Positions 1-64,000 of a DNA stretch of 64,000 nucleotides are shown one piece after another (within the stretch, counting starts at the first letter, position 1; each line of letters opens with the position of its first letter). The translations under genes and the position numbers were made by a program. Below the pieces are notes generated by a model. It was not told the origin of the DNA, did no database searches, and worked only from the letters and a program-made list of their open reading frames with translations. Source of the DNA: Martensiomyces pterosporus (Eukaryota; Kickxellomycota; Kickxellomycetes; Kickxellales; Kickxellaceae); assembly GCA_025201845.1 (NCBI GenBank), contig MU603998.1:2881-66880 (forward strand), read 5' to 3'.

Positions 1-231
1 AGCTTGAAGTGTGGGAGCAACCCACTCAGCTCAAATGAGCACCGTTGCAGCAATTTTCACAGCGGCTCACATCCTTTTTCCTAACTCCCATTAGTCTTGG
101 TTTTGAGTAGCAAAAACGGGCCAATAAAATTCTTCTTCTTCTTCTTTTGCTGCCCACATTCACATTCATTTTTCTATATAATGCGATGGTATTCGAGTAG
201 TAGTTGCTTTGCATTTGGTGGCTGGAAAATG

Positions 232-1771
232 CTAAGCAAGCAGTGCCTCGTCCAGAACCTTGTCAAACTCGTCCAGCTGAGCCAAGAGATCCTCGTCATC
301 GTTTCCGTCGCCGTCGCCGTCGCCATCATCGCTTTCATCGCTGATACTTTCGCTCGCATAGGCGGCGGCACTGCTGCTGCTACTGATGCTGCTGCTCACA
401 AGGCTGCCAAAATCACCGCCAATGGAGCTGCGGTGATTCTCATCCAGGTGCTCGGCATAGGGAGTGGAGTCTGAGAGGCTGCGCCGATTATCGCCCACCG
501 ACTCCTCGCTGCACCGGCCGTCATCTGCACGTAGCTGGCTATCTCTCAGGGCAAGCCTTTCCACGCGCACATCGTCGGTGCTCTCTCCCGGAATCACCAG
601 CACAGGCATCTCGGGCGACACCGACCGCGGCATAACCATGTCCATATCGATATACGAGGCAGTCTCGTCGTCATCCGTGCCTATGTCAGCAGCTCCACTC
701 GAGCCGTCATCCTCTTGTCCGACACCAAACGCAACAACTCGAGACAACGCGCGCCTTGCAGCATCCAGGAGAACGAGAGGATCCGACTCAAACCACCTTA
801 CTCGTCTTTCGCTCCCACCTTCCACCACGCCCCACGGCTGAGCACTGGCCGATCCGCCAAACTCATCGAACCGCTGCAGCAGAATGTGCAGCACCCGCGA
901 TGCCGAGTCTGAGATTGGTCTGGCAACGATCAAAAGATCAAACAGGTGCTTGAGACTGGGCAGCATGGCACGATCCAGCCGCATTCCATGTCTCTTTCCC
1001 CCTGCACTGCCGGTGGCTGCTGCGCTTGCCACGTATGAGTCGCCGAATGACACGACGCTGTATAGCAGCTGCAGCGCTACATCGATCCGGCGCAGCTCAG
1101 CGTGCACTGACGAGTGGCCTGCGCCGCTGCCGCCGCCGCTGCCTCCGCTGCCAAGAGCCGCGCTGCATCCTGTTGCTGCCTGTGGCGGATCACCGATGAT
1201 GCGCTCTACTTGCCCATCGCGCAAGTACTTCAGTGCCGTGCGTGTTCTTCCCGAGGGCTGCAGATACAGCAACAGAATCTCAATGATCTCTGCTGCTCGC
1301 GTCTGCCCGCTCTCCGCAACCGCGTACCCGAACTGCTGTACCATTTCGCGCGACAAATCGGCGACAAGCCTCGCTGCCGATGCCCCTGCCTGTGGCGTCA
1401 ACATGCCAATAATGCGCTGCATAAGCTGCGCAGTCTCCTTCATCTCACCGTGAGGCTGCTGGTTAGCCGTAGCCATTGGCCCTGCCAGCTGAAGATACCG
1501 CGAGCTTCGGCTGATAAACCCGAGGTATTTCTCATGCAGCGCGCTGCTCTGTGGCGTGTTGCCGAGGACACTAGCCACACTACTCGTGCGACTCAACGGC
1601 AAGGAAGCTGCAGCACCGTGCTCAGAAGACGACTCCGAGTAATCTATAGATGCAGCTGCAGAGCTGCTGCTGGTCATTTCAGCAGGCGGCAAAAGCGTGT
1701 CTTTTGTCTTTGCTGGAGAAGCTTTGTTCTTGCTATCCCTTCCCCAATGTATACCCCTCTGTTGTTGTTGT

Positions 1772-1803
<32 letters not shown>

Positions 1804-4800
1804 ATTGTGGCCGCGGCGTCTAAACAGTTGGAGACGCGATGGCGAGGATGACGGCTGCGATACCTGGTCACCTGGCGTCGTGTTGGCAGCTGAAGGCCCT
1901 GACGCCGAACTGGATGACAGCAGCTGTACTGAGCCTTGTCCCACATTAGGGCCACCAAACACCAGTCCTAGACTCGACCCTAGCACAGCTGCACCAAAGC
2001 TCGGTGCTCTTGGTCTACGATAGTTGTGCTGGCGATGTCTGCCGCTGTTTCCTCTCACCGAAGCTCCGTCTTGCTGCTGCTGCTTTGAGTGGTTGTTTGC
2101 TTCGTTGCTCGCTGCTGCCTGGTCTTGGTTGGCCGGCTGTGTCTCCCGCAAGCTACTATTTGCGTACGCCCGTTGCACGTTTAGCGCATTCTGAATTGCA
2201 TCCTCAACAAGCACAGGCAGGTGTGCTGCAATAGACAGCATAGGGTGCGAACCGCTGCTACCAAGTGTCCCAGCTGGCTGTTGAACGCCCAGGGGCCACT
2301 GCGGCTTAGCTGCCATGTCATACTTTAGCGTATCCCGTAGCAGCTTCAAGCACCGCTCGCGGCAGGCGACAAACGCTAAGCCATGCAGCAATGCGGACTG
2401 GTATCCACCTACCGACAGCGCTGCTGCTGTTGCTGCGTCAGTGCGATCGGCGACTAGCTGCCTGTACCGACTCTCCTCAGGCTCGATCATCGGGAATATA
2501 CGCTCGAATATGCCCAGCGCCATTGAGTACACGCTGGTTGTTTGCGCTGAAGCCATCAGCGACAGACTAGCCGCAAGCAAATCGGCTTTCACGTCGTCGT
2601 CCTCTGCGCACATTCTGGCAGCCAGTCCCGCAGTCTGCCGCAGCCCAGCAAGCACAGTTTCGGCAAAGGCACTGATATCTGGTGACAGGTCACCCACGAC
2701 ATTCGACAGGCGATCAACAAGGCGCAGAACCATGTGGCGTGTCGGCGTAATGACCAAGGCACCGCCATACTGCGCCTCGGCAGCGAGTGCACTGAACACC
2801 TGCAGGGCCAAGCAAGCCAGCGGTCTCACGGGGCAGCTCATAGCCCACTGCACTGCCACATCAGCCCACTCCTGAGCACACCCCGCAAAATGCCGACCAA
2901 ACAGCCGACACAGCTGGGCCAGGAATAGCTGCAGTGTTGCGCGCTCCCTGTTGGATGCGTCGCCGCTCATATGGTCTGTGCTAAGGCTCCGCCGTGAAGC
3001 TGCGGACGACCGACGCCTCATTCCATTACTGCCGACAGTAGGAGAGGCGGCATGTCCAGTCAGATCCTGTCTACCATCCGCCAGCCCGGCCTGTTCCACT
3101 GTAGGTGTACCGCCATTGGTTCCTGCTGCCGCCAGTGCCTCTGAGGACCCTCCTTCGGCCAGGTGGCTGGGGTGGAACGCCGGAATGTCAGCTACAGCAG
3201 CAACCAGCGACGGGTCAGCAGCATCTATTCCAGCTCCCGCCCTGCCAGAACTGACCGATTTTTGGTCGCTGTCCGAGCCTCTAGTGCTGAGTAACGACGG
3301 TTGGCGCTGCACTTGCTGCTCAAGAGTCAGCGCACCACTGTCTGGATGTCCAGGGGCCACTGCAGACGCCCATCCATGAAGGAGGAATTCGTCCGAATCC
3401 ATCATATCGCGTGGCTGCCTTTGCGTCGACGCCTCGGCATTGCCGAATCCAGCAAGGCACTCCTCGCCCCTCAGCACACTGAGAGCCACATGCGCAGCCT
3501 CGCTGGCAGCGCACTTGGCGCTAGATACAGACGCTGAGTCCAGCTCGTCGGCACACGCCATGGCGCTACAGCGAGCACGCTCGAATGCCACCAGATTGAC
3601 CAGCAGCGTGCGCGCAGCGTCTCTCACCCATCTCTCCGGATACGCCAGCGAGAAAAGTGCCGGAGAAAGCACAGCGAGGGACTTGTACTCTGCAAGCAGC
3701 AGGGGAATCTCGTAGGATACAGCGCCCAAGTAAAATACGGCCAGGCTGCCCGTCGAAACAAGCACCTTCTCGGCACCTGGCGCTCGCTTTAGCGACGAAA
3801 TCTCGGCTACCCACGCTTCGTCGGGGAGCAGCTCATTAGCAGCGTTGTAGGCAACCGCGTCTGCAGAGTCAAGGGGTATGAACGCCGCGGGTCTGGTGGT
3901 CTCCTCGATATACCTGTGCACAAGCAGTCGGCCGTGGCTCGATCGCGAGAGGAATATGGAGATGCGCCTCATATACCCAAGCAGCGATGAGCTCTTCACG
4001 TATGAGAGCAAGCCTGTCAGGTACCGAATGGTCAAGCGCATATTTGCAGCTCCAACGCCTGGCCTGCCGTTGTCGTCCACCAATGCAACCCACAGATCCT
4101 GCATGCTCGACATTGAGTCCTCATCAGTCTTTGTCGTCGTATACAGCATGCACCGGAGCACAAGAAGCGAGTCCCTGTCCAGCGCCACAGGGCCCAAACA
4201 GAACGAGTCGTCGTCATCGCTGCTGGTAACCGGTCGCAGCACAACATTTGAGAGCCACGGCCGCATGATTGACAGCAGCATGTTAAACCGTGCGCAGTGT
4301 GCGCCCTGTGCATGCACTTGTCGGACAGCCTCCAGAATCACTGCACCCGAGTAGGAGGCAAACGCTTGGGCGACTGACACGGAGAGCCGGATCGCAGCAT
4401 CGCACGCGATCGAAGCGACATCTGACACGATGCTAGGCCCAAGCTCGTCAACACGCGACAGGCAAGCGTCTCCAGCGGTGTGCATGCAGAGTGCACGAAG
4501 GAGCAAAAGCGCCTGGCGGCGGATATCGCGCCGCTTCGACCGCAGCTGAAAGAGGAGGAGGGGCAGCACAAAGTGGACATGCACCAGCGAAAGCGATCGA
4601 CCGGCCGCCGTGTCCGCTGCACTCGGGTTCGCATAGCTGCTGGGGTTGGTGGTGGATGCACTGTCAGATGGCGGGGAAAGTATCGATGTTAGAGCCCGAA
4701 GATACCCAAAGGATACCCGATCGTTCGACAGCGTGGGCATATGGGTAGCCGTAGGCCCGACGCTGCTCTTCGATCCACCGCCTGCAGAATCATCGCCACC

Positions 4801-7800
4801 GCTGCTGCCACCAAACATGAGGCCCAAGCCAGAGGTGCCGCCCGGGTTGCTCGCACTTGCGTCGATACTGGGCACAACTAGTGTTGCAAAATCGTTGTTG
4901 ACGCTGCTGGCAACAGATATGCCATAGGCCAGCTGTATCAGCGACCGGAACATCGGCGCGTCCCTAGGGTCAGATCGAATGGTCCACTCGATGGCGCGCT
5001 GCCCGATCCGCTGGATTCGGGCATCGGGCTGATCCAGCGCATCAGATACCCATGCAAACAGGATCGCCTTCTCCCGTGGGCCTCCAGACTCTATCAGCTG
5101 CTTGTCAGCACCACCAGGCGCTTCGCTGGTTGCCACAGATGCGCCTCTGCAAAGCACGGCCATTGCACGTAACGACGCGTGCTCGAGCACTTCTCTCTCC
5201 TCATCCATGACGCTCGCTATATATCCGCGCTCGTTCACATCCTTCACGTGCTCGAGCACAGCGGCCATCATTCGCGCCTCTGTCTCCTTTGTCATGTCAG
5301 TGAACCGACCGACACAGCACCACCGTTCAAACAGCTGGTACAAGCCATTGCGTGTCTCGTAGGTAAACCTCTTGGCGGCCCTAGGGAGGCCGTGCAGCGT
5401 ATCAGGCTTGCCCAAGCGCGACTCGCCAGCCACGCCAAGAGCAGGCGATGACACCGACGAGATAAAGTAGTAGACGGCTTCGACAAGACCACAAAAGTGA
5501 GTGCGCAAAGGCTGGTGCTCCCATTCCCACTGGACCGAGCTTTCAGAGAGGAACGTCTTTGTTTCGCGGATATACGAAATAAGCTGGCCCATGATCTGTT
5601 CGTCGCTGTAAAGCGCGCTGCCGTGTTGGTCCAGAGCATCCAGCTGCCTTGATACATGCTTGTAGATCTGGGCAAGAGACAGCCTCAGTCGCTTGCGTCT
5701 GAGCTGACTAGCAGAACCGCTCCCAGCTGCTGCCGCCGCCGCTACTGCAGCAGCAGATGAGCTATTGCTGCCACCGCCGCTGCCGCCCGTACTGCCGTTG
5801 TTAGCAGCTCCGGGATTTCCAAATTCATCGGCATAGCTGCTGGCAGCGCCCTGAAGGAACAGCTTCTTCGAGCTACCACCTGCACCCATAGCGACGCTAA
5901 CTGCAGCCGCATCAAAGCTGTTAGCTCTGCGTCCTTGCCTGGCAGCGATGGCCTTGCTGCTGCCGCCAGCCTTGCTGCCACTGCCATTGTTGCCACCGCC
6001 GGCCTTTGACCTTGAGCTGCCCGAATCGCTGGCCGCTTCAGTATCGCTTTCCAAAACAATAATATCTCGCGCAGCGTGAGTGGCACCGCCCTTAAACGGC
6101 CTGCGCTTGGATGATCCATGAGGAGCGGCCTGAGCAGCAGACAATAGACCAGTTCCGGATCGCTGCAAGAGCTGCACCGGGGTTTGCGGGCTTCCCGACC
6201 CCGCAAGCGCAGCTGTGCTAGGACTGGATGGCCCATTGCCAAGCGCACTCATCATCCCTGACGCTCCAACGGCCGATCCAATCACGCCCGAGACATGCAA
6301 GTAGTTGCGGTGCGAGATGAACGACGACCCGTCATCGAACAGCGCCTCAGCTAGCGGCCGCAGCTCGCGCATCAGCTCCAGCAGGTACACGGGTGGCGTG
6401 TTGCACAGGGCAAACACTGTGCGCTGCCGCAGCGGCGCGTTGTCGGATCTGAGGATCCCTCCAGCGATGCGCACTAGCTGTGCGATAGATGCCAGCCCAA
6501 CGCCATGCTCCTGCTTGTTTCCACGGGCGCTTGTCTTCAGTGGTGCCAACTTGCGCGCCAGCGATTTCGCCAGCCGGCTACGACTGCCGCCACTGCCGCC
6601 ACTGGAGCTGCCGCCAAACATGCCGCCTCCGCTCCCCTTGGGGCTCCGACTGCCGATGACCGTCTCGCCAAACGTCCCACCAAGCCCGCTACGTGCCGAG
6701 GAGTCGCCGGTGGGCAGAGAAAGGACGGAAAAAAGGAACAGCTGGTTGAAGGCATCGACAAGCTCGGGCCTGGGCGCCGATGCTGTACCTTTGTCGTGGG
6801 TGCGCAGACCAGGCGCGCGCAGTACGGCAGCTCCACTGCCTCCGCCGCCTCCGCCGCCTCCACCCGCAGCGCTAGTGCTGCCACCACCATGGCCATTGGA
6901 CCGCACAGACATTTCAGCGTACTGGTTCATCAAGGGCTGCATCTGATACAGCCGCTGGCACACAAGCGTCCTCGCCACAAGCATGACTTCGGGGATGCGC
7001 ACGGTGGCGCGCTTAACAAACACCGTAAAGTATCTGTCCCAAAGAGCGGCGTCAGACCCGCGCGAGCTCACGGCTAATTTTGCTAGTGGTTGCTGCTGCT
7101 GCTGCTGCTGCTGCAATGGCGCGTTCGAGTCATCGTCAGAGCCAAATGGAACAGCCCAGAATTCGCTCAGCAGCATCAGCCCGTTGGCAGAGATGCTTGC
7201 ATCCAGGTCAGCACCAAGCGACAGCGCTTGCCTATGATATGGTGGCTGGTGAATCGGTCCGGCGAACGGGACCATGATGTTGAGCACGTCATACGCAGGA
7301 TCGACATTCCTGAACACCCAGGAGTGGCCAACTGGTGGGACAGGCTCGTTTGCAGCCATGATCCGCCTCAATACACCAGCACGGTAAAGAACATCAACGG
7401 TAAGATGCCGCACCCTAACGCTACTTGAGCACAGAAGCGCGATGGCGTTTGCCTCGATGGCGTTGATGAGCTTTGACCATTCAACCAGCGTCCTATCGCC
7501 CAGCGCCCTAGTGTCTGAAGCGCCCTCATCACCGCTAGCGCTTCCAGTATTCACGCTATCGCTACCTGCATTTCCGCTGGCCAGGCTACTGGTGCCCGCG
7601 ACCATGGACGACTCGCCGCTACTGCCGCCGTTGGCCCTGCCAATCTTGGAGGTGCTGTCAACCAACCAGTCACGCAGCGCAGCCTCCAAGTAGCTCAGTA
7701 GATCCAAGTACACGTGCAGGAATCCCCCGTTTAGCTCGCGCACAGCCGACTCTGGCGAGCTCGATGATTTCTCTAGCATCGCCTTTGCGTCCAATGCAGC

Positions 7801-10800
7801 AGCAACTGCCGCCGCCGCCTCTGACGACGCTGCATCCATGTCAGGGTCGTCGCCGTCGCCGTCGCCCAGCTGTCCAGACGACGAGTAGGCGTGTCGCGCC
7901 ATTTTCATATCGTCGGCCTTACCCTCCGAGTCGCTGATGCCCACCACACAACCAAAGCTGCTGCCGCCGCCAGTATATGACCGACTCAGAGTAGGCTCGC
8001 TCAAAGCCGTCATGCCGCCGGGGCCGTTGCTTGCAGTGCTCGCTGTGCTGAGGTTTGCGTTGTGCACGAATCGCCGCCCGCCATTTACGTGTGGCAGGTC
8101 GTAGGGCCAGGCCATTGATGTGTCTACCAGCGGGTCTCCGGGCCGAGCAAGCGACACGCTAGAGCGCGCATCACGCGTGAATATTCCGCCGACAAGGATC
8201 TCGCTGAACCGCTCGTCAATCGCGCGCAGCAGCTGAGTGGCTCTGGTTACAGCCTGGGCAACGCCGGCCAGCCTGCCCGTCACATCCAAGAACATGGTTC
8301 TCTCATTGCTGCTGCCTGGAAACAGCCCGCCGCTGCTTCTCTCATGCATTATCGACGGCGGGCACAGGAGGTCCAGGAGACATGCGCGGGACTCGGCAGC
8401 AAGAGGCTGGTCAACGTGCAAAACACTCTGGACTAGAGTCTCAACCAGCTTGCGCGCATCCATCTGCTCCCAAAAGGTGCTCGCTCGCGACACGTTGCGC
8501 GTGTAGACAGTGATCAAGTCCACATACCCTTGACGCTCCGCTGGATAGCGTGGCACAGACTGGCGAATGGACGCTGCTGCGGCCCCACTAGAGCTGCTGT
8601 TTGCATGGGATCCGCTGGGGCTGCTGCCGCCAGCACCGCCGCTGCCGCTGACGCCTGTGCCTGAAGCCGAGTCCAAGAAATGGCTCTCGCTGCCACCTTC
8701 GCCGATTGCCAGAGCCCGGGACGCCGCAGCTGCGACTGCAGAGCCACCGCCAGCAGTGCTCCCTCCACTGCCTCCCAGCAGAGCGCTGGACGATTGCCCC
8801 ATAGACTGTCCACCTGAAGCCAGCTTCTGATCGCGGCTGCTCAGCGTCGACGAGAGGATGGCCGTATTGCCAATATTGAACGTTGATCCAGTGAGCACAA
8901 CAGAGGAGAATGGTGGCACAGTACGGGTGAGCCGCCACAGCCTCTCGTCAGCAAGCACATAGTGGCCAAAGACTGGGTGGAGGAAATTGACGTATCGAGT
9001 CACAACGCTAACTGCAATTCCCAGCGAGTTTCTAATGTTGTCTGGCAGCGCAGTGACGTTTATCTTCAGCTGCTGCCCCTTTCTGGAATGCGGCCCACTG
9101 TCGCCCGCAGCAAATCCACCGCCCATACCCGTGCTATGGCCATTGCTGGGTCTGCGAGTGCCTGCCCCGGCTGCCTTTGTGCCCGCGCTAAGCTGTGTGC
9201 TCAGCGCAAATACATCGAGGCAACTGAGCTGTGTGACGCCAGGGAATGGTGGCCGCAGAGATGCCGATGACCCGCCCGAAGAAGCTGTGGCTGATGCCGA
9301 AGCAGACGTGCCTGTGGTTGCAGTGATTGCCAGCGCATTGCCATTACTGCCTCCGCCAACAGCAGCACTGGCTGCTGGTGCAGCGCCCGTGCCTGCTGCC
9401 CTGTCGCTGGCAAGCGCAGCCACACTCAGCAAAGCCTGGAATGCCAGTGCGACGCGTGCTGGATTGAGCGTATCCAAAATAGGGCCGGGCTCGCCAATGT
9501 CTCTGCTGGTCCCTGGCCACCCGCTGTCGAGCTGAAGCATGTTCTGGAGCAGTAGCCGCATGGTAAAGTCAAAGCTGTAGCACGCAGCACACACAAGGAA
9601 GTAGACAAAGGCCTCTGGCGGCACTGTCTTTGGCCAGGCGTGGAGCTTTGTCGCAGGAAAGAAGATGCGCGACAGCGAATCTATGCGGCGGATGACTATG
9701 CTGTTGCTCTCGGGGTACCTGAACAGGTACACCCAGAGCATGCGCAGAATCGCATCCATAGAGACGCGGCGGAACTGCTTGTCCTTGAGCCGCTGGATAC
9801 AGTGCTCCAAGAGCGACAGCCACCGCTGGTGAAAAGCTTCTCGCCGGCTAATGCACAGCGTGGCGGCGGCCAGCGGGAATGCGACAGTGACATGGCGCAC
9901 CTTGGCAGCCATCTTCATCGCCTTTGCGTAAATAATGTCGATGGCCTGCACAAGCTCGGGCAAGTTGACCTCCACATCCACAACGGCTGCAATGGGCATA
10001 AGCAGCTCGGTGAGCAGCGTAGCCCATGCGTGCTTGAGTCGCAGGCTACCCGATGTGCGTGAGTAGAACTTGGCGCAGCTGAGCAGGAACGCCGAGCTCT
10101 CTTCCAGTGCATCAATGGGAAACACGCGGAGCTTCAAAAATCGCATGTTGTGCAGAAGCACTGCAATCCTCTCGTCGTTGCTGCCGCTGACCATCGGGAG
10201 TCGCTCGAGCTCAGCGATGAACCGGTCGCTCATCGAGGCAAACCTGATTTCCGATATCCGCCCAATAAGCCGCGCATAGAGGTCCTGGATCTCGCGACGG
10301 TTCTGCGACCGCCTGAGATTATTAGGGTTGACCTGCCTCACTTGGCTAAACACAAGCTCCTCCAACCGGTCGCCCAAATCGCCCTCCAGATGCGCTGCCT
10401 CAAGCTGGCCAACGACTGCACCCAGCGCGCGGCAGAGAATGTACACCGAAACAAGGGATTTCCGCTCCTTCACAATATAATGCGCGCGAGACAGCGCAGC
10501 TGGCTGTTGCTTGGCAGAGCCCGATGCGCCAAGGCTCCCGTGATGGCTGCCGCTCACGCCACCAGCGACGCTGGCGGAGCTCTCCAAGACAAAGTCGTCG
10601 GTGGCATCGATTGTGGTTTTGCGCCAAACAAGGAGCAGCTCAATGATGACTCTGGGCCGGCGGCGTGCCAGGACTCCAAGCTTCTCCAGCGTGCGGTCGA
10701 ACACCGGGTCCACGCCTTGGTCCAGGTATTTGGAGAGGTCAGGCTCGCGGTCTAGCCGCAGATCAACGATGGCATCGATTTTGCTGGCTGCCCTGTCCCT

Positions 10801-11454
10801 AAACTCCTCGTATAGTGCGCGAATCACGTACTGCTCGACGCTGTTGCTCCCGCCATTCGAGACTGCATTGCCCTTGTGTGCACCATCTTCCTCTTCGGCT
10901 GCCGCCACGCACGGCTGGTCATTGGCGGATGCGTACTGCTGCTGCTGATTGTCCCAGCCCGTGGTTGCGCCCATGTCGGCCGCCTCGCTCAATTGTGCAT
11001 AGCCAACGGCATTGTCAGCGAAATCGCCCGCGTATTGCTGCTGGTGCTGCTGTGTTTGTGCATTGAAGCCGCCGCGCTGTGCCCCATTAATCGAGTAGCT
11101 CTCAAAGACTGGGCGCTCGCTCTTGCTGCCAGACTCCATTCCCATGTCGCCGAGTTCATCTGGAACGCGTACAGACGACTGTCCAGCAAACCGGCCGCTG
11201 CTGTTATTTTTGCTGACGGCAGGCGACGAGGGCTCCATGGCATAGCCCGCGCCCTGCTGTGCTTCCTTAAAGCTGTAGCTGAAGAAGGGGCTGCTCTTGG
11301 CACTCCTCTGGCGCGTCTGCTCGCCGCTGTTGTATTCGCTGCCGCCCATGGTGCTATTGCCACCGCCCCCACTAGACTGCTGTGCCTCCATAAACGAGTA
11401 ATTGCCAAAGGGATTAGGACGCGACTCGCGCCCGCCCCCTGTGTTTTCTGACAT
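232..11454 (-). CDS. TAO3: Furry/Tao3/Mor2-like cell morphogenesis scaffold protein
   Basis: Encodes a 3740-residue protein in one exon. Family members (yeast Tao3/Pag1, fission yeast Mor2, animal Furry) are HEAT/armadillo-like scaffolds of the NDR-kinase (RAM/MOR) network that controls polarized growth. Residues 1-205 look disordered and carry three copies of a short motif (see findings). From about residue 208 there is a helical segment (YLDQGVDPVFDRTLEKLG, then a PRVIIELLLVWRK stretch) that I recognise as the start of the MOR2-PAG1 N-terminal domain. Helical repeats follow, broken by long Ser/Gly/Ala-rich insertions. A run of 15 Gln lies at residues 3218-3232 and the C-terminus is Asp/Glu-rich. 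It is longer than yeast Tao3 (about 2400 residues), mainly through low-complexity insertions. The start is the ATG at 11454, which opens the disordered N-terminus. Family assignment is by recognition, not a search. Confidence 0.88.
1759..1803 (-). repeat. Coding CAG/CAA repeat (polyglutamine, 15 residues)
   Basis: Mixed CAG/CAA codons encode 15 consecutive Gln in the Tao3-like gene. The mixed codons reduce slippage. A second, shorter Gln run is encoded near 7089-7115. Confidence 0.9.
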
Positions 11455-12888
11455 TATGCGTGAGTAAACAGTGAAAAGCCAATTGAATGTGCCGGGTGTG
11501 TATGCCTATAACGTTACTGAAATAAAAATGCTGCAGGGGAAACAAAAAAAGAACTGGCCTAGAAGCTGGACACATCACTGCCGTGTTTCAGAAGACAGAC
11601 GCTGCTCTCAAAGCAAAACTCCCAGATCATGTGATGCTGGCAAGCGTTGGCGGGTGAGCGGCAGGGCAGTGATCCGGAGCAAATCCCAGATCAGGCGGAT
11701 CTTGCATCGGCTGCTCTCCCTTGGGCCATGTGTCTTTGTTTTGGCCTCCGCTATCGCCAGCCACGACTGAGGCGGCAATCAGGGCAATTTGGCTGCGCGC
11801 ACGGCAATATGGAGCACACACGTATGCGCATTATCCGCATGCACATATGCGCCCATGCGCCCGTGTGTCACACTGTGTGTCTGTACCGAAGCGACATGGG
11901 CCGTGATGCACTCCCCCAAATCGCTCCTTATCACGAGTCCGCGTCAACAAAACAGATGCCTGCCGCTGATACACTTGGCGGGTTCCCAAACGCTGCTCTG
12001 GCGGCGCTGTCTGCATGCCTCTCCCTCCCGCCTGCGTCCGCGATGGTGCTGAAAGCGCAGTCTTGGCAGCCTCGCTCCCCCACTCACCCCACCGTCATGC
12101 TGCATAAACAAAAAAAACTGAGGCGTGTAGACGCATTCCCTAAACAAGCCGTGTGTTTGCAGTGTTCGCTGTGCGTGCATAAACACACGAGACGATCTGC
12201 CCGTGGAGAGGTAGATGCGGGGTGCTGTCAATCGCCCATATAAATAGGCTGTAGGGACGGTTTGCATGCAAGCAGAGGCTAGGAATGCCCCTAACAAATG
12301 CCCTTGCGCTGATGTGCGCCTTCCACGCCGAAACGGGCGAACCGCGTCTTTTTTTCCGCTGGCAGCGAGATATTGTGCCAATAGCAAACCCTGGTACTTT
12401 GCCCTACGTGGGGGCGGACTGTCCCCAGCTGAGCTGAATACAACAGAATGGCAAATCTCCCAGCCAAATACAGAGTAGCTTGGTACGCTGCTATTGGATA
12501 TTCGCCACAGCGCTAGGTTATCGCTAAAGCGCTTTGCGCGTGTTTTATCGGCAGTGCGCCAGCAAGTCCCTCTCACTTGCCATTACGCCCTTGCGCATCT
12601 CTCCGATTGATAGATAGCGGCATCAGCCTATTGCACTGGTGCTGCTGCTGCTGCCGCCAATGCCAGATCATTAAAGCAGCTGAACACGCACCCTCTTCGC
12701 CCGTTCAAGGTGTTGCTATAGGAGGAGATGGGTGATAAATACACAGCCTATTCTGCCCAACACGTCGCCTGCCGTTTCAACTCTCGTCCTCCTCGCCATT
12801 CCCTTTTGTTTTTTGCATTCTGTTCTTTAGCATCATATTCCACGCCCCTTTAATCCAAAACACAGCCTTGCAGCCTATCTAACAAAAG
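11455..12888. other. Divergent intergenic region (1.4 kb)
   Basis: Lies between the minus-strand Tao3-like gene and the plus-strand UNC93-like gene and should hold both promoters. The only clear motif is a consensus TATA box at 12239-12246. Open frames here have no recognisable protein content. The last 120 bases before 12889 are pyrimidine-rich, as in many fungal 5' leaders. Confidence 0.6.
12239..12246 (+). promoter_or_regulatory. TATA box (TATAAATA)
   Basis: Perfect TATAAATA about 640 bases upstream of the UNC93-like ATG at 12889. This is far for a fungal core promoter. It implies either a long 5' leader, an upstream leader intron, or a separate transcript. Confidence 0.4.
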
Positions 12889-14265
12889 ATGCGGTTTCGA
12901 TACCACAGCCCGATGACACAGGTTGTCATCATGAGCATCGTCTGCTTCCTGTGCCCAGGCATGTACAACGCACTCAACGCCATGGGCGGCGCTGGCCAGG
13001 TCAACCGAACAGTATCCAATAACACCAACACCGGAATCTACTGCACATTAATCGTCTTTGGGGTGGTTGGCGGCGCCATCGTCAACCTGCTCGGCATTCG
13101 GTGGACAATCTTCATCTCGGGTCTGACCTACTCGCTCTACTCCTCGTCGTATATCTACTACAACCACACTGGCAACGGCGCATTCGCCATAGCCACGGGG
13201 CCCATTTTGGGCATCGGTGCGGGTATCCTGTGGTCAGCCCAGGGAATGATCATGATGTCGTACCCAAACGAGAGCCAAAAGGGCCGGTACATCTCGATAT
13301 TCTGGGTCATTTTCAATCTAGGTGGAGTCATTGGCGGCATCGTTCCGTTTGTGATCAACTACAACCTGGGAAAGGGCACGGTGGAGAAGAGCCTGCCGGA
13401 CGCCGGCTACATCGTCTTTGTGATCCTCGAGGCACTCGGCGCGGCTGCTGCCTTGACGCTGGCGCCGCCGGAGCGAGTGATCCGCGGCGATGGTTCACAC
13501 GTTGTCCTAATGCGATACACGAATGTCCGCTATGAGGCCATGGAAATCCTCAAGCTCTTCCTCAACCCCTGGATTCTCCTGCTCATTCCCGCGTTCTTCA
13601 TGTCCAACTTCTTCTACTCGTACCAGTGGGGTGGGTTCAACGGGTCCATTTTCACCCTGCGCACGCGCGGCCTCAACTCGATGCTCTACTGGGGCTCGCA
13701 GATGGCTGCAGCCTATGCAATCTCGTTCCTCCATGACCGCGCCAGTCTCAGCCGGCGCAAACGCGGGATCATATCGCTTGTGGCTATGGCTGTTCTGATC
13801 AACGTCATGTGGGGGTGCACCCTCATCATCCAGCTCAGGTACACGCATGGGCCTAATGACCAGCAGAGGGATACGGACTACCCAGGAGGCCTGATTGATT
13901 TCACCGAAAGCAGCCGTGCCTTTGGCCCCATGATCCTCTACTGCTTCATGGGCATCATGGACGCGCACTACCAGTCGTTTGTGTACTGGCTCATCGGAAC
14001 GATGACCAACGACTCGCAGATGCTCGCCAGATATGCTGGGTTCTACAAGGGTATGCAGTCTCTGGGTGCTGCCATCGCGTGGCAGCTGGATGCTCAGTCG
14101 GTGAACCTGCTCCACCAGCTGATTGTCAACTGGGTGCTGATCAACTTTGGCATCCCGTTCATGCTCTATGTGGCTGTCAACGTCAAGGACCAGTCGGACG
14201 AGGTGGAGGAGCTGCCGAACGAGGATTGGCTCATCAAGGACGACATGGACATCAACTACCTCTGA
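12889..14265 (+). CDS. UNC93-like MFS-superfamily membrane protein, paralogue 1
   Basis: Encodes 458 residues with about eleven or twelve hydrophobic segments. The N-terminus (MRFRYHSPMTQ) is followed by a membrane segment ending in FLCPGMYNALNAMGGAGQ, and the loop YPNESQKGRYISIFW is typical of fungal UNC93-like (formerly DUF895) proteins. These are MFS-related polytopic proteins; in animals UNC93 family members act as ion-channel regulators or trafficking chaperones, but the fungal role is not established. The gene is uninterrupted, whereas its neighbour at 16005-18400 is nearly identical in layout and carries a 1-kb intron exactly at the CPG/M junction. It heads a plus-strand block of transporter and P450 genes. 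Confidence 0.85.
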   Translation: MRFRYHSPMTQVVIMSIVCFLCPGMYNALNAMGGAGQVNRTVSNNTNTGIYCTLIVFGVVGGAIVNLLGIRWTIFISGLTYSLYSSSYIYYNHTGNGAFAIATGPILGIGAGILWSAQGMIMMSYPNESQKGRYISIFWVIFNLGGVIGGIVPFVINYNLGKGTVEKSLPDAGYIVFVILEALGAAAALTLAPPERVIRGDGSHVVLMRYTNVRYEAMEILKLFLNPWILLLIPAFFMSNFFYSYQWGGFNGSIFTLRTRGLNSMLYWGSQMAAAYAISFLHDRASLSRRKRGIISLVAMAVLINVMWGCTLIIQLRYTHGPNDQQRDTDYPGGLIDFTESSRAFGPMILYCFMGIMDAHYQSFVYWLIGTMTNDSQMLARYAGFYKGMQSLGAAIAWQLDAQSVNLLHQLIVNWVLINFGIPFMLYVAVNVKDQSDEVEELPNEDWLIKDDMDINYL

Positions 14266-16004
14266 TCCCCAATTATTCTAATTAGCTTTCCGCATGCAAG
14301 CCTTGTCGCTTTTGCTCAGGCCTTTGCATTGTAATCGGAAAACGTGCACTCTCTCCGTGCATGCTCATGCGGATATGCTCCCCTTTCAGCATCTCACCCT
14401 CCGTGTGTCCGGCTGGCGCCAAGGGAAAACAAGCGGCTGCTGCGGAATAGCGCTTGGTGACAGGAATGCTCAGTGGAGCAGTTCAGAATGGAGACTGCGA
14501 ATCCGTTTACCCACTGCAACCTGAGAAAGTGAATGCAGATACCCATGTAAATTCCCAAAGGATGAGCTCAATACATGCTGCCTGCTGCTGTTTTTGGTTG
14601 GACAGCCATAGGGACGCTGTGGTGCCAGTCTCAAATGCGAGCAGGATCGGAAATCGGAAATAGCGCCGGTGGTCCTTTTCCTGCTGCTCTCAGCCTTCCC
14701 TTGAGTATATGAACGGGGTGGGCAAGCGTGGAGACAGCGAAACGTTAGTAGAGTCGCCAGGCGCTGGTGCTGTTTTCATAGCAGAACTGTTTCACATAAA
14801 CAAGGTGGCTGCTTGCTTTGGGCTATTGGGCAACGGCCACCCGGCTGTTATTTTCTACAGGTGCAGGAACCACCTTATTGACAAAGAGGGAAGAGATAAA
14901 CGGGGCGCGCTTGCTCTAAATGAAGGACACGGAGCGTGGGTGTCCACGCAATTCGCACCATGTGGCAATCCAGCGAGTGGATGGGAAGATGCAGCCGGCT
15001 CTAGCACTAGGAGCGCCTGTTGGTGGGCCACCAGGCTCTCTCGTTGGCAGTGCTCACGCAAAAGGCAAACATGCCGTGCACTCATTGCCTGTCGCCCTTG
15101 GCGTCTTTTCTGTGTGCGGCGGACAAAAACACGGGAGACGCGCAAGCACTGCTTCAGCAGTATTTGGGCGGTGTGTGCGTGCCTGAAACAATAGTGCCAG
15201 GCATTGATGCACATGGTGCGTAGTCTCGTGATGCACATACTGAGATCCAGCCAGCCAGCCAGCAAACCTGCTAAGGGCAGGCAGCATTAATGCTACTAAA
15301 AATAATACAATGCAAGGATATGTGTATGCTGGCGCATGTATGTGTGCGTGCGTTTGTGAGCGAACGAATGAAGAGTGGATTGGCGTGTCAGCTGTAGAAG
15401 CTGCACACTTGGAGAAGTGATTTTTGTCCTCATTTTTCGCTTGAATTTGTTCGGATAGAACTGACAAACACACACCGGCCGCAAGACTGCATGCAGTGTT
15501 TAAGCTATCGACTGTCCGTTTGCGTATTCGCATGCATTAGGAGGACCGCTGTGTGAGGGTCAGCACCGATTTGCAATGCTCTTGTAGTTGATTGGCATCT
15601 TCTGCTGGCGCCGTGTCTCGGTTCCCATGGCACAGGCACAGGTGCGCAGTTCGAGCGGGAGGGACGTCTCTGCGCCATTTCATCTCCGCGGTACGATGCG
15701 TGCGTGCTTTCTCGGAATCTCTGCATTTAATAAGCCGCATCCCACATCGCGCTGCCTCCTTTTCCCCGCCACCTTGCTCCTCCATCCTGATCTCTACTCC
15801 TTTTTATTGTCCATATTCTATATTTATATGTTAGCCTAGGCCCCTCTCTACATTTCCCTTGTACTATTATCGCGCATTTGGCCCTACTGGCTCCAGTGCT
15901 ACTTGTTCCACTTCTCACTCTGGTTGCCACCCAACTTCGCCCAGCGTGTCGAGGCAGCACAGCTGTTTTACTGAAAACCAACAACAGCGTCCAGCACACA
16001 GACA
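14266..16004. other. Intergenic region with (CCAG)n microsatellite
   Basis: A 1.7-kb spacer between the two UNC93 paralogues. It contains a (CCAG)4 tract at 15247-15263 and AT-rich pyrimidine-rich sequence at about 15770-15860 that may be the downstream gene's promoter. Open frames on both strands look like chance frames with no recognisable domains. Confidence 0.5.
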
Positions 16005-18400
16005 ATGCGGTTCCGCTACCACAGCCCAATGACCCAAGTGGTCATTATGAGCTTCGTCTGCTTCCTATGCCCAGGTAAGCAGGCACCAGATCCACTCCTG
16101 AAACAGCGTGCAGCGCCAAAAGTCTCTTATTGCTCATCCCCTCCTCCTCGCTGATTCGTGTGAACACCGAGGGCATGATTTCCCCCCCTCCGCCTCAACG
16201 TCCTGTTTTAATGCCCATGAAGGACTGGAGGATGCGGCGCACTTGGCAATCCTGGCATTTTCGTTTGGCGCCGCCATCTCTCGTTCATTTGGCGATCGCC
16301 GCCGTATCGCTTGGCGCGTCCGTTGTTCTCTCGCTCGCGTGGATCTACATCCACCTTGCTGATGCAGACTGCGCTCTGCGCCCACTTGCAAGTGAAAATA
16401 TTGGGCCAGCCATCAGCGCTTTTCTTTGCAACCTCCTTTTCGCCAAAAGCCAAAGGCCAAAGGCCGTCACCAAGTTCATTTCTATTTTTAATGCCAGAGA
16501 CGCCTTTGTGGGCTTTCTAGCCAGCGTGGGGGCCAATCGCCGGCCACGCTGCGACGAACAGACCAAAAACACAGAGCCCCCTGCCTCTGAGCCCGCTATC
16601 GCTAAATCACCAGAAAATGCATTTCTCCAATGCTCACATTCCCCAGCCGCTGTCTACATCGAGCTTGACTTGCATGGCGCGCACCTGACGCCCACACCCA
16701 CCTCCAACAAAATGCACGGCAATTTGACAAACCGTTGGCGGCCATTTCCTCCGTGATATTCATTGGGAGCAAATGCCTGATCTCTGTTCCTGCTTGCATC
16801 CTGGAAAACCTGCTAGGAATGCCAGCATTGAAGCCCGCAGTCCATTTCCACACTCCAGACACCTGCATTCATTGTCCACATGCCCAAAAAACTCGCAGCG
16901 AAAGGAGCGGCTGGTAAATGTGCCGATGGCGATTGAAACAAAATAAGCTCGCTCAATTATCCCGCTGCACTCTGAACCCCAGCCATATCAAACACCGCAA
17001 AATGCATCTTCACGGACCTTTCGAAGCTAAACGGGCCACATGACCCGCGCATCGGTTTGCTGTGCCCATGACCTTTTTGCTGACCTGTAGGAATGTTCAA
17101 TGCCCTCAACGCCATGGGCGGTGCTGGCCAGGTTGACCGGACAGTGTCAAACAACACCAACACGGGAATCTACTGCACATTCATCATCTTTGGCGTCATG
17201 GGCGGCGCCATCGTCAACCTGCTTGGCATCCGCTGGACCATCTGCCTATCGGGCCTCACATACTCGCTCTACTCATCGTCGTACATCTTCTACAACCACA
17301 CCGACAATGGTGCCTTTTCAATGGCCACTGGGCCAATCCTAGGCATCGGAGCAGGCATCTTGTGGTCGGCCCAGGGAATGATCATGATGTCGTACCCAAA
17401 CGAGAGCCAGAAGGGCCGGTACATCTCGATCTTTTGGGTCATCTTCAATCTGGGCGGTGTTATTGGCGGCATCGTGCCCTTTGTTGTAAACTACGACCTG
17501 GGCAAGGGCAACGTGGCCGTGCCGCTTCCAGACTCGAGCTATGCGGTGTTTGTCGTTCTCCAGGCGATGGGGGCCCTCTGCGCGCTGTTGCTGGCTCCGC
17601 CAGAGAAGGTGGTTCGCAGCGATGGCTCGCATGTTGTCTGGATGCGCTACACAAACGTGCGCTATGAGGCGGTGGAAATTCTGAAGCTGTTCAAGAACCC
17701 CTGGATCATGCTCCTCATCCCCATGAGCGTTGCATCCAACTTCTTCTACTCGTACCAGTTCGGGCCCTACAACGGCGTTCTGTTCACTCTGCGCACACGT
17801 GGACTCAACTCAATGCTCTACTGGGGCTCGCAGATGGCCGCTGCTTATGCCGTTTCGTTCCTCCATGACCGCGAATACTTCACGCGGCGCCAGCGCGGTC
17901 TCATCTCAATCGCAATCGTCGCGGTCCTTGCCAACGTAATGTGGGCATGCACCTTGGTGGTCCAGCTCCGGTACACGCACGGCCCCGACAACAGGCATGA
18001 AACCACAGACTACCCCGGCGGTCTAATCGACTTTACGGAAACAAGCCGCGCGTCTGGACCCATGCTTCTCTACTGCTTCATGGGCGCAGTCGATGCCCAT
18101 TTCCAGTCGTTCGCATACTGGCTGATCGGCACCATGACCAACGACTCGCAGATGCTTGCTCGGTACGCTGGGTTCTACAAAGGAATGCAGTCGCTGGGCG
18201 CCACCATTGCATGGCAGCTTGATGCCCAGGCTGTTCCTCTTCTGAACCAGCTCATCGGCAACTGGGCACTGCTCAACTTTGCACTTCCCTTCACCATCTT
18301 TGTGACTGCCAGAATCAAAAAGCACTCTGATGACACGATCGAGCCGCCGGCAGACGACTGGCTTATCCAGAGCGACGACCACAAGATTCGCTATCTCTAG
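16005..18400 (+). CDS. UNC93-like membrane protein, paralogue 2, with 1016-bp intron
   Basis: Join of 16005-16074 and 17091-18400, giving 459 residues. Exon 1 encodes 23 residues and one base (MRFRYHSPMTQVVIMSFVCF... CP), with the donor GTAAGC at 16075. The acceptor is CTGACCTGTAG ending at 17090, and the split Gly codon restores the CPG/M junction seen in the intronless paralogue. Without exon 1 the protein would start at an internal Met and lose the first membrane segment. Sequence is close to the 12889 gene throughout, including the YPNESQKGRYISIFW loop and a C-terminal acidic tail. It is a membrane protein of unknown substrate. An AATAAA follows the stop codon directly. Confidence 0.85.
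16075..17090 (+). other. Intron (GT-AG, 1016 bp) in UNC93-like paralogue 2
   Basis: Donor GTAAGC and acceptor CTGTAG, phase 1. It is several times longer than the 192-bp Argonaute intron in this window. An open frame at 16130-16756 has no recognisable domain and is treated as chance. Confidence 0.85.
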
Positions 18401-18406
18401 AATAAA
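18401..18406 (+). terminator. AATAAA polyadenylation signal
   Basis: AATAAA immediately after the TAG stop of UNC93-like paralogue 2. Confidence 0.5.
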
Positions 18407-18891
18407 AGCTCACTATGGAAAGGTTGCCAGCTAGGTGTTTATATATTTTGTTTGCCCAATGTGCTGCCAATACAGTCTGGCTTTCTTGTGTGGCAGGCGG
18501 GTGTGCCGAGACAACCGCCGGCTTGGTAGGTTTTGGAAACCATGCACTGGGCATGCCTGGCAAAAAAAAAACCATTTCAATCCCAGCCCCAGTACGGAAA
18601 AAGCCATGGCAATTTGGAATATGCAGTGGGCGCGGCGTGAATGGGGGTGGCTGCGACAAGTGGGAGTTGGGTTTGTAGTATATTGGATATTGTGGCATGT
18701 ATTCATCTGCCGACTTTGCAAATGATGCACTAGCTGCAGAATTGAATTTCGCATTGGCAAGGAGTGTGCCATGTATCCTTCTGCTGCAGTGTCTGCTAGC
18801 CTTACATCCATCTCTCTTCTTCTTGCTCCAGCCACATAGTCCTTCCCAATGTTAGTTATACAGAATCTCTTGCATTTTTGCTCGTATTAGC
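18407..18891. other. Intergenic region
   Basis: Spacer of 485 bases between UNC93-like paralogue 2 and the first DHA2 gene. I see only a run of nine A at about 18561-18570 and CT-rich sequence at 18808-18835, probably the leader of the next gene. Confidence 0.45.
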
Positions 18892-20640
18892 ATGTCTATT
18901 CGTGGGAGCAATGGGGCAGCGAATCCCATGCCAACGCTGTCTACGCCGGTCTTCTGTGAGGACTCAGGAAAGAAAAATGGACCTGTAGCCGCTTCTACAA
19001 AAGCTCTTGAAGAAGGCAGGGACAGCAACAGTAGTAGCAGCTTGGCAGCTGAGCAGAACGAAACAAAGTCGGTAAAGAGCAGCGCTGAGTCCGAGGATGT
19101 TGCAGTCATCACAGTTACCAAGAGGCAACTATACTACGCGCTTGCGGGGCTCAATGCAGCCACGTTTATTTCAGCGCTTGATGCAACTGTAATTGCAGCC
19201 ATATACTCGCAGATTGCCAGCCAGTTTGGTGCCCTGCAGCAGTCTGTGTGGATCATCAACAGCTACCTCCTATCCACAGCAGCGTCACAGGCGATCGCAG
19301 GCAGGATCAGCGATATTGTCGGACGAGTTGAGTCGGTGTGCGCAAGCATCATCCTCTTCCTGGTGGGGTCCATCCTGTGCGCTGTCTCGCACTCCATGAA
19401 TATGCTGATTGCCAGTCGCGTAATACAGGGTGTTGGCGGCGGCGGCATCCAGAGTCTTTGTCTAGTTATCGTGGCCGACATAATGAGCGAGCGCGAGCGC
19501 GGCAAGTATTTTGGTCTATTCTCAGCCACCTGGGGCATCGCATCAGCCATTGGGCCTCTGATCGGAGGTGCGATCGTTGAGCATGCTAGCTGGCGCATCG
19601 TCTTCTGGATCAATATCCCCGTCTGCGTGATTGCCGTGGCCATTATCTACTTTACGATGAGGCTGCCAACCCCGCCGGGCACAGTTAAAGAGAAGCTCCA
19701 GAGGGTCGATTTCCTCGGCACCTTCTCATTCCTTGCAGGCATCATTCCTATCTTGCTGGCTCTCTCGTGGGGTGGCCAGGAGCACGCTTGGACGTCAGCT
19801 GTGGTGCTCACATGCTTGACTGCTGGCGGTGCTATTTTCCTTGTGTTTATTGCTGTTGAGTGGCTCTGGGCCAAAGAGCCTATTATCCCTGTTCGCCTGT
19901 TCGGAATCAGAAATCTGGCAATGTCGTCAATTGCATCCCTAATGATTGGCGGCATCACATACGGAATCCTGGTGTTTGTTCCGGTTTGGGAGATCGCAAT
20001 CAAGCACGCATCCATCATCGGCTCAGGCCTCCACCTGCTTCCCTTCCTCTTCGGCATCATCATCGCAGCCGCCATATCGGGCATTTACATGAACTGGCTG
20101 GGCCGCTATCGATTGGTGATACGCGTGGGCTCCATCCTATCTGCAACCGGCACCTGCCTGATGCTACTGTACAAGCCGGGCTCGAGTCTGGGCCAGCGCA
20201 TCGGCTTTTTGCTGATCGGCGGGTTTGGTGCCGGCCTTGCACTGCAGTCACTTGTCATCGCTGCACAGGCCGCCGTGACAGGAAAGGACATGGCTGTTGT
20301 CTCGGCGTCCACCGCGTTCCTGCGCTCGTTTGGTGGGATGCTGTCATGCAGCATTAGCGCCTCGATTGCCAATGGCAACATGATGACCAGGATTAAGCAC
20401 ATCATCGTACAGTACCCGACTTACATATTCACCTTGCTAGAATCCCTCCGCGACCAGTCGGCCATCTACTCGGATGACATCCCTAGCGACTTGCGGCTCT
20501 TGCTGGTCCACGCGTGGTCTGAGAGTTATCATGCTGCCTTCTACTCGCTCATCCCCTTTGCTGCCATCCTCGTCATCTCTTGCTGGGCTGTCAGGCACAA
20601 GGATCTCAATACCCAGAGGAAGAGAACCATCCGGCAATAG
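18892..20640 (+). CDS. MFS drug:H+ antiporter, DHA2 (14-TM) type, paralogue 1
   Basis: Encodes 582 residues. A soluble Ser-rich N-terminus of about 75 residues is followed by about 14 membrane segments. Family motifs are visible: LDATV near residue 96 (motif D1), GRISDIVGR at 137-145 (motif A), RVIQGVGGGG at 176-185 (motif B), and GPLIGGAIVEHASWRIVFWINIP at 221-243 (antiporter motif C and the following helix, typical of DHA2). Such proteins export drugs or metabolites, or load basic amino acids into the vacuole; the substrate cannot be read from the sequence. It forms a tandem pair with the gene at 21530. The start is the first ATG, and the N-terminal tail aligns with the paralogue. Confidence 0.88.
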   Translation: MSIRGSNGAANPMPTLSTPVFCEDSGKKNGPVAASTKALEEGRDSNSSSSLAAEQNETKSVKSSAESEDVAVITVTKRQLYYALAGLNAATFISALDATVIAAIYSQIASQFGALQQSVWIINSYLLSTAASQAIAGRISDIVGRVESVCASIILFLVGSILCAVSHSMNMLIASRVIQGVGGGGIQSLCLVIVADIMSERERGKYFGLFSATWGIASAIGPLIGGAIVEHASWRIVFWINIPVCVIAVAIIYFTMRLPTPPGTVKEKLQRVDFLGTFSFLAGIIPILLALSWGGQEHAWTSAVVLTCLTAGGAIFLVFIAVEWLWAKEPIIPVRLFGIRNLAMSSIASLMIGGITYGILVFVPVWEIAIKHASIIGSGLHLLPFLFGIIIAAAISGIYMNWLGRYRLVIRVGSILSATGTCLMLLYKPGSSLGQRIGFLLIGGFGAGLALQSLVIAAQAAVTGKDMAVVSASTAFLRSFGGMLSCSISASIANGNMMTRIKHIIVQYPTYIFTLLESLRDQSAIYSDDIPSDLRLLLVHAWSESYHAAFYSLIPFAAILVISCWAVRHKDLNTQRKRTIRQ

Positions 20641-21529
20641 TGTGTGTTCTGGCCTTGTTTCAGCTGCTACCCATCTTCACTCTGCTACCGCCAGTTCCAG
20701 TGTTTGTCTCTTGTAAAAAAATAGTCTGCATCACATGGCCTGCAGTATATTCGACAGGATGATCCGTCTCAAGTCTACAGGACAGATCCGAGTTGCTGTG
20801 TGAAAGCACTGCACACCTGGAGAATATGGTGGGAATGGGGTGGCTGAGGCATGTGCTGGGTGCATTTTTTGGCCCTGTGGTAGACAGCACGCCGCTTATT
20901 CTCTGGTGGTTTTGTTATGACGTGTGAATGCAAGGCGCACTGGTGGCGTTGAGGCACTGGTGAGAAAACAATGAGCAGCACAAAAACAGCATGCAAGCAG
21001 CGACGTGCCTTGTGGCCTTTCCCATGAGCCATATCTCCTACTGTGCTAGTCCAGTACGGGCGGGATGTAGCGGCACGCGTGTGAAGCGTAAAGCAGCCCC
21101 CAACCCCAACGCCATAGCTTGAAATGCCTTCCCTGCCATCACAATCCGCCATTTTGCATTCGGTTTTGTTTACGCTATAGCGTCTGTGGCATCCCATTGT
21201 TCGAGTCGGACCCGACCACAGCAGCGAGTGCATGACTATCTGAGGGTTGGGATGGAAGACAGGCAGAGAGCTAGCCTGCACAATGGCACCCACCAACTCC
21301 CTCACTCCCTCCTCCTTTATATTGTCATGAAGTGCACCGCCCTCCCTCTACCAGTTTTAGCTAGGTCTTCTTATTCCATGCCAACAACTTTCTATCGTTA
21401 TTTCTCCCCCTGAGACGCAGGTTTTATTCAAGCGTTGGTTGTTCAGCATCTCGTTCCTACATTTCGCTTACACTCTTTAACTATAGCTTAAAACGCCTCC
21501 AAACCTCGCGTACGCCCCTGTGCTCTCAA
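20641..21529. other. Intergenic region between the DHA2 genes
   Basis: An 889-base spacer. No gene is supported. The final 180 bases are pyrimidine-rich and probably carry the promoter and leader of the next gene. Confidence 0.45.
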
Positions 21530-23326
21530 ATGTCTGTCAACAAGAGCAAAGAGGCTGTAAATATCATGTCAGAGCCATCAGTTTTGGCATTGCCTGGAGA
21601 CCCAGAAAAACAGGGCAGTTCAAACGACAGTAACCCTAGCATCCAAACCAAGAGAAGCGGGCTGGTGGCTGCTTCCGCCAAGCCCCTCGAAGAAGGCACC
21701 AGGAGCAATAACGGAAGCAGCAGCATACCAGCAGCCAACGAGGGCAAGGCAGAGTCGGTGACGAGCGACGCCGAGTCCGAGGACGTTGCCGCTATCACCA
21801 TCACAAAGAAGCAGCTCTACTATGCACTTGCAGGTCTCAATGCTGCCACGTTTATTTCTGCGCTGGATGCCACTATAATGACCACCATATACTCACAGGT
21901 AGCCAGTGAGTTCGACTCCCTGGGCCAGGCCATCTGGATTCTCAACGGCTACCTCCTACCAACGACTGCAACACAGGCGATTGCAGGCAGAATCAGCGAT
22001 ATCACTGGGAGGGTCGAAGCAGTGTGCGCGAGCATCATCCTCTTCCTTGTCGGGTCCATCCTGTGCGCTGTCTCGCACTCCATGAATATGCTGATTGCCA
22101 GCCGGGTCATCCAAGGAATAGGCGGTGGCGGTATCCAGAGTCTTTGCCTAATCATGGTGAGTGACATCATTAGCGAGCGTGACCGCGGCAAATACATTGG
22201 TCTGTTTGCTGCCACTTGGGGAATTGCCTCGGCAATCGGGCCCTTGATCGGCGGCGGCATTGTCGAGCATGCTAGCTGGCGCATCGTCTTCTGGATCAAC
22301 ATTCCTATTTGCGTGGCCACACTCGTGCTCATCTACTTCACCATAAAGCTGCCGACCCCGCCGGGCACGCTGAAGGAGAAGATCGAGAGGATCGATTTCC
22401 TGGGCACCTTTTCGTTCCTTGCTGGCATCATTCCAGTCCTCCTGGGTCTTTCGTGGGGTGGCCAGCAGTACGCCTGGACGTCCGCAGTGGTGCTTGCCTG
22501 CCTGATCGCAGGTGGTGTCATCCTCCTCGCCTTCATTGCTGTTGAGTGGTTCTGGGCCAAGGAACCTATTATACCGGTGCGGCTGTATAGGATCAACAAT
22601 GTCGTTACTGCATCCTTCGCAAGTATCATGCTTGGTGGTACGATGTATGGAGTCATGGTCATCGTCCCAATTTGGGAGATTGCTGTCAAGCACGCATCCA
22701 TCATCGGCTCAGGTCTCCACCTGCTCCCCTTTCTCTTCGGCATGGTAATCTCGGCTGTACTCGCAGGCATTTACTTGAACCGGGTGGGCCGCTATTTGGT
22801 GCTGGTGCGTGTCGGCTCTGTCCTGGTAGCAGTAGGCACATGCCTGATGCTCCTGTACAAGCCAAGCTCAAACATGGGCCAGCGTATTGGATTCCTGTTT
22901 ATCAACGGATTTGGAGCCGGCCTCACGATGCAGGTTGTACTCATTGCTGCACAAGCTGCGGTGAAGGGAAAAGACATGGCTGTGGTCTCGGCGTCCGCAA
23001 TCTTCCTGCGCACTCTTGGTGGAATGATAGCGTGCAGCATCGTCGCTTCGGTGGCGAATAGCCAGATGAGAACAAAGGCCAAGGAGCTCATCGCACAGTA
23101 CCCGGCATATGCATCTGCCCTGCTCGACTCTCTCAAGGACCAGTCCGCTATTTACTCTGACAGGATCCCGGGCGACTTGCGGTCCAAGCTGGTTCAAGCA
23201 TGGTCCGATAGCTACCATGTTGCCATCTACGCCCTCATCCCCTTTTCGGCCCTCTTCATCGTCCTGTGCTGGGCCATCAAACACAAGGAGCTCAACACCC
23301 AGAGAAAGAAGACAATCCGACAGTAG
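21530..23326 (+). CDS. MFS drug:H+ antiporter, DHA2 (14-TM) type, paralogue 2
   Basis: Encodes 598 residues and is a tandem duplicate of the gene at 18892. The motifs are the same: ALDATIM, AGRISDITGRVE (motif A), RVIQGIGGGGIQS (motif B), GPLIGGGIVEHASWR (motif C). The N-terminal tail differs in length but keeps the juxtamembrane block AESEDVAAITITKKQLYYAL. That block is nearly identical in both copies, which suggests a conserved regulatory or sorting segment. It probably exports small molecules across the plasma or vacuolar membrane by proton antiport; the substrate is unknown. It ends about 160 bases from the convergent PPR gene. Confidence 0.88.
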   Translation: MSVNKSKEAVNIMSEPSVLALPGDPEKQGSSNDSNPSIQTKRSGLVAASAKPLEEGTRSNNGSSSIPAANEGKAESVTSDAESEDVAAITITKKQLYYALAGLNAATFISALDATIMTTIYSQVASEFDSLGQAIWILNGYLLPTTATQAIAGRISDITGRVEAVCASIILFLVGSILCAVSHSMNMLIASRVIQGIGGGGIQSLCLIMVSDIISERDRGKYIGLFAATWGIASAIGPLIGGGIVEHASWRIVFWINIPICVATLVLIYFTIKLPTPPGTLKEKIERIDFLGTFSFLAGIIPVLLGLSWGGQQYAWTSAVVLACLIAGGVILLAFIAVEWFWAKEPIIPVRLYRINNVVTASFASIMLGGTMYGVMVIVPIWEIAVKHASIIGSGLHLLPFLFGMVISAVLAGIYLNRVGRYLVLVRVGSVLVAVGTCLMLLYKPSSNMGQRIGFLFINGFGAGLTMQVVLIAAQAAVKGKDMAVVSASAIFLRTLGGMIACSIVASVANSQMRTKAKELIAQYPAYASALLDSLKDQSAIYSDRIPGDLRSKLVQAWSDSYHVAIYALIPFSALFIVLCWAIKHKELNTQRKKTIRQ

Positions 23327-23382
23327 TTTGCATCCTTTACGCATCTTTGATACTCCACCGTTTGCTGTCGCCAATTTCTCGA

Positions 23383-23388
23383 TTTATT
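23383..23388 (-). terminator. AATAAA polyadenylation signal for PPR gene
   Basis: TTTATT on the plus strand, so AATAAA in the minus-strand transcript, about 96 bases past the PPR stop codon. Confidence 0.5.
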
Positions 23389-23483
23389 TCATGCAAAACG
23401 TGCACACTTGTTTGGCAGCCGCCAACGCACTAGTGTGCCAAGAACACATGTCTGTTTGCATGGGCTTTGCTTCTGAATGAGGA

Positions 23484-26400
23484 CTACTCGGCTGCTGGGG
23501 GCACCACCATGGTGAACTTGCGGCAGTACAGGACCAGCTTGGACGCCATAGCCTCCATCCCCTGTTCCCTGGCCGACTCGCTAAGAATCCCGTCTTTCTC
23601 AGCAGCCTGCCACACATCTCTGGCTTCATCGGGTCTGCCCAGCTGGCGCAGCGAAAGCACCACCCACCCAACCATTCTGCTGAACGGCACAATGCGGTGT
23701 GATTCCGCGTGTGCATGCTCTGTAGCCAGCTGATCGATCCGCCTGTTGAACTCCAGCATGGTGTCCCAGACCCTGATCACGTCGCTCCAGCGACCCTGCT
23801 TGCCGTTTGCGCGCATCATTATGATAAACGTAGTTGCGTTTGGTGGCGGCGGACCAGCGCGAGGCACTGTGTGCTTTGATCCATGCAGCTTTGTCTCGCT
23901 GGGTGCTGCGGTAGGTCCAGCAAGCTTGGGCTTCTTGCCCCTGCTCTTCCTTTGCTGCTGCTGCTGCTGCTTCCACTCACCGGTGTACCCGCTGCTGTCA
24001 TAGTCATTTTCTTCACCGTGCTTTCTCCTGGGGTCAAACAATGTCGGCGCTGCAGAAAACGCTGCTCGCGATGTCAACCAGTTGACCAATGCCCGTCTCA
24101 GCCTGCTCGACGACGTCCTGTCCTCCTCGGGCCTCATCAGCCAGCTGCCCAGCCTTGCATGCTCGTGCTCAAGAACTCTCAGATCCACAAACCTCCCCTT
24201 CTCCCTCTCAACGTCACGCGTGGCATCTCCGAACTTCTCGCAGACCCTGCGATTCGACGTGTGCACCATCGAGGCGAACATATTTCTCGCGACAGTGTCG
24301 TATGCAGGCTGGTCAGCAATGCGCGCAAGGATGTAGTTGTAAGTCGTAGTGTTCAGCTCTACTCCGCATTCTACTTCGGCGTGGCGAACAATCGTCTGAG
24401 CCAGCTGCACATCTTCCGACCGCATGCAGCAGCGCACCACCGCACTGACAGCTGGAAATGTAGGCAGGTGGCCATAGTCGAGCATATCCGTGTACGCACG
24501 CCGTGTTTTGAGCAGATCGTCCATCTTCGAGAAGCAGAATATGCGTGTCTGGTGGCTCACCACATCGGGGACCACACCCTTGGCGTCCATCTGCCGCCAC
24601 TTGAGCTCCAGCTCGCTGGTGCTCTGCACGGCCGATGCATACAGAAGCATGGCATTGAAGGCACGGATCGAGGGGTAGTCGTCAACCAGCCGCTCGAGCT
24701 CCTGGTAGTGGCTCTTGGCAGCATCCAAATTGCCAGTCTTGACACTGTGGATCAGCATCGCTGTAGGCACTGCGGTGGGAGGCACGAACCGTGTGGTCAT
24801 TATCTTTTCCGACAAACCCGCCGGTTTTTGCTCGCCAGCGCTGAGTGTATGGTATAGGAGCGAGACAAGCGTGTGTGGCGAGTTGATTTCGATGCTTGCT
24901 TCCTTGGCCGCTCTGACAACCGCCTCTGCCTGCTTCAGGTTACCGTCGCGCAGCAAGCTTTGCACAACCGCGTTAAGCGCTTCTGGGAATGATTTCCGCA
25001 CGCTGCCCATGGCCAAGCGTCCACACACGTCTACCTCGGCCACCACTTCCTTTTCGCTTCCGGAAGCCATCTTGTCCAGGCTGTCCTCAAACACCTTGCC
25101 CACTGCTGCAGAATCGCCCCGCAAAAGCCGCAGCAGCGGCCGGTCGGCGATGCTTGTCGGATCCAGTCCAGGCAGCCGTGCAGCCAGCGCATCAACCACT
25201 GCGCTTTCCTCCACGCGGCCGTCCTCCAGGCAGCGAATGATCAGCGCAATCTCAGTTGCCCACATCTTAGGGTTCTCCAGCGCCGCACATATCACTGGCG
25301 TAAACTCTCTTACCGATATCACGCCGCCCTTCAGCACGCTCCGTCGAAACTTTGTCATCACCAGGTGTACTCTGTTCCTTCGCCGCTCCATGCTTGTGAT
25401 TGACGCTGAAGTGGCAGATGTGAGCTGCAGGTTGCTCGACTGCATGTACTTGATGATCCTCAGTGCCTCACCCCACTGCCCGTTGTTGACCAGCTGGCTC
25501 ACCAACGCCGCGTATGTATACGAATCCGGCTTAGTTCCTGCTAGCTCCATGCGCTTGTACCAGTCCTTCCACGTCACCTGCTTGCCGCGCAGCAAACACG
25601 CATGCATCATGATATTGTATGTCGCTTGGTCATAGGCTACCCCAGCGGTCCGCATGCGCGACAGCACCTGCTCGAGCAGCTCGTACCGGTAGCGTAGATC
25701 GACGGCGTGCATGTGCAGGAGCGAGTTCCACTCACGCGTCGACTTGCCATACCCGAGAGCCAGCAGCTGAGAGAGCTTCGCCCACGCCCGCTCAATGCCC
25801 TTGCATCGGGCCCAGGACAGCAGAATCTCACGTAGTGCAAACACTCGCGACGGAATGGCTTGGCCGTTGCATTTTCTGATGCTGTCCTCGTGCGAGAGCG
25901 GGAACCGGTCAAGTATCCTCTCTGCCTGTGCTGGCATATCTGCGCGGGCATAGGCAACAGACCAGGTCTCTACAAAATCCGCCTGGCGAGCGATCCAGTC
26001 TGATCCATGTGCCTCCTTGATTTGGCTCACGCAGCCTTCAACCCTCTGCACGTCCCCAAACTTTGCAAACACGCGAAACAGCGACATGTAGACTTCGGCA
26101 GACACAGCGCCGCTGCGTGTCTTTTCCTCACTGACCAGCATTTCTGCCCGCTTGCACCACTCTGTGCGTGCCCCGACTCGCAGAATAGCCTTGAGAAACT
26201 GGTCCAGCTGCTCGCTGTTGACCCGCCAGCCTGACGACTTTTTGATCTCGGCATACAGCGCCCACATGGCGTCGAGCTTCATCGGCGTGCGCCCATGCAG
26301 CAGGAACCGCCGCAGCTTACGTTTCAGTCTGAATACTGCCCTTTCGATCTCCTCCTCTGAGTACGGGGCATTCTCCTTTTGCGCAATCAGTGGTGGCTCA

Positions 26401-26645
26401 GGCGACTCCAGCCCAAGATCGGCTATCTGCCGCGCACTCCGTGTCCGCTTAAACCCGCTGTTGTTATCTGTGGCTCCACTGTCCCTTGTGGTCGCTGCTG
26501 CTGTCGCTTTGCAGTGGCTGTGGCATTTCGCCGACGAATTCGCGTGCTTTCGTCGGAACTGGTCGCTCTTGACTACAGCCATGGCGCCCGCTGTTGTGTG
26601 TATTCGTCGGAGGGATGCAACTCCCAATCGCGAAGCCGCGAGCAT
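23484..26645 (-). CDS. Pentatricopeptide repeat (PPR) protein, probably mitochondrial
   Basis: Encodes 1053 residues. The N-terminus (MLAASRLGVASLRRIHTT) is basic and rich in Arg/Ser/Ala, a plausible mitochondrial presequence. Degenerate 35-residue helical hairpins recur along the protein, for example YNIMMHACLLRGKQVTWKDWY followed by PDSYTYAALVSQLVNNGQWGEAL near residues 345-400, and TTYNYILARIADQPAYD in the C-terminal half. These are typical PPR motifs that bind organellar RNA. A Gln-rich, Lys/Arg-rich insertion lies around 23940-23975. Fungal PPR proteins of this size act in mitochondrial mRNA stability or translation; which transcript cannot be told. It is the only minus-strand gene inside the transporter/P450 block. 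Confidence 0.8.
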   Translation of the reverse strand: MLAASRLGVASLRRIHTTAGAMAVVKSDQFRRKHANSSAKCHSHCKATAAATTRDSGATDNNSGFKRTRSARQIADLGLESPEPPLIAQKENAPYSEEEIERAVFRLKRKLRRFLLHGRTPMKLDAMWALYAEIKKSSGWRVNSEQLDQFLKAILRVGARTEWCKRAEMLVSEEKTRSGAVSAEVYMSLFRVFAKFGDVQRVEGCVSQIKEAHGSDWIARQADFVETWSVAYARADMPAQAERILDRFPLSHEDSIRKCNGQAIPSRVFALREILLSWARCKGIERAWAKLSQLLALGYGKSTREWNSLLHMHAVDLRYRYELLEQVLSRMRTAGVAYDQATYNIMMHACLLRGKQVTWKDWYKRMELAGTKPDSYTYAALVSQLVNNGQWGEALRIIKYMQSSNLQLTSATSASITSMERRRNRVHLVMTKFRRSVLKGGVISVREFTPVICAALENPKMWATEIALIIRCLEDGRVEESAVVDALAARLPGLDPTSIADRPLLRLLRGDSAAVGKVFEDSLDKMASGSEKEVVAEVDVCGRLAMGSVRKSFPEALNAVVQSLLRDGNLKQAEAVVRAAKEASIEINSPHTLVSLLYHTLSAGEQKPAGLSEKIMTTRFVPPTAVPTAMLIHSVKTGNLDAAKSHYQELERLVDDYPSIRAFNAMLLYASAVQSTSELELKWRQMDAKGVVPDVVSHQTRIFCFSKMDDLLKTRRAYTDMLDYGHLPTFPAVSAVVRCCMRSEDVQLAQTIVRHAEVECGVELNTTTYNYILARIADQPAYDTVARNMFASMVHTSNRRVCEKFGDATRDVEREKGRFVDLRVLEHEHARLGSWLMRPEEDRTSSSRLRRALVNWLTSRAAFSAAPTLFDPRRKHGEENDYDSSGYTGEWKQQQQQQRKSRGKKPKLAGPTAAPSETKLHGSKHTVPRAGPPPPNATTFIIMMRANGKQGRWSDVIRVWDTMLEFNRRIDQLATEHAHAESHRIVPFSRMVGWVVLSLRQLGRPDEARDVWQAAEKDGILSESAREQGMEAMASKLVLYCRKFTMVVPPAAE

Positions 26646-26939
26646 TCTGTGTGGTTCTACAGGTGAATTTATATCGCTCTCTAGGCCGGCCTCCCCTGCC
26701 AGGAAATAAGGGGACTCTTGGAATTGAGCAAGCAGATATTAACAGTGTTTAGATAGCTAGCAACAGCAAGGGCTGGGCTGGAGAGCAAGGCGGCTCCGTG
26801 TGCCTTTTGAGATAAACACAGCCCAGTGTGCGATATTTTCGCACAGCCAAGCTGCTCGAAGCGAGCGCACTATTTATCGCGCATAAACCCAGTGCTCCCG
26901 CTGATTCCAATTTCCCAAGCCGCTGGTCGATCACCCGAT

Positions 26940-27163
26940 GTGCGGATCAAATCTGCCAAGGCTCCACTGTGCAGCACCATGAAGGCGCGGGCCGATTTCC
27001 CGCGCTTTCGCGTGCTCGTGCGTCTACAGGGATGGACATGTACAACAGGTGGTGCGGATCAAATCTGCCAAGGCTCCACTGTGCAGCACCATGAAGGCGC
27101 GGGCCGATTTCCCGCGCTTTCGCGTGCTCGTGCGTCTACAGGGATGGACATGTACAACAGGTG
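26940..27163. repeat. Perfect tandem duplication, 2 x 112 bp
   Basis: Two adjacent copies, starting GTGCGGATCAAATCTGCC and ending ATGTACAACAGG, with a period of 112 bases and no mismatch seen. It is noncoding and lies between two divergent promoters. Confidence 0.92.
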
Positions 27164-27548
27164 TGTATTCCACGCTTGGTCCGGCGGAGGTGGAGGTCAG
27201 ATGAGAGACAGGATTGCCAATCCTTACAAGTAAGCAGAGAGCGGAGCGCATTGTCCGCCTTTTTCTGACGTGAGATTGACGCGGATCCAATGGAGGAAGA
27301 GCATACTGAGGCGGCTACACGAAGGGACTTGGTCAAGGGGGATTAGAGCGCCATGACAAGGCAGTGCTTGCAAGCAGGCAAATCCAGGTAGAAAGCTAGC
27401 CAGCCGCAAGCACACTGGCACATGAAAATGGAATTTTGATGCGCCTTGCGATGGACATGAGATGTGGCATGCGGTTCTGCTCCCTGGCCAGTTGCCGTTT
27501 TGGAGCAAAAAAGATGCGCTGCCAAGGGAGCTGTGTCGTCTGACGACA

Positions 27549-27555
27549 TATAAAG
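27549..27555 (+). promoter_or_regulatory. TATA box of P450 gene 1
   Basis: TATAAAG, 116 bases upstream of the chosen ATG at 27665. The first in-frame ATG (27575) is only about 20 bases from the TATA box, so it probably lies upstream of the transcript start. This supports the later start. Confidence 0.5.
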
Positions 27556-27664
27556 CGTCTAGTGGGGAAAAACAGTGCCTGACACTGGCGCCTCCTTTCA
27601 TCGCCTTACGTCTAATTTACCGTCTATCTCCTTTTATTACACTGCCTATTTTGGAACCAGAGTC

Positions 27665-29245
27665 ATGGCGATACTCCAGCTGCTTTCTAGCGCTGCAAGC
27701 CCGGTGACCTCGTTGCTGGACAAATATGGAATAACGCACCTCCAGATAGCTGTTGGTGTTGCCGTGCTGTATGTCGTGGGCATGGTCGTCTATGTCCTGT
27801 TTTTCTCGCCCCTCCGCAATATCCCAGGAAAGCTCATATCCAAGCTCACGCTGATGCCGTTGAGGGTCGAGTCCGTACTGGGCACTTTTGGCGACACGTG
27901 CGAGTCGGATTACTACAAGTACGGCGATATCTACGTTGCTGGCCCAAGCATGGTGGTACTGAGCAACCCGGCCGACTGCAGGAAGATCCTGGGTTCGCAC
28001 CAGTTCAAAAAGTCCGAGTTCTACCAAGCATTTGCACTCATCGACGACACCATATTCACCACGCAGTCGGCCGAGCTGACGCATCTGAGGAGGCGGCAGG
28101 TTGGGCCAGCATTTACACACGGGTACTTGGCTGAAATGGAGTCGACCATCCTCGATTGTGGCATCGTCTCAGTCAAGAAGAAATGGGACAGCATCCTTGC
28201 GCAGAGCACGGACGGCAAGGCTACTGTCAACTATTCGCTGCACTTCTCGCTGACCACATTCGACGTCATCAGCGCACTGGGATACGGGCAAAAGTTCCAT
28301 GCGCTGCGCGACAACGAGACCCAGATCGTCAGGTGGGTCAACAACTACAACAAGCTGGCGATCTGCCATGTTGCCATCCCATTTGCCACATACTTCCCGG
28401 TGAATCTGATTACGCGCTCGCTGATCAAGAGCAGAAACGAGTTTGTTGACTTTGGCAATGCAGCGGCCGAACAGCGCAGGGAGATGCTGCGGTTTGGGAA
28501 CACCGAGAAGCCCAGGGATATTCTGCAAGCCCTGCTTGATGGCGAGGACCCCGAATCAAAGGCCAAGATGACACCGACGCAGGTCACTGCGGAGAACATT
28601 GGCTTTTTGATCGGAGGAACCGACACCACGTCCCTAACAATGACATGGACGCTCCACTACCTCATGCTGTATCCCGATGTTTACAAGAAGGCCGTGGTCG
28701 AGGTGCGCAGCGCGTTTGCACACGACCACCTGGTCACATTCGCCGAGGGACGCGTGCAGCTTCCGTACATCGAGGCATGCATCTACGAGTCGATGAGAAT
28801 CCGCGCCGTGTCTGGCGTGTTCCTTCCCCGGATTGTGCCCAAGGGCGGAGCGACCTTCCAGGGACACTTCATCCCCGAGGGCACCGAGATTGGTGTCAAT
28901 GTTGCTGGGCTGAACCACCACCTCGGCACCTGGGACAGCCCGCAGAGATTCATGCCCGAGCGGTTCGTCAACAACGAGAGGGCCAAGCAGAATGTCATGA
29001 CGTTCAGCACCGGCGTCAGAATCTGCCCAGGACGCAATCTCGCCTGGGTTGAGATGATCACCATCATTGCCAATCTTCTGAAGGATTATGACTTTGAGCT
29101 GCCTGAGGACTCGCTCTTTGGCCCCGACAAGCTCGACTCCAATGGGAACCCCATCGTGATGCCGCGCACCCATACGCTCACCATAGGCCCCAAGTACCCC
29201 GAGCGCGACTGCAGGATTGTGGTGCGCAGAGCACCAGCGTACTGA
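27665..29245 (+). CDS. Cytochrome P450, array member 1
   Basis: Encodes 526 residues from the ATG at 27665. An earlier in-frame ATG at 27575 would add 30 residues before the signal anchor and lies too near the TATA box. An N-terminal membrane anchor (VGVAVLYVVGMVVYVLFF) is followed by the Pro-rich hinge SPLRNIPG. The I-helix is GGTDTTS, the K-helix is ESMR, the PERF motif is MPERF, and the heme loop is FSTGVRICPGRNLAW with Cys454 as thiolate ligand. It is an ER-bound monooxygenase that uses a P450 reductase; substrate unknown. All canonical residues are present. First of five tandem paralogues, all plus strand. Confidence 0.93.
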   Translation: MAILQLLSSAASPVTSLLDKYGITHLQIAVGVAVLYVVGMVVYVLFFSPLRNIPGKLISKLTLMPLRVESVLGTFGDTCESDYYKYGDIYVAGPSMVVLSNPADCRKILGSHQFKKSEFYQAFALIDDTIFTTQSAELTHLRRRQVGPAFTHGYLAEMESTILDCGIVSVKKKWDSILAQSTDGKATVNYSLHFSLTTFDVISALGYGQKFHALRDNETQIVRWVNNYNKLAICHVAIPFATYFPVNLITRSLIKSRNEFVDFGNAAAEQRREMLRFGNTEKPRDILQALLDGEDPESKAKMTPTQVTAENIGFLIGGTDTTSLTMTWTLHYLMLYPDVYKKAVVEVRSAFAHDHLVTFAEGRVQLPYIEACIYESMRIRAVSGVFLPRIVPKGGATFQGHFIPEGTEIGVNVAGLNHHLGTWDSPQRFMPERFVNNERAKQNVMTFSTGVRICPGRNLAWVEMITIIANLLKDYDFELPEDSLFGPDKLDSNGNPIVMPRTHTLTIGPKYPERDCRIVVRRAPAY

Positions 29246-29657
29246 GCCGGAACCTTATCTCGCATGCCATCAACTGACACCTGTGATTTCCACATAATTG
29301 TAGTCTTTTTTGTCACAAACCTCAGCGGATGAGTTGGTGAATCGCAGGGATCGTCGGTCTTGTTGAACTGCTGCTTACACATGTGTCCGGCCCATTCGCA
29401 TGAAGCAGCACAGTTTGCGCCATGGAGGCAATCTGCATGCATGTTTCAACACACCAACCCCGCTAGCGGCCAGAATGGCACCACCCATGTTGAACATAGA
29501 TTTCCGCTCGCTGCAGGCGAAGAGTTTCGGCCGGGCAGGTATTAAAGAAGACGAAGAGAGCCCTCATCATGTCATTGCTTCGCCTCGCCTCTCCTTCTCT
29601 GTTTCAGCCTCATACTTTGCTCCTGGGTATTTCTTTTTCTTTTTCTTGCTTTTGGCA
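29246..29657. other. Intergenic spacer between P450 genes 1 and 2
   Basis: A 412-base spacer. The end is T/C-rich (29625-29655). The frame is open upstream of the chosen start of P450 gene 2 but encodes no expected anchor. Confidence 0.5.
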
Positions 29658-31208
29658 ATGCTCATCGACAAGCTATTGCAAATATACCAGTCCACGGGCT
29701 GGCACGTGCTGGGCACAGCCATTGCTCTCTATGCCTCTGCCCGAATCGTGTATTCCCTGCTGTTTTCGCCTGTTCGACACATCCCCGGCCGCTTCATAAC
29801 CAAGCTGTCGAGCGTATACTTCAAGTATGTGTCATTCACCGGGTACCTGGCCGACTCCTGCGAAGAGGATTACTACAAGTACGGAGACATCTACACGCTC
29901 GCACCAAACCTTGTCGTTCTGAGCGAGCCCTCCGACTGCAAGCGCGTGCTGAATACATACAGCTTTCCAAAGTCGGACCTGTATGATGCATTCCAGCTGC
30001 TGGACGAGACCATTTTTACGACCAACTCGGCTGAAGTCAACCGCACGAGGCGCAAGCTGATTGGCCCTGCATTCACCCACGGCAACCTGGCTCAAATGGA
30101 GCCCACCATCTTAGACTGCGGCATCCTGTCCATCAAGAAGAAGTGGGACGAGGCAATCCAGTCCTCATCTACTGGCACGACGGCGACAATAGTGTATGAG
30201 CACCACTTCTTCCTCGCGTCTTTCGAGATCATCAGCACGCTGGCGTACGGCCAGCGGTCCTACGTTCTGGAAAAGGAAGAGACCGAGCTGCTGGGCTGGC
30301 ACAAGGACTACACCAGACTGGGGATAGTCCAGGTGGCAGTCCCCTTTGTTTCGCTGTTCCCATTCAAGCGGCTCACCAAGAAGCTTTGGCAGAGCGTGCA
30401 GAACATTGCGGATTTTGGAGATGCGGTTGCCGAAAAGCGCCGAAAGCTGCTTCAGTCCGGCCAGATCGAAAAGCCCAGCGACATCCTGCAGACGCTTATC
30501 GATGCCATGGACCCTGAGACAAAGACAGGGCTCACTCCGTCCGAAGTGACTGCAGAGAATGTCGGTGTCTTGGTTGCAGGAACTGACACATCGGCTCTGA
30601 CCATGGTGTGGACGCTGCACTATCTCTTGCTGCACCCCGATGCTTACAAGCGAGTCGTGGACGAAATTAGAGGTGCATTCCCACGCGACCACCTGATCAC
30701 GTACGCTGAAGGACGCGAGAAGCTGCCGTACTTGGAGGCGTGCATCTACGAGTCCCTGCGCATTCGAGGTGTCTCCGCGATTATGATGCCGCGGGTTGTG
30801 CCCAAGGGCGGAGCAACGTTCCAGGGCCATTTTCTTCCAGAGGGCACCCAAGTGGGAATCAGCATCGCAGGCCTTAACCACAACAAGGACATCTGGGACA
30901 ACCCGCAGCGGTTCAACCCTGAGCGCTTTCTCAACAACGAGGCGGCCAAGCAGAACGTAATGACGTTCAGCGCTGGAGTCAGGGTGTGCCCTGGGCGCAA
31001 CCTCGCGTGGGTTGAAATGACTACTATCCTTGCAAACCTTCTCAAGGACTACAGCATTGCGCTCCCTGCAGATTCGCTGTTTGGTCCCAATACGCTTGAT
31101 GCGCACGGGAACCCCATCGCCATGCCCCGGACCCACACACTCACTGTTGCGCCCAAGTACCCCGGACGCGACTGCAGGGTTCTTATATCAAAGGCACCAG
31201 CGTACTGA
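29658..31208 (+). CDS. Cytochrome P450, array member 2
   Basis: Encodes 516 residues from the ATG at 29658 (MLIDKLLQIYQ). The reading frame is open for another 86 codons upstream, but that extension is Phe/Ser-rich pyrimidine leader sequence. The chosen start lines up with member 3 (MFITTLLQGYQ). Membrane anchor, then SPVRHIPG hinge; I-helix AGTDTSA, K-helix ESLR, NPERF, heme loop FSAGVRVCPGRNLAW with Cys444. All catalytic motifs are intact. ER monooxygenase of unknown substrate. Closest in the array to member 3. Confidence 0.93.
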   Translation: MLIDKLLQIYQSTGWHVLGTAIALYASARIVYSLLFSPVRHIPGRFITKLSSVYFKYVSFTGYLADSCEEDYYKYGDIYTLAPNLVVLSEPSDCKRVLNTYSFPKSDLYDAFQLLDETIFTTNSAEVNRTRRKLIGPAFTHGNLAQMEPTILDCGILSIKKKWDEAIQSSSTGTTATIVYEHHFFLASFEIISTLAYGQRSYVLEKEETELLGWHKDYTRLGIVQVAVPFVSLFPFKRLTKKLWQSVQNIADFGDAVAEKRRKLLQSGQIEKPSDILQTLIDAMDPETKTGLTPSEVTAENVGVLVAGTDTSALTMVWTLHYLLLHPDAYKRVVDEIRGAFPRDHLITYAEGREKLPYLEACIYESLRIRGVSAIMMPRVVPKGGATFQGHFLPEGTQVGISIAGLNHNKDIWDNPQRFNPERFLNNEAAKQNVMTFSAGVRVCPGRNLAWVEMTTILANLLKDYSIALPADSLFGPNTLDAHGNPIAMPRTHTLTVAPKYPGRDCRVLISKAPAY

Positions 31209-31246
31209 GCAGCTGGACAGGCCCACTCATTCATCCATGACACGCT

Positions 31247-31252
31247 AATAAA
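31247..31252 (+). terminator. AATAAA polyadenylation signal for P450 gene 2
   Basis: AATAAA 39 bases after the stop codon of array member 2. Confidence 0.55.
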
Positions 31253-31641
31253 TGGCCACTGCTTGCTGAAATACCCCCTCATGTCGCTGCAGGCAGCCAG
31301 CGCTTGAGCTGATCGCCATGTCTAGATAGCTTTTTGCTCGTGCGAGTTGCTGCCGCCCGTTTGTTGCATCAGGGAAAAGAGGGCGTGCGCCCCAGGCAGC
31401 AGCAGTGCATTTTGAGAGCAAGCGCATTCGCCCTTAATGGTCAGCGAGTATTGGCACTGCAGCACAAAGCCACACACAGCTGGCGCTATGCGTCCATTGC
31501 CCACGCTGTCCTGACTAGCATGCTCGAGGCCAAGATGTATTTAATATCGCCAGCTTGAGGTCTAGTAGTTCTTCTGCCTCCGTCTTCCACCACTTTGGTT
31601 GCGCTCCTTAATTGTACTCGGCTATTGGCTTTTGTTTTGCA
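31253..31641. other. Intergenic spacer between P450 genes 2 and 3
   Basis: No gene or clear element seen. It contains short CAG/CTG-rich sequence near 31390-31410. Confidence 0.4.
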
Positions 31642-33195
31642 ATGTTTATTACCACGTTGCTCCAGGGCTACCAGCTCACCCACTGGCATGTGCTGGGTGC
31701 CGTCGCCGCGCTCTACATTTCTGGTGCGGTGGTCTATGCGCTGCTGTTCTCGCCGCTTCGGGGCATCCCTGGTCGCTTCATTACCAAGCTTTCCAGTGCG
31801 TACTTTGGCTACGTCACTGTCACGGGGTGCCTGGCCGATGCCTGTGTCGACGACTACTACAAGTACGGCGACATTTACACGCTGACCCCCAGTCTTGTGG
31901 TCTTGAGCAACCCATCCGACTGCAAGCGAGTCCTCAGCACCTACAGATACCCAAAGTCCGACAGGTATTTCGCCTTTGGCCCACTGGGCGATACAATCTT
32001 CTCCACCTCCTCTGCAGACGTCAACCGCCTGAGACGCAAAATGATCGGTCCTGCGTTCACCCATGGTAACCTGTCTCGGATGGAGGCTGTCATCTTGGAG
32101 TGCGGCGTCCTGTCCATCAAAAAGAAGTGGGACGAGGCAATCGAATCCGCAGCAGGACTAGGAAGTTCGGCGACGGTTGCATATGACCACCATCTATTCC
32201 TTGCGGGGTTTGAAATAATCAGCACCCTGGCGTTTGGCCAGCGGTCGCATGTCCTTGACAGGGAGGAGACCGAGCTGCTGCGCTGGCACAGGGACACATC
32301 CATGCTGTGCATGGTCCACTTTGGTTTGCCATTTGTCTCCATGGCGCCATTCAGATTTCTAACAAGGAAGCTTTGGCAGAGCCTGCACAGCATTGCGAGA
32401 TTCAGCGATGCTGCCACAGAAAGACGCCGGGAGCTGCTGCGCACATGCCAGATTGAGAAGCCCAGCGATATCCTGCAAACCATGCTTGACGCCATTGACC
32501 CAGAGACCAAGGCAAGGCTGACGAAGGCGGAGATAACAGCAGAGAACGTCCTCCTTCTGATGGCTGGCTCTGACACAACATCGCTGACTATGACATGGAC
32601 CATGCACTATCTCATGCTGTATCCGGATGTCTACAGGCGCGTTGTTGATGAGGTTAGAAGCGCCTTTCCACATGACCACTTGATCACGTACGCCGAGGGA
32701 AGGGCAAGGCTGCCGTATCTCGAGGCGTGCATCTACGAGTCCATGCGCATCCGCGGCGCCTCTTCTCTCTTCCTGCCACGCACAGTGCCAAAGGGCGGAG
32801 GGACATTCCAGGGCCATTTTATCCCGGAGGGAGCTCAGGTTGGCGTCAGCATTGCAGGTCTTAACCACAACACAGATGTGTGGGACAACCCGAGGAGGTT
32901 CATTCCAGAGCGCTTCATCAGCGACGAGACGGCCAAGCAGAAAGTGATGACGTTTAGCTCTGGCGTCAGGGTATGCCCTGGACGCAACTTGGCGTGGATG
33001 GAGATGACGACCATTTTGGCCAACGTTTTGAAGGATTACGACCTTGAGCTGCCCGCGAACTCGGCGTTTGGCCCTGACAGGCTCGATGAGCATGGGAACC
33101 CCGTTCCCATCCCTGACTTCAACGCAATCACTGTTGGACCCAAATACCCCCATCGCGACTGCCGGCTTGTTATTACAAGGACACCTGTGTACTAG
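31642..33195 (+). CDS. Cytochrome P450, array member 3
   Basis: Encodes 517 residues from the ATG at 31642; the frame upstream has no earlier ATG near the anchor. N-terminal anchor (AVAALYISGAVVYALLF), hinge SPLRGIPG, I-helix AGSDTTS, K-helix ESMR, IPERF, heme loop FSSGVRVCPGRNLAW with Cys445. All canonical motifs are intact. It is nearly colinear with member 2, including the shared HWHVLG stretch just before the anchor, which points to a recent duplication. ER monooxygenase, substrate unknown. Confidence 0.93.
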   Translation: MFITTLLQGYQLTHWHVLGAVAALYISGAVVYALLFSPLRGIPGRFITKLSSAYFGYVTVTGCLADACVDDYYKYGDIYTLTPSLVVLSNPSDCKRVLSTYRYPKSDRYFAFGPLGDTIFSTSSADVNRLRRKMIGPAFTHGNLSRMEAVILECGVLSIKKKWDEAIESAAGLGSSATVAYDHHLFLAGFEIISTLAFGQRSHVLDREETELLRWHRDTSMLCMVHFGLPFVSMAPFRFLTRKLWQSLHSIARFSDAATERRRELLRTCQIEKPSDILQTMLDAIDPETKARLTKAEITAENVLLLMAGSDTTSLTMTWTMHYLMLYPDVYRRVVDEVRSAFPHDHLITYAEGRARLPYLEACIYESMRIRGASSLFLPRTVPKGGGTFQGHFIPEGAQVGVSIAGLNHNTDVWDNPRRFIPERFISDETAKQKVMTFSSGVRVCPGRNLAWMEMTTILANVLKDYDLELPANSAFGPDRLDEHGNPVPIPDFNAITVGPKYPHRDCRLVITRTPVY

Positions 33196-33480
33196 CGCGT
33201 TCATTTTTTTCTGCTGCTAGCTTTGACTGACACCGAGCCAAGTCGTGCTGTGTTGGCAAACACAATCGCTGTAACCCAGAGTGCACATAACTTGTTCACG
33301 CCATGTAAGGAGTTTGTGGCTTGCTGTGTGTGCTTTCCGGGCACATGGCCATTGTGCGAATTTTGGCTATCCAGCAAAGAGTGCTTGTCTTGCAGGGGAT
33401 GCGCTCAAAAGCAGGCGTCAAGGGAGATAGCGGCGCTTCAACTCCACACCCATTCGTTTTGTTCGCCACTCTAAAGCACT

Positions 33481-35085
33481 ATGATTCCACTCCGCTCAGC
33501 CTTTGAGATATTGACTGCGAAGCTGAACACCGTGCAGCATGCTGTAGCCTGTGTGACGGACCGGTACTCGTACACAGCTATCGCGGTGGCTCTCGGCGCG
33601 ACCTATCTCCTGGGAGCCGTGTCGTATGCCGTTTTCCTGTCGCCTCTACGCAACATACCCGGCAGCCTCATTCGTCGACTCACACTCCTGAAATACTATA
33701 TGGATGTGGTGCGCGGCATTGAGGCAGAAAAGACCGAGAGCAACTATCGCAGATACGGCGACATCTACCTGCTGGGCCCCAACCACGTCGCCATCTGCAA
33801 CCCAGCAGACTGCCGTCGCATCCTCAACTCGCAGGACTTTAAGAAAACGTTCCACTACCAGGCGTTTGCAGTAGTGGGCGACAACATGATGACAATGGTC
33901 AGCAATGAGAGGAACAACGAGATACGCAAGCTGATAGCGCCGGCATTCTCAGCCACTGGCCTGTCGCGGATGGAGCCGGCTATATTGCAGGCCAGTATTT
34001 GTGAGATTAAGCGCAAGTGGGACCAGGTCATTGGCGACAGTCAGCAGCAAGGCAAGCCGGCGGTGGTTAACTACTACATGGATGTGACACTGGCAGCATT
34101 TGACGTGATTGCCAGGCTGTGTTTCGGCGAGCACTCGCACTACCTGAGGGACAGCGACTGGAGAGTTGTCAACTGGGTCGAGAACTTCAACATAATGGGG
34201 ATGGCGCAGTATGTATTCAAACCCATTAGGTGGTTCCCATTCAGGCTCCTCAACGGCAAGCTTGAGCGCAGCTTGGCTGATTTACTGGCGTTTGCAAATA
34301 GAGCCATCCAGAAGAGGACCGAGTATCTAAACGAGCATCCCGCTCAGTCGGACAGGCCGAGCGATATCCTGCAAGCGATGATGGGTGCCCTGGAGCCCGA
34401 CGCCAAGATCAAGATGACCAAGTACCAGCTGCTTACGGAGACCATCGACATGCTCACGGGCGGCACAGCAACCATAGCGCAGACACTCACTTGGGCAATC
34501 CACTACCTCACACTATATCCCAGGGTGTACCAGAAGGCAGTTGCCGAGGTGCGCGGGCAGTTCGCAAGCGACCACCTTGTGACGTACAGGGATGGCCGCC
34601 AGCACCTGCCGTACCTAGAGGCAGTTCTGTACGAGGTGATGCGCATCCGCGGAGTCACCTCGCACTACGTCCCGCGCCTTGTGCCCGAGGGCGGGGCAAC
34701 CTTTTGTGGCCACCACCTGCCTGGAGGCACCTTTGTCTACGTAAACATTGCAGCTGTCCACATCCATGCAGACATCTGGGAAGAGCCCGAGAAGTTCCTA
34801 CCTGAGAGGTTTGTGGACAATGAGGACAACAGGCGCAAAATTATGATATTTAACCCCGGCGTGAGGATTTGTCCAGGGCGCAACCTGGCGTGGCTGGAGA
34901 TGATTACCACCCTGGGCAATTTGCTGAAGGACTACGATATCAAGGTCACCGACGATTCGCTGTTTGGGCCCGACAATGTCGACTCGCAAGGAGTGCCTCT
35001 GGTGATGCCCAGGATACAAATCCAGACCACGGGGCCGATGTTTCCTGAGCGCGACTGTCGCGTGGCCATCTCCAAGCACGTCTGA
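33481..35085 (+). CDS. Cytochrome P450, array member 4, with non-canonical I-helix
   Basis: Encodes 534 residues. N-terminal anchor (AIAVALGATYLLGAVSYAVF), hinge SPLRNIPG, K-helix EVMR, LPERF, heme loop FNPGVRICPGRNLAW with Cys464. The I-helix oxygen-activation motif reads GGTATIA where members 1-3 have GTDTT or SDTT. The acidic residue is Ala and the second Thr is Ile. In classical P450s the acid and Thr help proton delivery for O2 cleavage; families that use pre-reduced oxygen or rearrange peroxides can lack them. It is the most diverged of the five, but the heme loop is intact, so it is probably a folded enzyme with altered chemistry. Confidence 0.9.
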   Translation: MIPLRSAFEILTAKLNTVQHAVACVTDRYSYTAIAVALGATYLLGAVSYAVFLSPLRNIPGSLIRRLTLLKYYMDVVRGIEAEKTESNYRRYGDIYLLGPNHVAICNPADCRRILNSQDFKKTFHYQAFAVVGDNMMTMVSNERNNEIRKLIAPAFSATGLSRMEPAILQASICEIKRKWDQVIGDSQQQGKPAVVNYYMDVTLAAFDVIARLCFGEHSHYLRDSDWRVVNWVENFNIMGMAQYVFKPIRWFPFRLLNGKLERSLADLLAFANRAIQKRTEYLNEHPAQSDRPSDILQAMMGALEPDAKIKMTKYQLLTETIDMLTGGTATIAQTLTWAIHYLTLYPRVYQKAVAEVRGQFASDHLVTYRDGRQHLPYLEAVLYEVMRIRGVTSHYVPRLVPEGGATFCGHHLPGGTFVYVNIAAVHIHADIWEEPEKFLPERFVDNEDNRRKIMIFNPGVRICPGRNLAWLEMITTLGNLLKDYDIKVTDDSLFGPDNVDSQGVPLVMPRIQIQTTGPMFPERDCRVAISKHV

Positions 35086-35381
35086 GTGTATGCGACAGTC
35101 CAGCGGTTTCTATTTTTTTTCTATACCTCTAGCAGCCGCGCATGGAGTTTTGAGCGTATATCCTATTCGGTGACCCATTCACATGCTGGCTACATTCACT
35201 CTGCAGCCACCCCACGTTATCGCGCAGCCATCGCTGCTCTCCATGCATAATCTGCTATTCGAGCAAGCAAGTAGAGACGACTTGTTTGCCATACGCATCT
35301 ATCCCTTCTTGCCTTGGCTCTATCCAACCAAACGCCCTCTCTATATATTTTCTCTCTCTCGCTATTAACTAAAACGCTTCT

Positions 35382-36938
35382 ATGGCTATTTACCAGTGCC
35401 TCACGTCCAGGGAGCTTCCCTACTGGCGGTTCACCGCCATCGCCTCTGTCACCTACGTGGCCTACCGCGTCATCTACACGTTTTTCTTCTCGCCGTTCCG
35501 CAAGATCCCCGGGCACCCGCTGGCGAAGCTGACCAGCCTGCACCTCAAGCTTGTTGCAGCGATGGGCCGCATCGCTGATGCTGTCGAGGAGGATTACTAC
35601 GAGTTTGGCGACATCTATGAGATTGCGCCCGGCATGATTATCCTCAGCAACCCAGCAGAGTGCAAGCGCGTTCTGGGCACACACAATTTCAAAAAGTCGG
35701 ATATCTACCAGGCGTTTGCTATCGTCGGCGATTCCATATTTACCACACAGTCGGCGGATGTGAGCAGTGCGCGGAGAAGACTACTGGGGCCAGCATTCAC
35801 GCACGGGTACTTGAGTAGGATGGAGCCGACCATACTGGAGTGCGGCATTGTGTCGCTAAAGAGAAAGTGGGACAAGATGCTGAGCGAGCCAGGCGCTGAC
35901 GGAAAGGTCGTGGTGGAGTACTCGAGGCAGTTTTCGCTGGCTGCCTTCGATGTCATTAGCACGCTGATGTATGGCCAGAGATTCAACTCCCTTGGCGACT
36001 TCAAAATCAGCCATGTCAGGTGGATCGAGGCATTCACCACCCTGGGCCTGCTGAAATTCGCCATGCCGTTCGTCTCCAGATTCCCAGGCAGTCTCCTGGT
36101 GCAGGGACTCATCGGTCGAGTAAGGGATTTTACCAGGTTCACCGATGGTGCGACCGAAAGGCGCCGCAAGCTGCTGCACGAGATGAAGGAGGGCGAGGAC
36201 AGACCAAATGACATTCTACAAGCTCTCATCGATGCCGAGGACCCCGAAACAGGCGCTAGACTGACTGCGACGGAAATGACCTCCGAGAGCACCCTGATGC
36301 TCATAGCTGGCACGCATACGACGTCGCCCACCTTGGCGTGGACCCTGCACTACCTCCTCCTCTATCCAGAGGTGTACAGGAAGGCCGTGCAGGAGGTGAG
36401 AAGCACGTTCCTGCGCCACCACCTGATCAGGTACACAGAGGGCCGCTCCAAGCTGCCGTACCTCGAGGCATGTCTCTATGAGTCCATGCGCATCCGCTCT
36501 ATTGCCGGTCTGTTTATGCCCCGCGTAGTGCCCAAGGGCGGAGCCACGTTCCAGGGCCACTACTTGCCGGAGGGCACGCAGATCGGACTGAGCATTGCCG
36601 GGATGAACCACCACCTCGGCACCTGGGAGAATCCGCAGACATTTAGGCCAGAGAGGTTTCTGGAGGACAGGACGGCCAAGCACAGGATGCTGTCGTTTAG
36701 CACAGGCGTGCGAATCTGCCCGAGCAGGAATCTGGCGTGGGTAGAGATGATACCGGTTCTGGCCAACTTGCTGAAGGACTACGATATGGAGCTGCCAGAG
36801 GACTCGCTGTTCAAGCCGAGTAGGCTGGATGGCAATGGAAACCCCGTGGTGATGCCGCGTTTGCAGACGCTCACTGTCGCGCCAAAGTGCCAGGAGAGAG
36901 ACTGCCGAGTGGTCATATCGGCCGCTCCTGACTACTAG
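35382..36938 (+). CDS. Cytochrome P450, array member 5, with altered I-helix and heme loop
   Basis: Encodes 518 residues. A tatatatt tract (35343-35350) lies about 35 bases upstream of the ATG. Anchor (FTAIASVTYVAYRVIYTFFF), hinge SPFRKIPG, K-helix ESMR, RPERF. The I-helix is AGTHTTS, with His where an acid is expected. The heme loop is FSTGVRICPSRNLAW: Cys446 is present, but the Gly two residues later is Ser (codon AGC at 36723-36725, one G-to-A change from GGC). The reading frame is otherwise full length. This may be an enzyme with shifted activity or an early stage of decay. Confidence 0.9.
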   Translation: MAIYQCLTSRELPYWRFTAIASVTYVAYRVIYTFFFSPFRKIPGHPLAKLTSLHLKLVAAMGRIADAVEEDYYEFGDIYEIAPGMIILSNPAECKRVLGTHNFKKSDIYQAFAIVGDSIFTTQSADVSSARRRLLGPAFTHGYLSRMEPTILECGIVSLKRKWDKMLSEPGADGKVVVEYSRQFSLAAFDVISTLMYGQRFNSLGDFKISHVRWIEAFTTLGLLKFAMPFVSRFPGSLLVQGLIGRVRDFTRFTDGATERRRKLLHEMKEGEDRPNDILQALIDAEDPETGARLTATEMTSESTLMLIAGTHTTSPTLAWTLHYLLLYPEVYRKAVQEVRSTFLRHHLIRYTEGRSKLPYLEACLYESMRIRSIAGLFMPRVVPKGGATFQGHYLPEGTQIGLSIAGMNHHLGTWENPQTFRPERFLEDRTAKHRMLSFSTGVRICPSRNLAWVEMIPVLANLLKDYDMELPEDSLFKPSRLDGNGNPVVMPRLQTLTVAPKCQERDCRVVISAAPDY

Positions 36939-37071
36939 CCCAGCAGCTGTCACCGGGCGAGCGGCGTTGATGCCTCTTATTCTTTATCTTGGCTGTTTTG
37001 TGGTATTGAAATGAGCAATGCCCAATATGCTACTTTTGCTTGGTTTGTACATGTGGCCGCGGCGCCCCTGC

Positions 37072-39453
37072 TCAGACGACTAAGAGCACAATTGACCCAG
37101 CTATGCACCAGGCAAGCAGGGCAGTTGTCAGTGCCGTCGCTACCACATACACCTTTTGGTTGGCAGCACTGGGCTCCAGAATGGCCACAGAATTGCCGTC
37201 ATCTTCGTGGCGGGCCGCACTGGAGGTGGGCGGCTGCTGCTCCGAGGGCGATTCGGCAGGAGAAGGGAGTGTTGGTTTATGCAGAGATGCAGCTTGTGAT
37301 GTTGCTAGATTACAGGTCTCATCCTCCTCCTGGCTACCACCGCCTGGTCTGGTGCCATTCGCCGTTGGTTCTCGACTGCTCCTCTGGTCTGGACTCTGCT
37401 GTTGATGGCTAATTGCCATAAGCAGCAGCCTCACAGCATGGTCGCCATCCAAGTACCATGCAGGTATTGCGTTGAGCAAGCACAGGGCCAGCGAGAACGA
37501 CAGAATATACTGCAACAGCGACTCGACCCACGACGGCAGCTGGTAGGGCAGCCACTGCCACCTGGGCATCAGCGAACTCACATGCACATCGAGCCACAAG
37601 GCCGCCAATGATCCTGCATATATTGTCATCTCGCCCTGCTGCTCGGCATCATGGGCTGAGTGGGGTGGAGGGCGGTAGTATATGCGAACAACGCGGCTGC
37701 TGGGATACGGAGAACTTGGAATCACGCACACGTTGTCGCCTCCACGCACACCAAAGGCCATTCCACTGCCTCGAGACTCGCGCGCCTGGCAGTCGTGGTC
37801 AGATTGACAGCGCAGCGGCCCAGCTCGCTCCAGCACCGACCGCAGATCAAAGCACATAGGGGCAGGAGATGAAGGCGGCAAGGGACGCACGCGCATAATC
37901 GTCACCGGTCGCTGTCTCTGCTTGCTACGCAAGATGATGTCTGCGCTCGCGGTTGTTGTGTTCCCAGCAGAATGCTGGCGGTGGTATTTCTCAAAGCAGA
38001 ATATGCTGTCGTCGGGGCTCTCTCCAAGCGGATACCGGGGCGACATCTCACAGCACAGGCCGTCGTCTGCGTCCTCGCTCAGCGAGGCGCAAAACCCAGC
38101 TTTCGACGTGTCGTGGTTAGACTCTGTAGCCGTCAGCACGCGGGTCCATCGCGCAATTGGCGAGGCACCAAACCGGTCGCCCTCTCTGCCTGTGCCTGCA
38201 GCAGCGCTGCTGCTGGCATTGGAAGCGGACAGGGCGACATCATCAACCCTGTATATGGTGCTCAACAGCGGAATGCGTCCATAGAACGGCGACGACTTTG
38301 CAATATCAACGACTACCACGCCGTCGTTTGCCTTGGCCCACCCCGAGCACTCAAACACCCGTGTCAGACCACCCGAATACACCAGCAGCCAGGCAACGAG
38401 AGCAGTCAGGGCGTTGTGCCAGACGCCTGCGCAGACGACCTGCAGCTGGTGCCTGACAGGCGCAGCGTCCAGCTTGTCTTTGGGCAAGTCGACGAATGCG
38501 CCAGGGTAGATGCCCATGAAAAAGACGCCGAACCTGCGCATGCGGATACCAGCCCTTGCTGCTGCGATGGCGTGGCCCAATTCGTGGGCAACCGCACAGA
38601 TGGCCAGCGATATGATGTAGTACCAGATGTGGGCAATAGGCAGTGTGATTCCCGGAATGATTGGGCGAAGCAGCTGCTGCCCGTGGTCCTGGTGGTGCTC
38701 GGCAGCGTCGATAAATCGCTTACCAAAGCGGCTCTGCTGCTGCTGATGCGCGGTGTCATGTGGCAGCGCCTGGAGATACGTGGAGTTATTCTGGGCATCT
38801 GACGTGGCTGCATCCGAAGCGCTGAACACTGCCGTAAGCCAGCCCAGGACTGGCGCAAGCACTCCTCCACCCTGCACACCAGCGTTGGCTGGGGACACAT
38901 TGCACCCGAGCCTCTGTGCAATGCCCGCCGAGATCTGCACTCCGGCGGCTGCCAAGAACACCAAGCACAGCACCATGCTGGCGATCGCCACATACACGCC
39001 CAGCGTGTAGAACCAGTCGCCCAGGGCACTGCGCGCCAGTGCGCAGTTCGCCCACCGCACCACCACGTCGTTGAGTGCCTGTGTTGTGAACCGCAGGTGC
39101 AAGGGCGAGGCCAGCTCAATCGTGTGCTTGGGCTCAAGCGGATCGGCCTGCTCCACATGCTGCGTTTCGGCTCTGCGTGATGGCGAATCTGTTGGGGCAG
39201 CTGAGGCGCTGGGCGAACGGCGATCAATCTCGATTGCGCGCGATACATCGCCGTCGCTGTCCCTGGCTTCCTGGCTCCTCTCCCGCCTTAGCGCGCCCCA
39301 AGAAAGCGCCAGCCTGGGATGCCCGCTGCAGCCAGTGTTTGTTTCAGCGGGTCGCTTCCAGACGCGGACGAGGAGACGGAAGCATATGTTGACTGTGGCC
39401 CACGCGCCGATAAACCCGAGGGCGAGGGCGAACGGCGAATGCGCGCCCTCCAT
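37072..39453 (-). CDS. Site-2 protease family intramembrane zinc metalloprotease
   Basis: Encodes 793 residues from the ATG at 39453 (MEGAHSPFALALG). The frame is open for 66 codons upstream, but that part reads as Pro/Leu/Ser-rich leader. HELGH at residues 290-294 lies in a membrane segment and supplies two zinc ligands and the catalytic Glu. LLNAIPAWYLDGDHAVRLLL around 659-678 carries the third ligand, Asp669. The hydrophobic VCAGVWHNALTALVAWLL follows the first motif, as in animal S2P (MBTPS2). Between the two active-site helices sits a long Cys-containing luminal region, longer than in simple S2Ps, plus a Ser/Gln-rich insertion before the last membrane helix. Likely role: cleaves a membrane-bound transcription factor (SREBP/ATF6-like) in Golgi or ER. 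Confidence 0.85.
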   Translation of the reverse strand: MEGAHSPFALALGFIGAWATVNICFRLLVRVWKRPAETNTGCSGHPRLALSWGALRRERSQEARDSDGDVSRAIEIDRRSPSASAAPTDSPSRRAETQHVEQADPLEPKHTIELASPLHLRFTTQALNDVVVRWANCALARSALGDWFYTLGVYVAIASMVLCLVFLAAAGVQISAGIAQRLGCNVSPANAGVQGGGVLAPVLGWLTAVFSASDAATSDAQNNSTYLQALPHDTAHQQQQSRFGKRFIDAAEHHQDHGQQLLRPIIPGITLPIAHIWYYIISLAICAVAHELGHAIAAARAGIRMRRFGVFFMGIYPGAFVDLPKDKLDAAPVRHQLQVVCAGVWHNALTALVAWLLVYSGGLTRVFECSGWAKANDGVVVVDIAKSSPFYGRIPLLSTIYRVDDVALSASNASSSAAAGTGREGDRFGASPIARWTRVLTATESNHDTSKAGFCASLSEDADDGLCCEMSPRYPLGESPDDSIFCFEKYHRQHSAGNTTTASADIILRSKQRQRPVTIMRVRPLPPSSPAPMCFDLRSVLERAGPLRCQSDHDCQARESRGSGMAFGVRGGDNVCVIPSSPYPSSRVVRIYYRPPPHSAHDAEQQGEMTIYAGSLAALWLDVHVSSLMPRWQWLPYQLPSWVESLLQYILSFSLALCLLNAIPAWYLDGDHAVRLLLMAISHQQQSPDQRSSREPTANGTRPGGGSQEEDETCNLATSQAASLHKPTLPSPAESPSEQQPPTSSAARHEDDGNSVAILEPSAANQKVYVVATALTTALLAWCIAGSIVLLVV

Positions 39454-39904
39454 TCGACAAAGCAAATACAAAGAAGAAAGGCGGGGTGAGCGGTTGCTTG
39501 GAAGATGCGCAGAGGGAATTCGGGGCTCAATTTTGGAAAGCGGCAAGAGGCGTAAGGGGGGAGGGAATGAGGTGGAGTGGAGTGGAGTGGAGAAGAGAGG
39601 GAGGCGCAAAATGGACGGGCATGGAAGGATACTCCACCCAATGGCGCCCAATCACCAGGGAGAGAGCCAGTATCCACGCACTGGAGGCGGAAATCAATGG
39701 AGGGCAGCGATGTATGCTTCCCGATACTGCGTTTCTTCGCCACCAGGCCAAGGCGTGAAACAGAAAGGCGCTGTGCATCTTCGATTGAGGGGTGCATGCA
39801 TTTGCCAGCAGCCGCAATCATGTGCCAATGGCGGTGTGTGGTGGTTTGTTTAGGGCCGATTCAAGACGATCTCTCAACAAAAAGAAAAGCGACTAGTAAA
39901 TGCC
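39454..39904. other. Intergenic region with GGAGT pentanucleotide repeat
   Basis: A 450-base spacer between the tandem minus-strand S2P and dehydrogenase genes. Purine-rich on the plus strand, with (GGAGT) repeats at 39573-39592. It is pyrimidine-rich in the transcript direction and probably S2P promoter/leader. Confidence 0.5.
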
Positions 39905-41185
39905 TCAGCTCAATGGCGCCGTTTTCTGTGCGTCCTTGGGCGGGTTGATGCTATCTAATACAGGTGCCGCATGCGTGTTGGCGGCAATCAGCACTTCGGT
40001 GAACTTGACCAGCCTCTCCTGCTCCTCCACGCTCAGGGCATCCGGATGCATCACGGCCTCCTGCTCGCGCGCGTAGTATCCACCCGTCTTGCCCTGCACG
40101 TCGGCGCCCAGGGCCAAGTAGACCGACGTCACAGAGCCCTTTACCTGGTCGTGCCACAGCCAGTTTCTGAAGTCGTGGATCCCAGGCAGCGTGGAGAACG
40201 CCACGTACCTGTAGATGCCCGTGGCCACGAGTCCGGGGTGAAACGCGTTCACGGTTACCTGCGTGCCCTCCAGACGCCTGGCCAGGGCGTTGGAGTAGAC
40301 TAGCAGCGCCAGCTTGCTGGTGGAGTAGTTGATGAAGCGGTTGAATCTCCACACATGCGTCACCCGCGTATAGTCAAGGCAGCGCACCATGCAGGCTGCA
40401 ATCGACGACGCAATGGTGATTCTTGCGCTCCCGGACTGCTTCATCACATCCAGAAGCTGGCTGATCAGCTTGTAGTGCCCGACAAAGTTGGTCCCAAACT
40501 GGGACTCCAGGCCGTCGTACGTGGTGTCGTAGTGGTTGAACGCCACGCCGGCATTGCAGACGAGGAGATGCAGCCTGTCGTGGTCCCTCTTGAACTCGTC
40601 GACGAACCGATCGATCGACTGGAACGAAGCCAGGTCGAGCTCCATCATGCTGAACGAGTCAAAGAGACCCGTTGCCATCTGCAGCTGCTTGAGTGCCTGC
40701 TGCCCGCGCTTCAGGTTGCGGCATGCCAGGATGGTCGTGTACCCTGCCCTGGCGACTGCCTTTGCCGTCTCGAACCCGATGCCACCGTTGGCTCCAGTCA
40801 CTATTGCAACTCTGCGCCTTGGAGGCGCCTTTGCGTCAGGCCGAGTCGAGTGGGCTCCTGCGTCGTGCATGGCGCGGTGCTCCCGGATGTACTGGTTGAT
40901 TTTCTCCTCGGAGTTGGTCTGGCTGTGGAACACGCGGTGGACAACGCAGTAGGCGCCCTCCCAGTACGATAGCATGGCCACTATGGCAATGCCTGGGAGC
41001 CACAGGCGGTGGTACATCCACAGCGTCTGCGTCTCAAGCATATTGACAATATTGCACAGCCACATCTCGTCTGAATTTGAAGCGGGATTGAGTTGGGTGT
41101 ATTTGTGAGAGTACGGTAGTTGGGCGAGAGCAGAACAAGAAGCTCTTGCTGCCTCGGACATCTGGCAGAGCAGGTTGGCAGGCAT
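39905..41185 (-). CDS. Membrane-anchored short-chain dehydrogenase/reductase
   Basis: Encodes 426 residues. A membrane segment (LWLPGIAIVAMLSYWEGAYCVV, about residues 61-82) precedes a Rossmann SDR domain. TGANGGIG at 130-137 binds NAD(P), NAG at 211-213 stabilizes the fold, Ser in ITIASS (260-261) and YSTSK (Tyr287, Lys291) form the catalytic set, and HPGLVATG at 316-323 follows, as in retinol-dehydrogenase/WW-domain-oxidoreductase-like members. Probably an ER- or lipid-droplet-associated reductase of a lipid-type substrate. The start is uncertain: Met41 (at 41065) would give 386 residues beginning just before the membrane helix and leave more room for a promoter after the upstream Prp17 stop at 41395. 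Confidence 0.85.
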   Translation of the reverse strand: MPANLLCQMSEAARASCSALAQLPYSHKYTQLNPASNSDEMWLCNIVNMLETQTLWMYHRLWLPGIAIVAMLSYWEGAYCVVHRVFHSQTNSEEKINQYIREHRAMHDAGAHSTRPDAKAPPRRRVAIVTGANGGIGFETAKAVARAGYTTILACRNLKRGQQALKQLQMATGLFDSFSMMELDLASFQSIDRFVDEFKRDHDRLHLLVCNAGVAFNHYDTTYDGLESQFGTNFVGHYKLISQLLDVMKQSGSARITIASSIAACMVRCLDYTRVTHVWRFNRFINYSTSKLALLVYSNALARRLEGTQVTVNAFHPGLVATGIYRYVAFSTLPGIHDFRNWLWHDQVKGSVTSVYLALGADVQGKTGGYYAREQEAVMHPDALSVEEQERLVKFTEVLIAANTHAAPVLDSINPPKDAQKTAPLS

Positions 41186-41394
41186 AGCTGGCAGGGATTG
41201 AAGCCAGGCGCTTCAATATTGCTGCGCAGTAAATTGGCATTCGCTGTTGCTGCCCACACATGTCTCCAAATTCAGGCAGCACAGCGTAAAAGCAGTAGCG
41301 CCTCAATATTCCGAGTAGTTAATTCACGAACCCAGACAAAAACGGACAAGCATGCCGTAGCAGCTGCACAGGATAGCAGAATAGACAGTGCCAG

Positions 41395-43095
41395 TTAGTC
41401 CCAGTACTTGATGGTGCCATCCCACGAGCACGTCGCCACCTTGGACGTCTCCCTTGGGTGCCATGCCGACCCAATGGCGACCTTGTCGTGCGCCTTCCAC
41501 TTTCCAAGCACCCTTGCGCTCTGCCAGTCCCAGCACCACACCTGGCCCTCTGCATCCCCCGAGGTCAGGATCTTTCCATCCGGCGAAAACGACGGCTGGC
41601 ACGCATATCCAGCCGTCAGGTGGCCTGAAAACTCCTTCCTCCGGTGCGGCTTGATCCTCTCGCCAGCGCTGTACACAACAATCCGGTTGTCCATGCTCTG
41701 TCCCGCAAACCACTTTTCGTTGGGATGCAGAGCCACCGCAGGCACCGAGTGCATCGAAGGGTCAGCCACCAGCTTGATCACCACCGGAATGCCAAACTCC
41801 CACACCCTCATGGTCTTGTCGTCGCTGGTGGAGATGAACCGGCGGTTGGAGTCGAAGAACGTCAGCGAGTTGATGGCGCCCAGATGCTGGTCGTACTCTT
41901 GCACCACTTCGTTCGAGCGGATGTCCCACTGCACGATCTTCTTGTCGCCCTGCCCGACAAGGAAGATGTTCGGGTCCTCGGGGTAGAAGCGGGCGACGTA
42001 GGGGATCTTGCCGCCAGCAGAGAACCGCTGCCGGCACTTGCCGGTCTCCGTATCCCACAGTTTGGTGTACTTATCGTACGAGGACGACAAGAACGACTGG
42101 CCATCGGGCGCAAAGCTAATGTCGCGCACAGCCTTGCTGTGCCCTATGTACGTTCGCAGGTGGGTTAGCGACGAATGTGTGTCGTAGATCTTGACCAGCC
42201 CGTCCATGCCGCTCGACAGGAGCAAGTGTCCCGAGTCGGGGATGAACCGGATGGCGCTTACGCCACCCGTGTGTGCCTTCCACTCCTTGACCATCCGCTT
42301 CGGCACAAAGCAGTGCTGGTCGCCCACCTCGCCCTGCCTCAGCTCCATCGGCACGTGCATGTACGTCCGCCCCTGGTAGTCGCACTCAGCCTTGCCGTGG
42401 AATATCGTGCGCTCGTCCTGCCCCTCCACGTAGGCATGCTTCGTGCTCTTTCTGGCAGGACCCGTGGGCTGTGCGCCCTGTGAGGGCGGCTGGTCGCCTG
42501 TGTACTCCGCCATGCGCTTTTCGTACTCCGCCAGCTGCTCCGCCGACGGCCCCGCGACTTGGCCCTTCGTTTCACCCTCGTATCCGGCCCATGGTCCCAG
42601 ATACGCGTTCTCCCCGTCGAGCACCGAGGCGTCGCCCCTCTTCCTGCGCCTCAGCCCGCAATTATTCCTGCGCCTGGCATCGCCACCTTCCTGCGTGCTC
42701 ACAGTGCGGTTTTCGGCGCCAATACTCGGATCATATGCCACGCCGCTTTGCCGGAAGGACCGCTCCTGCTGCCGGAACATCGTTTCGTCGACTGCCTGCG
42801 CCTCTGCTCGGCCACTCGCCAGAGACCGGCTCTTACTTGAGATCGACCCTTCGGTGTCCAAGGGGCCCACAAGGGGCTGGGAGAGGACCGCGTACGGGAT
42901 GTTGTATGTGATTTCCTTTTGATCTGGGTGCACGTACCCTGCCAGCTCGTTGGAGGAGGGCAGGCGTCCGCCCACATCGGGTGCTGTGTCTACGACGTAC
43001 TTGCGCACCACCGGCTGGGCGTGGATCGGGGATGAGCGCTCATCGCCGCTCCCGTTGTCGGACGAGTCTGACCCGTATGCATTAATGGAGTCCAT
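41395..43095 (-). CDS. PRP17: Pre-mRNA splicing factor Prp17 (Cdc40), WD40 protein
   Basis: Encodes 566 residues from the ATG at 43095 (MDSINAYGSDSSDN). The frame is open upstream, but the Prp17 N-terminus typically starts with this acidic Ser-rich stretch. Family hallmarks precede the propeller: PYLGPWAG-type segment (AYLGPWAGYEGE near 164-173), FHGKAECDYQGRTYMHVP at 232-249, and HCFVPKR at 261-267. The C-terminal half (270-566) is a seven-bladed WD40 propeller, closing with IKYWD. Prp17 acts in the spliceosome in the second catalytic step. Length matches human CDC40 (579 residues). Its start is 330 bases from the divergent FKBP gene. Confidence 0.92.
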   Translation of the reverse strand: MDSINAYGSDSSDNGSGDERSSPIHAQPVVRKYVVDTAPDVGGRLPSSNELAGYVHPDQKEITYNIPYAVLSQPLVGPLDTEGSISSKSRSLASGRAEAQAVDETMFRQQERSFRQSGVAYDPSIGAENRTVSTQEGGDARRRNNCGLRRRKRGDASVLDGENAYLGPWAGYEGETKGQVAGPSAEQLAEYEKRMAEYTGDQPPSQGAQPTGPARKSTKHAYVEGQDERTIFHGKAECDYQGRTYMHVPMELRQGEVGDQHCFVPKRMVKEWKAHTGGVSAIRFIPDSGHLLLSSGMDGLVKIYDTHSSLTHLRTYIGHSKAVRDISFAPDGQSFLSSSYDKYTKLWDTETGKCRQRFSAGGKIPYVARFYPEDPNIFLVGQGDKKIVQWDIRSNEVVQEYDQHLGAINSLTFFDSNRRFISTSDDKTMRVWEFGIPVVIKLVADPSMHSVPAVALHPNEKWFAGQSMDNRIVVYSAGERIKPHRRKEFSGHLTAGYACQPSFSPDGKILTSGDAEGQVWCWDWQSARVLGKWKAHDKVAIGSAWHPRETSKVATCSWDGTIKYWD

Positions 43096-43424
43096 TCCAA
43101 AGTAGAGGCATGAAAATGAGGGAAGGGGCGTGTAAACAAGCCGTCGCCTGCCCGCCGTTTGGGAAAATGCCTCGCTTTGAAAATATCGAGGCTGGACAGA
43201 TACGGCTACACACTTATGGAGCAGGCACTTCTGTGGACGAACCGACTCGTTTGCGAACCACAACAGCTCAAATCGAACCGGCTTGCTAGAGCGACGTGTC
43301 AAGAGGCAAGTGGCAAGAGAAGCGGGCAGCAGCGATCACAGACTAGCTCACAGACAGCCCGTGTCCTGTCTTGCCTTCCTTGTTTCCACTCTCAACATCT
43401 ATGCTGTATGTCTCTGTACCAATA
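43096..43424. promoter_or_regulatory. Divergent promoter between PRP17 and FKBP gene
   Basis: The two start codons face away from each other over 329 bases, so both promoters must share this stretch. No TATA box is evident. Confidence 0.5.
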
Positions 43425-43886
43425 ATGAAGCTCCTCGCTCTCTCAACCCTCGTCCTTTTGTGCGCCGCCGGAGCCACCGCCGCTGGCGAAGCAAAGAAGC
43501 GCGCTCCGCCCACAAAGCTGCAAATCGGCGTCAAGTACCGTCCCGACAACTGCCCAATCAAGGCCACGGTGGGCGACAAGGTGGCTGTGCACTACGAGGG
43601 CACGCTGTTTGAGGACGGCAAGAAGTTTGATTCCAGCTACGACCGCAAGGAGCCCATCGAGTTTGTCCTGGGCCAAGGGCACGTCATCAAGGGCTGGGAC
43701 CAGGGCATCCTTGGAATGTGCATTGGAGAGAAGAGGATTTTGAAGATTCCGGCTGACCTGGCGTATGGAGAGAGGGGCTCCCCGCCAGTTATCCCACCCA
43801 GCTCGGCACTGGTGTTTAGAACGGAGCTGGTGGCGATTAATGGAAAGAAGGCGGAAGATGATGACGCTGTGCGCGATGAGCTTTGA
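43425..43886 (+). CDS. FPR2: ER-lumenal FKBP-type peptidyl-prolyl isomerase
   Basis: Encodes 153 residues from the ATG at 43425. Two earlier in-frame ATGs (43371, 43401) would put polar residues before the signal peptide. Signal peptide [20 protein letters not shown] (1-20); FKBP domain at about 30-140 with the conserved [50 protein letters not shown] and [14 protein letters not shown] segments. The C-terminus is RDEL, a variant HDEL/KDEL ER-retrieval signal. Matches the FKBP2/Fpr2 family: proline isomerization in folding secreted proteins. FK506-binding aromatic positions (Tyr, Phe, Trp91, Tyr) appear conserved. Confidence 0.93.
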
Positions 43887-44125
43887 TTGTTAGTAGATGA
43901 GATATACCAGGGAGCTCTGCGAGACCCCGGCCATTTTACTCGAATATAACTAGCGGTTTACTATTGTGACACTGCAATTCATGGGATTCCGGCAGCGGCA
44001 AGGCTGGTTTGGGCATGAGGCATGCTGGCACTACTGTGTGGAAATTGACTGCACTAAATACTGAAGGGTCTATTGATCTAGCCTCTCTGGTGCTGTGCTC
44101 AACAGGCGAAAGCGATAGAGACTAC

Positions 44126-44776
44126 TCAGTACCAGTGTGCCTGAATGGGGGCTGCAACAGGTTCAGCAACAAGGTGCTCAGCCAGAGCAGGGCGGTACTC
44201 GGGAATGTAGAGAGCATACACTGGGTGAATGAACTGGTGAACAGGCTCAGCAAAGCGAGGAGCTTGCAGCGCATACCCGGCAGCAGGGACAACGAATGGG
44301 CGGGCTGGCAATGCAGCACCGATGAATCCAATGGCAGCCACATCAGCCTGGTGGTGGTTGTCTGCAAAGACGACGTCGCCACCACGCTTGAAGAAAGGGA
44401 CTCTTCCATGGCCGTCAAAGTTGTTCTGGACTGGACCCAGGTGGTTGCCATCACCGTTGGCAGTCCACCCGTCGTTGCCAGAGACGGATATCTCCGAAGG
44501 GTTGATGACGATGTTGTCCTTGTTGGCGCTGTTGGAGTTGACTGTGGAGAACGAGGACCCAATGACGTTGTTGAACGTGTTTCCGCCAGCACCGGTGGCA
44601 CCGCTGCCGCTGCCAGCAAAGAGAGACGAGTCAGACTGCCATCCGTTGTTGACGTTAAGGTTCGAGATGGCACTAGGTCCACCCGAAACACTGTCACCTC
44701 CGGTGAAACCGACTTCCTGGGCAAGGACAGCAGAGGCAATGAAGAGAAGAGTGGCGGCGGTGGTGGCTGCGTACAT
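44126..44776 (-). CDS. Small secreted Asn/Gly-rich protein with internal Kex2-like site
   Basis: Encodes 216 residues from the ATG at 44776. The open frame extends upstream, but a TATA box at 44909-44915 places the transcript start downstream of the earlier ATG. Signal peptide at 1-19 (LLFIASAVLAQ). Residues 25-125 are Asn/Gly/Ser-rich with no Cys, and hydrophobic residues recur (NTFNNVIGSSFSTVNSNSAN). A dibasic KR at 130-131 (VPFFKRGGDVV) suggests Kex2-type processing. The C-terminal part (132-216) is rich in Ala, Pro, Val and Tyr with spaced prolines, ending QAHWY. I do not recognise the family. Possible cell-wall or matrix protein, or a precursor giving two secreted chains. First of four minus-strand surface genes. 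Confidence 0.75.
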   Translation of the reverse strand: MYAATTAATLLFIASAVLAQEVGFTGGDSVSGGPSAISNLNVNNGWQSDSSLFAGSGSGATGAGGNTFNNVIGSSFSTVNSNSANKDNIVINPSEISVSGNDGWTANGDGNHLGPVQNNFDGHGRVPFFKRGGDVVFADNHHQADVAAIGFIGAALPARPFVVPAAGYALQAPRFAEPVHQFIHPVYALYIPEYRPALAEHLVAEPVAAPIQAHWY

Positions 44777-45752
44777 GGCTGCTAGAACTGACAAGTGCAG
44801 GAGGTTTGGTTGGTGCTGGGAAGGGGATGTGTTGATCGAGACGAGAAAAGGCTGCTGTAGGTGAGCTTGCTGATGATCCTCCTGGCAGTACAGCATAGAG
44901 CAGCTAGCTTTTATATGATCAGAGGCATGCTGAGGATGCCAGCACTGCTCAGATGCTACACTTGCATCTTCTTGCACTGCAACATCCAACAGTAGCGCCT
45001 GTCCACTGAGTGCGGTTTGAGGAATGGCCCGATCCGTGCACAGCCGCGATCCATCTATTTACGCTTCGGGAGAGAATGGAAAGCTTATAGTCGCTGTATG
45101 CTACAATCATCAATTGATAGCCCACTATTTTTCCAAGAGCTACACACTGCCCCACATTCGGTTTTCGATCGCCACCACTGCATCCTTGTGGCCTTTATCG
45201 CTATTATATAGACTTGCGAGCCACATTGGCGCTAGCACAAATATCACCCGGGCTGAACCACGGGGCCCACTGCGGCGCAGCTTGCCAGATATAAGCCCGA
45301 GCTGGCAAGGCGCCGATGTCCTGCATGGTATTGGATTCGGCACACAATGGACGGTGGCGTCGAATGCTGACAATGGAACCTGGAATGCCAAAACGGAAAT
45401 GAGGACAGACCAAGAATGTGGTGTTTGCAAACGCCATCTCGTTTCCACAGAATCTGCTCGTCCACCGCCTTAACCGCTGTATACCACGCACTTTAGCGAC
45501 TATGAGTGGCAATATCGTCCATCATGTGTTCACCAGCGCAGACCAAAGCCTGCGCTTCGTGCATGTTTCGCACAACTTATCTTGGAGCTTGCTTCATGGC
45601 AACTTTGATTAAATGACGGCGAAATCAAGCAGCACCAGCAGCTGCTCCGAAGCAGCAGGAGGGCAAGGTGACACAGGCACTCCACAGCTTCTAGCATTAT
45701 ACTCTGAATACTTCCTTTCATTGGTGTAAGCAAAAGGTGAAGGTGCACCAGT
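44777..45752. other. Intergenic region, promoter of the small secreted-protein gene
   Basis: A 976-base spacer with a TATA box at 44909-44915 (minus). No further gene supported. Confidence 0.5.
44909..44915 (-). promoter_or_regulatory. TATA box (TATAAAA)
   Basis: TATAAAA on the minus strand, 133 bases upstream of the chosen ATG at 44776. Confidence 0.5.
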
Positions 45753-47135
45753 CTAGATGTGGGCCTTGTCTGGCAGTGAGACTGGAGCGTCTTCAAAGTG
45801 GAGATCCTCATACGCGGGGAGCGGGGGCATCGATGGGACGTGCCGTGGGTTCTGAGCGAGCGGCTGCGTGTCAAGTATAGGGAATTCAGACCGCGCATCC
45901 CACCCTGCCACCAGCTGCTTGCGATGCTTGCGCCACCGGTAAACGACAAAGAACGCAACGATGACTATAATCGAGGCGATAGGCACAACGGTGGCTATAA
46001 TGATAACTTGTGAGCGCGATAGTTTGCTGGTCTCGACTGGGACTGCAGGGACTGCGACAACACTTGCGGTAGGGGATGATGGGGAGGGCGTGTACATAAC
46101 AGAAGCTGAACTGTCTATCGGCGTGGTTGTGGAGACCGGGCCACTAATCAGCGTGGTATTGAAGTTCAGCGGTGTCTGAATGACGCCCTCTCGAGGGTAT
46201 ATGTCGCCTGAAAAGACAGTTACGTTGGCGATAGTTGTTGATGAAGGCGATGTCGAGTTCATCTTGTACGCAGCATCGGTGTTTGCGACAAATGCCGGAT
46301 CCTTGATAAATGTCGCCAATGTGCGGTTGAGAACACTGTTGGCAAACATGACGTAGCTTGAGAAGAGCGTAAAGTAGCTCGCCTGGTGGCTCGCGGTGCA
46401 GATGTCGCTGCCGTAAACAGCAGAGTGGCTGAATACACCGGCAAGGACAATGTCATTGCCAACGTTGGCGTAGACTGAGCCATATGGTACAGTGCACGAC
46501 TTGTTGTATGCCTGGCCAGTCAGGACATTCCCACAGACAAAGTCCTTGGTGTTGGCGCTGTAGATGGCCGACGAGTTGCTGCAGTCGCTGGCTGTTGGGT
46601 CTGGTGTCATCACGACCGGGTTGTTCCACCATGGCTGGTTATTTGGGTTCATTTTCGGGCGCACCGATCTCCGCACAAACGTGACGCTGTCCCAGGACTG
46701 GCTGTCCATCGCAATTTGCATTGTCCAGCTCTTGCTGGCATTGGTGTTGAACTCTATCACGGCGATGTTGTTTGCGAATGTTTTGGTGTCGTACGACGGA
46801 TGTATGTGTATCTTCTCTACAGGATGCTGCGTGTATGCAGCTAGCACATTGTTGTCAAAGAGGAGCTGGTAGTCGGTGCTGCTGGTTTCGACCTTGCCAT
46901 TCGAGTCGTAGTTGAGGCAGCTGGCGGCTATGAACGCAGCACGGTTGTCAAACGGCAGGAACTCGCAGCTGGTTTGCAGTCCGTTCTTGTACAGGACTCC
47001 ACCAACGGCCTTTTTGATGATGTCCGAGGATGTAGGGGGCGCCCGTTTTGTGATTCCAGCCAACCGACTGCCGTGGGTAGTGTGGAGTAGACATGACGTC
47101 AAGGTTATGGCGGAGGCAGTGCGTAGTAGCTTCAT
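45753..47135 (-). CDS. Type-I membrane trypsin-fold pseudoprotease, paralogue 1
   Basis: Encodes 460 residues from the ATG at 47135; the frame upstream lacks a signal peptide. Signal peptide about 1-22, dibasic KR at 30-31 (possible Kex2 cut). An S1-like domain runs about 44-275: GGVLYKNG, FIAASCLNY (Ser72 where trypsin has His57), HPSYDTKTFANNIAVIEFN (Asn123 where trypsin has Asp102), and SCTVPYGSVY (Pro217-Tyr218 where trypsin has Asp194-Ser195). So all three catalytic positions are replaced, although the surrounding fold motifs persist. Many N-glycosylation sequons, a Ser/Thr/Pro stalk (320-370), a membrane helix (377-399), a basic stop-transfer (RWRKHRK), and a 55-residue cytosolic tail ending PAYEDLHFEDAP. 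Probable surface receptor or adhesin. Two paralogues lie upstream. Confidence 0.82.
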   Translation of the reverse strand: MKLLRTASAITLTSCLLHTTHGSRLAGITKRAPPTSSDIIKKAVGGVLYKNGLQTSCEFLPFDNRAAFIAASCLNYDSNGKVETSSTDYQLLFDNNVLAAYTQHPVEKIHIHPSYDTKTFANNIAVIEFNTNASKSWTMQIAMDSQSWDSVTFVRRSVRPKMNPNNQPWWNNPVVMTPDPTASDCSNSSAIYSANTKDFVCGNVLTGQAYNKSCTVPYGSVYANVGNDIVLAGVFSHSAVYGSDICTASHQASYFTLFSSYVMFANSVLNRTLATFIKDPAFVANTDAAYKMNSTSPSSTTIANVTVFSGDIYPREGVIQTPLNFNTTLISGPVSTTTPIDSSASVMYTPSPSSPTASVVAVPAVPVETSKLSRSQVIIIATVVPIASIIVIVAFFVVYRWRKHRKQLVAGWDARSEFPILDTQPLAQNPRHVPSMPPLPAYEDLHFEDAPVSLPDKAHI

Positions 47136-47250
47136 CGTTATTAATGTACAGAAATCAGAGAAAGGGTATCGGAGAGAGCGTATTAGAGGAGACGAGGTGT
47201 AGGAGCAGCGAAACGGATGCAAACGCACGGTTAGACAAGGAGACGCAGGA

Positions 47251-47256
47251 TATATA
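47251..47256 (-). promoter_or_regulatory. Putative TATA box of pseudoprotease 1
   Basis: TATATA on the minus strand within GGTATATATCC, about 116 bases before the ATG. Confidence 0.4.
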
Positions 47257-47488
47257 CCGTCTACGCCTATCCGTGGGCTTCTCGGCTTTCTTATCCTGCC
47301 GCTCATCCTGTCTATTTTGCATTCATTTCGACCGATTGTAGATTGGCAGTCGCATGAAACCTGTATCTGCTATTTTGGGCATGCTAGGATTGGCTTCGCT
47401 TGGCGCAAGTCCCATGCACCGATGCATCGACTGCATTCTGCGATACACCGATTCGCACACAGATACAAATGGATATCTACAGCTCGAC

Positions 47489-47648
47489 CACCAATCGCCG
47501 CAGCCGCCTGCCATCGCGTCTACCGTTTTGCCACTCGGATGATGGAGCGGTGGCTGAATGGCGTAAACATGTGCAGGATGCCGGAGGCAAGAGAGGAGAC
47601 AGCTGGAAGTGGCAGGAAAGGCTAACCGGCTTATCTATTTTTCCTTAG
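47489..47648. repeat. Left flank copy of gap-flanking 160-bp duplicate
   Basis: Matches 47794-47953 over 160 bases with two substitutions seen (T/C and G/C). Almost certainly overlapping contig ends that were not merged. Confidence 0.9.
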
Positions 47649-47793
47649 NNNNNNNNNNNNNNNNNNNNNNNNNNNNNNNNNNNNNNNNNNNNNNNNNNNN
47701 NNNNNNNNNNNNNNNNNNNNNNNNNNNNNNNNNNNNNNNNNNNNNNNNNNNNNNNNNNNNNNNNNNNNNNNNNNNNNNNNNNNNNNNNNNNNN
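47649..47793. other. Assembly gap (145 N)
   Basis: Run of N between two near-identical flanks. Confidence 0.99.
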
Positions 47794-47953
47794 CACCAAT
47801 CGCCGCAGCCGCCTGCCATCGCGTCTACCGCTTTGCCACTCGGATGATGCAGCGGTGGCTGAATGGCGTAAACATGTGCAGGATGCCGGAGGCAAGAGAG
47901 GAGACAGCTGGAAGTGGCAGGAAAGGCTAACCGGCTTATCTATTTTTCCTTAG
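47794..47953. repeat. Right flank copy of gap-flanking 160-bp duplicate
   Basis: Partner of 47489-47648; see that entry. Confidence 0.9.
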
Positions 47954-48193
47954 CTCCCAACATGGGCATCCCATGACGGAAATCGCCTAACAGCCTTTCT
48001 TTGCACCCCATGTCTTTTGCATCTGGCCTTGCTGTGGTTGGTTGCGCACAGGTCGGGCCCTTCACGCGCTTGTCGCGGCAATATGCAGCCAGCCTGTAAT
48101 ATGTAAGTCTAATTATATAACAGCGAGCAGGCGAAAAATGAACAGGAAACTTGGACAAGCTATTCCACGGAAACAAACACACAAGCACGCTTA

Positions 48194-49585
48194 TTAAGGC
48201 TGGTGCTCAGGCAAGGGCTGCTTGGGCACGTTGCCTGCAAGTGCATCGATGAACTCGATGTCCGCATAGTTTGGCGGCACAGTCTGCCTCACAGAGGCAC
48301 CGCCCAATTCCCTGGCGAGAGTCTGGGCGCTGATGTTGCTTCTCTCTCCAAGCGGGTCCCAGCTGGCAGCATTTCGGCGCTTCTTGAGCACCCTGTACGA
48401 GAAGAATAGCGCGACGATAATTGCAATGGACAAGATTGGGACAACGGTGGCAACTGCAATGGTTTCTCCCCTCGATAGCCCATTGCTGCTTGAGCCTGCT
48501 GTAGCAGGATTTACAGAGAGGGTTGGCATCGCGGGCGAACTGCTTTGCCGTGCGGCAGAACTGTTTACCCCTGTTGAGGTGGGCGTTGCAGATCCGGTGC
48601 TCAACGAAGGGGCTGCTGATACGCCTGGGCTCATCAGCTGCTGCAGTACTCCTACGCGTGGAAAAAGGTCGCCGCTCATGGTGGTTGTTCCCTTGATGTT
48701 TGTCGCCGTGCCCGTATTCATCTTGTAGCTGGCGCTTGCGTTTGTCTTGTATGCCAAGTTGCTAGTGTATGTGTTGACTGTGTGTCCACGCAGGACGCTG
48801 TTGGCAAATGCGGTGTAGTTTGAGAGCAGTGTGTAGTAGCTCAGCTGGTGCCTGTATGCGCAGATGTTGTCTCCGTAGATCACAGTGTGGCTGTAGAGCC
48901 CTGCCACCGCCAAGCGCTTGCCAGAAACGCTGTACAGGCTGCCGAATGGAATCGAACATGCGTTGCTGTTTGGTATTCCTTGCACCGTCCAGTTTCCACA
49001 AAGGAAATCGCCCTGGTTGGCAGCAAACAAGCCCGACGATGCCCTGCAGTCGTCGTCTGTTTCAGTGTGCTCGGCCACCTGCGGGTTGTTCCACACAGAT
49101 GCGGTTATGTCTCTAAGCGACCGCCGCACGTAAATGACGTCAGCCCACGAATTCCTGTCTACTGCAATTTGGTTTGTCCAGTTCACAGTTCCATGCGTGT
49201 TAAACTCCACCACGGCAATGTTGTTGGCAATTGTGTTTGGGTCATAGGCCGGGTGAATGTGTATCTTTTCGATGGGGAGCTGTGCGCGCGTTGTAATTTT
49301 GTTGTTGTCAATAGAGACCTCGTACTTTGTTGTCTCGTTCAGCTGGCCGCTGCTGTAGTCGAAGCAGCTGGCTGCGACAAACGCAGCCATACTGTCGATG
49401 GGGATGCACTCGCAGGATGTCGCCAAGGAGTTTTTAATCAGAAGTGCGCCAACAAAGTTGCCTGTAATGTCTGCATATGAGAACAACTGCTGCGCCTGCT
49501 CGTCTGGCTGGTATTTGCCATGAACCGATGGGATCACGGCAAGTGCAGAGCATGCCACAGTCAAAAGTGCAGAGATGGGCTTCAT
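48194..49585 (-). CDS. Type-I membrane trypsin-fold pseudoprotease, paralogue 2
   Basis: Encodes 463 residues. Signal peptide 1-23 (ends SVHGK); no dibasic site follows. The S1-like domain (about 44-270) has VGALLIKN, FVAASCFDY (Ser73 at the His position), HPAYDPNTIANNIAVVEFN (Asn122 at the Asp position) and ACSIPFGSLY (Pro213-Phe214 at the Asp-Ser position). So the triad is gone in the same way as in paralogue 1. CGNW at 196-199 and paired cysteines are shared. A Ser/Thr stalk (320-370) leads to a membrane helix (374-396), KKRR, and a cytosolic tail with PPNY (437-440), a canonical PPxY site for WW domains, in the context PNYADIEFIDA that matches PAYEDLHFEDA of paralogue 1. Confidence 0.82.
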   Translation of the reverse strand: MKPISALLTVACSALAVIPSVHGKYQPDEQAQQLFSYADITGNFVGALLIKNSLATSCECIPIDSMAAFVAASCFDYSSGQLNETTKYEVSIDNNKITTRAQLPIEKIHIHPAYDPNTIANNIAVVEFNTHGTVNWTNQIAVDRNSWADVIYVRRSLRDITASVWNNPQVAEHTETDDDCRASSGLFAANQGDFLCGNWTVQGIPNSNACSIPFGSLYSVSGKRLAVAGLYSHTVIYGDNICAYRHQLSYYTLLSNYTAFANSVLRGHTVNTYTSNLAYKTNASASYKMNTGTATNIKGTTTMSGDLFPRVGVLQQLMSPGVSAAPSLSTGSATPTSTGVNSSAARQSSSPAMPTLSVNPATAGSSSNGLSRGETIAVATVVPILSIAIIVALFFSYRVLKKRRNAASWDPLGERSNISAQTLARELGGASVRQTVPPNYADIEFIDALAGNVPKQPLPEHQP

Positions 49586-50044
49586 TTCCTATGCGGGCGT
49601 GGCGGCATTAACCACGGAGTACAACTACAAGTGCTGCTAACTATGTGTGTGGAGGCAAAGCATGTGGTAGAAATGAGAAGGCAATGGATGCACAGATCCG
49701 ACTGCAGCTGCATTTGTATCTTCATCTCCACTGCCTACTCTGTCTATTCCCAGATGTGTAGCCAGATCGCGCCAGAGGCAAGATGGAGGCATGCATATGT
49801 ACTATTATTATCATGCCATCGCTCTTTTCCCCCGAAACAGCAGATCTGCATGTGTATTTACGTTCAGGCAATCTCGGCCATTGATGCCAAGACCAGACAG
49901 CGCGTCATTTTAAAAATGAACTCTGATCAACAAGCTAATGCTTGGCTTTCCAGTATCAGCCGCATATGGACTCATATCTTTATTACAAATGGCCGGGATA
50001 ACACGTCATAAGAGCAAAGGAAGCGAGCTCGCACCCATGGTACA
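49586..50044. other. Intergenic spacer between pseudoproteases 2 and 3
   Basis: A 459-base spacer; nothing recognisable. Confidence 0.45.
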
Positions 50045-51406
50045 CTACACTTCAGGCGTTTTACCGCTGAGGATGCTTGACTTTGATCCAAAGTCAACGT
50101 TGATCTTGAGCTTGGATCTGGCAAAGCCCTTGAGTGTAGCTAAGGATCCACTGAAATCGTTAGAGTCGTTAAGGTTGTCGTGGCTTTCACGGTCTTCATG
50201 GTCTCCATGGTCTTCATGGTTTTCATGGCCGTCGGGCCCCTCCTCTTTTCGTAGCCACCTGCAGCACAGAATGATGGCCAGCGGTGTAAGAGCAAGAACG
50301 ACAATTACGCCCGCCATTACAGATACGTCCTGTCTGTGCATCGCCTCAGTTGCCACGCGAGTCCTGCTGTAATGCTCAAACAGCGGCGTGATTGTGGCAG
50401 TTGGCAGTGTTGCCGAAGACGTGGTGATAGCAGAGAGGGTGCTCAGCTGAGTGGCCAGAGCTGCCGAGTTGGTGTTGACCTTTGGCTGTTTCAAGCCCAA
50501 ATGAGGATACGCATCGCCGCCATATATGGTAATCTCTGGAGCAGTGGGTGCAGGAGATGCGGGCCGCATCATGTAGTCGGCATCAGTGTTGGGCCTGTAG
50601 CTGGGGCTCCTCGTGTACACATCCATGGATCGTCTAAGTACTTTGCAGGCAAACATGACGTAGTCCGTGAGCAAGGTGTAGTAGTGGAGCTGGCTCTTGT
50701 CCGCACAGATGGACTTGCCCGAAGTTGCCGAGTGGCTGTAGATTGCAGCGACTGCCATGTCGTCTCCAGTAAACGCAATGACCGAGCCAAAGGGCATGCT
50801 GCACGCAGCATTTAGCACTGGCTGTGCGCTCCAGTTTCCACACAGGAAATCGGAGGTGTTGGGGGCATAGACTGGAGACGCGCTTTTGCATCCCCTGGCT
50901 GACTGCTGGGGCCGCGTGTCGAGGTAGTGCGGCGCCCAAAACATGGCACTGGCGTCAACCATCGTTCTGCGCACGTATGTCAGGTTGGTCCACGAGTTTC
51001 TGTCCAGAGCAATGTAGTTGTTCCACAGCTTCTGTGCCTGTGTGTTGAACTCTACGATGGCGATGTTGTTGGCAAACGTGCTGGCGTCGTACATTGGATG
51101 GACGTGGATGGCTTCGATGGTGTGCTGCGCGCTGACTGTCTTCAGACTGTTGTCCAGGTAGATCTGGTACACCGTGTCGTTGGCTAGCTGGCTGCCCTGA
51201 AAGTCCAGGCAGCTGGCCGCAATGAAGCCGGCGCGGTTGTCGATGGGGACAATCTCGCAGCTTGTTTGGTAGCCGTTTTTGACCAGCACAGCACCCACCA
51301 CGCTGCCAATGGTGGCTGATGTGACCTCGCGCCGGCGCAGGTCACCTTGGCTGATGCCGAAAACCGACAGTGCAAAGAATGCAAATATGAAAATGCAGTT
51401 CACCAT
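50045..51406 (-). CDS. Type-I membrane trypsin-fold pseudoprotease, paralogue 3
   Basis: Encodes 453 residues from the ATG at 51406 (MVNCIFIFAFFALSVFG); the earlier in-frame ATG adds a second hydrophobic stretch and is less likely. Signal peptide about 1-19, basic RRR at 24-26. The S1-like domain has GAVLVKNGYQTSCEIVPIDN, FIAASCLDF (Ser65), HPMYDASTFANNIAIVEFN (Asn114), and ACSMPFGSVI (Pro205-Phe206). This is the same replaced triad as its two paralogues. A Ser/Thr stalk is followed by a membrane helix (about 362-382) and a cytosolic tail unlike the other two: a His/Asp/Glu/Asn-rich stretch at 393-417, then a basic segment and a Ser-rich end. Probable surface receptor with its own intracellular output. 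Confidence 0.82.
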   Translation of the reverse strand: MVNCIFIFAFFALSVFGISQGDLRRREVTSATIGSVVGAVLVKNGYQTSCEIVPIDNRAGFIAASCLDFQGSQLANDTVYQIYLDNSLKTVSAQHTIEAIHVHPMYDASTFANNIAIVEFNTQAQKLWNNYIALDRNSWTNLTYVRRTMVDASAMFWAPHYLDTRPQQSARGCKSASPVYAPNTSDFLCGNWSAQPVLNAACSMPFGSVIAFTGDDMAVAAIYSHSATSGKSICADKSQLHYYTLLTDYVMFACKVLRRSMDVYTRSPSYRPNTDADYMMRPASPAPTAPEITIYGGDAYPHLGLKQPKVNTNSAALATQLSTLSAITTSSATLPTATITPLFEHYSRTRVATEAMHRQDVSVMAGVIVVLALTPLAIILCCRWLRKEEGPDGHENHEDHGDHEDRESHDNLNDSNDFSGSLATLKGFARSKLKINVDFGSKSSILSGKTPEV

Positions 51407-52557
51407 TTTGCCCTGCAAAGGTGATATGCGATATGTGATACTGACGGATGCAAACAAAATGCAATGAAATGATAATAGAGTGAATAATGAGTGATGAGCG
51501 AATACATGAAAGACGAAAAGGCGAGAAATGAGACCGTGCAAGCCGCACCACAAAAAGTCTTGGGACCGCTTGCGACCGTTTTGTTGACATCATCTGGCTG
51601 CCGCCGTTTGGGATTTCTACGCCCGCAATTTGCCAGCCGAAAATCGAACAGAAAAAGAAACCCCCGCAAAGGGCAGCCGTGTTCTGTTTGGCTGCCTGAT
51701 ATTCCATGCAACGCCATGCAGGCTAAATATATCCCGTAAAGGACGAGGATACGCTCTTTGCAATCACGGGGTGCTGATGGCTGTGATATCCTTGAGCAGC
51801 GCTTTTAAGCTTCCGACTAGTAGGTGTGTGCACAGGGGTCTCCAGCGATGCGTGAACGTTTAGGGATGGGCCAGGGCGACAGCCCCCATGCAGGAGAGGC
51901 GCCTTAGTAGCACGGTGCAGTGTGCTGAAAGAAACCACACCTCGCCAGCCCCATGCTGCTGCTGTTGCCTCGTAGAGCGGCCGAGACCCACGCCTAGCCA
52001 CGCTGCTCCCAAAGGCAATTGCGAAGGCTCTCGCTCCTTTGCCGCACGGAGCCCTAAGTGCTGAAACCCCAAGTCCTAAAGCGAACCGAACACCATGGAA
52101 GGCGATGGCGTCAGCCACACTGAGCGCCAGACCCTTTGATAGCCGCCGAGCCTCTGATATAGGCGACAGCCCCGGCACGGATATGCAGGCGAGCGGGTTT
52201 AAAAGGGCGCCTCGCAAGCACTCTTTCTCTCTTCTCTTCTTTGCTCTTCAAGCGTTTACTCTTACTACGTTTATTGCCTTTGCTCCTGAACCTTGCAAAA
52301 CTCCGCCTTCCTTCTCTAGCCTAGTGGCGTGGGGCTGTTTATCCATTTCAAGCGGAGATTGGCGCACCCATTTTCCTCACTTTTTACTGCTCGCTGTGTT
52401 GGCGTTGTTTTACTCCAAGCACACCAGCACGCTCTGTCTGTTTCCGCTCTTTTCTCTTCGCCTGTCTTCTAATTGCAATAATTCTGAAAAACCGTCTACT
52501 ATTTCTCGCCTTTTTTCTACCTACCAAACACACAGCAGGGCATTTTTCCTATAAATA
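51407..52557. other. Divergent intergenic region, pseudoprotease 3 / Argonaute
   Basis: A 1.15-kb spacer. Contains a TTTAAAAG element at 52198-52205, about 350 bases before the Argonaute ATG, and a long pyrimidine-rich leader (52215-52555). No gene supported. Confidence 0.5.
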
Positions 52558-55380
52558 ATGGCTGGTGTCCAGGGCGGCTTTCAACCTGCACCCAGCGCGG
52601 CTGCTTTCCCAAGGCCAAGCGGGTATGGCACTCTGGGCAGGCGCCAGCGCGTGGTTGCAAACTTTGTCGAGCTGCAGAGGCTCCCACAGGGCCAGATCTA
52701 CCAGTACGACGTCGACATTGTGCCAAAAAGCGGGCCGTTCAAAAAGCTGCCGCCGTCTGCCTTCATGCGTAGCGTCTTTGACGATGCGATGCGCCGCCAT
52801 CGCACCACTAAGCTTAACGGCATCCCCGTCGTCTACGACACCCGCAAGATTGCCTACGCGCCCAATCAGATCTGCAGGAATGGAGAGGTTCTTCTGTTGG
52901 AGGTAAGCCACCAAGCACAGCAGCGATTGTCACATCGTGCAGTCCTTATAACACAGCACTGTGTGCTTCTCAACAAATACATGACTAGAGCAGAGCATGC
53001 TGTGTTTGTGCCATTTATCGGTCAAGTGATTAACGCGTCATAAACACTTTTGCATCCCCCCTTGCGTTCTCCATACCGTACAACCTGCTTACAGGCAGCA
53101 CACACGGGCGACGGCCGTGCAGAGGAGTTCACAGTCAAGATCCAGGAGACTGCGGTAATCGACATGAGCATTCTGTCCGAGTTTGTCAAGGGCAGCGGCA
53201 TCGTTGACATCGCCTCCATCCAGCCCGCGCTCACGGCGCTCGATCTGGCGATCGGCTCGGTCGCCAGCTCCGAGATGGTTGGGTTTGGCCGCTCGTTCTT
53301 TACGCGTGCCCAGTCGATGCCCATCTCAGGTGGCCTCGAGCTCTGGCGCGGGTTCTCCCTCAGCGTTCGCCCTGGCGAAGGCAAGATGTACTTGAACGCC
53401 AACACTGCTGTCACCAGCATGTACGCCTCTGGTCCCCTGCTTGACGGCCTGATGAACGTCCTGAATCTCCGCGACCCTAGCCAGCTCAAGGACGCAATCA
53501 GCCAGCACACCATGAGGGACCTCAGGCCATACCTGAACGGGCTGGGCGTTGTTGTCAGACACCGCAGCATGCGTGGCCAGCAAAAGTTTTCCGTCAAGGG
53601 ACTGACCACCAAGCCGCTGGACAAGGAGACCTTCGCGTGGGAGGACCCCAGCAAGCCCGGGAGCGAGGAGGTCATCAGTGTTGCGGCGTACTACAAGCGC
53701 CGCTACAACATTGCGCTTCGCTACCCGTTCCTCCCGGGCGTCGTCGGCAAGAAGGGCTCGGCGTTCCCCATCGAGCTGTGCGAGGTTGTCGAGAACCAGC
53801 GCTACAAGGGCAAGCTTGACGAGAGGCAGACAGCCGATATGGTCAAGTTTGCGTGCCAGCGCCCCAGCGAGAACCAGAACCGCATCATTGACGTCTTGAG
53901 GCAGCTGAACCTGGGCCAGGCACCTGTGATCAAGGCATTTGGCCTGGCGCTACCCAGCAGCCTCACCGAGGTCGAATCGCGTGTGCTGCCGGCGCCTACC
54001 ATCAACTACGGCAGACAGTCGCGCGAGGCATCGCTGACTCCCTCTGGCGGCGCTTGGAATATGCGCGACAAGTGCGTGCTGACCTCGGGCATGCCTCTCA
54101 AGTACTGGGCCGTTCTCGTGCTCGCCAACAAGAGGTTTGTCCCGGAGAGCAGCATGCAGCACTTTGTGACCAGCCTTGTCAGGATGTGCAACCAGACCGG
54201 GTACAGAATCGAGCAGCCCCATCCGCCCATTGCGTATGGCAACCCGAACGCGGACATTTCCCGCGAGATGAGGAAGGCGTGCGACATGATCAGGCTGCCC
54301 CCTGGAACCGCCCCGCAGCTGCTCCTGGTTGTGCTGCCGTCGACCAACACGGTCATGTACCAGACGGTGAAGAACTGCGCCTACACCACGCTGGGCATCC
54401 AAACCCAGTGCATGCAGTCGAAGCACGTGCAGAAGGCAAGCCCGCAGTACTGCGCCAACCTGTGCCTGAAGATCAACGCCAAGCTGGGCGGCACCAACCA
54501 GGGCCTGGTGCCCCAGAACCTGCAGAAAATGGTGCGCATGAAGCCCACGCTGTTCCTTGGATGCGACGTCACGCACCCCGCGCCCGGAGAAGGCGACAGG
54601 CCGTCGATTGCGTCGGTGGTTGGGTCGACTGACCTGATGGGGCTGCGCTATACCGCGACGCTGATCCAGCTGCCATCAAGGCAGGAGCTCGTCAGCAAGC
54701 TGCAGGAAGCAATTGTCCGCCACCTCAAGCTCTTCTTCAAGGGAACCAGGACCAAGCCGCAGCGCATCGTCTTTTATCGCGACGGTGTGAGCGAGACGCA
54801 GTTTGCGCAGGTCAGGGACCGCGAGATCATCGAGATTCAGCGTGCGTGTGCCAGCCTGGAGAAGGGATACAGCCCCGATATAACCTTTTTGGCTGTTCTT
54901 AAGCGCCACAACACTCGCTTCTTCCCTGTCGGACGCGAGGGCGACCGCACTGGCAACTGCGTCCCGGGAACCGTGGTCGACCGTGGCGTGACCCTGCCTG
55001 GGATGTTTGATTTTTACCTGTTTGCGCATGGCGCGATCCAAGGCACGTCCCGCCCCACGCACTACTACGTGCTGCATGACGATGCCAAGTTTACGTCGGA
55101 TGAGATCCAGCAGCTCACGTACCACCTGTGCTACACCTATGCGATCTGCACCCGCTCGGTGTCCCTGGTCCCTCCCGTGTACTACGCCCATCGTGTGGCC
55201 GACAGGGCGCGCTGCCACCTGGTCGACATGGGTGTTGAGTTCGAGGATGCAAGCTCGTTGTCCAGCGGATACTACGGCGGCGTTGGCACCAGGCCTACCA
55301 GGACCGAGGAGGAGGCCCGCAGTATGACCAAGATCATCAGGACCCACGACCGCCTGGACGAGACCATGTACTTCATGTGA
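52558..55380 (+). CDS. AGO: Argonaute (slicer-competent RNA-silencing effector), two exons
   Basis: Join of 52558-52902 and 53095-55380, 876 residues. The intron is 192 bases (donor GTAAGC, acceptor CTTACAG, phase 0), and the open frame through it hits a stop. Domains: N-domain, DUF1785/linker (RRHRTTKLN onward, including LELWRGFSLSVRPGEGKMYLN), PAZ (about 235-365, including KRRYNIALRYPFLPG), MID (about 440-580, with YQTVKNCAYTTLGIQTQCM), PIWI (about 585-860). The PIWI catalytic tetrad is complete: Asp606 (LGCDVTHP), Glu646 (RQEL), Asp678 (YRDGVSE), His814 (YYAHRVADRAR). C-terminus TMYFM is typical. Binds small RNAs and cleaves complementary targets in RNAi. No Dicer or RdRP is in the window. 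Confidence 0.95.
52903..53094 (+). other. Intron of the Argonaute gene (192 bp)
   Basis: GT at 52903, AG at 53094, joining ...VLLLE to AAHTGDG. Removing it gives a continuous Argonaute N-domain. Confidence 0.9.
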
Positions 55381-55592
55381 CCGACATGGTGTTTCTTTTG
55401 TTTTTTCCTGCTGACAGCCGCAGTGTACTGGAAGAAGCAGGCACCGAGACCGAGGGGCGTGGGCACCAGCCCTTGTGTTTTGCTTTTCTTGTCTATTTAT
55501 TTACCTTCTTCATATTCTCCATGGCCATTTACCGGCCAGTGAACACACCTTCGCCGTGTTGTTCTTACCGACGATCGAGCTGATGCATTTCC

Positions 55593-55598
55593 AATAAA
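55593..55598 (+). terminator. AATAAA polyadenylation signal for Argonaute
   Basis: AATAAA 213 bases after the Argonaute stop codon. Confidence 0.5.
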
Positions 55599-56636
55599 TT
55601 CAACATACCTGCTGAGTGGCAGATGCTCCAGATTGTTGTGTGCAACATGCGTGGCGACTCATTGAAGCGTAACCAGAGCACATTGGGCAAGCGGCGGCTT
55701 CCTGGCTCTAGCTCATTCGGCTGATCTGCATTCTTGGAAGCTCCTCTTCCTCTTCCACATGGGCGCAGCGCGGGTCTGCGTGTAATTTTGCTATATATGC
55801 TTATCTCTTTCAGGCAGCGATATGCCCCAGCTGCAGGATACCTGCAGGTGCCGGGCTCAAGGTTGTCAAGGCAGTGCGAAGCGGCCCTGGCAGCCAGCTC
55901 TCAAGGCAGTGGAGAATGAGCGGGACACGCACAGAACAGCGTCTGGTTCAGCTGTCCGTGCTGTTGCCTGACTCAGCAGCCCCTAATAAACACTGAAAGA
56001 GGCGCGATGGCCCAAAGGATCCCCCCACCCCGAATTGTGCCCTGGTCTGGCGGCTACTTCATGACATATCGGGCGCTTCTGGCGGGACTGAGTGGAAGGC
56101 ACACATGCTCTGCTGCTGGCAGAAACCAGCTGCATGCCAGTTTGCAAAGCATAGAAGCACAGTGGTGCCATAGAGCAGCAAGCCGGTGCAGGCTTTATTT
56201 AAAGCAAACACCGGCTGCATGCAGGATTCAGGCATTTACATCCTCCCTACCTGCACCCTCCTGCCCTAGGCTCGCTGAATGGGGGCACTGCAAACCAACC
56301 AACCTGTTTTTATTTAGCTTTTTATGTGTGCGCTTGCTCCCAGCCCGCATAGATATTCGCGTCCTGCCTACGCAAGCTATAATTGCCACACAGCAGGCTT
56401 GGTCTGTAAGTCATGCTGGCGCTGAATTCCGTCCCCTGCTGCGACTAGCGACAGTGGCGGCCCGATGTCTCTTTGCAGGGGATTTCTTTGCAGTTTATTT
56501 TTAACCCTTCCTCCTGACGCTCAGCCTCTCAAATCAGACCGCTCATGGCGATCTCCAGCTGCCAAGCAAGTATAGAGCGCTTCTCAGCGACTGCATAGCA
56601 TTCTTGCTCCAGGCTCGCAGCCCCTACAGCTCGTAG

Positions 56637-56655
56637 CAAAATAAATAAATAAATA
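56637..56655. repeat. (AAAT)n microsatellite
   Basis: About four tandem AAAT units in the 5' region of the 7TM receptor gene. Confidence 0.8.
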
Positions 56656-56753
56656 GGATAGCGATCCCAGACTCGTTCATTAGAACGCTGCCTCCGATAC
56701 ACTCTGATTGCTGGATATTTTTCTGCCTCGCTCATTCACAGCTGCCACCCACC

Positions 56754-57905
56754 ATGTCACATTCAGATATTGTTTCCCAGGCCTCTGAGCTAGCTCGACT
56801 TGGGGCCAGAGCGCTACGCGACTCGCCCACTAAACGCCCCAATCAGGATGCCGCCAACTACGTAAGCAGCATGCAAGGAATATTGCACAGGTGGGACGTC
56901 GTTGGATACGGCTTCTGCATTTGCTCGATAGTCTGTTGCGCAATCGTCATTGTCACCAGCCTTGCCCTCGTGCTTAGAAAGCGCAGCCTCCTCTTGCGGC
57001 CGTCGTTCCGCCTCTCCGCATCGATCGCCGTCTGCGACTTGATATACTGCATATGCCAGCTGCTTGTCTACAACAACAAGTACATGTCATCGCTGCCCGA
57101 GCTCCAGCTGCGTGCCATCATGTGGATGATGAGCGCCTCCAACTTGACATTTGCCCTCTTGTCAACGTGCATCGGCATCCAGCTCCTGCTGACCATCCTG
57201 TTGAACAAGGCACATGTGGCTGAGAAGCTCCAGCGGTGGTACGAGGTGGCGAGCTTTGCATTTGGATTCATTGTTACCCACCCCAACATGTATTTGTACA
57301 AGAAGGTCCGGTGGATCAAGCAGATCCAAATGTTCAGCGTGGCCTGGAACGCCAGGGACTACTACATCGCTCTCTGGCTGACGGAGTACCTGTGGACATT
57401 CGCCTGCATCATTTTCCTCTTCTTCATTGTCCTCCTCACTTACCTCAAGCTGGCAAACGTGTGGGTTGTTTCGGACAGGGGGTACAATGCGCCTGAGAAG
57501 CTCGACCTGCTCGAGTCCAGCCCGAATCTATCGAGGAACCATATGGTAGAGGAGCATAAGAAGTACGTCCGCTCGGTCACCTTGCGCATGGCGTGCTATC
57601 CGATTATCCCCGTGGTGACGATGATTTGGCTGGTTATCGCCAACATGAACTTGCAGCCGCCGATTTGGCTCGCTGTCATGGGCAACATCGTGCCGCCCAT
57701 CCAGGGCACGCTCAACTTCATCGTGTATATCATGAATCCGGCATTCGACATGTACAGACGGAAGCTGTTTGGGTTCAGAAAGGGGTCTTCGAGGGGTCGG
57801 CCGCATGGCTACCTGCAGATGAACGATACAGACACCATGTCACGCTCTGAGGCAACTTTGGTAAATGGCTATCGGGCCAATCTTGGAGACTCAAGATACG
57901 CGTAG
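56754..57905 (+). CDS. Seven-transmembrane G-protein-coupled receptor (Git3/Gpr1 or cAMP-receptor-like)
   Basis: Encodes 383 residues. Seven hydrophobic segments: about 49-74, 86-108, 120-150, 163-182, 203-233, 274-297, 303-330. An Arg/Lys-rich first cytosolic loop, a Cys-Asp-Leu-Ile in TM2 (VCDLIY), a third cytosolic loop of about 40 residues, and YPIIPVVTMIWLVIAN in TM6 resemble the fungal Git3/Gpr1 and Dictyostelium cAR-type receptors. A short C-terminal tail carries Ser/Thr sites. No ligand domain outside the membrane. Likely couples to a heterotrimeric G protein; ligand unknown. It is not clustered with other signaling genes. Confidence 0.8.
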   Translation: MSHSDIVSQASELARLGARALRDSPTKRPNQDAANYVSSMQGILHRWDVVGYGFCICSIVCCAIVIVTSLALVLRKRSLLLRPSFRLSASIAVCDLIYCICQLLVYNNKYMSSLPELQLRAIMWMMSASNLTFALLSTCIGIQLLLTILLNKAHVAEKLQRWYEVASFAFGFIVTHPNMYLYKKVRWIKQIQMFSVAWNARDYYIALWLTEYLWTFACIIFLFFIVLLTYLKLANVWVVSDRGYNAPEKLDLLESSPNLSRNHMVEEHKKYVRSVTLRMACYPIIPVVTMIWLVIANMNLQPPIWLAVMGNIVPPIQGTLNFIVYIMNPAFDMYRRKLFGFRKGSSRGRPHGYLQMNDTDTMSRSEATLVNGYRANLGDSRYA

Positions 57906-58268
57906 GCTGGCTGCTGCGTTTTTTTTTGCATTTCACAGTATATATCTTCAAGCTTCTATTCCCGCGTTCAGTAATTACATCACTATCTAATTTTCTCAAG
58001 GACTTGCAATCGGCAATATTCCCTATACTAGGAATCCATGGGTGTGCGGGGTTTGCCTCAGTAATTCATGGCAAACGCGCGCAGGTGCCTGCTTCTGCTA
58101 CTAAAATGGGCCCACATGGCCGCAGTGTGAGCAACGCCTATGTATGCAGCCACGCTAGCGTCTTGGCTTGATTCAGCGAGCCAGTCGCAATGTCTATTGG
58201 TAGTAGCATCTATACTTCGTAACCAAAAAGGGAGGGAGAATGGCCGGGGAGCGAGGGGATGTCTGCGC
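57906..58268. other. Convergent intergenic region
   Basis: Spacer between the 7TM receptor and the minus-strand protease. Nothing recognisable except a T8 run at 57920. Confidence 0.4.
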
Positions 58269-59126
58269 TTAAGTGGCGTAGGTTCTGGCCAAGTACACCT
58301 GAGTCAAGCCAGTTGACTGCACGATAAAGTCCAGGTGGGCATTGACATGGGTGAACAGCGTGTAGCCATCTGATGTTCCGCAAGTGGCATCCTGGAAGCG
58401 CCCTCCCTGGCTATCAAGACCAGCAAGATAGTACCCGTTCTGCGCCTGGATAACCACTCCCGTCCCCGAGTCGCCCTTACAAGTGCTGTTTCCAGGACTG
58501 TACTTGTTCAGAGTGCAGATCTTGGGGCCGTCCGACGACTGATAGTTGCTGTCAAACAGCATGCACCCCTCCTTGTCGCCCACTTGCAGCACAGCGCCCT
58601 TCAGCTCAGAGGGCATGGAATTCGGGTCGTTGTTGGAGACAGTGGCGCCCCAGCCCAAGGCAACGACTTTGTAGCCAGCAGTGATCTGTCCGTTGTAAAT
58701 GGAGATTGCCTGGGTGTTCTTGTCCATCTTCATGTCGGGGACGACAATGATGGCAATGTCGTTCTCGTTGACGTTGTTGGCCGTTTTGGTGTTGTACTGG
58801 GGGTGCACAACAATGTTCGAGGCATTGGTTTGCGTCTGCAGCTTGATGTTGTCGCTGCCGTAGCCCAGAGTTACCTGTGAGGCGGCGTAGGGCTTGTCGT
58901 TGTCGTCAGTCATGCAGTGTGCAGCCGTGACAATGTGGTTTTTCGACAGGATGCTGCCGCCGCAACTAAACGTGACGTCGCCGACGCTGATGGCGATTTT
59001 GACGGCAAAGGGCGCGCCGTTGTCGGGCATGTCAAAGCCGCCGACAATGCGCTTGCCGAGGTCCGCGGGGATGGTCAGCGCGCTGATGGTTGTGGCGGCC
59101 GAGATGCAGAATGCAAGGAACTTCAT
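58269..59126 (-). CDS. Secreted trypsin-family (S1) serine protease
   Basis: Encodes 285 residues. Signal peptide 1-16, short propeptide ending LGKR, then the mature N-terminus IVGG (27-30). Triad present: His70 (VTAAHC), Asp123 (ENDIAII), Ser220 (CKGDSGTG). GWGATVSN is the usual autolysis-region motif. The residue six before the catalytic Ser is Ser214, the position of Asp189 in trypsin; Ser there is the chymotrypsin state, so specificity may not be tryptic. The oxyanion motif is GDSGTG rather than GDSGGP. Activation probably needs cleavage after KR by a Kex2-like enzyme. A secreted digestive or host-related protease is likely. Confidence 0.92.
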   Translation of the reverse strand: MKFLAFCISAATTISALTIPADLGKRIVGGFDMPDNGAPFAVKIAISVGDVTFSCGGSILSKNHIVTAAHCMTDDNDKPYAASQVTLGYGSDNIKLQTQTNASNIVVHPQYNTKTANNVNENDIAIIVVPDMKMDKNTQAISIYNGQITAGYKVVALGWGATVSNNDPNSMPSELKGAVLQVGDKEGCMLFDSNYQSSDGPKICTLNKYSPGNSTCKGDSGTGVVIQAQNGYYLAGLDSQGGRFQDATCGTSDGYTLFTHVNAHLDFIVQSTGLTQVYLARTYAT

Positions 59127-59739
59127 GGCAGGAAGTGGAGGTGTGAGCAGTGGTCGTTATGTGTATATGCAAAACAAAACAAAAAAAAAGAAAGGCGGGG
59201 GTGAGGAGACGGGATAGAGGCGGAGGAGAAGAGAGAAGGAGTGTAGGTTCGTGTGCTGGGTGGGCTCCTGCTCGTGCCACCCCGGCGAAAGTCGATCAAG
59301 CTCTTATAAACAACGCAAGTATCCTGCAGCCTTCTCGCAGACCACCTGGGCCGGCTGGCTTGCCATCCGTTCTCACTTGGTGGAAATCTGCATGCCTTTA
59401 AATTTAGAAGCCGCTGCAAAAAAAGTAGAGCGGGCGTCCAAAGGGCCGATCTTTCTAAGAATAGGGACGCGCATGCTGTCCGCCATCCACATGTGTGCTC
59501 CTGATCCGCACCAGCAGCCGCCAATTACGCCAGGATCAACGTGGCGACATATCCACAATGCCCCTCCAAAAAAAGTCTAATGCAGCCAGTCCTGTACGAC
59601 AGGTGTTTTGGCTTTTCACGCCGCGCTCCAGCATCCTTTGGCGTCTGATACAGGGTTGGGCTGACAGCATTGTTAAGCAACTGAAAGAAAAGGAATGGAG
59701 ATCTGGTAGTAGCACCCTGTTCATTAGCGAAGCGTGGAT
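59127..59739. other. Intergenic region with TATA box of the protease gene
   Basis: Contains TTTATAA (minus) at 59304-59310, about 180 bases before the protease ATG. No gene supported. Confidence 0.5.
59304..59310 (-). promoter_or_regulatory. TATA box of the secreted serine protease
   Basis: TTTATAA on the minus strand, about 180 bases before the ATG at 59126. Confidence 0.4.
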
Positions 59740-61089
59740 TTAGCTTGAGGGCCAGCCGCAAGAAACCGACGTTCCAGATTGGTAGCAAGCAGTTCCAGAG
59801 CCGCAGGCCTCCGCGATCCACTTGCCGTAGAGGCAGAGGAAGTAGTTGGCGTTCTTGCCAGTCGTGTCGGCGCACTGGTACGTGCCCTCGCCCGAGCAGG
59901 GACCGCCGGCAACGGGGCCACTGCCGCCAGAGGTAGTCGAGGTAGTGGTGACGGCCGAGGTAGTGCTGGTAGCGGTGGTTGTAGAAGTAGTCGAGGTGGT
60001 GACAGGAGACGAGGTGGTCGTGGTGCTGGTGGTCGTGCTAGTCGTGGTCGATGTGTTGGGGGCAGACGATGTAGCAGTAGTTGTCGTAGTGCTGACAGGA
60101 GAAGTACCGCACTTCATGTTGCTCTTCAGCCAGCTCGACAGGCTCTGGACGTAGGCCTGGTTGTTGGAGTACCACGAGGCATCCCACAGCATGATGCCGC
60201 CGAAGGTCGATGGGTAGCTGGTGTACAGCTGGGTGAGATCGGCCTGGAGAGTCGCCAAGTCAAGGTAGCCGTTGCCAGCAGCGCCCGAGCCAGCAGGCAC
60301 GCCAACGTAGAGCTTGGAGTTGGGGTTGGGGTTGCCCTTGGTGAGCGTGTCCCAGCTGGTGTAGTCAAAGTTCCACTGGTTGTTGATGTTGGCCAGGTTG
60401 CACGGGTTGTTATAGAACTGCACGTAGTCATTGTCGATCCAGGAGCCCGACAGAGTCGATCCGAGGTTGCCATCAGGGTAGACGCACTGGGGAGCAGCAG
60501 AGATGATGTACTGCTTCGAGGCACCCTGGAAGTAGGAGCGCAGCTGCGAGATGAATGCAGGGTATCCGGTGTGGTCGCCGCCCTCAATGTCGAGGTCAAC
60601 GCCGTCCAAGACAGCGTCGCCGTAGGGGCGGTACTGGTGAGTGCCTCCGAGGAACATGTTCCAGACGGTGTTGGCAAATGCCTGTCCGTCGGAGCTGCTG
60701 CTCAGGCCGTATGAGCCTGCTGCGCCACCGAGGGAGATGACGATCTTCTTGCCTGCGGCCTGGCAGGTCTTGATGTCAGTGCCGATATCGGGGCAGGTGA
60801 GTGTGTTGGTGCCGTTGAAATTGGTCTCGCAGTGGAATGCGTGGTTCAGAACAGGCAGGCCAGTGAGGTTGAAGTTGATCACGAAGGAGAGGTTGATGAT
60901 GTCGAAGGTGCTGTCCTGGCAGTACGCAGCGAGGTTCTTCTCCCAGTTGGCGGGATCGTCAAGATGAGCGCCGCCCCAGGAGTTCTGTCCCCAGTAGGTG
61001 ACGACGTTGTTGGCGCACGTCGAGCTGTAGGACGCCATGGCTGTGGCTGCCAGCCCAGTGGCGGCAAGAATGGTGGCGGCTTTGATCAT
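59740..61089 (-). CDS. Class III chitinase, GH18 with Ser/Thr linker and CBM19
   Basis: Encodes 449 residues. Signal peptide 1-19. GH18 catalytic domain (about 26-326): YWGQNSWGG at 32-40, KIVISLGGAAGSYG, and DGVDLDIEGG at 162-171 with catalytic Glu169. A Ser/Thr-rich linker (about 330-388), likely O-mannosylated, joins a C-terminal six-Cys domain (398-444: CSGEGTYQCADTTGKNANYF, FLCLYGKWIAEACGSGTACYQ) that matches CBM19 chitin-binding domains. Hydrolyses chitin in cell-wall remodeling, septation or exogenous chitin breakdown. Architecture resembles yeast Cts1. Confidence 0.95.
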   Translation of the reverse strand: MIKAATILAATGLAATAMASYSSTCANNVVTYWGQNSWGGAHLDDPANWEKNLAAYCQDSTFDIINLSFVINFNLTGLPVLNHAFHCETNFNGTNTLTCPDIGTDIKTCQAAGKKIVISLGGAAGSYGLSSSSDGQAFANTVWNMFLGGTHQYRPYGDAVLDGVDLDIEGGDHTGYPAFISQLRSYFQGASKQYIISAAPQCVYPDGNLGSTLSGSWIDNDYVQFYNNPCNLANINNQWNFDYTSWDTLTKGNPNPNSKLYVGVPAGSGAAGNGYLDLATLQADLTQLYTSYPSTFGGIMLWDASWYSNNQAYVQSLSSWLKSNMKCGTSPVSTTTTTATSSAPNTSTTTSTTTSTTTTSSPVTTSTTSTTTATSTTSAVTTTSTTSGGSGPVAGGPCSGEGTYQCADTTGKNANYFLCLYGKWIAEACGSGTACYQSGTSVSCGWPSS

Positions 61090-61284
61090 TTCTAGCGGGA
61101 TTAGAGATTAGTTCGTAGTATCTTGACGAAGAGGGAGGTGTGGGCCGTTCGAGGATAGGCTGGCTTTCCTGAAGGGGGTTCGTGAATAGCGGGCTCAAAG
61201 TACAGGGTCGGGGAGGGAGGGCAGGAGGAGTGTTTGCTAGAGAGTGCTTGCGGATGGATCGCACTCCTTGCGTCGAGTCGCTGC

Positions 61285-61291
61285 TTATATA
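61285..61291 (-). promoter_or_regulatory. TATA box of the chitinase gene
   Basis: TATATAA on the minus strand, about 196 bases before the ATG at 61089. Confidence 0.45.
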
Positions 61292-62398
61292 CAAAAGCCC
61301 TTGCTTGGCTCTCAGCGTGGAACGGAGCCACTCGCCCATTTGAACGGCAATACGAGTGCAACTGCGTGGGGGCGAAGGAGCATGCCTCGGGTCATGCAGC
61401 TGCTGCAAACCACATATTAATGAAGTCAGCTGCTGGCGGTAAACAGCAGGCTTTTGGCAAGGGCGTCGGTGCTTTCTTCTGCTTTCCAGAACGGCCAGCC
61501 TCCCTCCCTTGTGTTTCTTGCCTGCTAATGCATTCCTACATGCACAGTGTCATGGCTAATACTTTTGAATTGGCCGAATTCATGCGTGTGGATAGCTCCG
61601 CAATAGCGCTTGTTCGAATAAGGAAACAGGACCTGGTCAACATGTAGACTTGGCTGAAATGTGGTTCAGGTGGTTGATGTGGAAGCTTATTCAGCATGTG
61701 ACCCCTGTCTCCGTCTTTTTGGGAGCCACCTCGAGGAAGAATGTATATGCATTGCGGACCACTGCCTGGCTTAATTGCTGCATCTGCTCTAGCTTGATAT
61801 GCAGACCGCTCCGATGATGCATGCGGCGGTTTGGAGAGAAGCAGATATCAAGGGTTTGCTATTGCAATGGGTGTGGCCAACCTTGCATCTGCATTCTTCC
61901 CTCTGCGGCCAAATGCCAGTATCAGATGCCAATGCTCGGAACAAGACAGATGGCGATAATGCCCGGCATAATCCACCACCTAGGTTCCGCCCGCTTATTG
62001 CAAGAAACCTGGACAAGCTTCTCTGCCACCTACCACATGATGCTGCCAATCCATAGCAGGTTTGAATGCCTCAGACGCAAAGAAAGAACCAAGCGCACTG
62101 CCCGCATGGCGAGTCCATACGCCAAAGGCGATTCCAAAGTACACGGGTACTTGCCTTGCCGGAAACACATACATATGGCAGGGTTCCTTGCATACGAAAC
62201 CTCCGCAGCAGGCATCGATTCTGCCTCCTTTTCGTTGAGCGGCAAGGCAATAAGCAAAACTCCACTCGGATGTGGGGCATGTCGCCCAAAATCAAGACTG
62301 CCATCACGATTAGCAAGACTATCGATAAAGGGCACATGTGGCAATACAGCGAATACGCAATCATGTAATTGAATCCCATGCACATTGCTGGGGCTGGA

Positions 62399-62404
62399 TT
62401 TATT
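62399..62404 (-). terminator. AATAAA polyadenylation signal for lipase
   Basis: TTTATT on the plus strand, about 46 bases past the lipase stop. Confidence 0.5.
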
Positions 62405-62449
62405 CGTTGGTCATCAAAATCGTTAAGGGCAAGCTGTTTGAGCATAAAA

Positions 62450-63454
62450 TCAGACGTGCTGCACAATCTCAAGGCCGGGGTACTCGCTGTGGTCCTTGAA
62501 GCTAGTGCCAGCGACCGAATTAATGCAGTCTGGGTCCTCACCATTGCTGGTGCTGCATAACTTGATCTCGTCGTCGTGGTTGTAGTAGATCTCCCGCGTG
62601 TGGTGCGTGTAGTCTCCACCAAACGGGAGATGAGTAATGAGGTCGTTTCCATAGGTAACACGGTACTTCGGGAAGGCCTGGGCATTCATCCACGTAGCAA
62701 AGGCAGAGTTTCCAGTGCGTGGCTGGCCATACGTGTACAGCGACACCTTGTTCTTATGGGCATTGTTCCCGGCAACGAATTTGGCGGCAGCAAGAGAAGC
62801 CTGGGCACCACCCAGCGAGTGGCCAACAAACACGATACTGTGGTCGGTGTGCTGTGTCAGAAGGGTAAGGATCAAACCCTCAATAGGGCGGGCAACAGAA
62901 AGAACTGCCGTCTTGAAGCCCAAATGAACCTTTGCGCCAGAGCCAGCCCCCTGCCAGTCAGTCAGGCTGAGCTTCAAATCGGTGACCATATCGGCCAGCG
63001 TTGTAGTTCCACGGAACGCGACGATGATCTCTTTGTTGGCCACATTGTGAGCCACGTATCCAAAGCTGGGGCCACTCTTCTCGTCGAAGTGGTATTCAAC
63101 TACAGATCCCGTCATTCTCTGATCCGTGGTGCACCTGGGGCAGTTCCATTCCTTGCTGTTGATTTGGTAGGCAGCGCGAGCATACAGGGCGTACTTTTCA
63201 ATGTTAGTCTCGATCGCGCTGTCGTCGCGCTTTCCCTTGGACAGCGTGCTTGGCTTGGGCGGCGTGTTTGGCTTGGGGGTAACTGGATTGGCGGCAGCGG
63301 ACTGCTGCTTGAAAAGCTGGATGAGCTGCTCTTGGACCTTGGCGGCGTTGGGGGAGCTGTAGTTGGGGAACGAGTCAAATGCGGGAGCAGGGGCTGCGGA
63401 CACAGCGACCAGGGCGGTGGCGGCGAAGAAAAGGACGGTGGTCTTGAACAGCAT
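62450..63454 (-). CDS. Secreted class 3 lipase (Rhizomucor-type)
   Basis: Encodes 334 residues. Signal peptide 1-20, then a propeptide with a Pro/Lys-rich segment (58-70) ending GKR at 74-76, a Kex2-type cut. Mature domain: EIIVAFRGTTT (oxyanion loop), VFVGHSLGGAQA with nucleophile Ser213, YGQPRTGN, then GNDLITHLP with Asp271 and DHSEYP with His322 completing the triad. Cysteine pairs match secreted fungal lipases of the Rhizomucor miehei type (alpha/beta hydrolase). Likely hydrolyses triacylglycerols or esters outside the cell. Confidence 0.95.
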   Translation of the reverse strand: MLFKTTVLFFAATALVAVSAAPAPAFDSFPNYSSPNAAKVQEQLIQLFKQQSAAANPVTPKPNTPPKPSTLSKGKRDDSAIETNIEKYALYARAAYQINSKEWNCPRCTTDQRMTGSVVEYHFDEKSGPSFGYVAHNVANKEIIVAFRGTTTLADMVTDLKLSLTDWQGAGSGAKVHLGFKTAVLSVARPIEGLILTLLTQHTDHSIVFVGHSLGGAQASLAAAKFVAGNNAHKNKVSLYTYGQPRTGNSAFATWMNAQAFPKYRVTYGNDLITHLPFGGDYTHHTREIYYNHDDEIKLCSTSNGEDPDCINSVAGTSFKDHSEYPGLEIVQHV

Positions 63455-63600
63455 GATTTCGAAGGGGTTGTTGCTTAAGCTTGAGTGCGGGGAGTCGGGG
63501 TTGTGTGTAATGCGGGTGGGGGTATGCGGCGAATGCGGATGATTGGTATGCAGAAGAATGCGTGTGGATCTGATGGTTGGTGATGGTGCGAACTCGATTC

Positions 63601-63608
63601 AATTTATA
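63601..63608 (-). promoter_or_regulatory. TATA box of the lipase gene
   Basis: TATAAATT on the minus strand, about 147 bases before the ATG at 63454. Confidence 0.55.
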
Positions 63609-63707
63609 CCATGTCGGCGAGAGAGCATGCTGTGCACGTATGCTGGTATTGCTGCTTACACACTGGCACTCTCATGTGTGTGTTAATGATAAACACACTT
63701 ATTATGC

Positions 63708-63814
63708 TGCCTCTATTTGTGTGTCAATTATCCGTTGGCAGAATCTTGGCAAGAGTTTCATGGAAAGCGCTTGCAGCTCTGCATGTTTCTTTCTGGCACA
63801 AAGAAATCTATAAT
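63708..63814. repeat. Left copy of 107-bp gap-flanking duplicate
   Basis: Identical over 107 bases to 63894-64000, just across the second gap. Confidence 0.92.
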
Positions 63815-63883
63815 TACATGTGGCAACCAAGGCCATCTGGATTCTCCAGATTCTCAGATCTCCATCTGTTGCAAAGCACACAG

Positions 63884-63893
63884 NNNNNNNNNN
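63884..63893. other. Assembly gap (10 N)
   Basis: Run of ten N. Confidence 0.99.
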
Positions 63894-64000
63894 TGCCTCT
63901 ATTTGTGTGTCAATTATCCGTTGGCAGAATCTTGGCAAGAGTTTCATGGAAAGCGCTTGCAGCTCTGCATGTTTCTTTCTGGCACAAAGAAATCTATAAT
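63894..64000. repeat. Right copy of 107-bp gap-flanking duplicate
   Basis: Partner of 63708-63814; it may continue past the window. Confidence 0.92.

What the first reader, a model, noticed from the sequence alone, without database searches (positions are those of the whole stretch)
45753..51406. Three tandem membrane-anchored trypsin-fold pseudoproteases with the catalytic triad replaced in the same way
Seen: all three share signal peptide, S1-like domain, Ser/Thr stalk, one membrane helix and a cytosolic tail. Against the active S1 gene at 58269-59126, TAAHC becomes AASC (His to Ser), NDIA becomes NNIA (Asp to Asn), and C-x-x-Asp-Ser-Gly becomes C-x-x-Pro-Phe/Tyr-Gly-Ser. The replacements are the same across paralogues that otherwise diverge, so the loss is old and the new residues look selected. 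Known: catalytically dead S1 homologues act as binding proteins in animals. Inference: a family of fungal surface receptors or adhesins built on a dead protease fold. I do not know of a described fungal family with this layout.
Basis: partly seen in the sequence, partly recalled or inferred. Interest (0 to 1): 0.82.

Follow-up and report, generated by a model that had tools for sequence, protein, structure and literature searches.

The report
Membrane-anchored dead trypsins of Kickxellales fungi
A fungus carries a large family of probable cell-surface proteins whose outer part is a digestive-enzyme fold that has lost its cutting residues and which mostly end inside the cell in a short docking signal, so they most likely bind something rather than digest it.

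Summary
Three adjacent intron-free genes (45753-47135, 48194-49585, 50045-51406, minus strand) encode signal peptide, S1 (trypsin) domain, Ser/Thr/Pro-rich stalk, one membrane helix and a tail, with His57, Asp102 and Ser195 all replaced. The genome is Martensiomyces pterosporus (Kickxellales). I found 18 such loci in it: 15 full-length, 2 cut by contig ends, 1 remnant; relatives occur in Dipsacomyces, Coemansia and Kickxella. Over 53 aligned members (of 66 at hand) position 102 is Asn in 53 and 195 Tyr/Phe in 53; 57 is Ser 37, Asn 13, Asp 2, Ala 1, never His: 'always Ser' holds for the three genes, not the family. Profile alignment to active S1 covers the domain (score 88, shuffled controls at most 20). 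New here: 40 of 61 tails carry [LP]PxY (2 expected), a WW-domain ligand, and the genome has an Rsp5-like locus; all 25 triad-lacking S1 proteins examined look membrane-anchored against 4 of 14 intact ones (not significant once phylogeny is allowed for). Best reading: non-enzymatic surface binding proteins with Rsp5-regulated turnover; ligand unknown. Paper searches found no description.

The parts
45753..47135 (-). Gene A: 460-aa type I membrane protein with pseudo-S1 head
   Evidence: ORF; Pfam Trypsin 15.6 bits, below cut-off; tree places it with P0050 of Dipsacomyces, 100/97
47067..47135 (-). Gene A signal-peptide region
   Evidence: hydrophobic core, coordinates; no dedicated signal-peptide program available
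46326..47006 (-). Gene A pseudo-S1 domain
   Evidence: profile envelope residues 44-270, coordinates
46917..46928 (-). Gene A AASC: position 57 is Ser
46761..46775 (-). Gene A ANNIA: position 102 is Asn
46476..46496 (-). Gene A CTVPYGS: 194 Pro, 195 Tyr
46008..46178 (-). Gene A stalk, 51% Ser/Thr/Pro
45951..46007 (-). Gene A membrane helix
   Evidence: Kyte-Doolittle window
45810..45821 (-). Gene A cytosolic LPAY (PY-type motif)
48194..49585 (-). Gene B: 463-aa type I membrane protein with pseudo-S1 head
   Evidence: ORF; Pfam Trypsin 17.5 bits, below cut-off; nearest P0003 of Dipsacomyces, 100/97
48788..49453 (-). Gene B pseudo-S1 domain
49364..49375 (-). Gene B AASC: position 57 is Ser
49214..49228 (-). 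Gene B ANNIA: position 102 is Asn
48938..48958 (-). Gene B CSIPFGS: 194 Pro, 195 Phe
48662..48676 (-). Gene B SGDLF, part of a conserved extension after the S1 domain, not seen in the four active S1 proteins of the same alignment
   Evidence: alignment; (G/S)G(D/N) in 15 of 15 own members
48404..48460 (-). Gene B membrane helix
48293..48361 (-). Gene B juxtamembrane motif WDPLGERSNISAQTLARELGGAS
   Evidence: related motif in other members
48266..48277 (-). Gene B cytosolic PPNY (PY motif)
50045..51406 (-). Gene C: 453-aa type I membrane protein with pseudo-S1 head and divergent tail without a PY motif
   Evidence: ORF; no Pfam Trypsin hit; in the family clade
50633..51298 (-). Gene C pseudo-S1 domain
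51209..51220 (-). Gene C AASC: position 57 is Ser
51059..51073 (-). Gene C ANNIA: position 102 is Asn
50783..50803 (-). Gene C CSMPFGS: 194 Pro, 195 Phe
50264..50320 (-). Gene C membrane helix
58269..59126 (-).
   Evidence: Pfam Trypsin 95.1 bits; triad HDS; no anchor

Best explanation
The three genes belong to a Kickxellales family of type I membrane proteins whose extracellular S1 (trypsin-type) domain has lost the residues for peptide hydrolysis and has been kept as a binding head. The Ser/Thr-rich stalk would carry the head through the cell wall, the single helix anchors it, and the cytosolic tail ([LP]PxY usually about 40-60 residues after the helix, often with a W-D-P...E-L-G-G-A type motif before it) would dock the WW domains of the Rsp5-type ubiquitin ligase, so that surface level, or uptake of bound ligand, is set by ubiquitylation and endocytosis. 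Shown here: sequence homology over the S1 domain, family-wide loss of all three catalytic residues, kept cysteines, purifying selection, a helix and tail in most members, tail motifs far above chance, WW and HECT domains of an Rsp5-like locus. Inferred: the fold in three dimensions, surface location, binding role, Rsp5 docking. Unknown: the ligand. Tandem duplication with strong divergence suggests that paralogues differ in what they bind.
For: Homology over 205 columns, score 88.3 against at most 19.6 for 20 shuffled controls. Position 102 Asn 53 of 53, 195 Tyr/Phe 53 of 53, 194 Pro 51 of 53, 57 never His in 53; these four columns are more conserved than random columns of the domain (permutation p 0.0004), so the new residues are kept, not drifting. 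All six S1 cysteines in 45 of 53 rows. pN below pS in 105 of 105 paralogue pairs, median 0.42 and 0.70, 14 pairs saturated. One clade at 100/100, 39 of the 66 family-1 proteins being in the tree. [LP]PxY in 40 of 61 tails, shuffles 2.05 on average and at most 9 in 2000; 11 of 16 in this genome. Three WW domains and a HECT domain lie on contig C46 in adjacent ORFs of one strand. PPxY and LPxY are described as Rsp5 ligand motifs in PMC1557994 (passages seen).
Against: No three-dimensional model could be made. No expression, localisation or ligand data. Gene C, four other TM members of this genome and 16 more proteins lack [LP]PxY (21 of 61); one member (L017) ends like a GPI-anchored protein and has no tail, so the tail is not essential to all. 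PY and LPxY motifs are common (about 4% and 7% of S. cerevisiae proteins according to PMC1557994), and the 61 tails are related, so the shuffle test overstates independence. The WW and HECT ORFs on C46 are separate frames; that they form one gene is my inference, and other WW proteins exist. Loss of a triad does not by itself prove a binding role.
Confidence: 0.55

Rival explanations
1. Anchored decoys for protease inhibitors: the dead heads mop up serpin-, Kunitz- or Kazal-type inhibitors from hosts, prey or competitors and so protect the fungus's own secreted trypsins.
For: Of 39 S1-type ORFs examined in the genome 14 keep the triad, 10 of these without an anchor, one of them 7 kb from the cluster (58269-59126). 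Decoy use of dead enzyme folds is an established idea (recalled).
Against: Position 195 is Tyr/Phe in 53 of 53, 194 Pro in 51 of 53, and the N-terminal IVGG is absent in the 15 own members, which should spoil the S1 pocket and oxyanion loop that canonical inhibitors grip (inference). A decoy needs no conserved cytosolic motif.
Confidence: 0.12
2. Structural cell-wall adhesins or spacers: the head glues hyphae or spores to surfaces, and the tail motifs only serve disposal.
For: Position of the helix differs widely between members, so stalks differ in length, and one family-1 member is GPI-like; this resembles fungal adhesin layout (recalled).
Against: 14 of 15 full members of this genome keep a membrane helix with a tail rather than a wall-linked end.
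Confidence: 0.2
3. Regulators of active S1 proteases in the secretory pathway (chaperone or pseudoenzyme partner).
For: Dead paralogues that regulate active partners are known (PMC5201418, start of abstract in the listing, for another enzyme class).
Against: No visible pairing of dead and active genes: family-1 loci lie on C30, C37, C40, C70, C109, C114 and C115; only C30 and C70 also bear S1 genes with an intact triad among those examined. No interaction data either way.
Confidence: 0.08
4. Still catalytic by a relocated site (for example Ser214 with the neighbouring conserved His215).
For: Ser at 214 in 51 of 53 and His at 215 in 45 of 53 (numbering by alignment, recalled).
Against: Among the 45 most conserved columns listed I see no second Asp/His/Ser set; 214 and 215 are sequence neighbours; Tyr/Phe fills 195. 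Not excluded by structure.
Confidence: 0.03

Closest known systems
S1A serine protease homologues (SPHs) of insects and other animals
   Same: Trypsin-type domain with lost triad; [quoted passage not shown]
   Different: Animal proteins, most of them predicted secreted, six of the 13 with clip domains (same listing); no conserved PY tail that I know of (recalled)
Phytophthora glucanase inhibitor proteins (GIPs)
   Same: Catalytically inactive S1-type proteins of a filamentous eukaryote that act as apoplastic effectors (PMC3091767, passages seen)
   Different: Oomycete, secreted; no membrane helix or tail mentioned in the passages seen; no GIP sequence compared here
Ecm14, fungal M14 pseudopeptidase
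   Same: Conserved fungal pseudopeptidase proposed to act in the extracellular matrix (PMC7706225, title and start of abstract in the listing)
   Different: Metallocarboxypeptidase family; one gene in yeast
Fungal WSC/Mid2-type wall sensors
   Same: Layout of extracellular head, Ser/Thr-rich stalk, one helix, short tail (recalled); one of 53 members hits Pfam Mid2 at E 2.3e-4
   Different: Head is an S1 domain, not a WSC domain (recalled); no relation of heads tested
PY-motif membrane proteins handled by Rsp5/Nedd4
   Same: Cytosolic PPxY/LPxY
   Different: No member with an S1 head known to me; docking not tested here

Membership tests
Peptidase family S1A (trypsin/chymotrypsin) | Sequence homology over the catalytic domain | tested here: met
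   hhalign score 88.3 over 205 columns, shuffled at most 19.6; Pfam Trypsin at E 0.01 or better in 27 of 53 members
Peptidase family S1A (trypsin/chymotrypsin) | Double beta-barrel structure | not testable with these tools
Peptidase family S1A (trypsin/chymotrypsin) | His57-Asp102-Ser195 triad | tested here: not met
   0 of 53 members keep any of the three
Peptidase family S1A (trypsin/chymotrypsin) | Cysteines of disulphides 42-58, 168-182, 191-220 | tested here: met
   all six Cys in 45 of 53 rows; six Cys are invariant in 12 active S1 proteins; numbering recalled
Peptidase family S1A (trypsin/chymotrypsin) | IVGG-type activated N-terminus with Asp194 | tested here: not met
   no IVGG in the 15 own family-1 members; 194 is Pro in 51 of 53, never Asp
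Pseudo-S1 proteins (SPH/GIP-like) | S1 homology with lost catalytic residues | tested here: met
Pseudo-S1 proteins (SPH/GIP-like) | Demonstrated lack of peptidase activity or binding function | not testable with these tools
   needs purified protein
Phytophthora GIP family | Direct sequence relationship to GIPs | not tested
   no GIP sequence was compared
Rsp5/Nedd4 substrates or adaptors | Cytosolic PPxY or LPxY | tested here: met
   40 of 61 tails; A and B yes, C no
Rsp5/Nedd4 substrates or adaptors | Physical binding to WW domains and ubiquitylation | not testable with these tools
   only an Rsp5-like locus (3 WW, HECT) was shown

The most novel reading that the evidence does not exclude
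Kickxellales repeatedly turned the trypsin fold into a membrane receptor head. One clade (family 1) and a second TM lineage (family 2, with Tyr/Phe/Thr/Leu at 57 and Tyr/Phe/Gly/Ala at 195 but Asp102 kept) have tails in which an E/D-L-G-G motif recurs (three of four family-2 tails, part of family 1), and the family-2 tail also occurs on a neighbouring protein with no recognisable S1 domain. This would be a multigene surface-recognition system (prey, host, partner or self/non-self) in which tandem copies diversify the head while the tail feeds a common intracellular pathway, Rsp5-linked in family 1.
Probability: 0.25. Interest if true: 0.82.

Novelty: new variant of a known kind. Interest (0 to 1): 0.62.

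Why it matters
Pseudoproteases of the S1 fold are known to me mainly from animals and oomycetes, where most are secreted (recalled). A large fungal family over four genera with the dead domain on a stalk, one membrane helix and a conserved docking motif inside the cell would be a new kind of fungal surface protein. It is easy to miss: in this genome only three family-1 places exceeded Pfam's Trypsin cut-off. It gives testable predictions on ligand binding and on turnover, and a case of repeated loss of catalysis within one genome.

Tried and rejected
Chance or low complexity: rejected by the domain-wide profile alignment with shuffled and reversed controls.

Pseudogene decay: rejected for the 15 full ORFs, which stay open with pN below pS in 105 of 105 pairs. 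One true remnant exists (C115:51398-51661).

Intact triad elsewhere in the domain: looked for among the most conserved columns and not seen.

Single loss of catalysis for all dead S1 proteins: rejected (p-AU 0.0009, a grouping named after seeing the tree). Family 1 plus family 2 as one clade: not rejected (p-AU 0.134), and not shown either. The similarity of their TM-plus-tail profiles is inflated by the hydrophobic helix and had no control; I count only the shared E/D-L-G-G motif as suggestive. Searching the non-S1 C204 tail against the proteins at hand found three of four family-2 tails and no family-1 tail above the inclusion threshold, which speaks against close kinship of the two tails.

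Link between loss of triad and anchoring: 25 of 25 against 4 of 14 (Fisher 1.6e-6), but only 3 independent contrasts on the tree, sign test not significant. I therefore report the pattern, not a law.

Led nowhere: NCBIfam scan, one irrelevant weak hit; the profile search of the protein collection with the 15-row alignment gave 7 hits, fewer than single sequences did (38 and 15), perhaps because stalk words flooded the candidates; structure and fold searches could not be run. No search of other fungal genomes was possible beyond the protein collection, so absence elsewhere is not claimed.

Limits of counts: 53 of 66 distinct family-1 proteins at hand were put in alignment A2; 13 were left out (fragments, near-copies, double or broken gene models and P0047: P0001, P0006, P0020, P0029, P0035, P0037, P0039, P0041, P0042, P0045, P0047, P0051, P0053). 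The 61 tails include a few near-copies and three doubtful ones (P0045, whose 'tail' holds a second domain; P0049 and P0055, short). The S1 census uses 39 ORFs; two of them (L049 first ORF, L055) were cut by the edge of my stretch, and reading their full ends did not change the calls. L046 (C3, 32 bits) was fetched but not recovered by my profile and was left out. Anchor and signal calls are hydropathy rules of my own, not a trained predictor. In the tree table nine rows whose names hold a plus sign were not counted in their groups; the tests used all rows. Family counts in the genome are lower bounds by the tool's own statement; P0047, a further named protein of the species, lies on a contig not found in the held assembly.
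Full report
What is there. Three intron-free ORFs lie head to tail on the minus strand at 45753-47135 (A, 460 aa), 48194-49585 (B, 463 aa) and 50045-51406 (C, 453 aa). Each has an N-terminal hydrophobic core (15 of 15 family members of this genome pass a 9-residue threshold; 425 of 3000 internal control segments do), a domain with the order of S1 landmarks, a stalk with 38-51% Ser/Thr/Pro, one hydrophobic helix and a 65-72 residue tail. Pfam Trypsin scores 15.6 and 17.5 bits for A and B against a cut-off of 20.6, and C has no Trypsin hit, while the S1 gene with intact triad at 58269-59126 scores 95.1.

Is it really S1? A profile of the 15 paralogue ectodomains aligned to a profile of 12 S1 proteins with intact triad of the same genome gives probability 97.7%, score 88.3 over 205 columns; 20 column-shuffled versions reach at most 19.6, the reversed one 11.6. 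A profile of 53 members finds S1 proteases in the PDB sequence set: best E 5.9e-6, 249 sequences at E up to 1, and the 60 listed are S1 proteases by name, judged by eye; the matches are strongest over the first half of the domain. Six cysteines that are invariant in the active set and correspond to the canonical S1 disulphides 42-58, 168-182, 191-220 (numbering recalled) are all present in 45 of 53 family rows.

How big is the family? In the window's assembly (17.4 Mb, 216 contigs) I count 18 loci: 15 full-length, two cut by contig ends and one remnant with only stalk, helix and tail, on contigs C30, C37, C40, C70, C109, C114 and C115, four of the full copies on C115. A 100% match names the genome: Martensiomyces pterosporus, Kickxellales. 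Relatives come from Dipsacomyces, Coemansia and Kickxella. Whether other fungi have it is open; the protein search needs shared exact words and two of its three runs were capped. A and B each pair with a Dipsacomyces protein (P0050, P0003; 100/97 both); these carry consecutive locus tags on contigs of the same length, 5687 bases, so the neighbourhood is probably older than the split of the two genera.

The replaced triad. In alignment A2 (53 of 66 proteins at hand) position 102 is Asn in 53 of 53, 195 is Tyr (42) or Phe (11), 194 is Pro in 51, and 57 is Ser 37, Asn 13, Asp 2, Ala 1. Asn102 ranks fourth of 229 domain columns in conservation, 195 eleventh, 194 twenty-fifth, 57 thirty-eighth; the four together beat random columns (p 0.0004). 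Ser at 214 (51 of 53) and His at 215 (45 of 53) are also kept. So the former active site is a conserved site without the catalytic residues. The 15 paralogues are under purifying selection (pN below pS in 105 of 105 pairs, 14 saturated).

Anatomy beyond the head. After the S1 domain comes a conserved extension with a G-(G/S)-D-x-Y type motif (the core (G/S)-G-(D/N) in 15 of 15 own members), not seen in the four active S1 proteins of the alignment. Nine of 15 have a dibasic site near residues 16-60, a possible Kex2 site (inference). The tail carries [LP]PxY in 40 of 61 proteins with a tail of 15 residues or more (22 PPxY, 18 LPxY), usually about 40-60 residues after the helix; shuffled tails give 2.05 on average and at most 9 in 2000 trials. 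In this genome it is 11 of 16; A has LPAY, B has PPNY, C has none. A search of the genome with the helix-plus-tail of one member finds 16 places, all of them family-1 loci. PPxY and LPxY are reported as ligands of Rsp5 WW domains in yeast (PMC1557994, passages seen). On contig C46 one ORF with three WW domains is followed on the same strand by an ORF with a HECT domain, the Rsp5 layout; that they are one gene is inferred. One member, L017, ends in a GPI-like signal instead of helix and tail.

Other dead S1 proteins in the same genome. Of 39 S1-type ORFs examined, 14 keep His/Asp/Ser and 25 do not. All 25 look membrane-anchored (18 helix with tail, 7 GPI-like); of the 14 intact ones 4 look GPI-anchored and none has a helix with tail (two cut ends rechecked without change). 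The difference is large as a count (Fisher 1.6e-6) but rests on three independent contrasts on the tree and is not significant there. The dead forms as one clade are rejected (p-AU 0.0009). A second TM lineage (C204 twice, C184, C18 near 186 kb) keeps IVGG-type N-termini and Asp102 but has Tyr/Phe/Thr/Leu at 57 and Tyr/Phe/Gly/Ala at 195; three of its four tails share L-A-E-(E/D)-L-G-G, which resembles part of the family-1 tails (B has LARELGG). The family-2 tail (34-45% identity) also sits on a neighbouring C204 protein with a signal-peptide-like start and no Pfam hit. Whether families 1 and 2 share one anchored ancestor is undecided (p-AU 0.134), and a direct search with that tail did not reach family 1.

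How it most likely works. Shown: homology, loss of catalytic residues, conserved replacement, anchoring by sequence, tail motifs, an Rsp5-like locus. Inferred: the head binds a ligand, the stalk spans the wall, the tail is bound by Rsp5 and sets turnover or uptake. The ligand is unknown. Copies with 30-45% identity to B, several in tandem, speak for diversified binding. Rivals are inhibitor decoys, adhesins, regulators of active trypsins, and a relocated active site; the last is least likely.

What is known. Of ten searches of the held paper library eight looked for such a family and their listings, some capped, show no description; two searches served the PY motif and the GIPs. Subscription papers are mostly absent from that library. 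Closest are insect SPHs (PMC1761132, abstract start), Phytophthora GIPs (PMC3091767, passages) and fungal Ecm14 of another family (PMC7706225, abstract start). A survey of early-diverging fungi lists S01 as extracellular proteases for nutrition and notes their abundance in pathogens (PMC8778642, passages). A review of pseudoenzymes has no trypsin or S1 passage (PMC10211241, term search). An Aspergillus niger survey counts non-peptidase homologues but the passages seen name no S1 case (PMC7804941).

Verdict. A real, conserved and sizeable family; as a kind, a new variant of known S1 pseudoproteases with receptor-like architecture. Interest 0.62.

Noticed in passing
L049:3-1418(-), L049:2042-3070(-), L051:618-1865(+), L053:62-1786(-): Second lineage of membrane-anchored pseudo-S1 proteins that keeps an IVGG-type N-terminus and Asp102 but has lost His57 and Ser195; three of the four share a long tail with LAE(E/D)LGG.
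   Followed up: partly
L071:1794-3158(-) (C204): Neighbour of two family-2 genes with a signal-peptide-like start, a related helix and tail, but no Pfam hit and no S1 domain: the tail seems to be a module of its own.
   Followed up: partly
L054:92-1630(+), L055:1-1527(-), L056:508-1644(+), L045:442-1776(-), L050:1700-3133(+), L057:264-1493(+): Further S1 proteins with broken triads and GPI-like C-termini, from other branches of the tree.
   Followed up: partly
L017:234-1583(-) (C114): Family-1 member with a GPI-like C-terminus in place of helix and tail.
   Followed up: no
P0001, P0045, P0051: Proteins of Dipsacomyces and Coemansia with more than one pseudo-S1 region or with joined modules; true two-headed proteins or fused gene models.
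   Followed up: no
window 47489-47953: A 160-base direct repeat (99% identical) stands on both sides of a 145-base run of N between genes A and B; looks like an assembly gap, not biology.
   Followed up: yes
window 53050-55380: Long ORF that reads like an Argonaute protein next to the cluster (recognised by eye, not searched).
   Followed up: no
window 59740-61089: ORF that reads like a GH18 chitinase with a Ser/Thr linker and a C-terminal cysteine-rich module (by eye, not searched).
   Followed up: no
window 27575-36938: Row of five similar P450-like ORFs on the plus strand (by eye, not searched).
   Followed up: no
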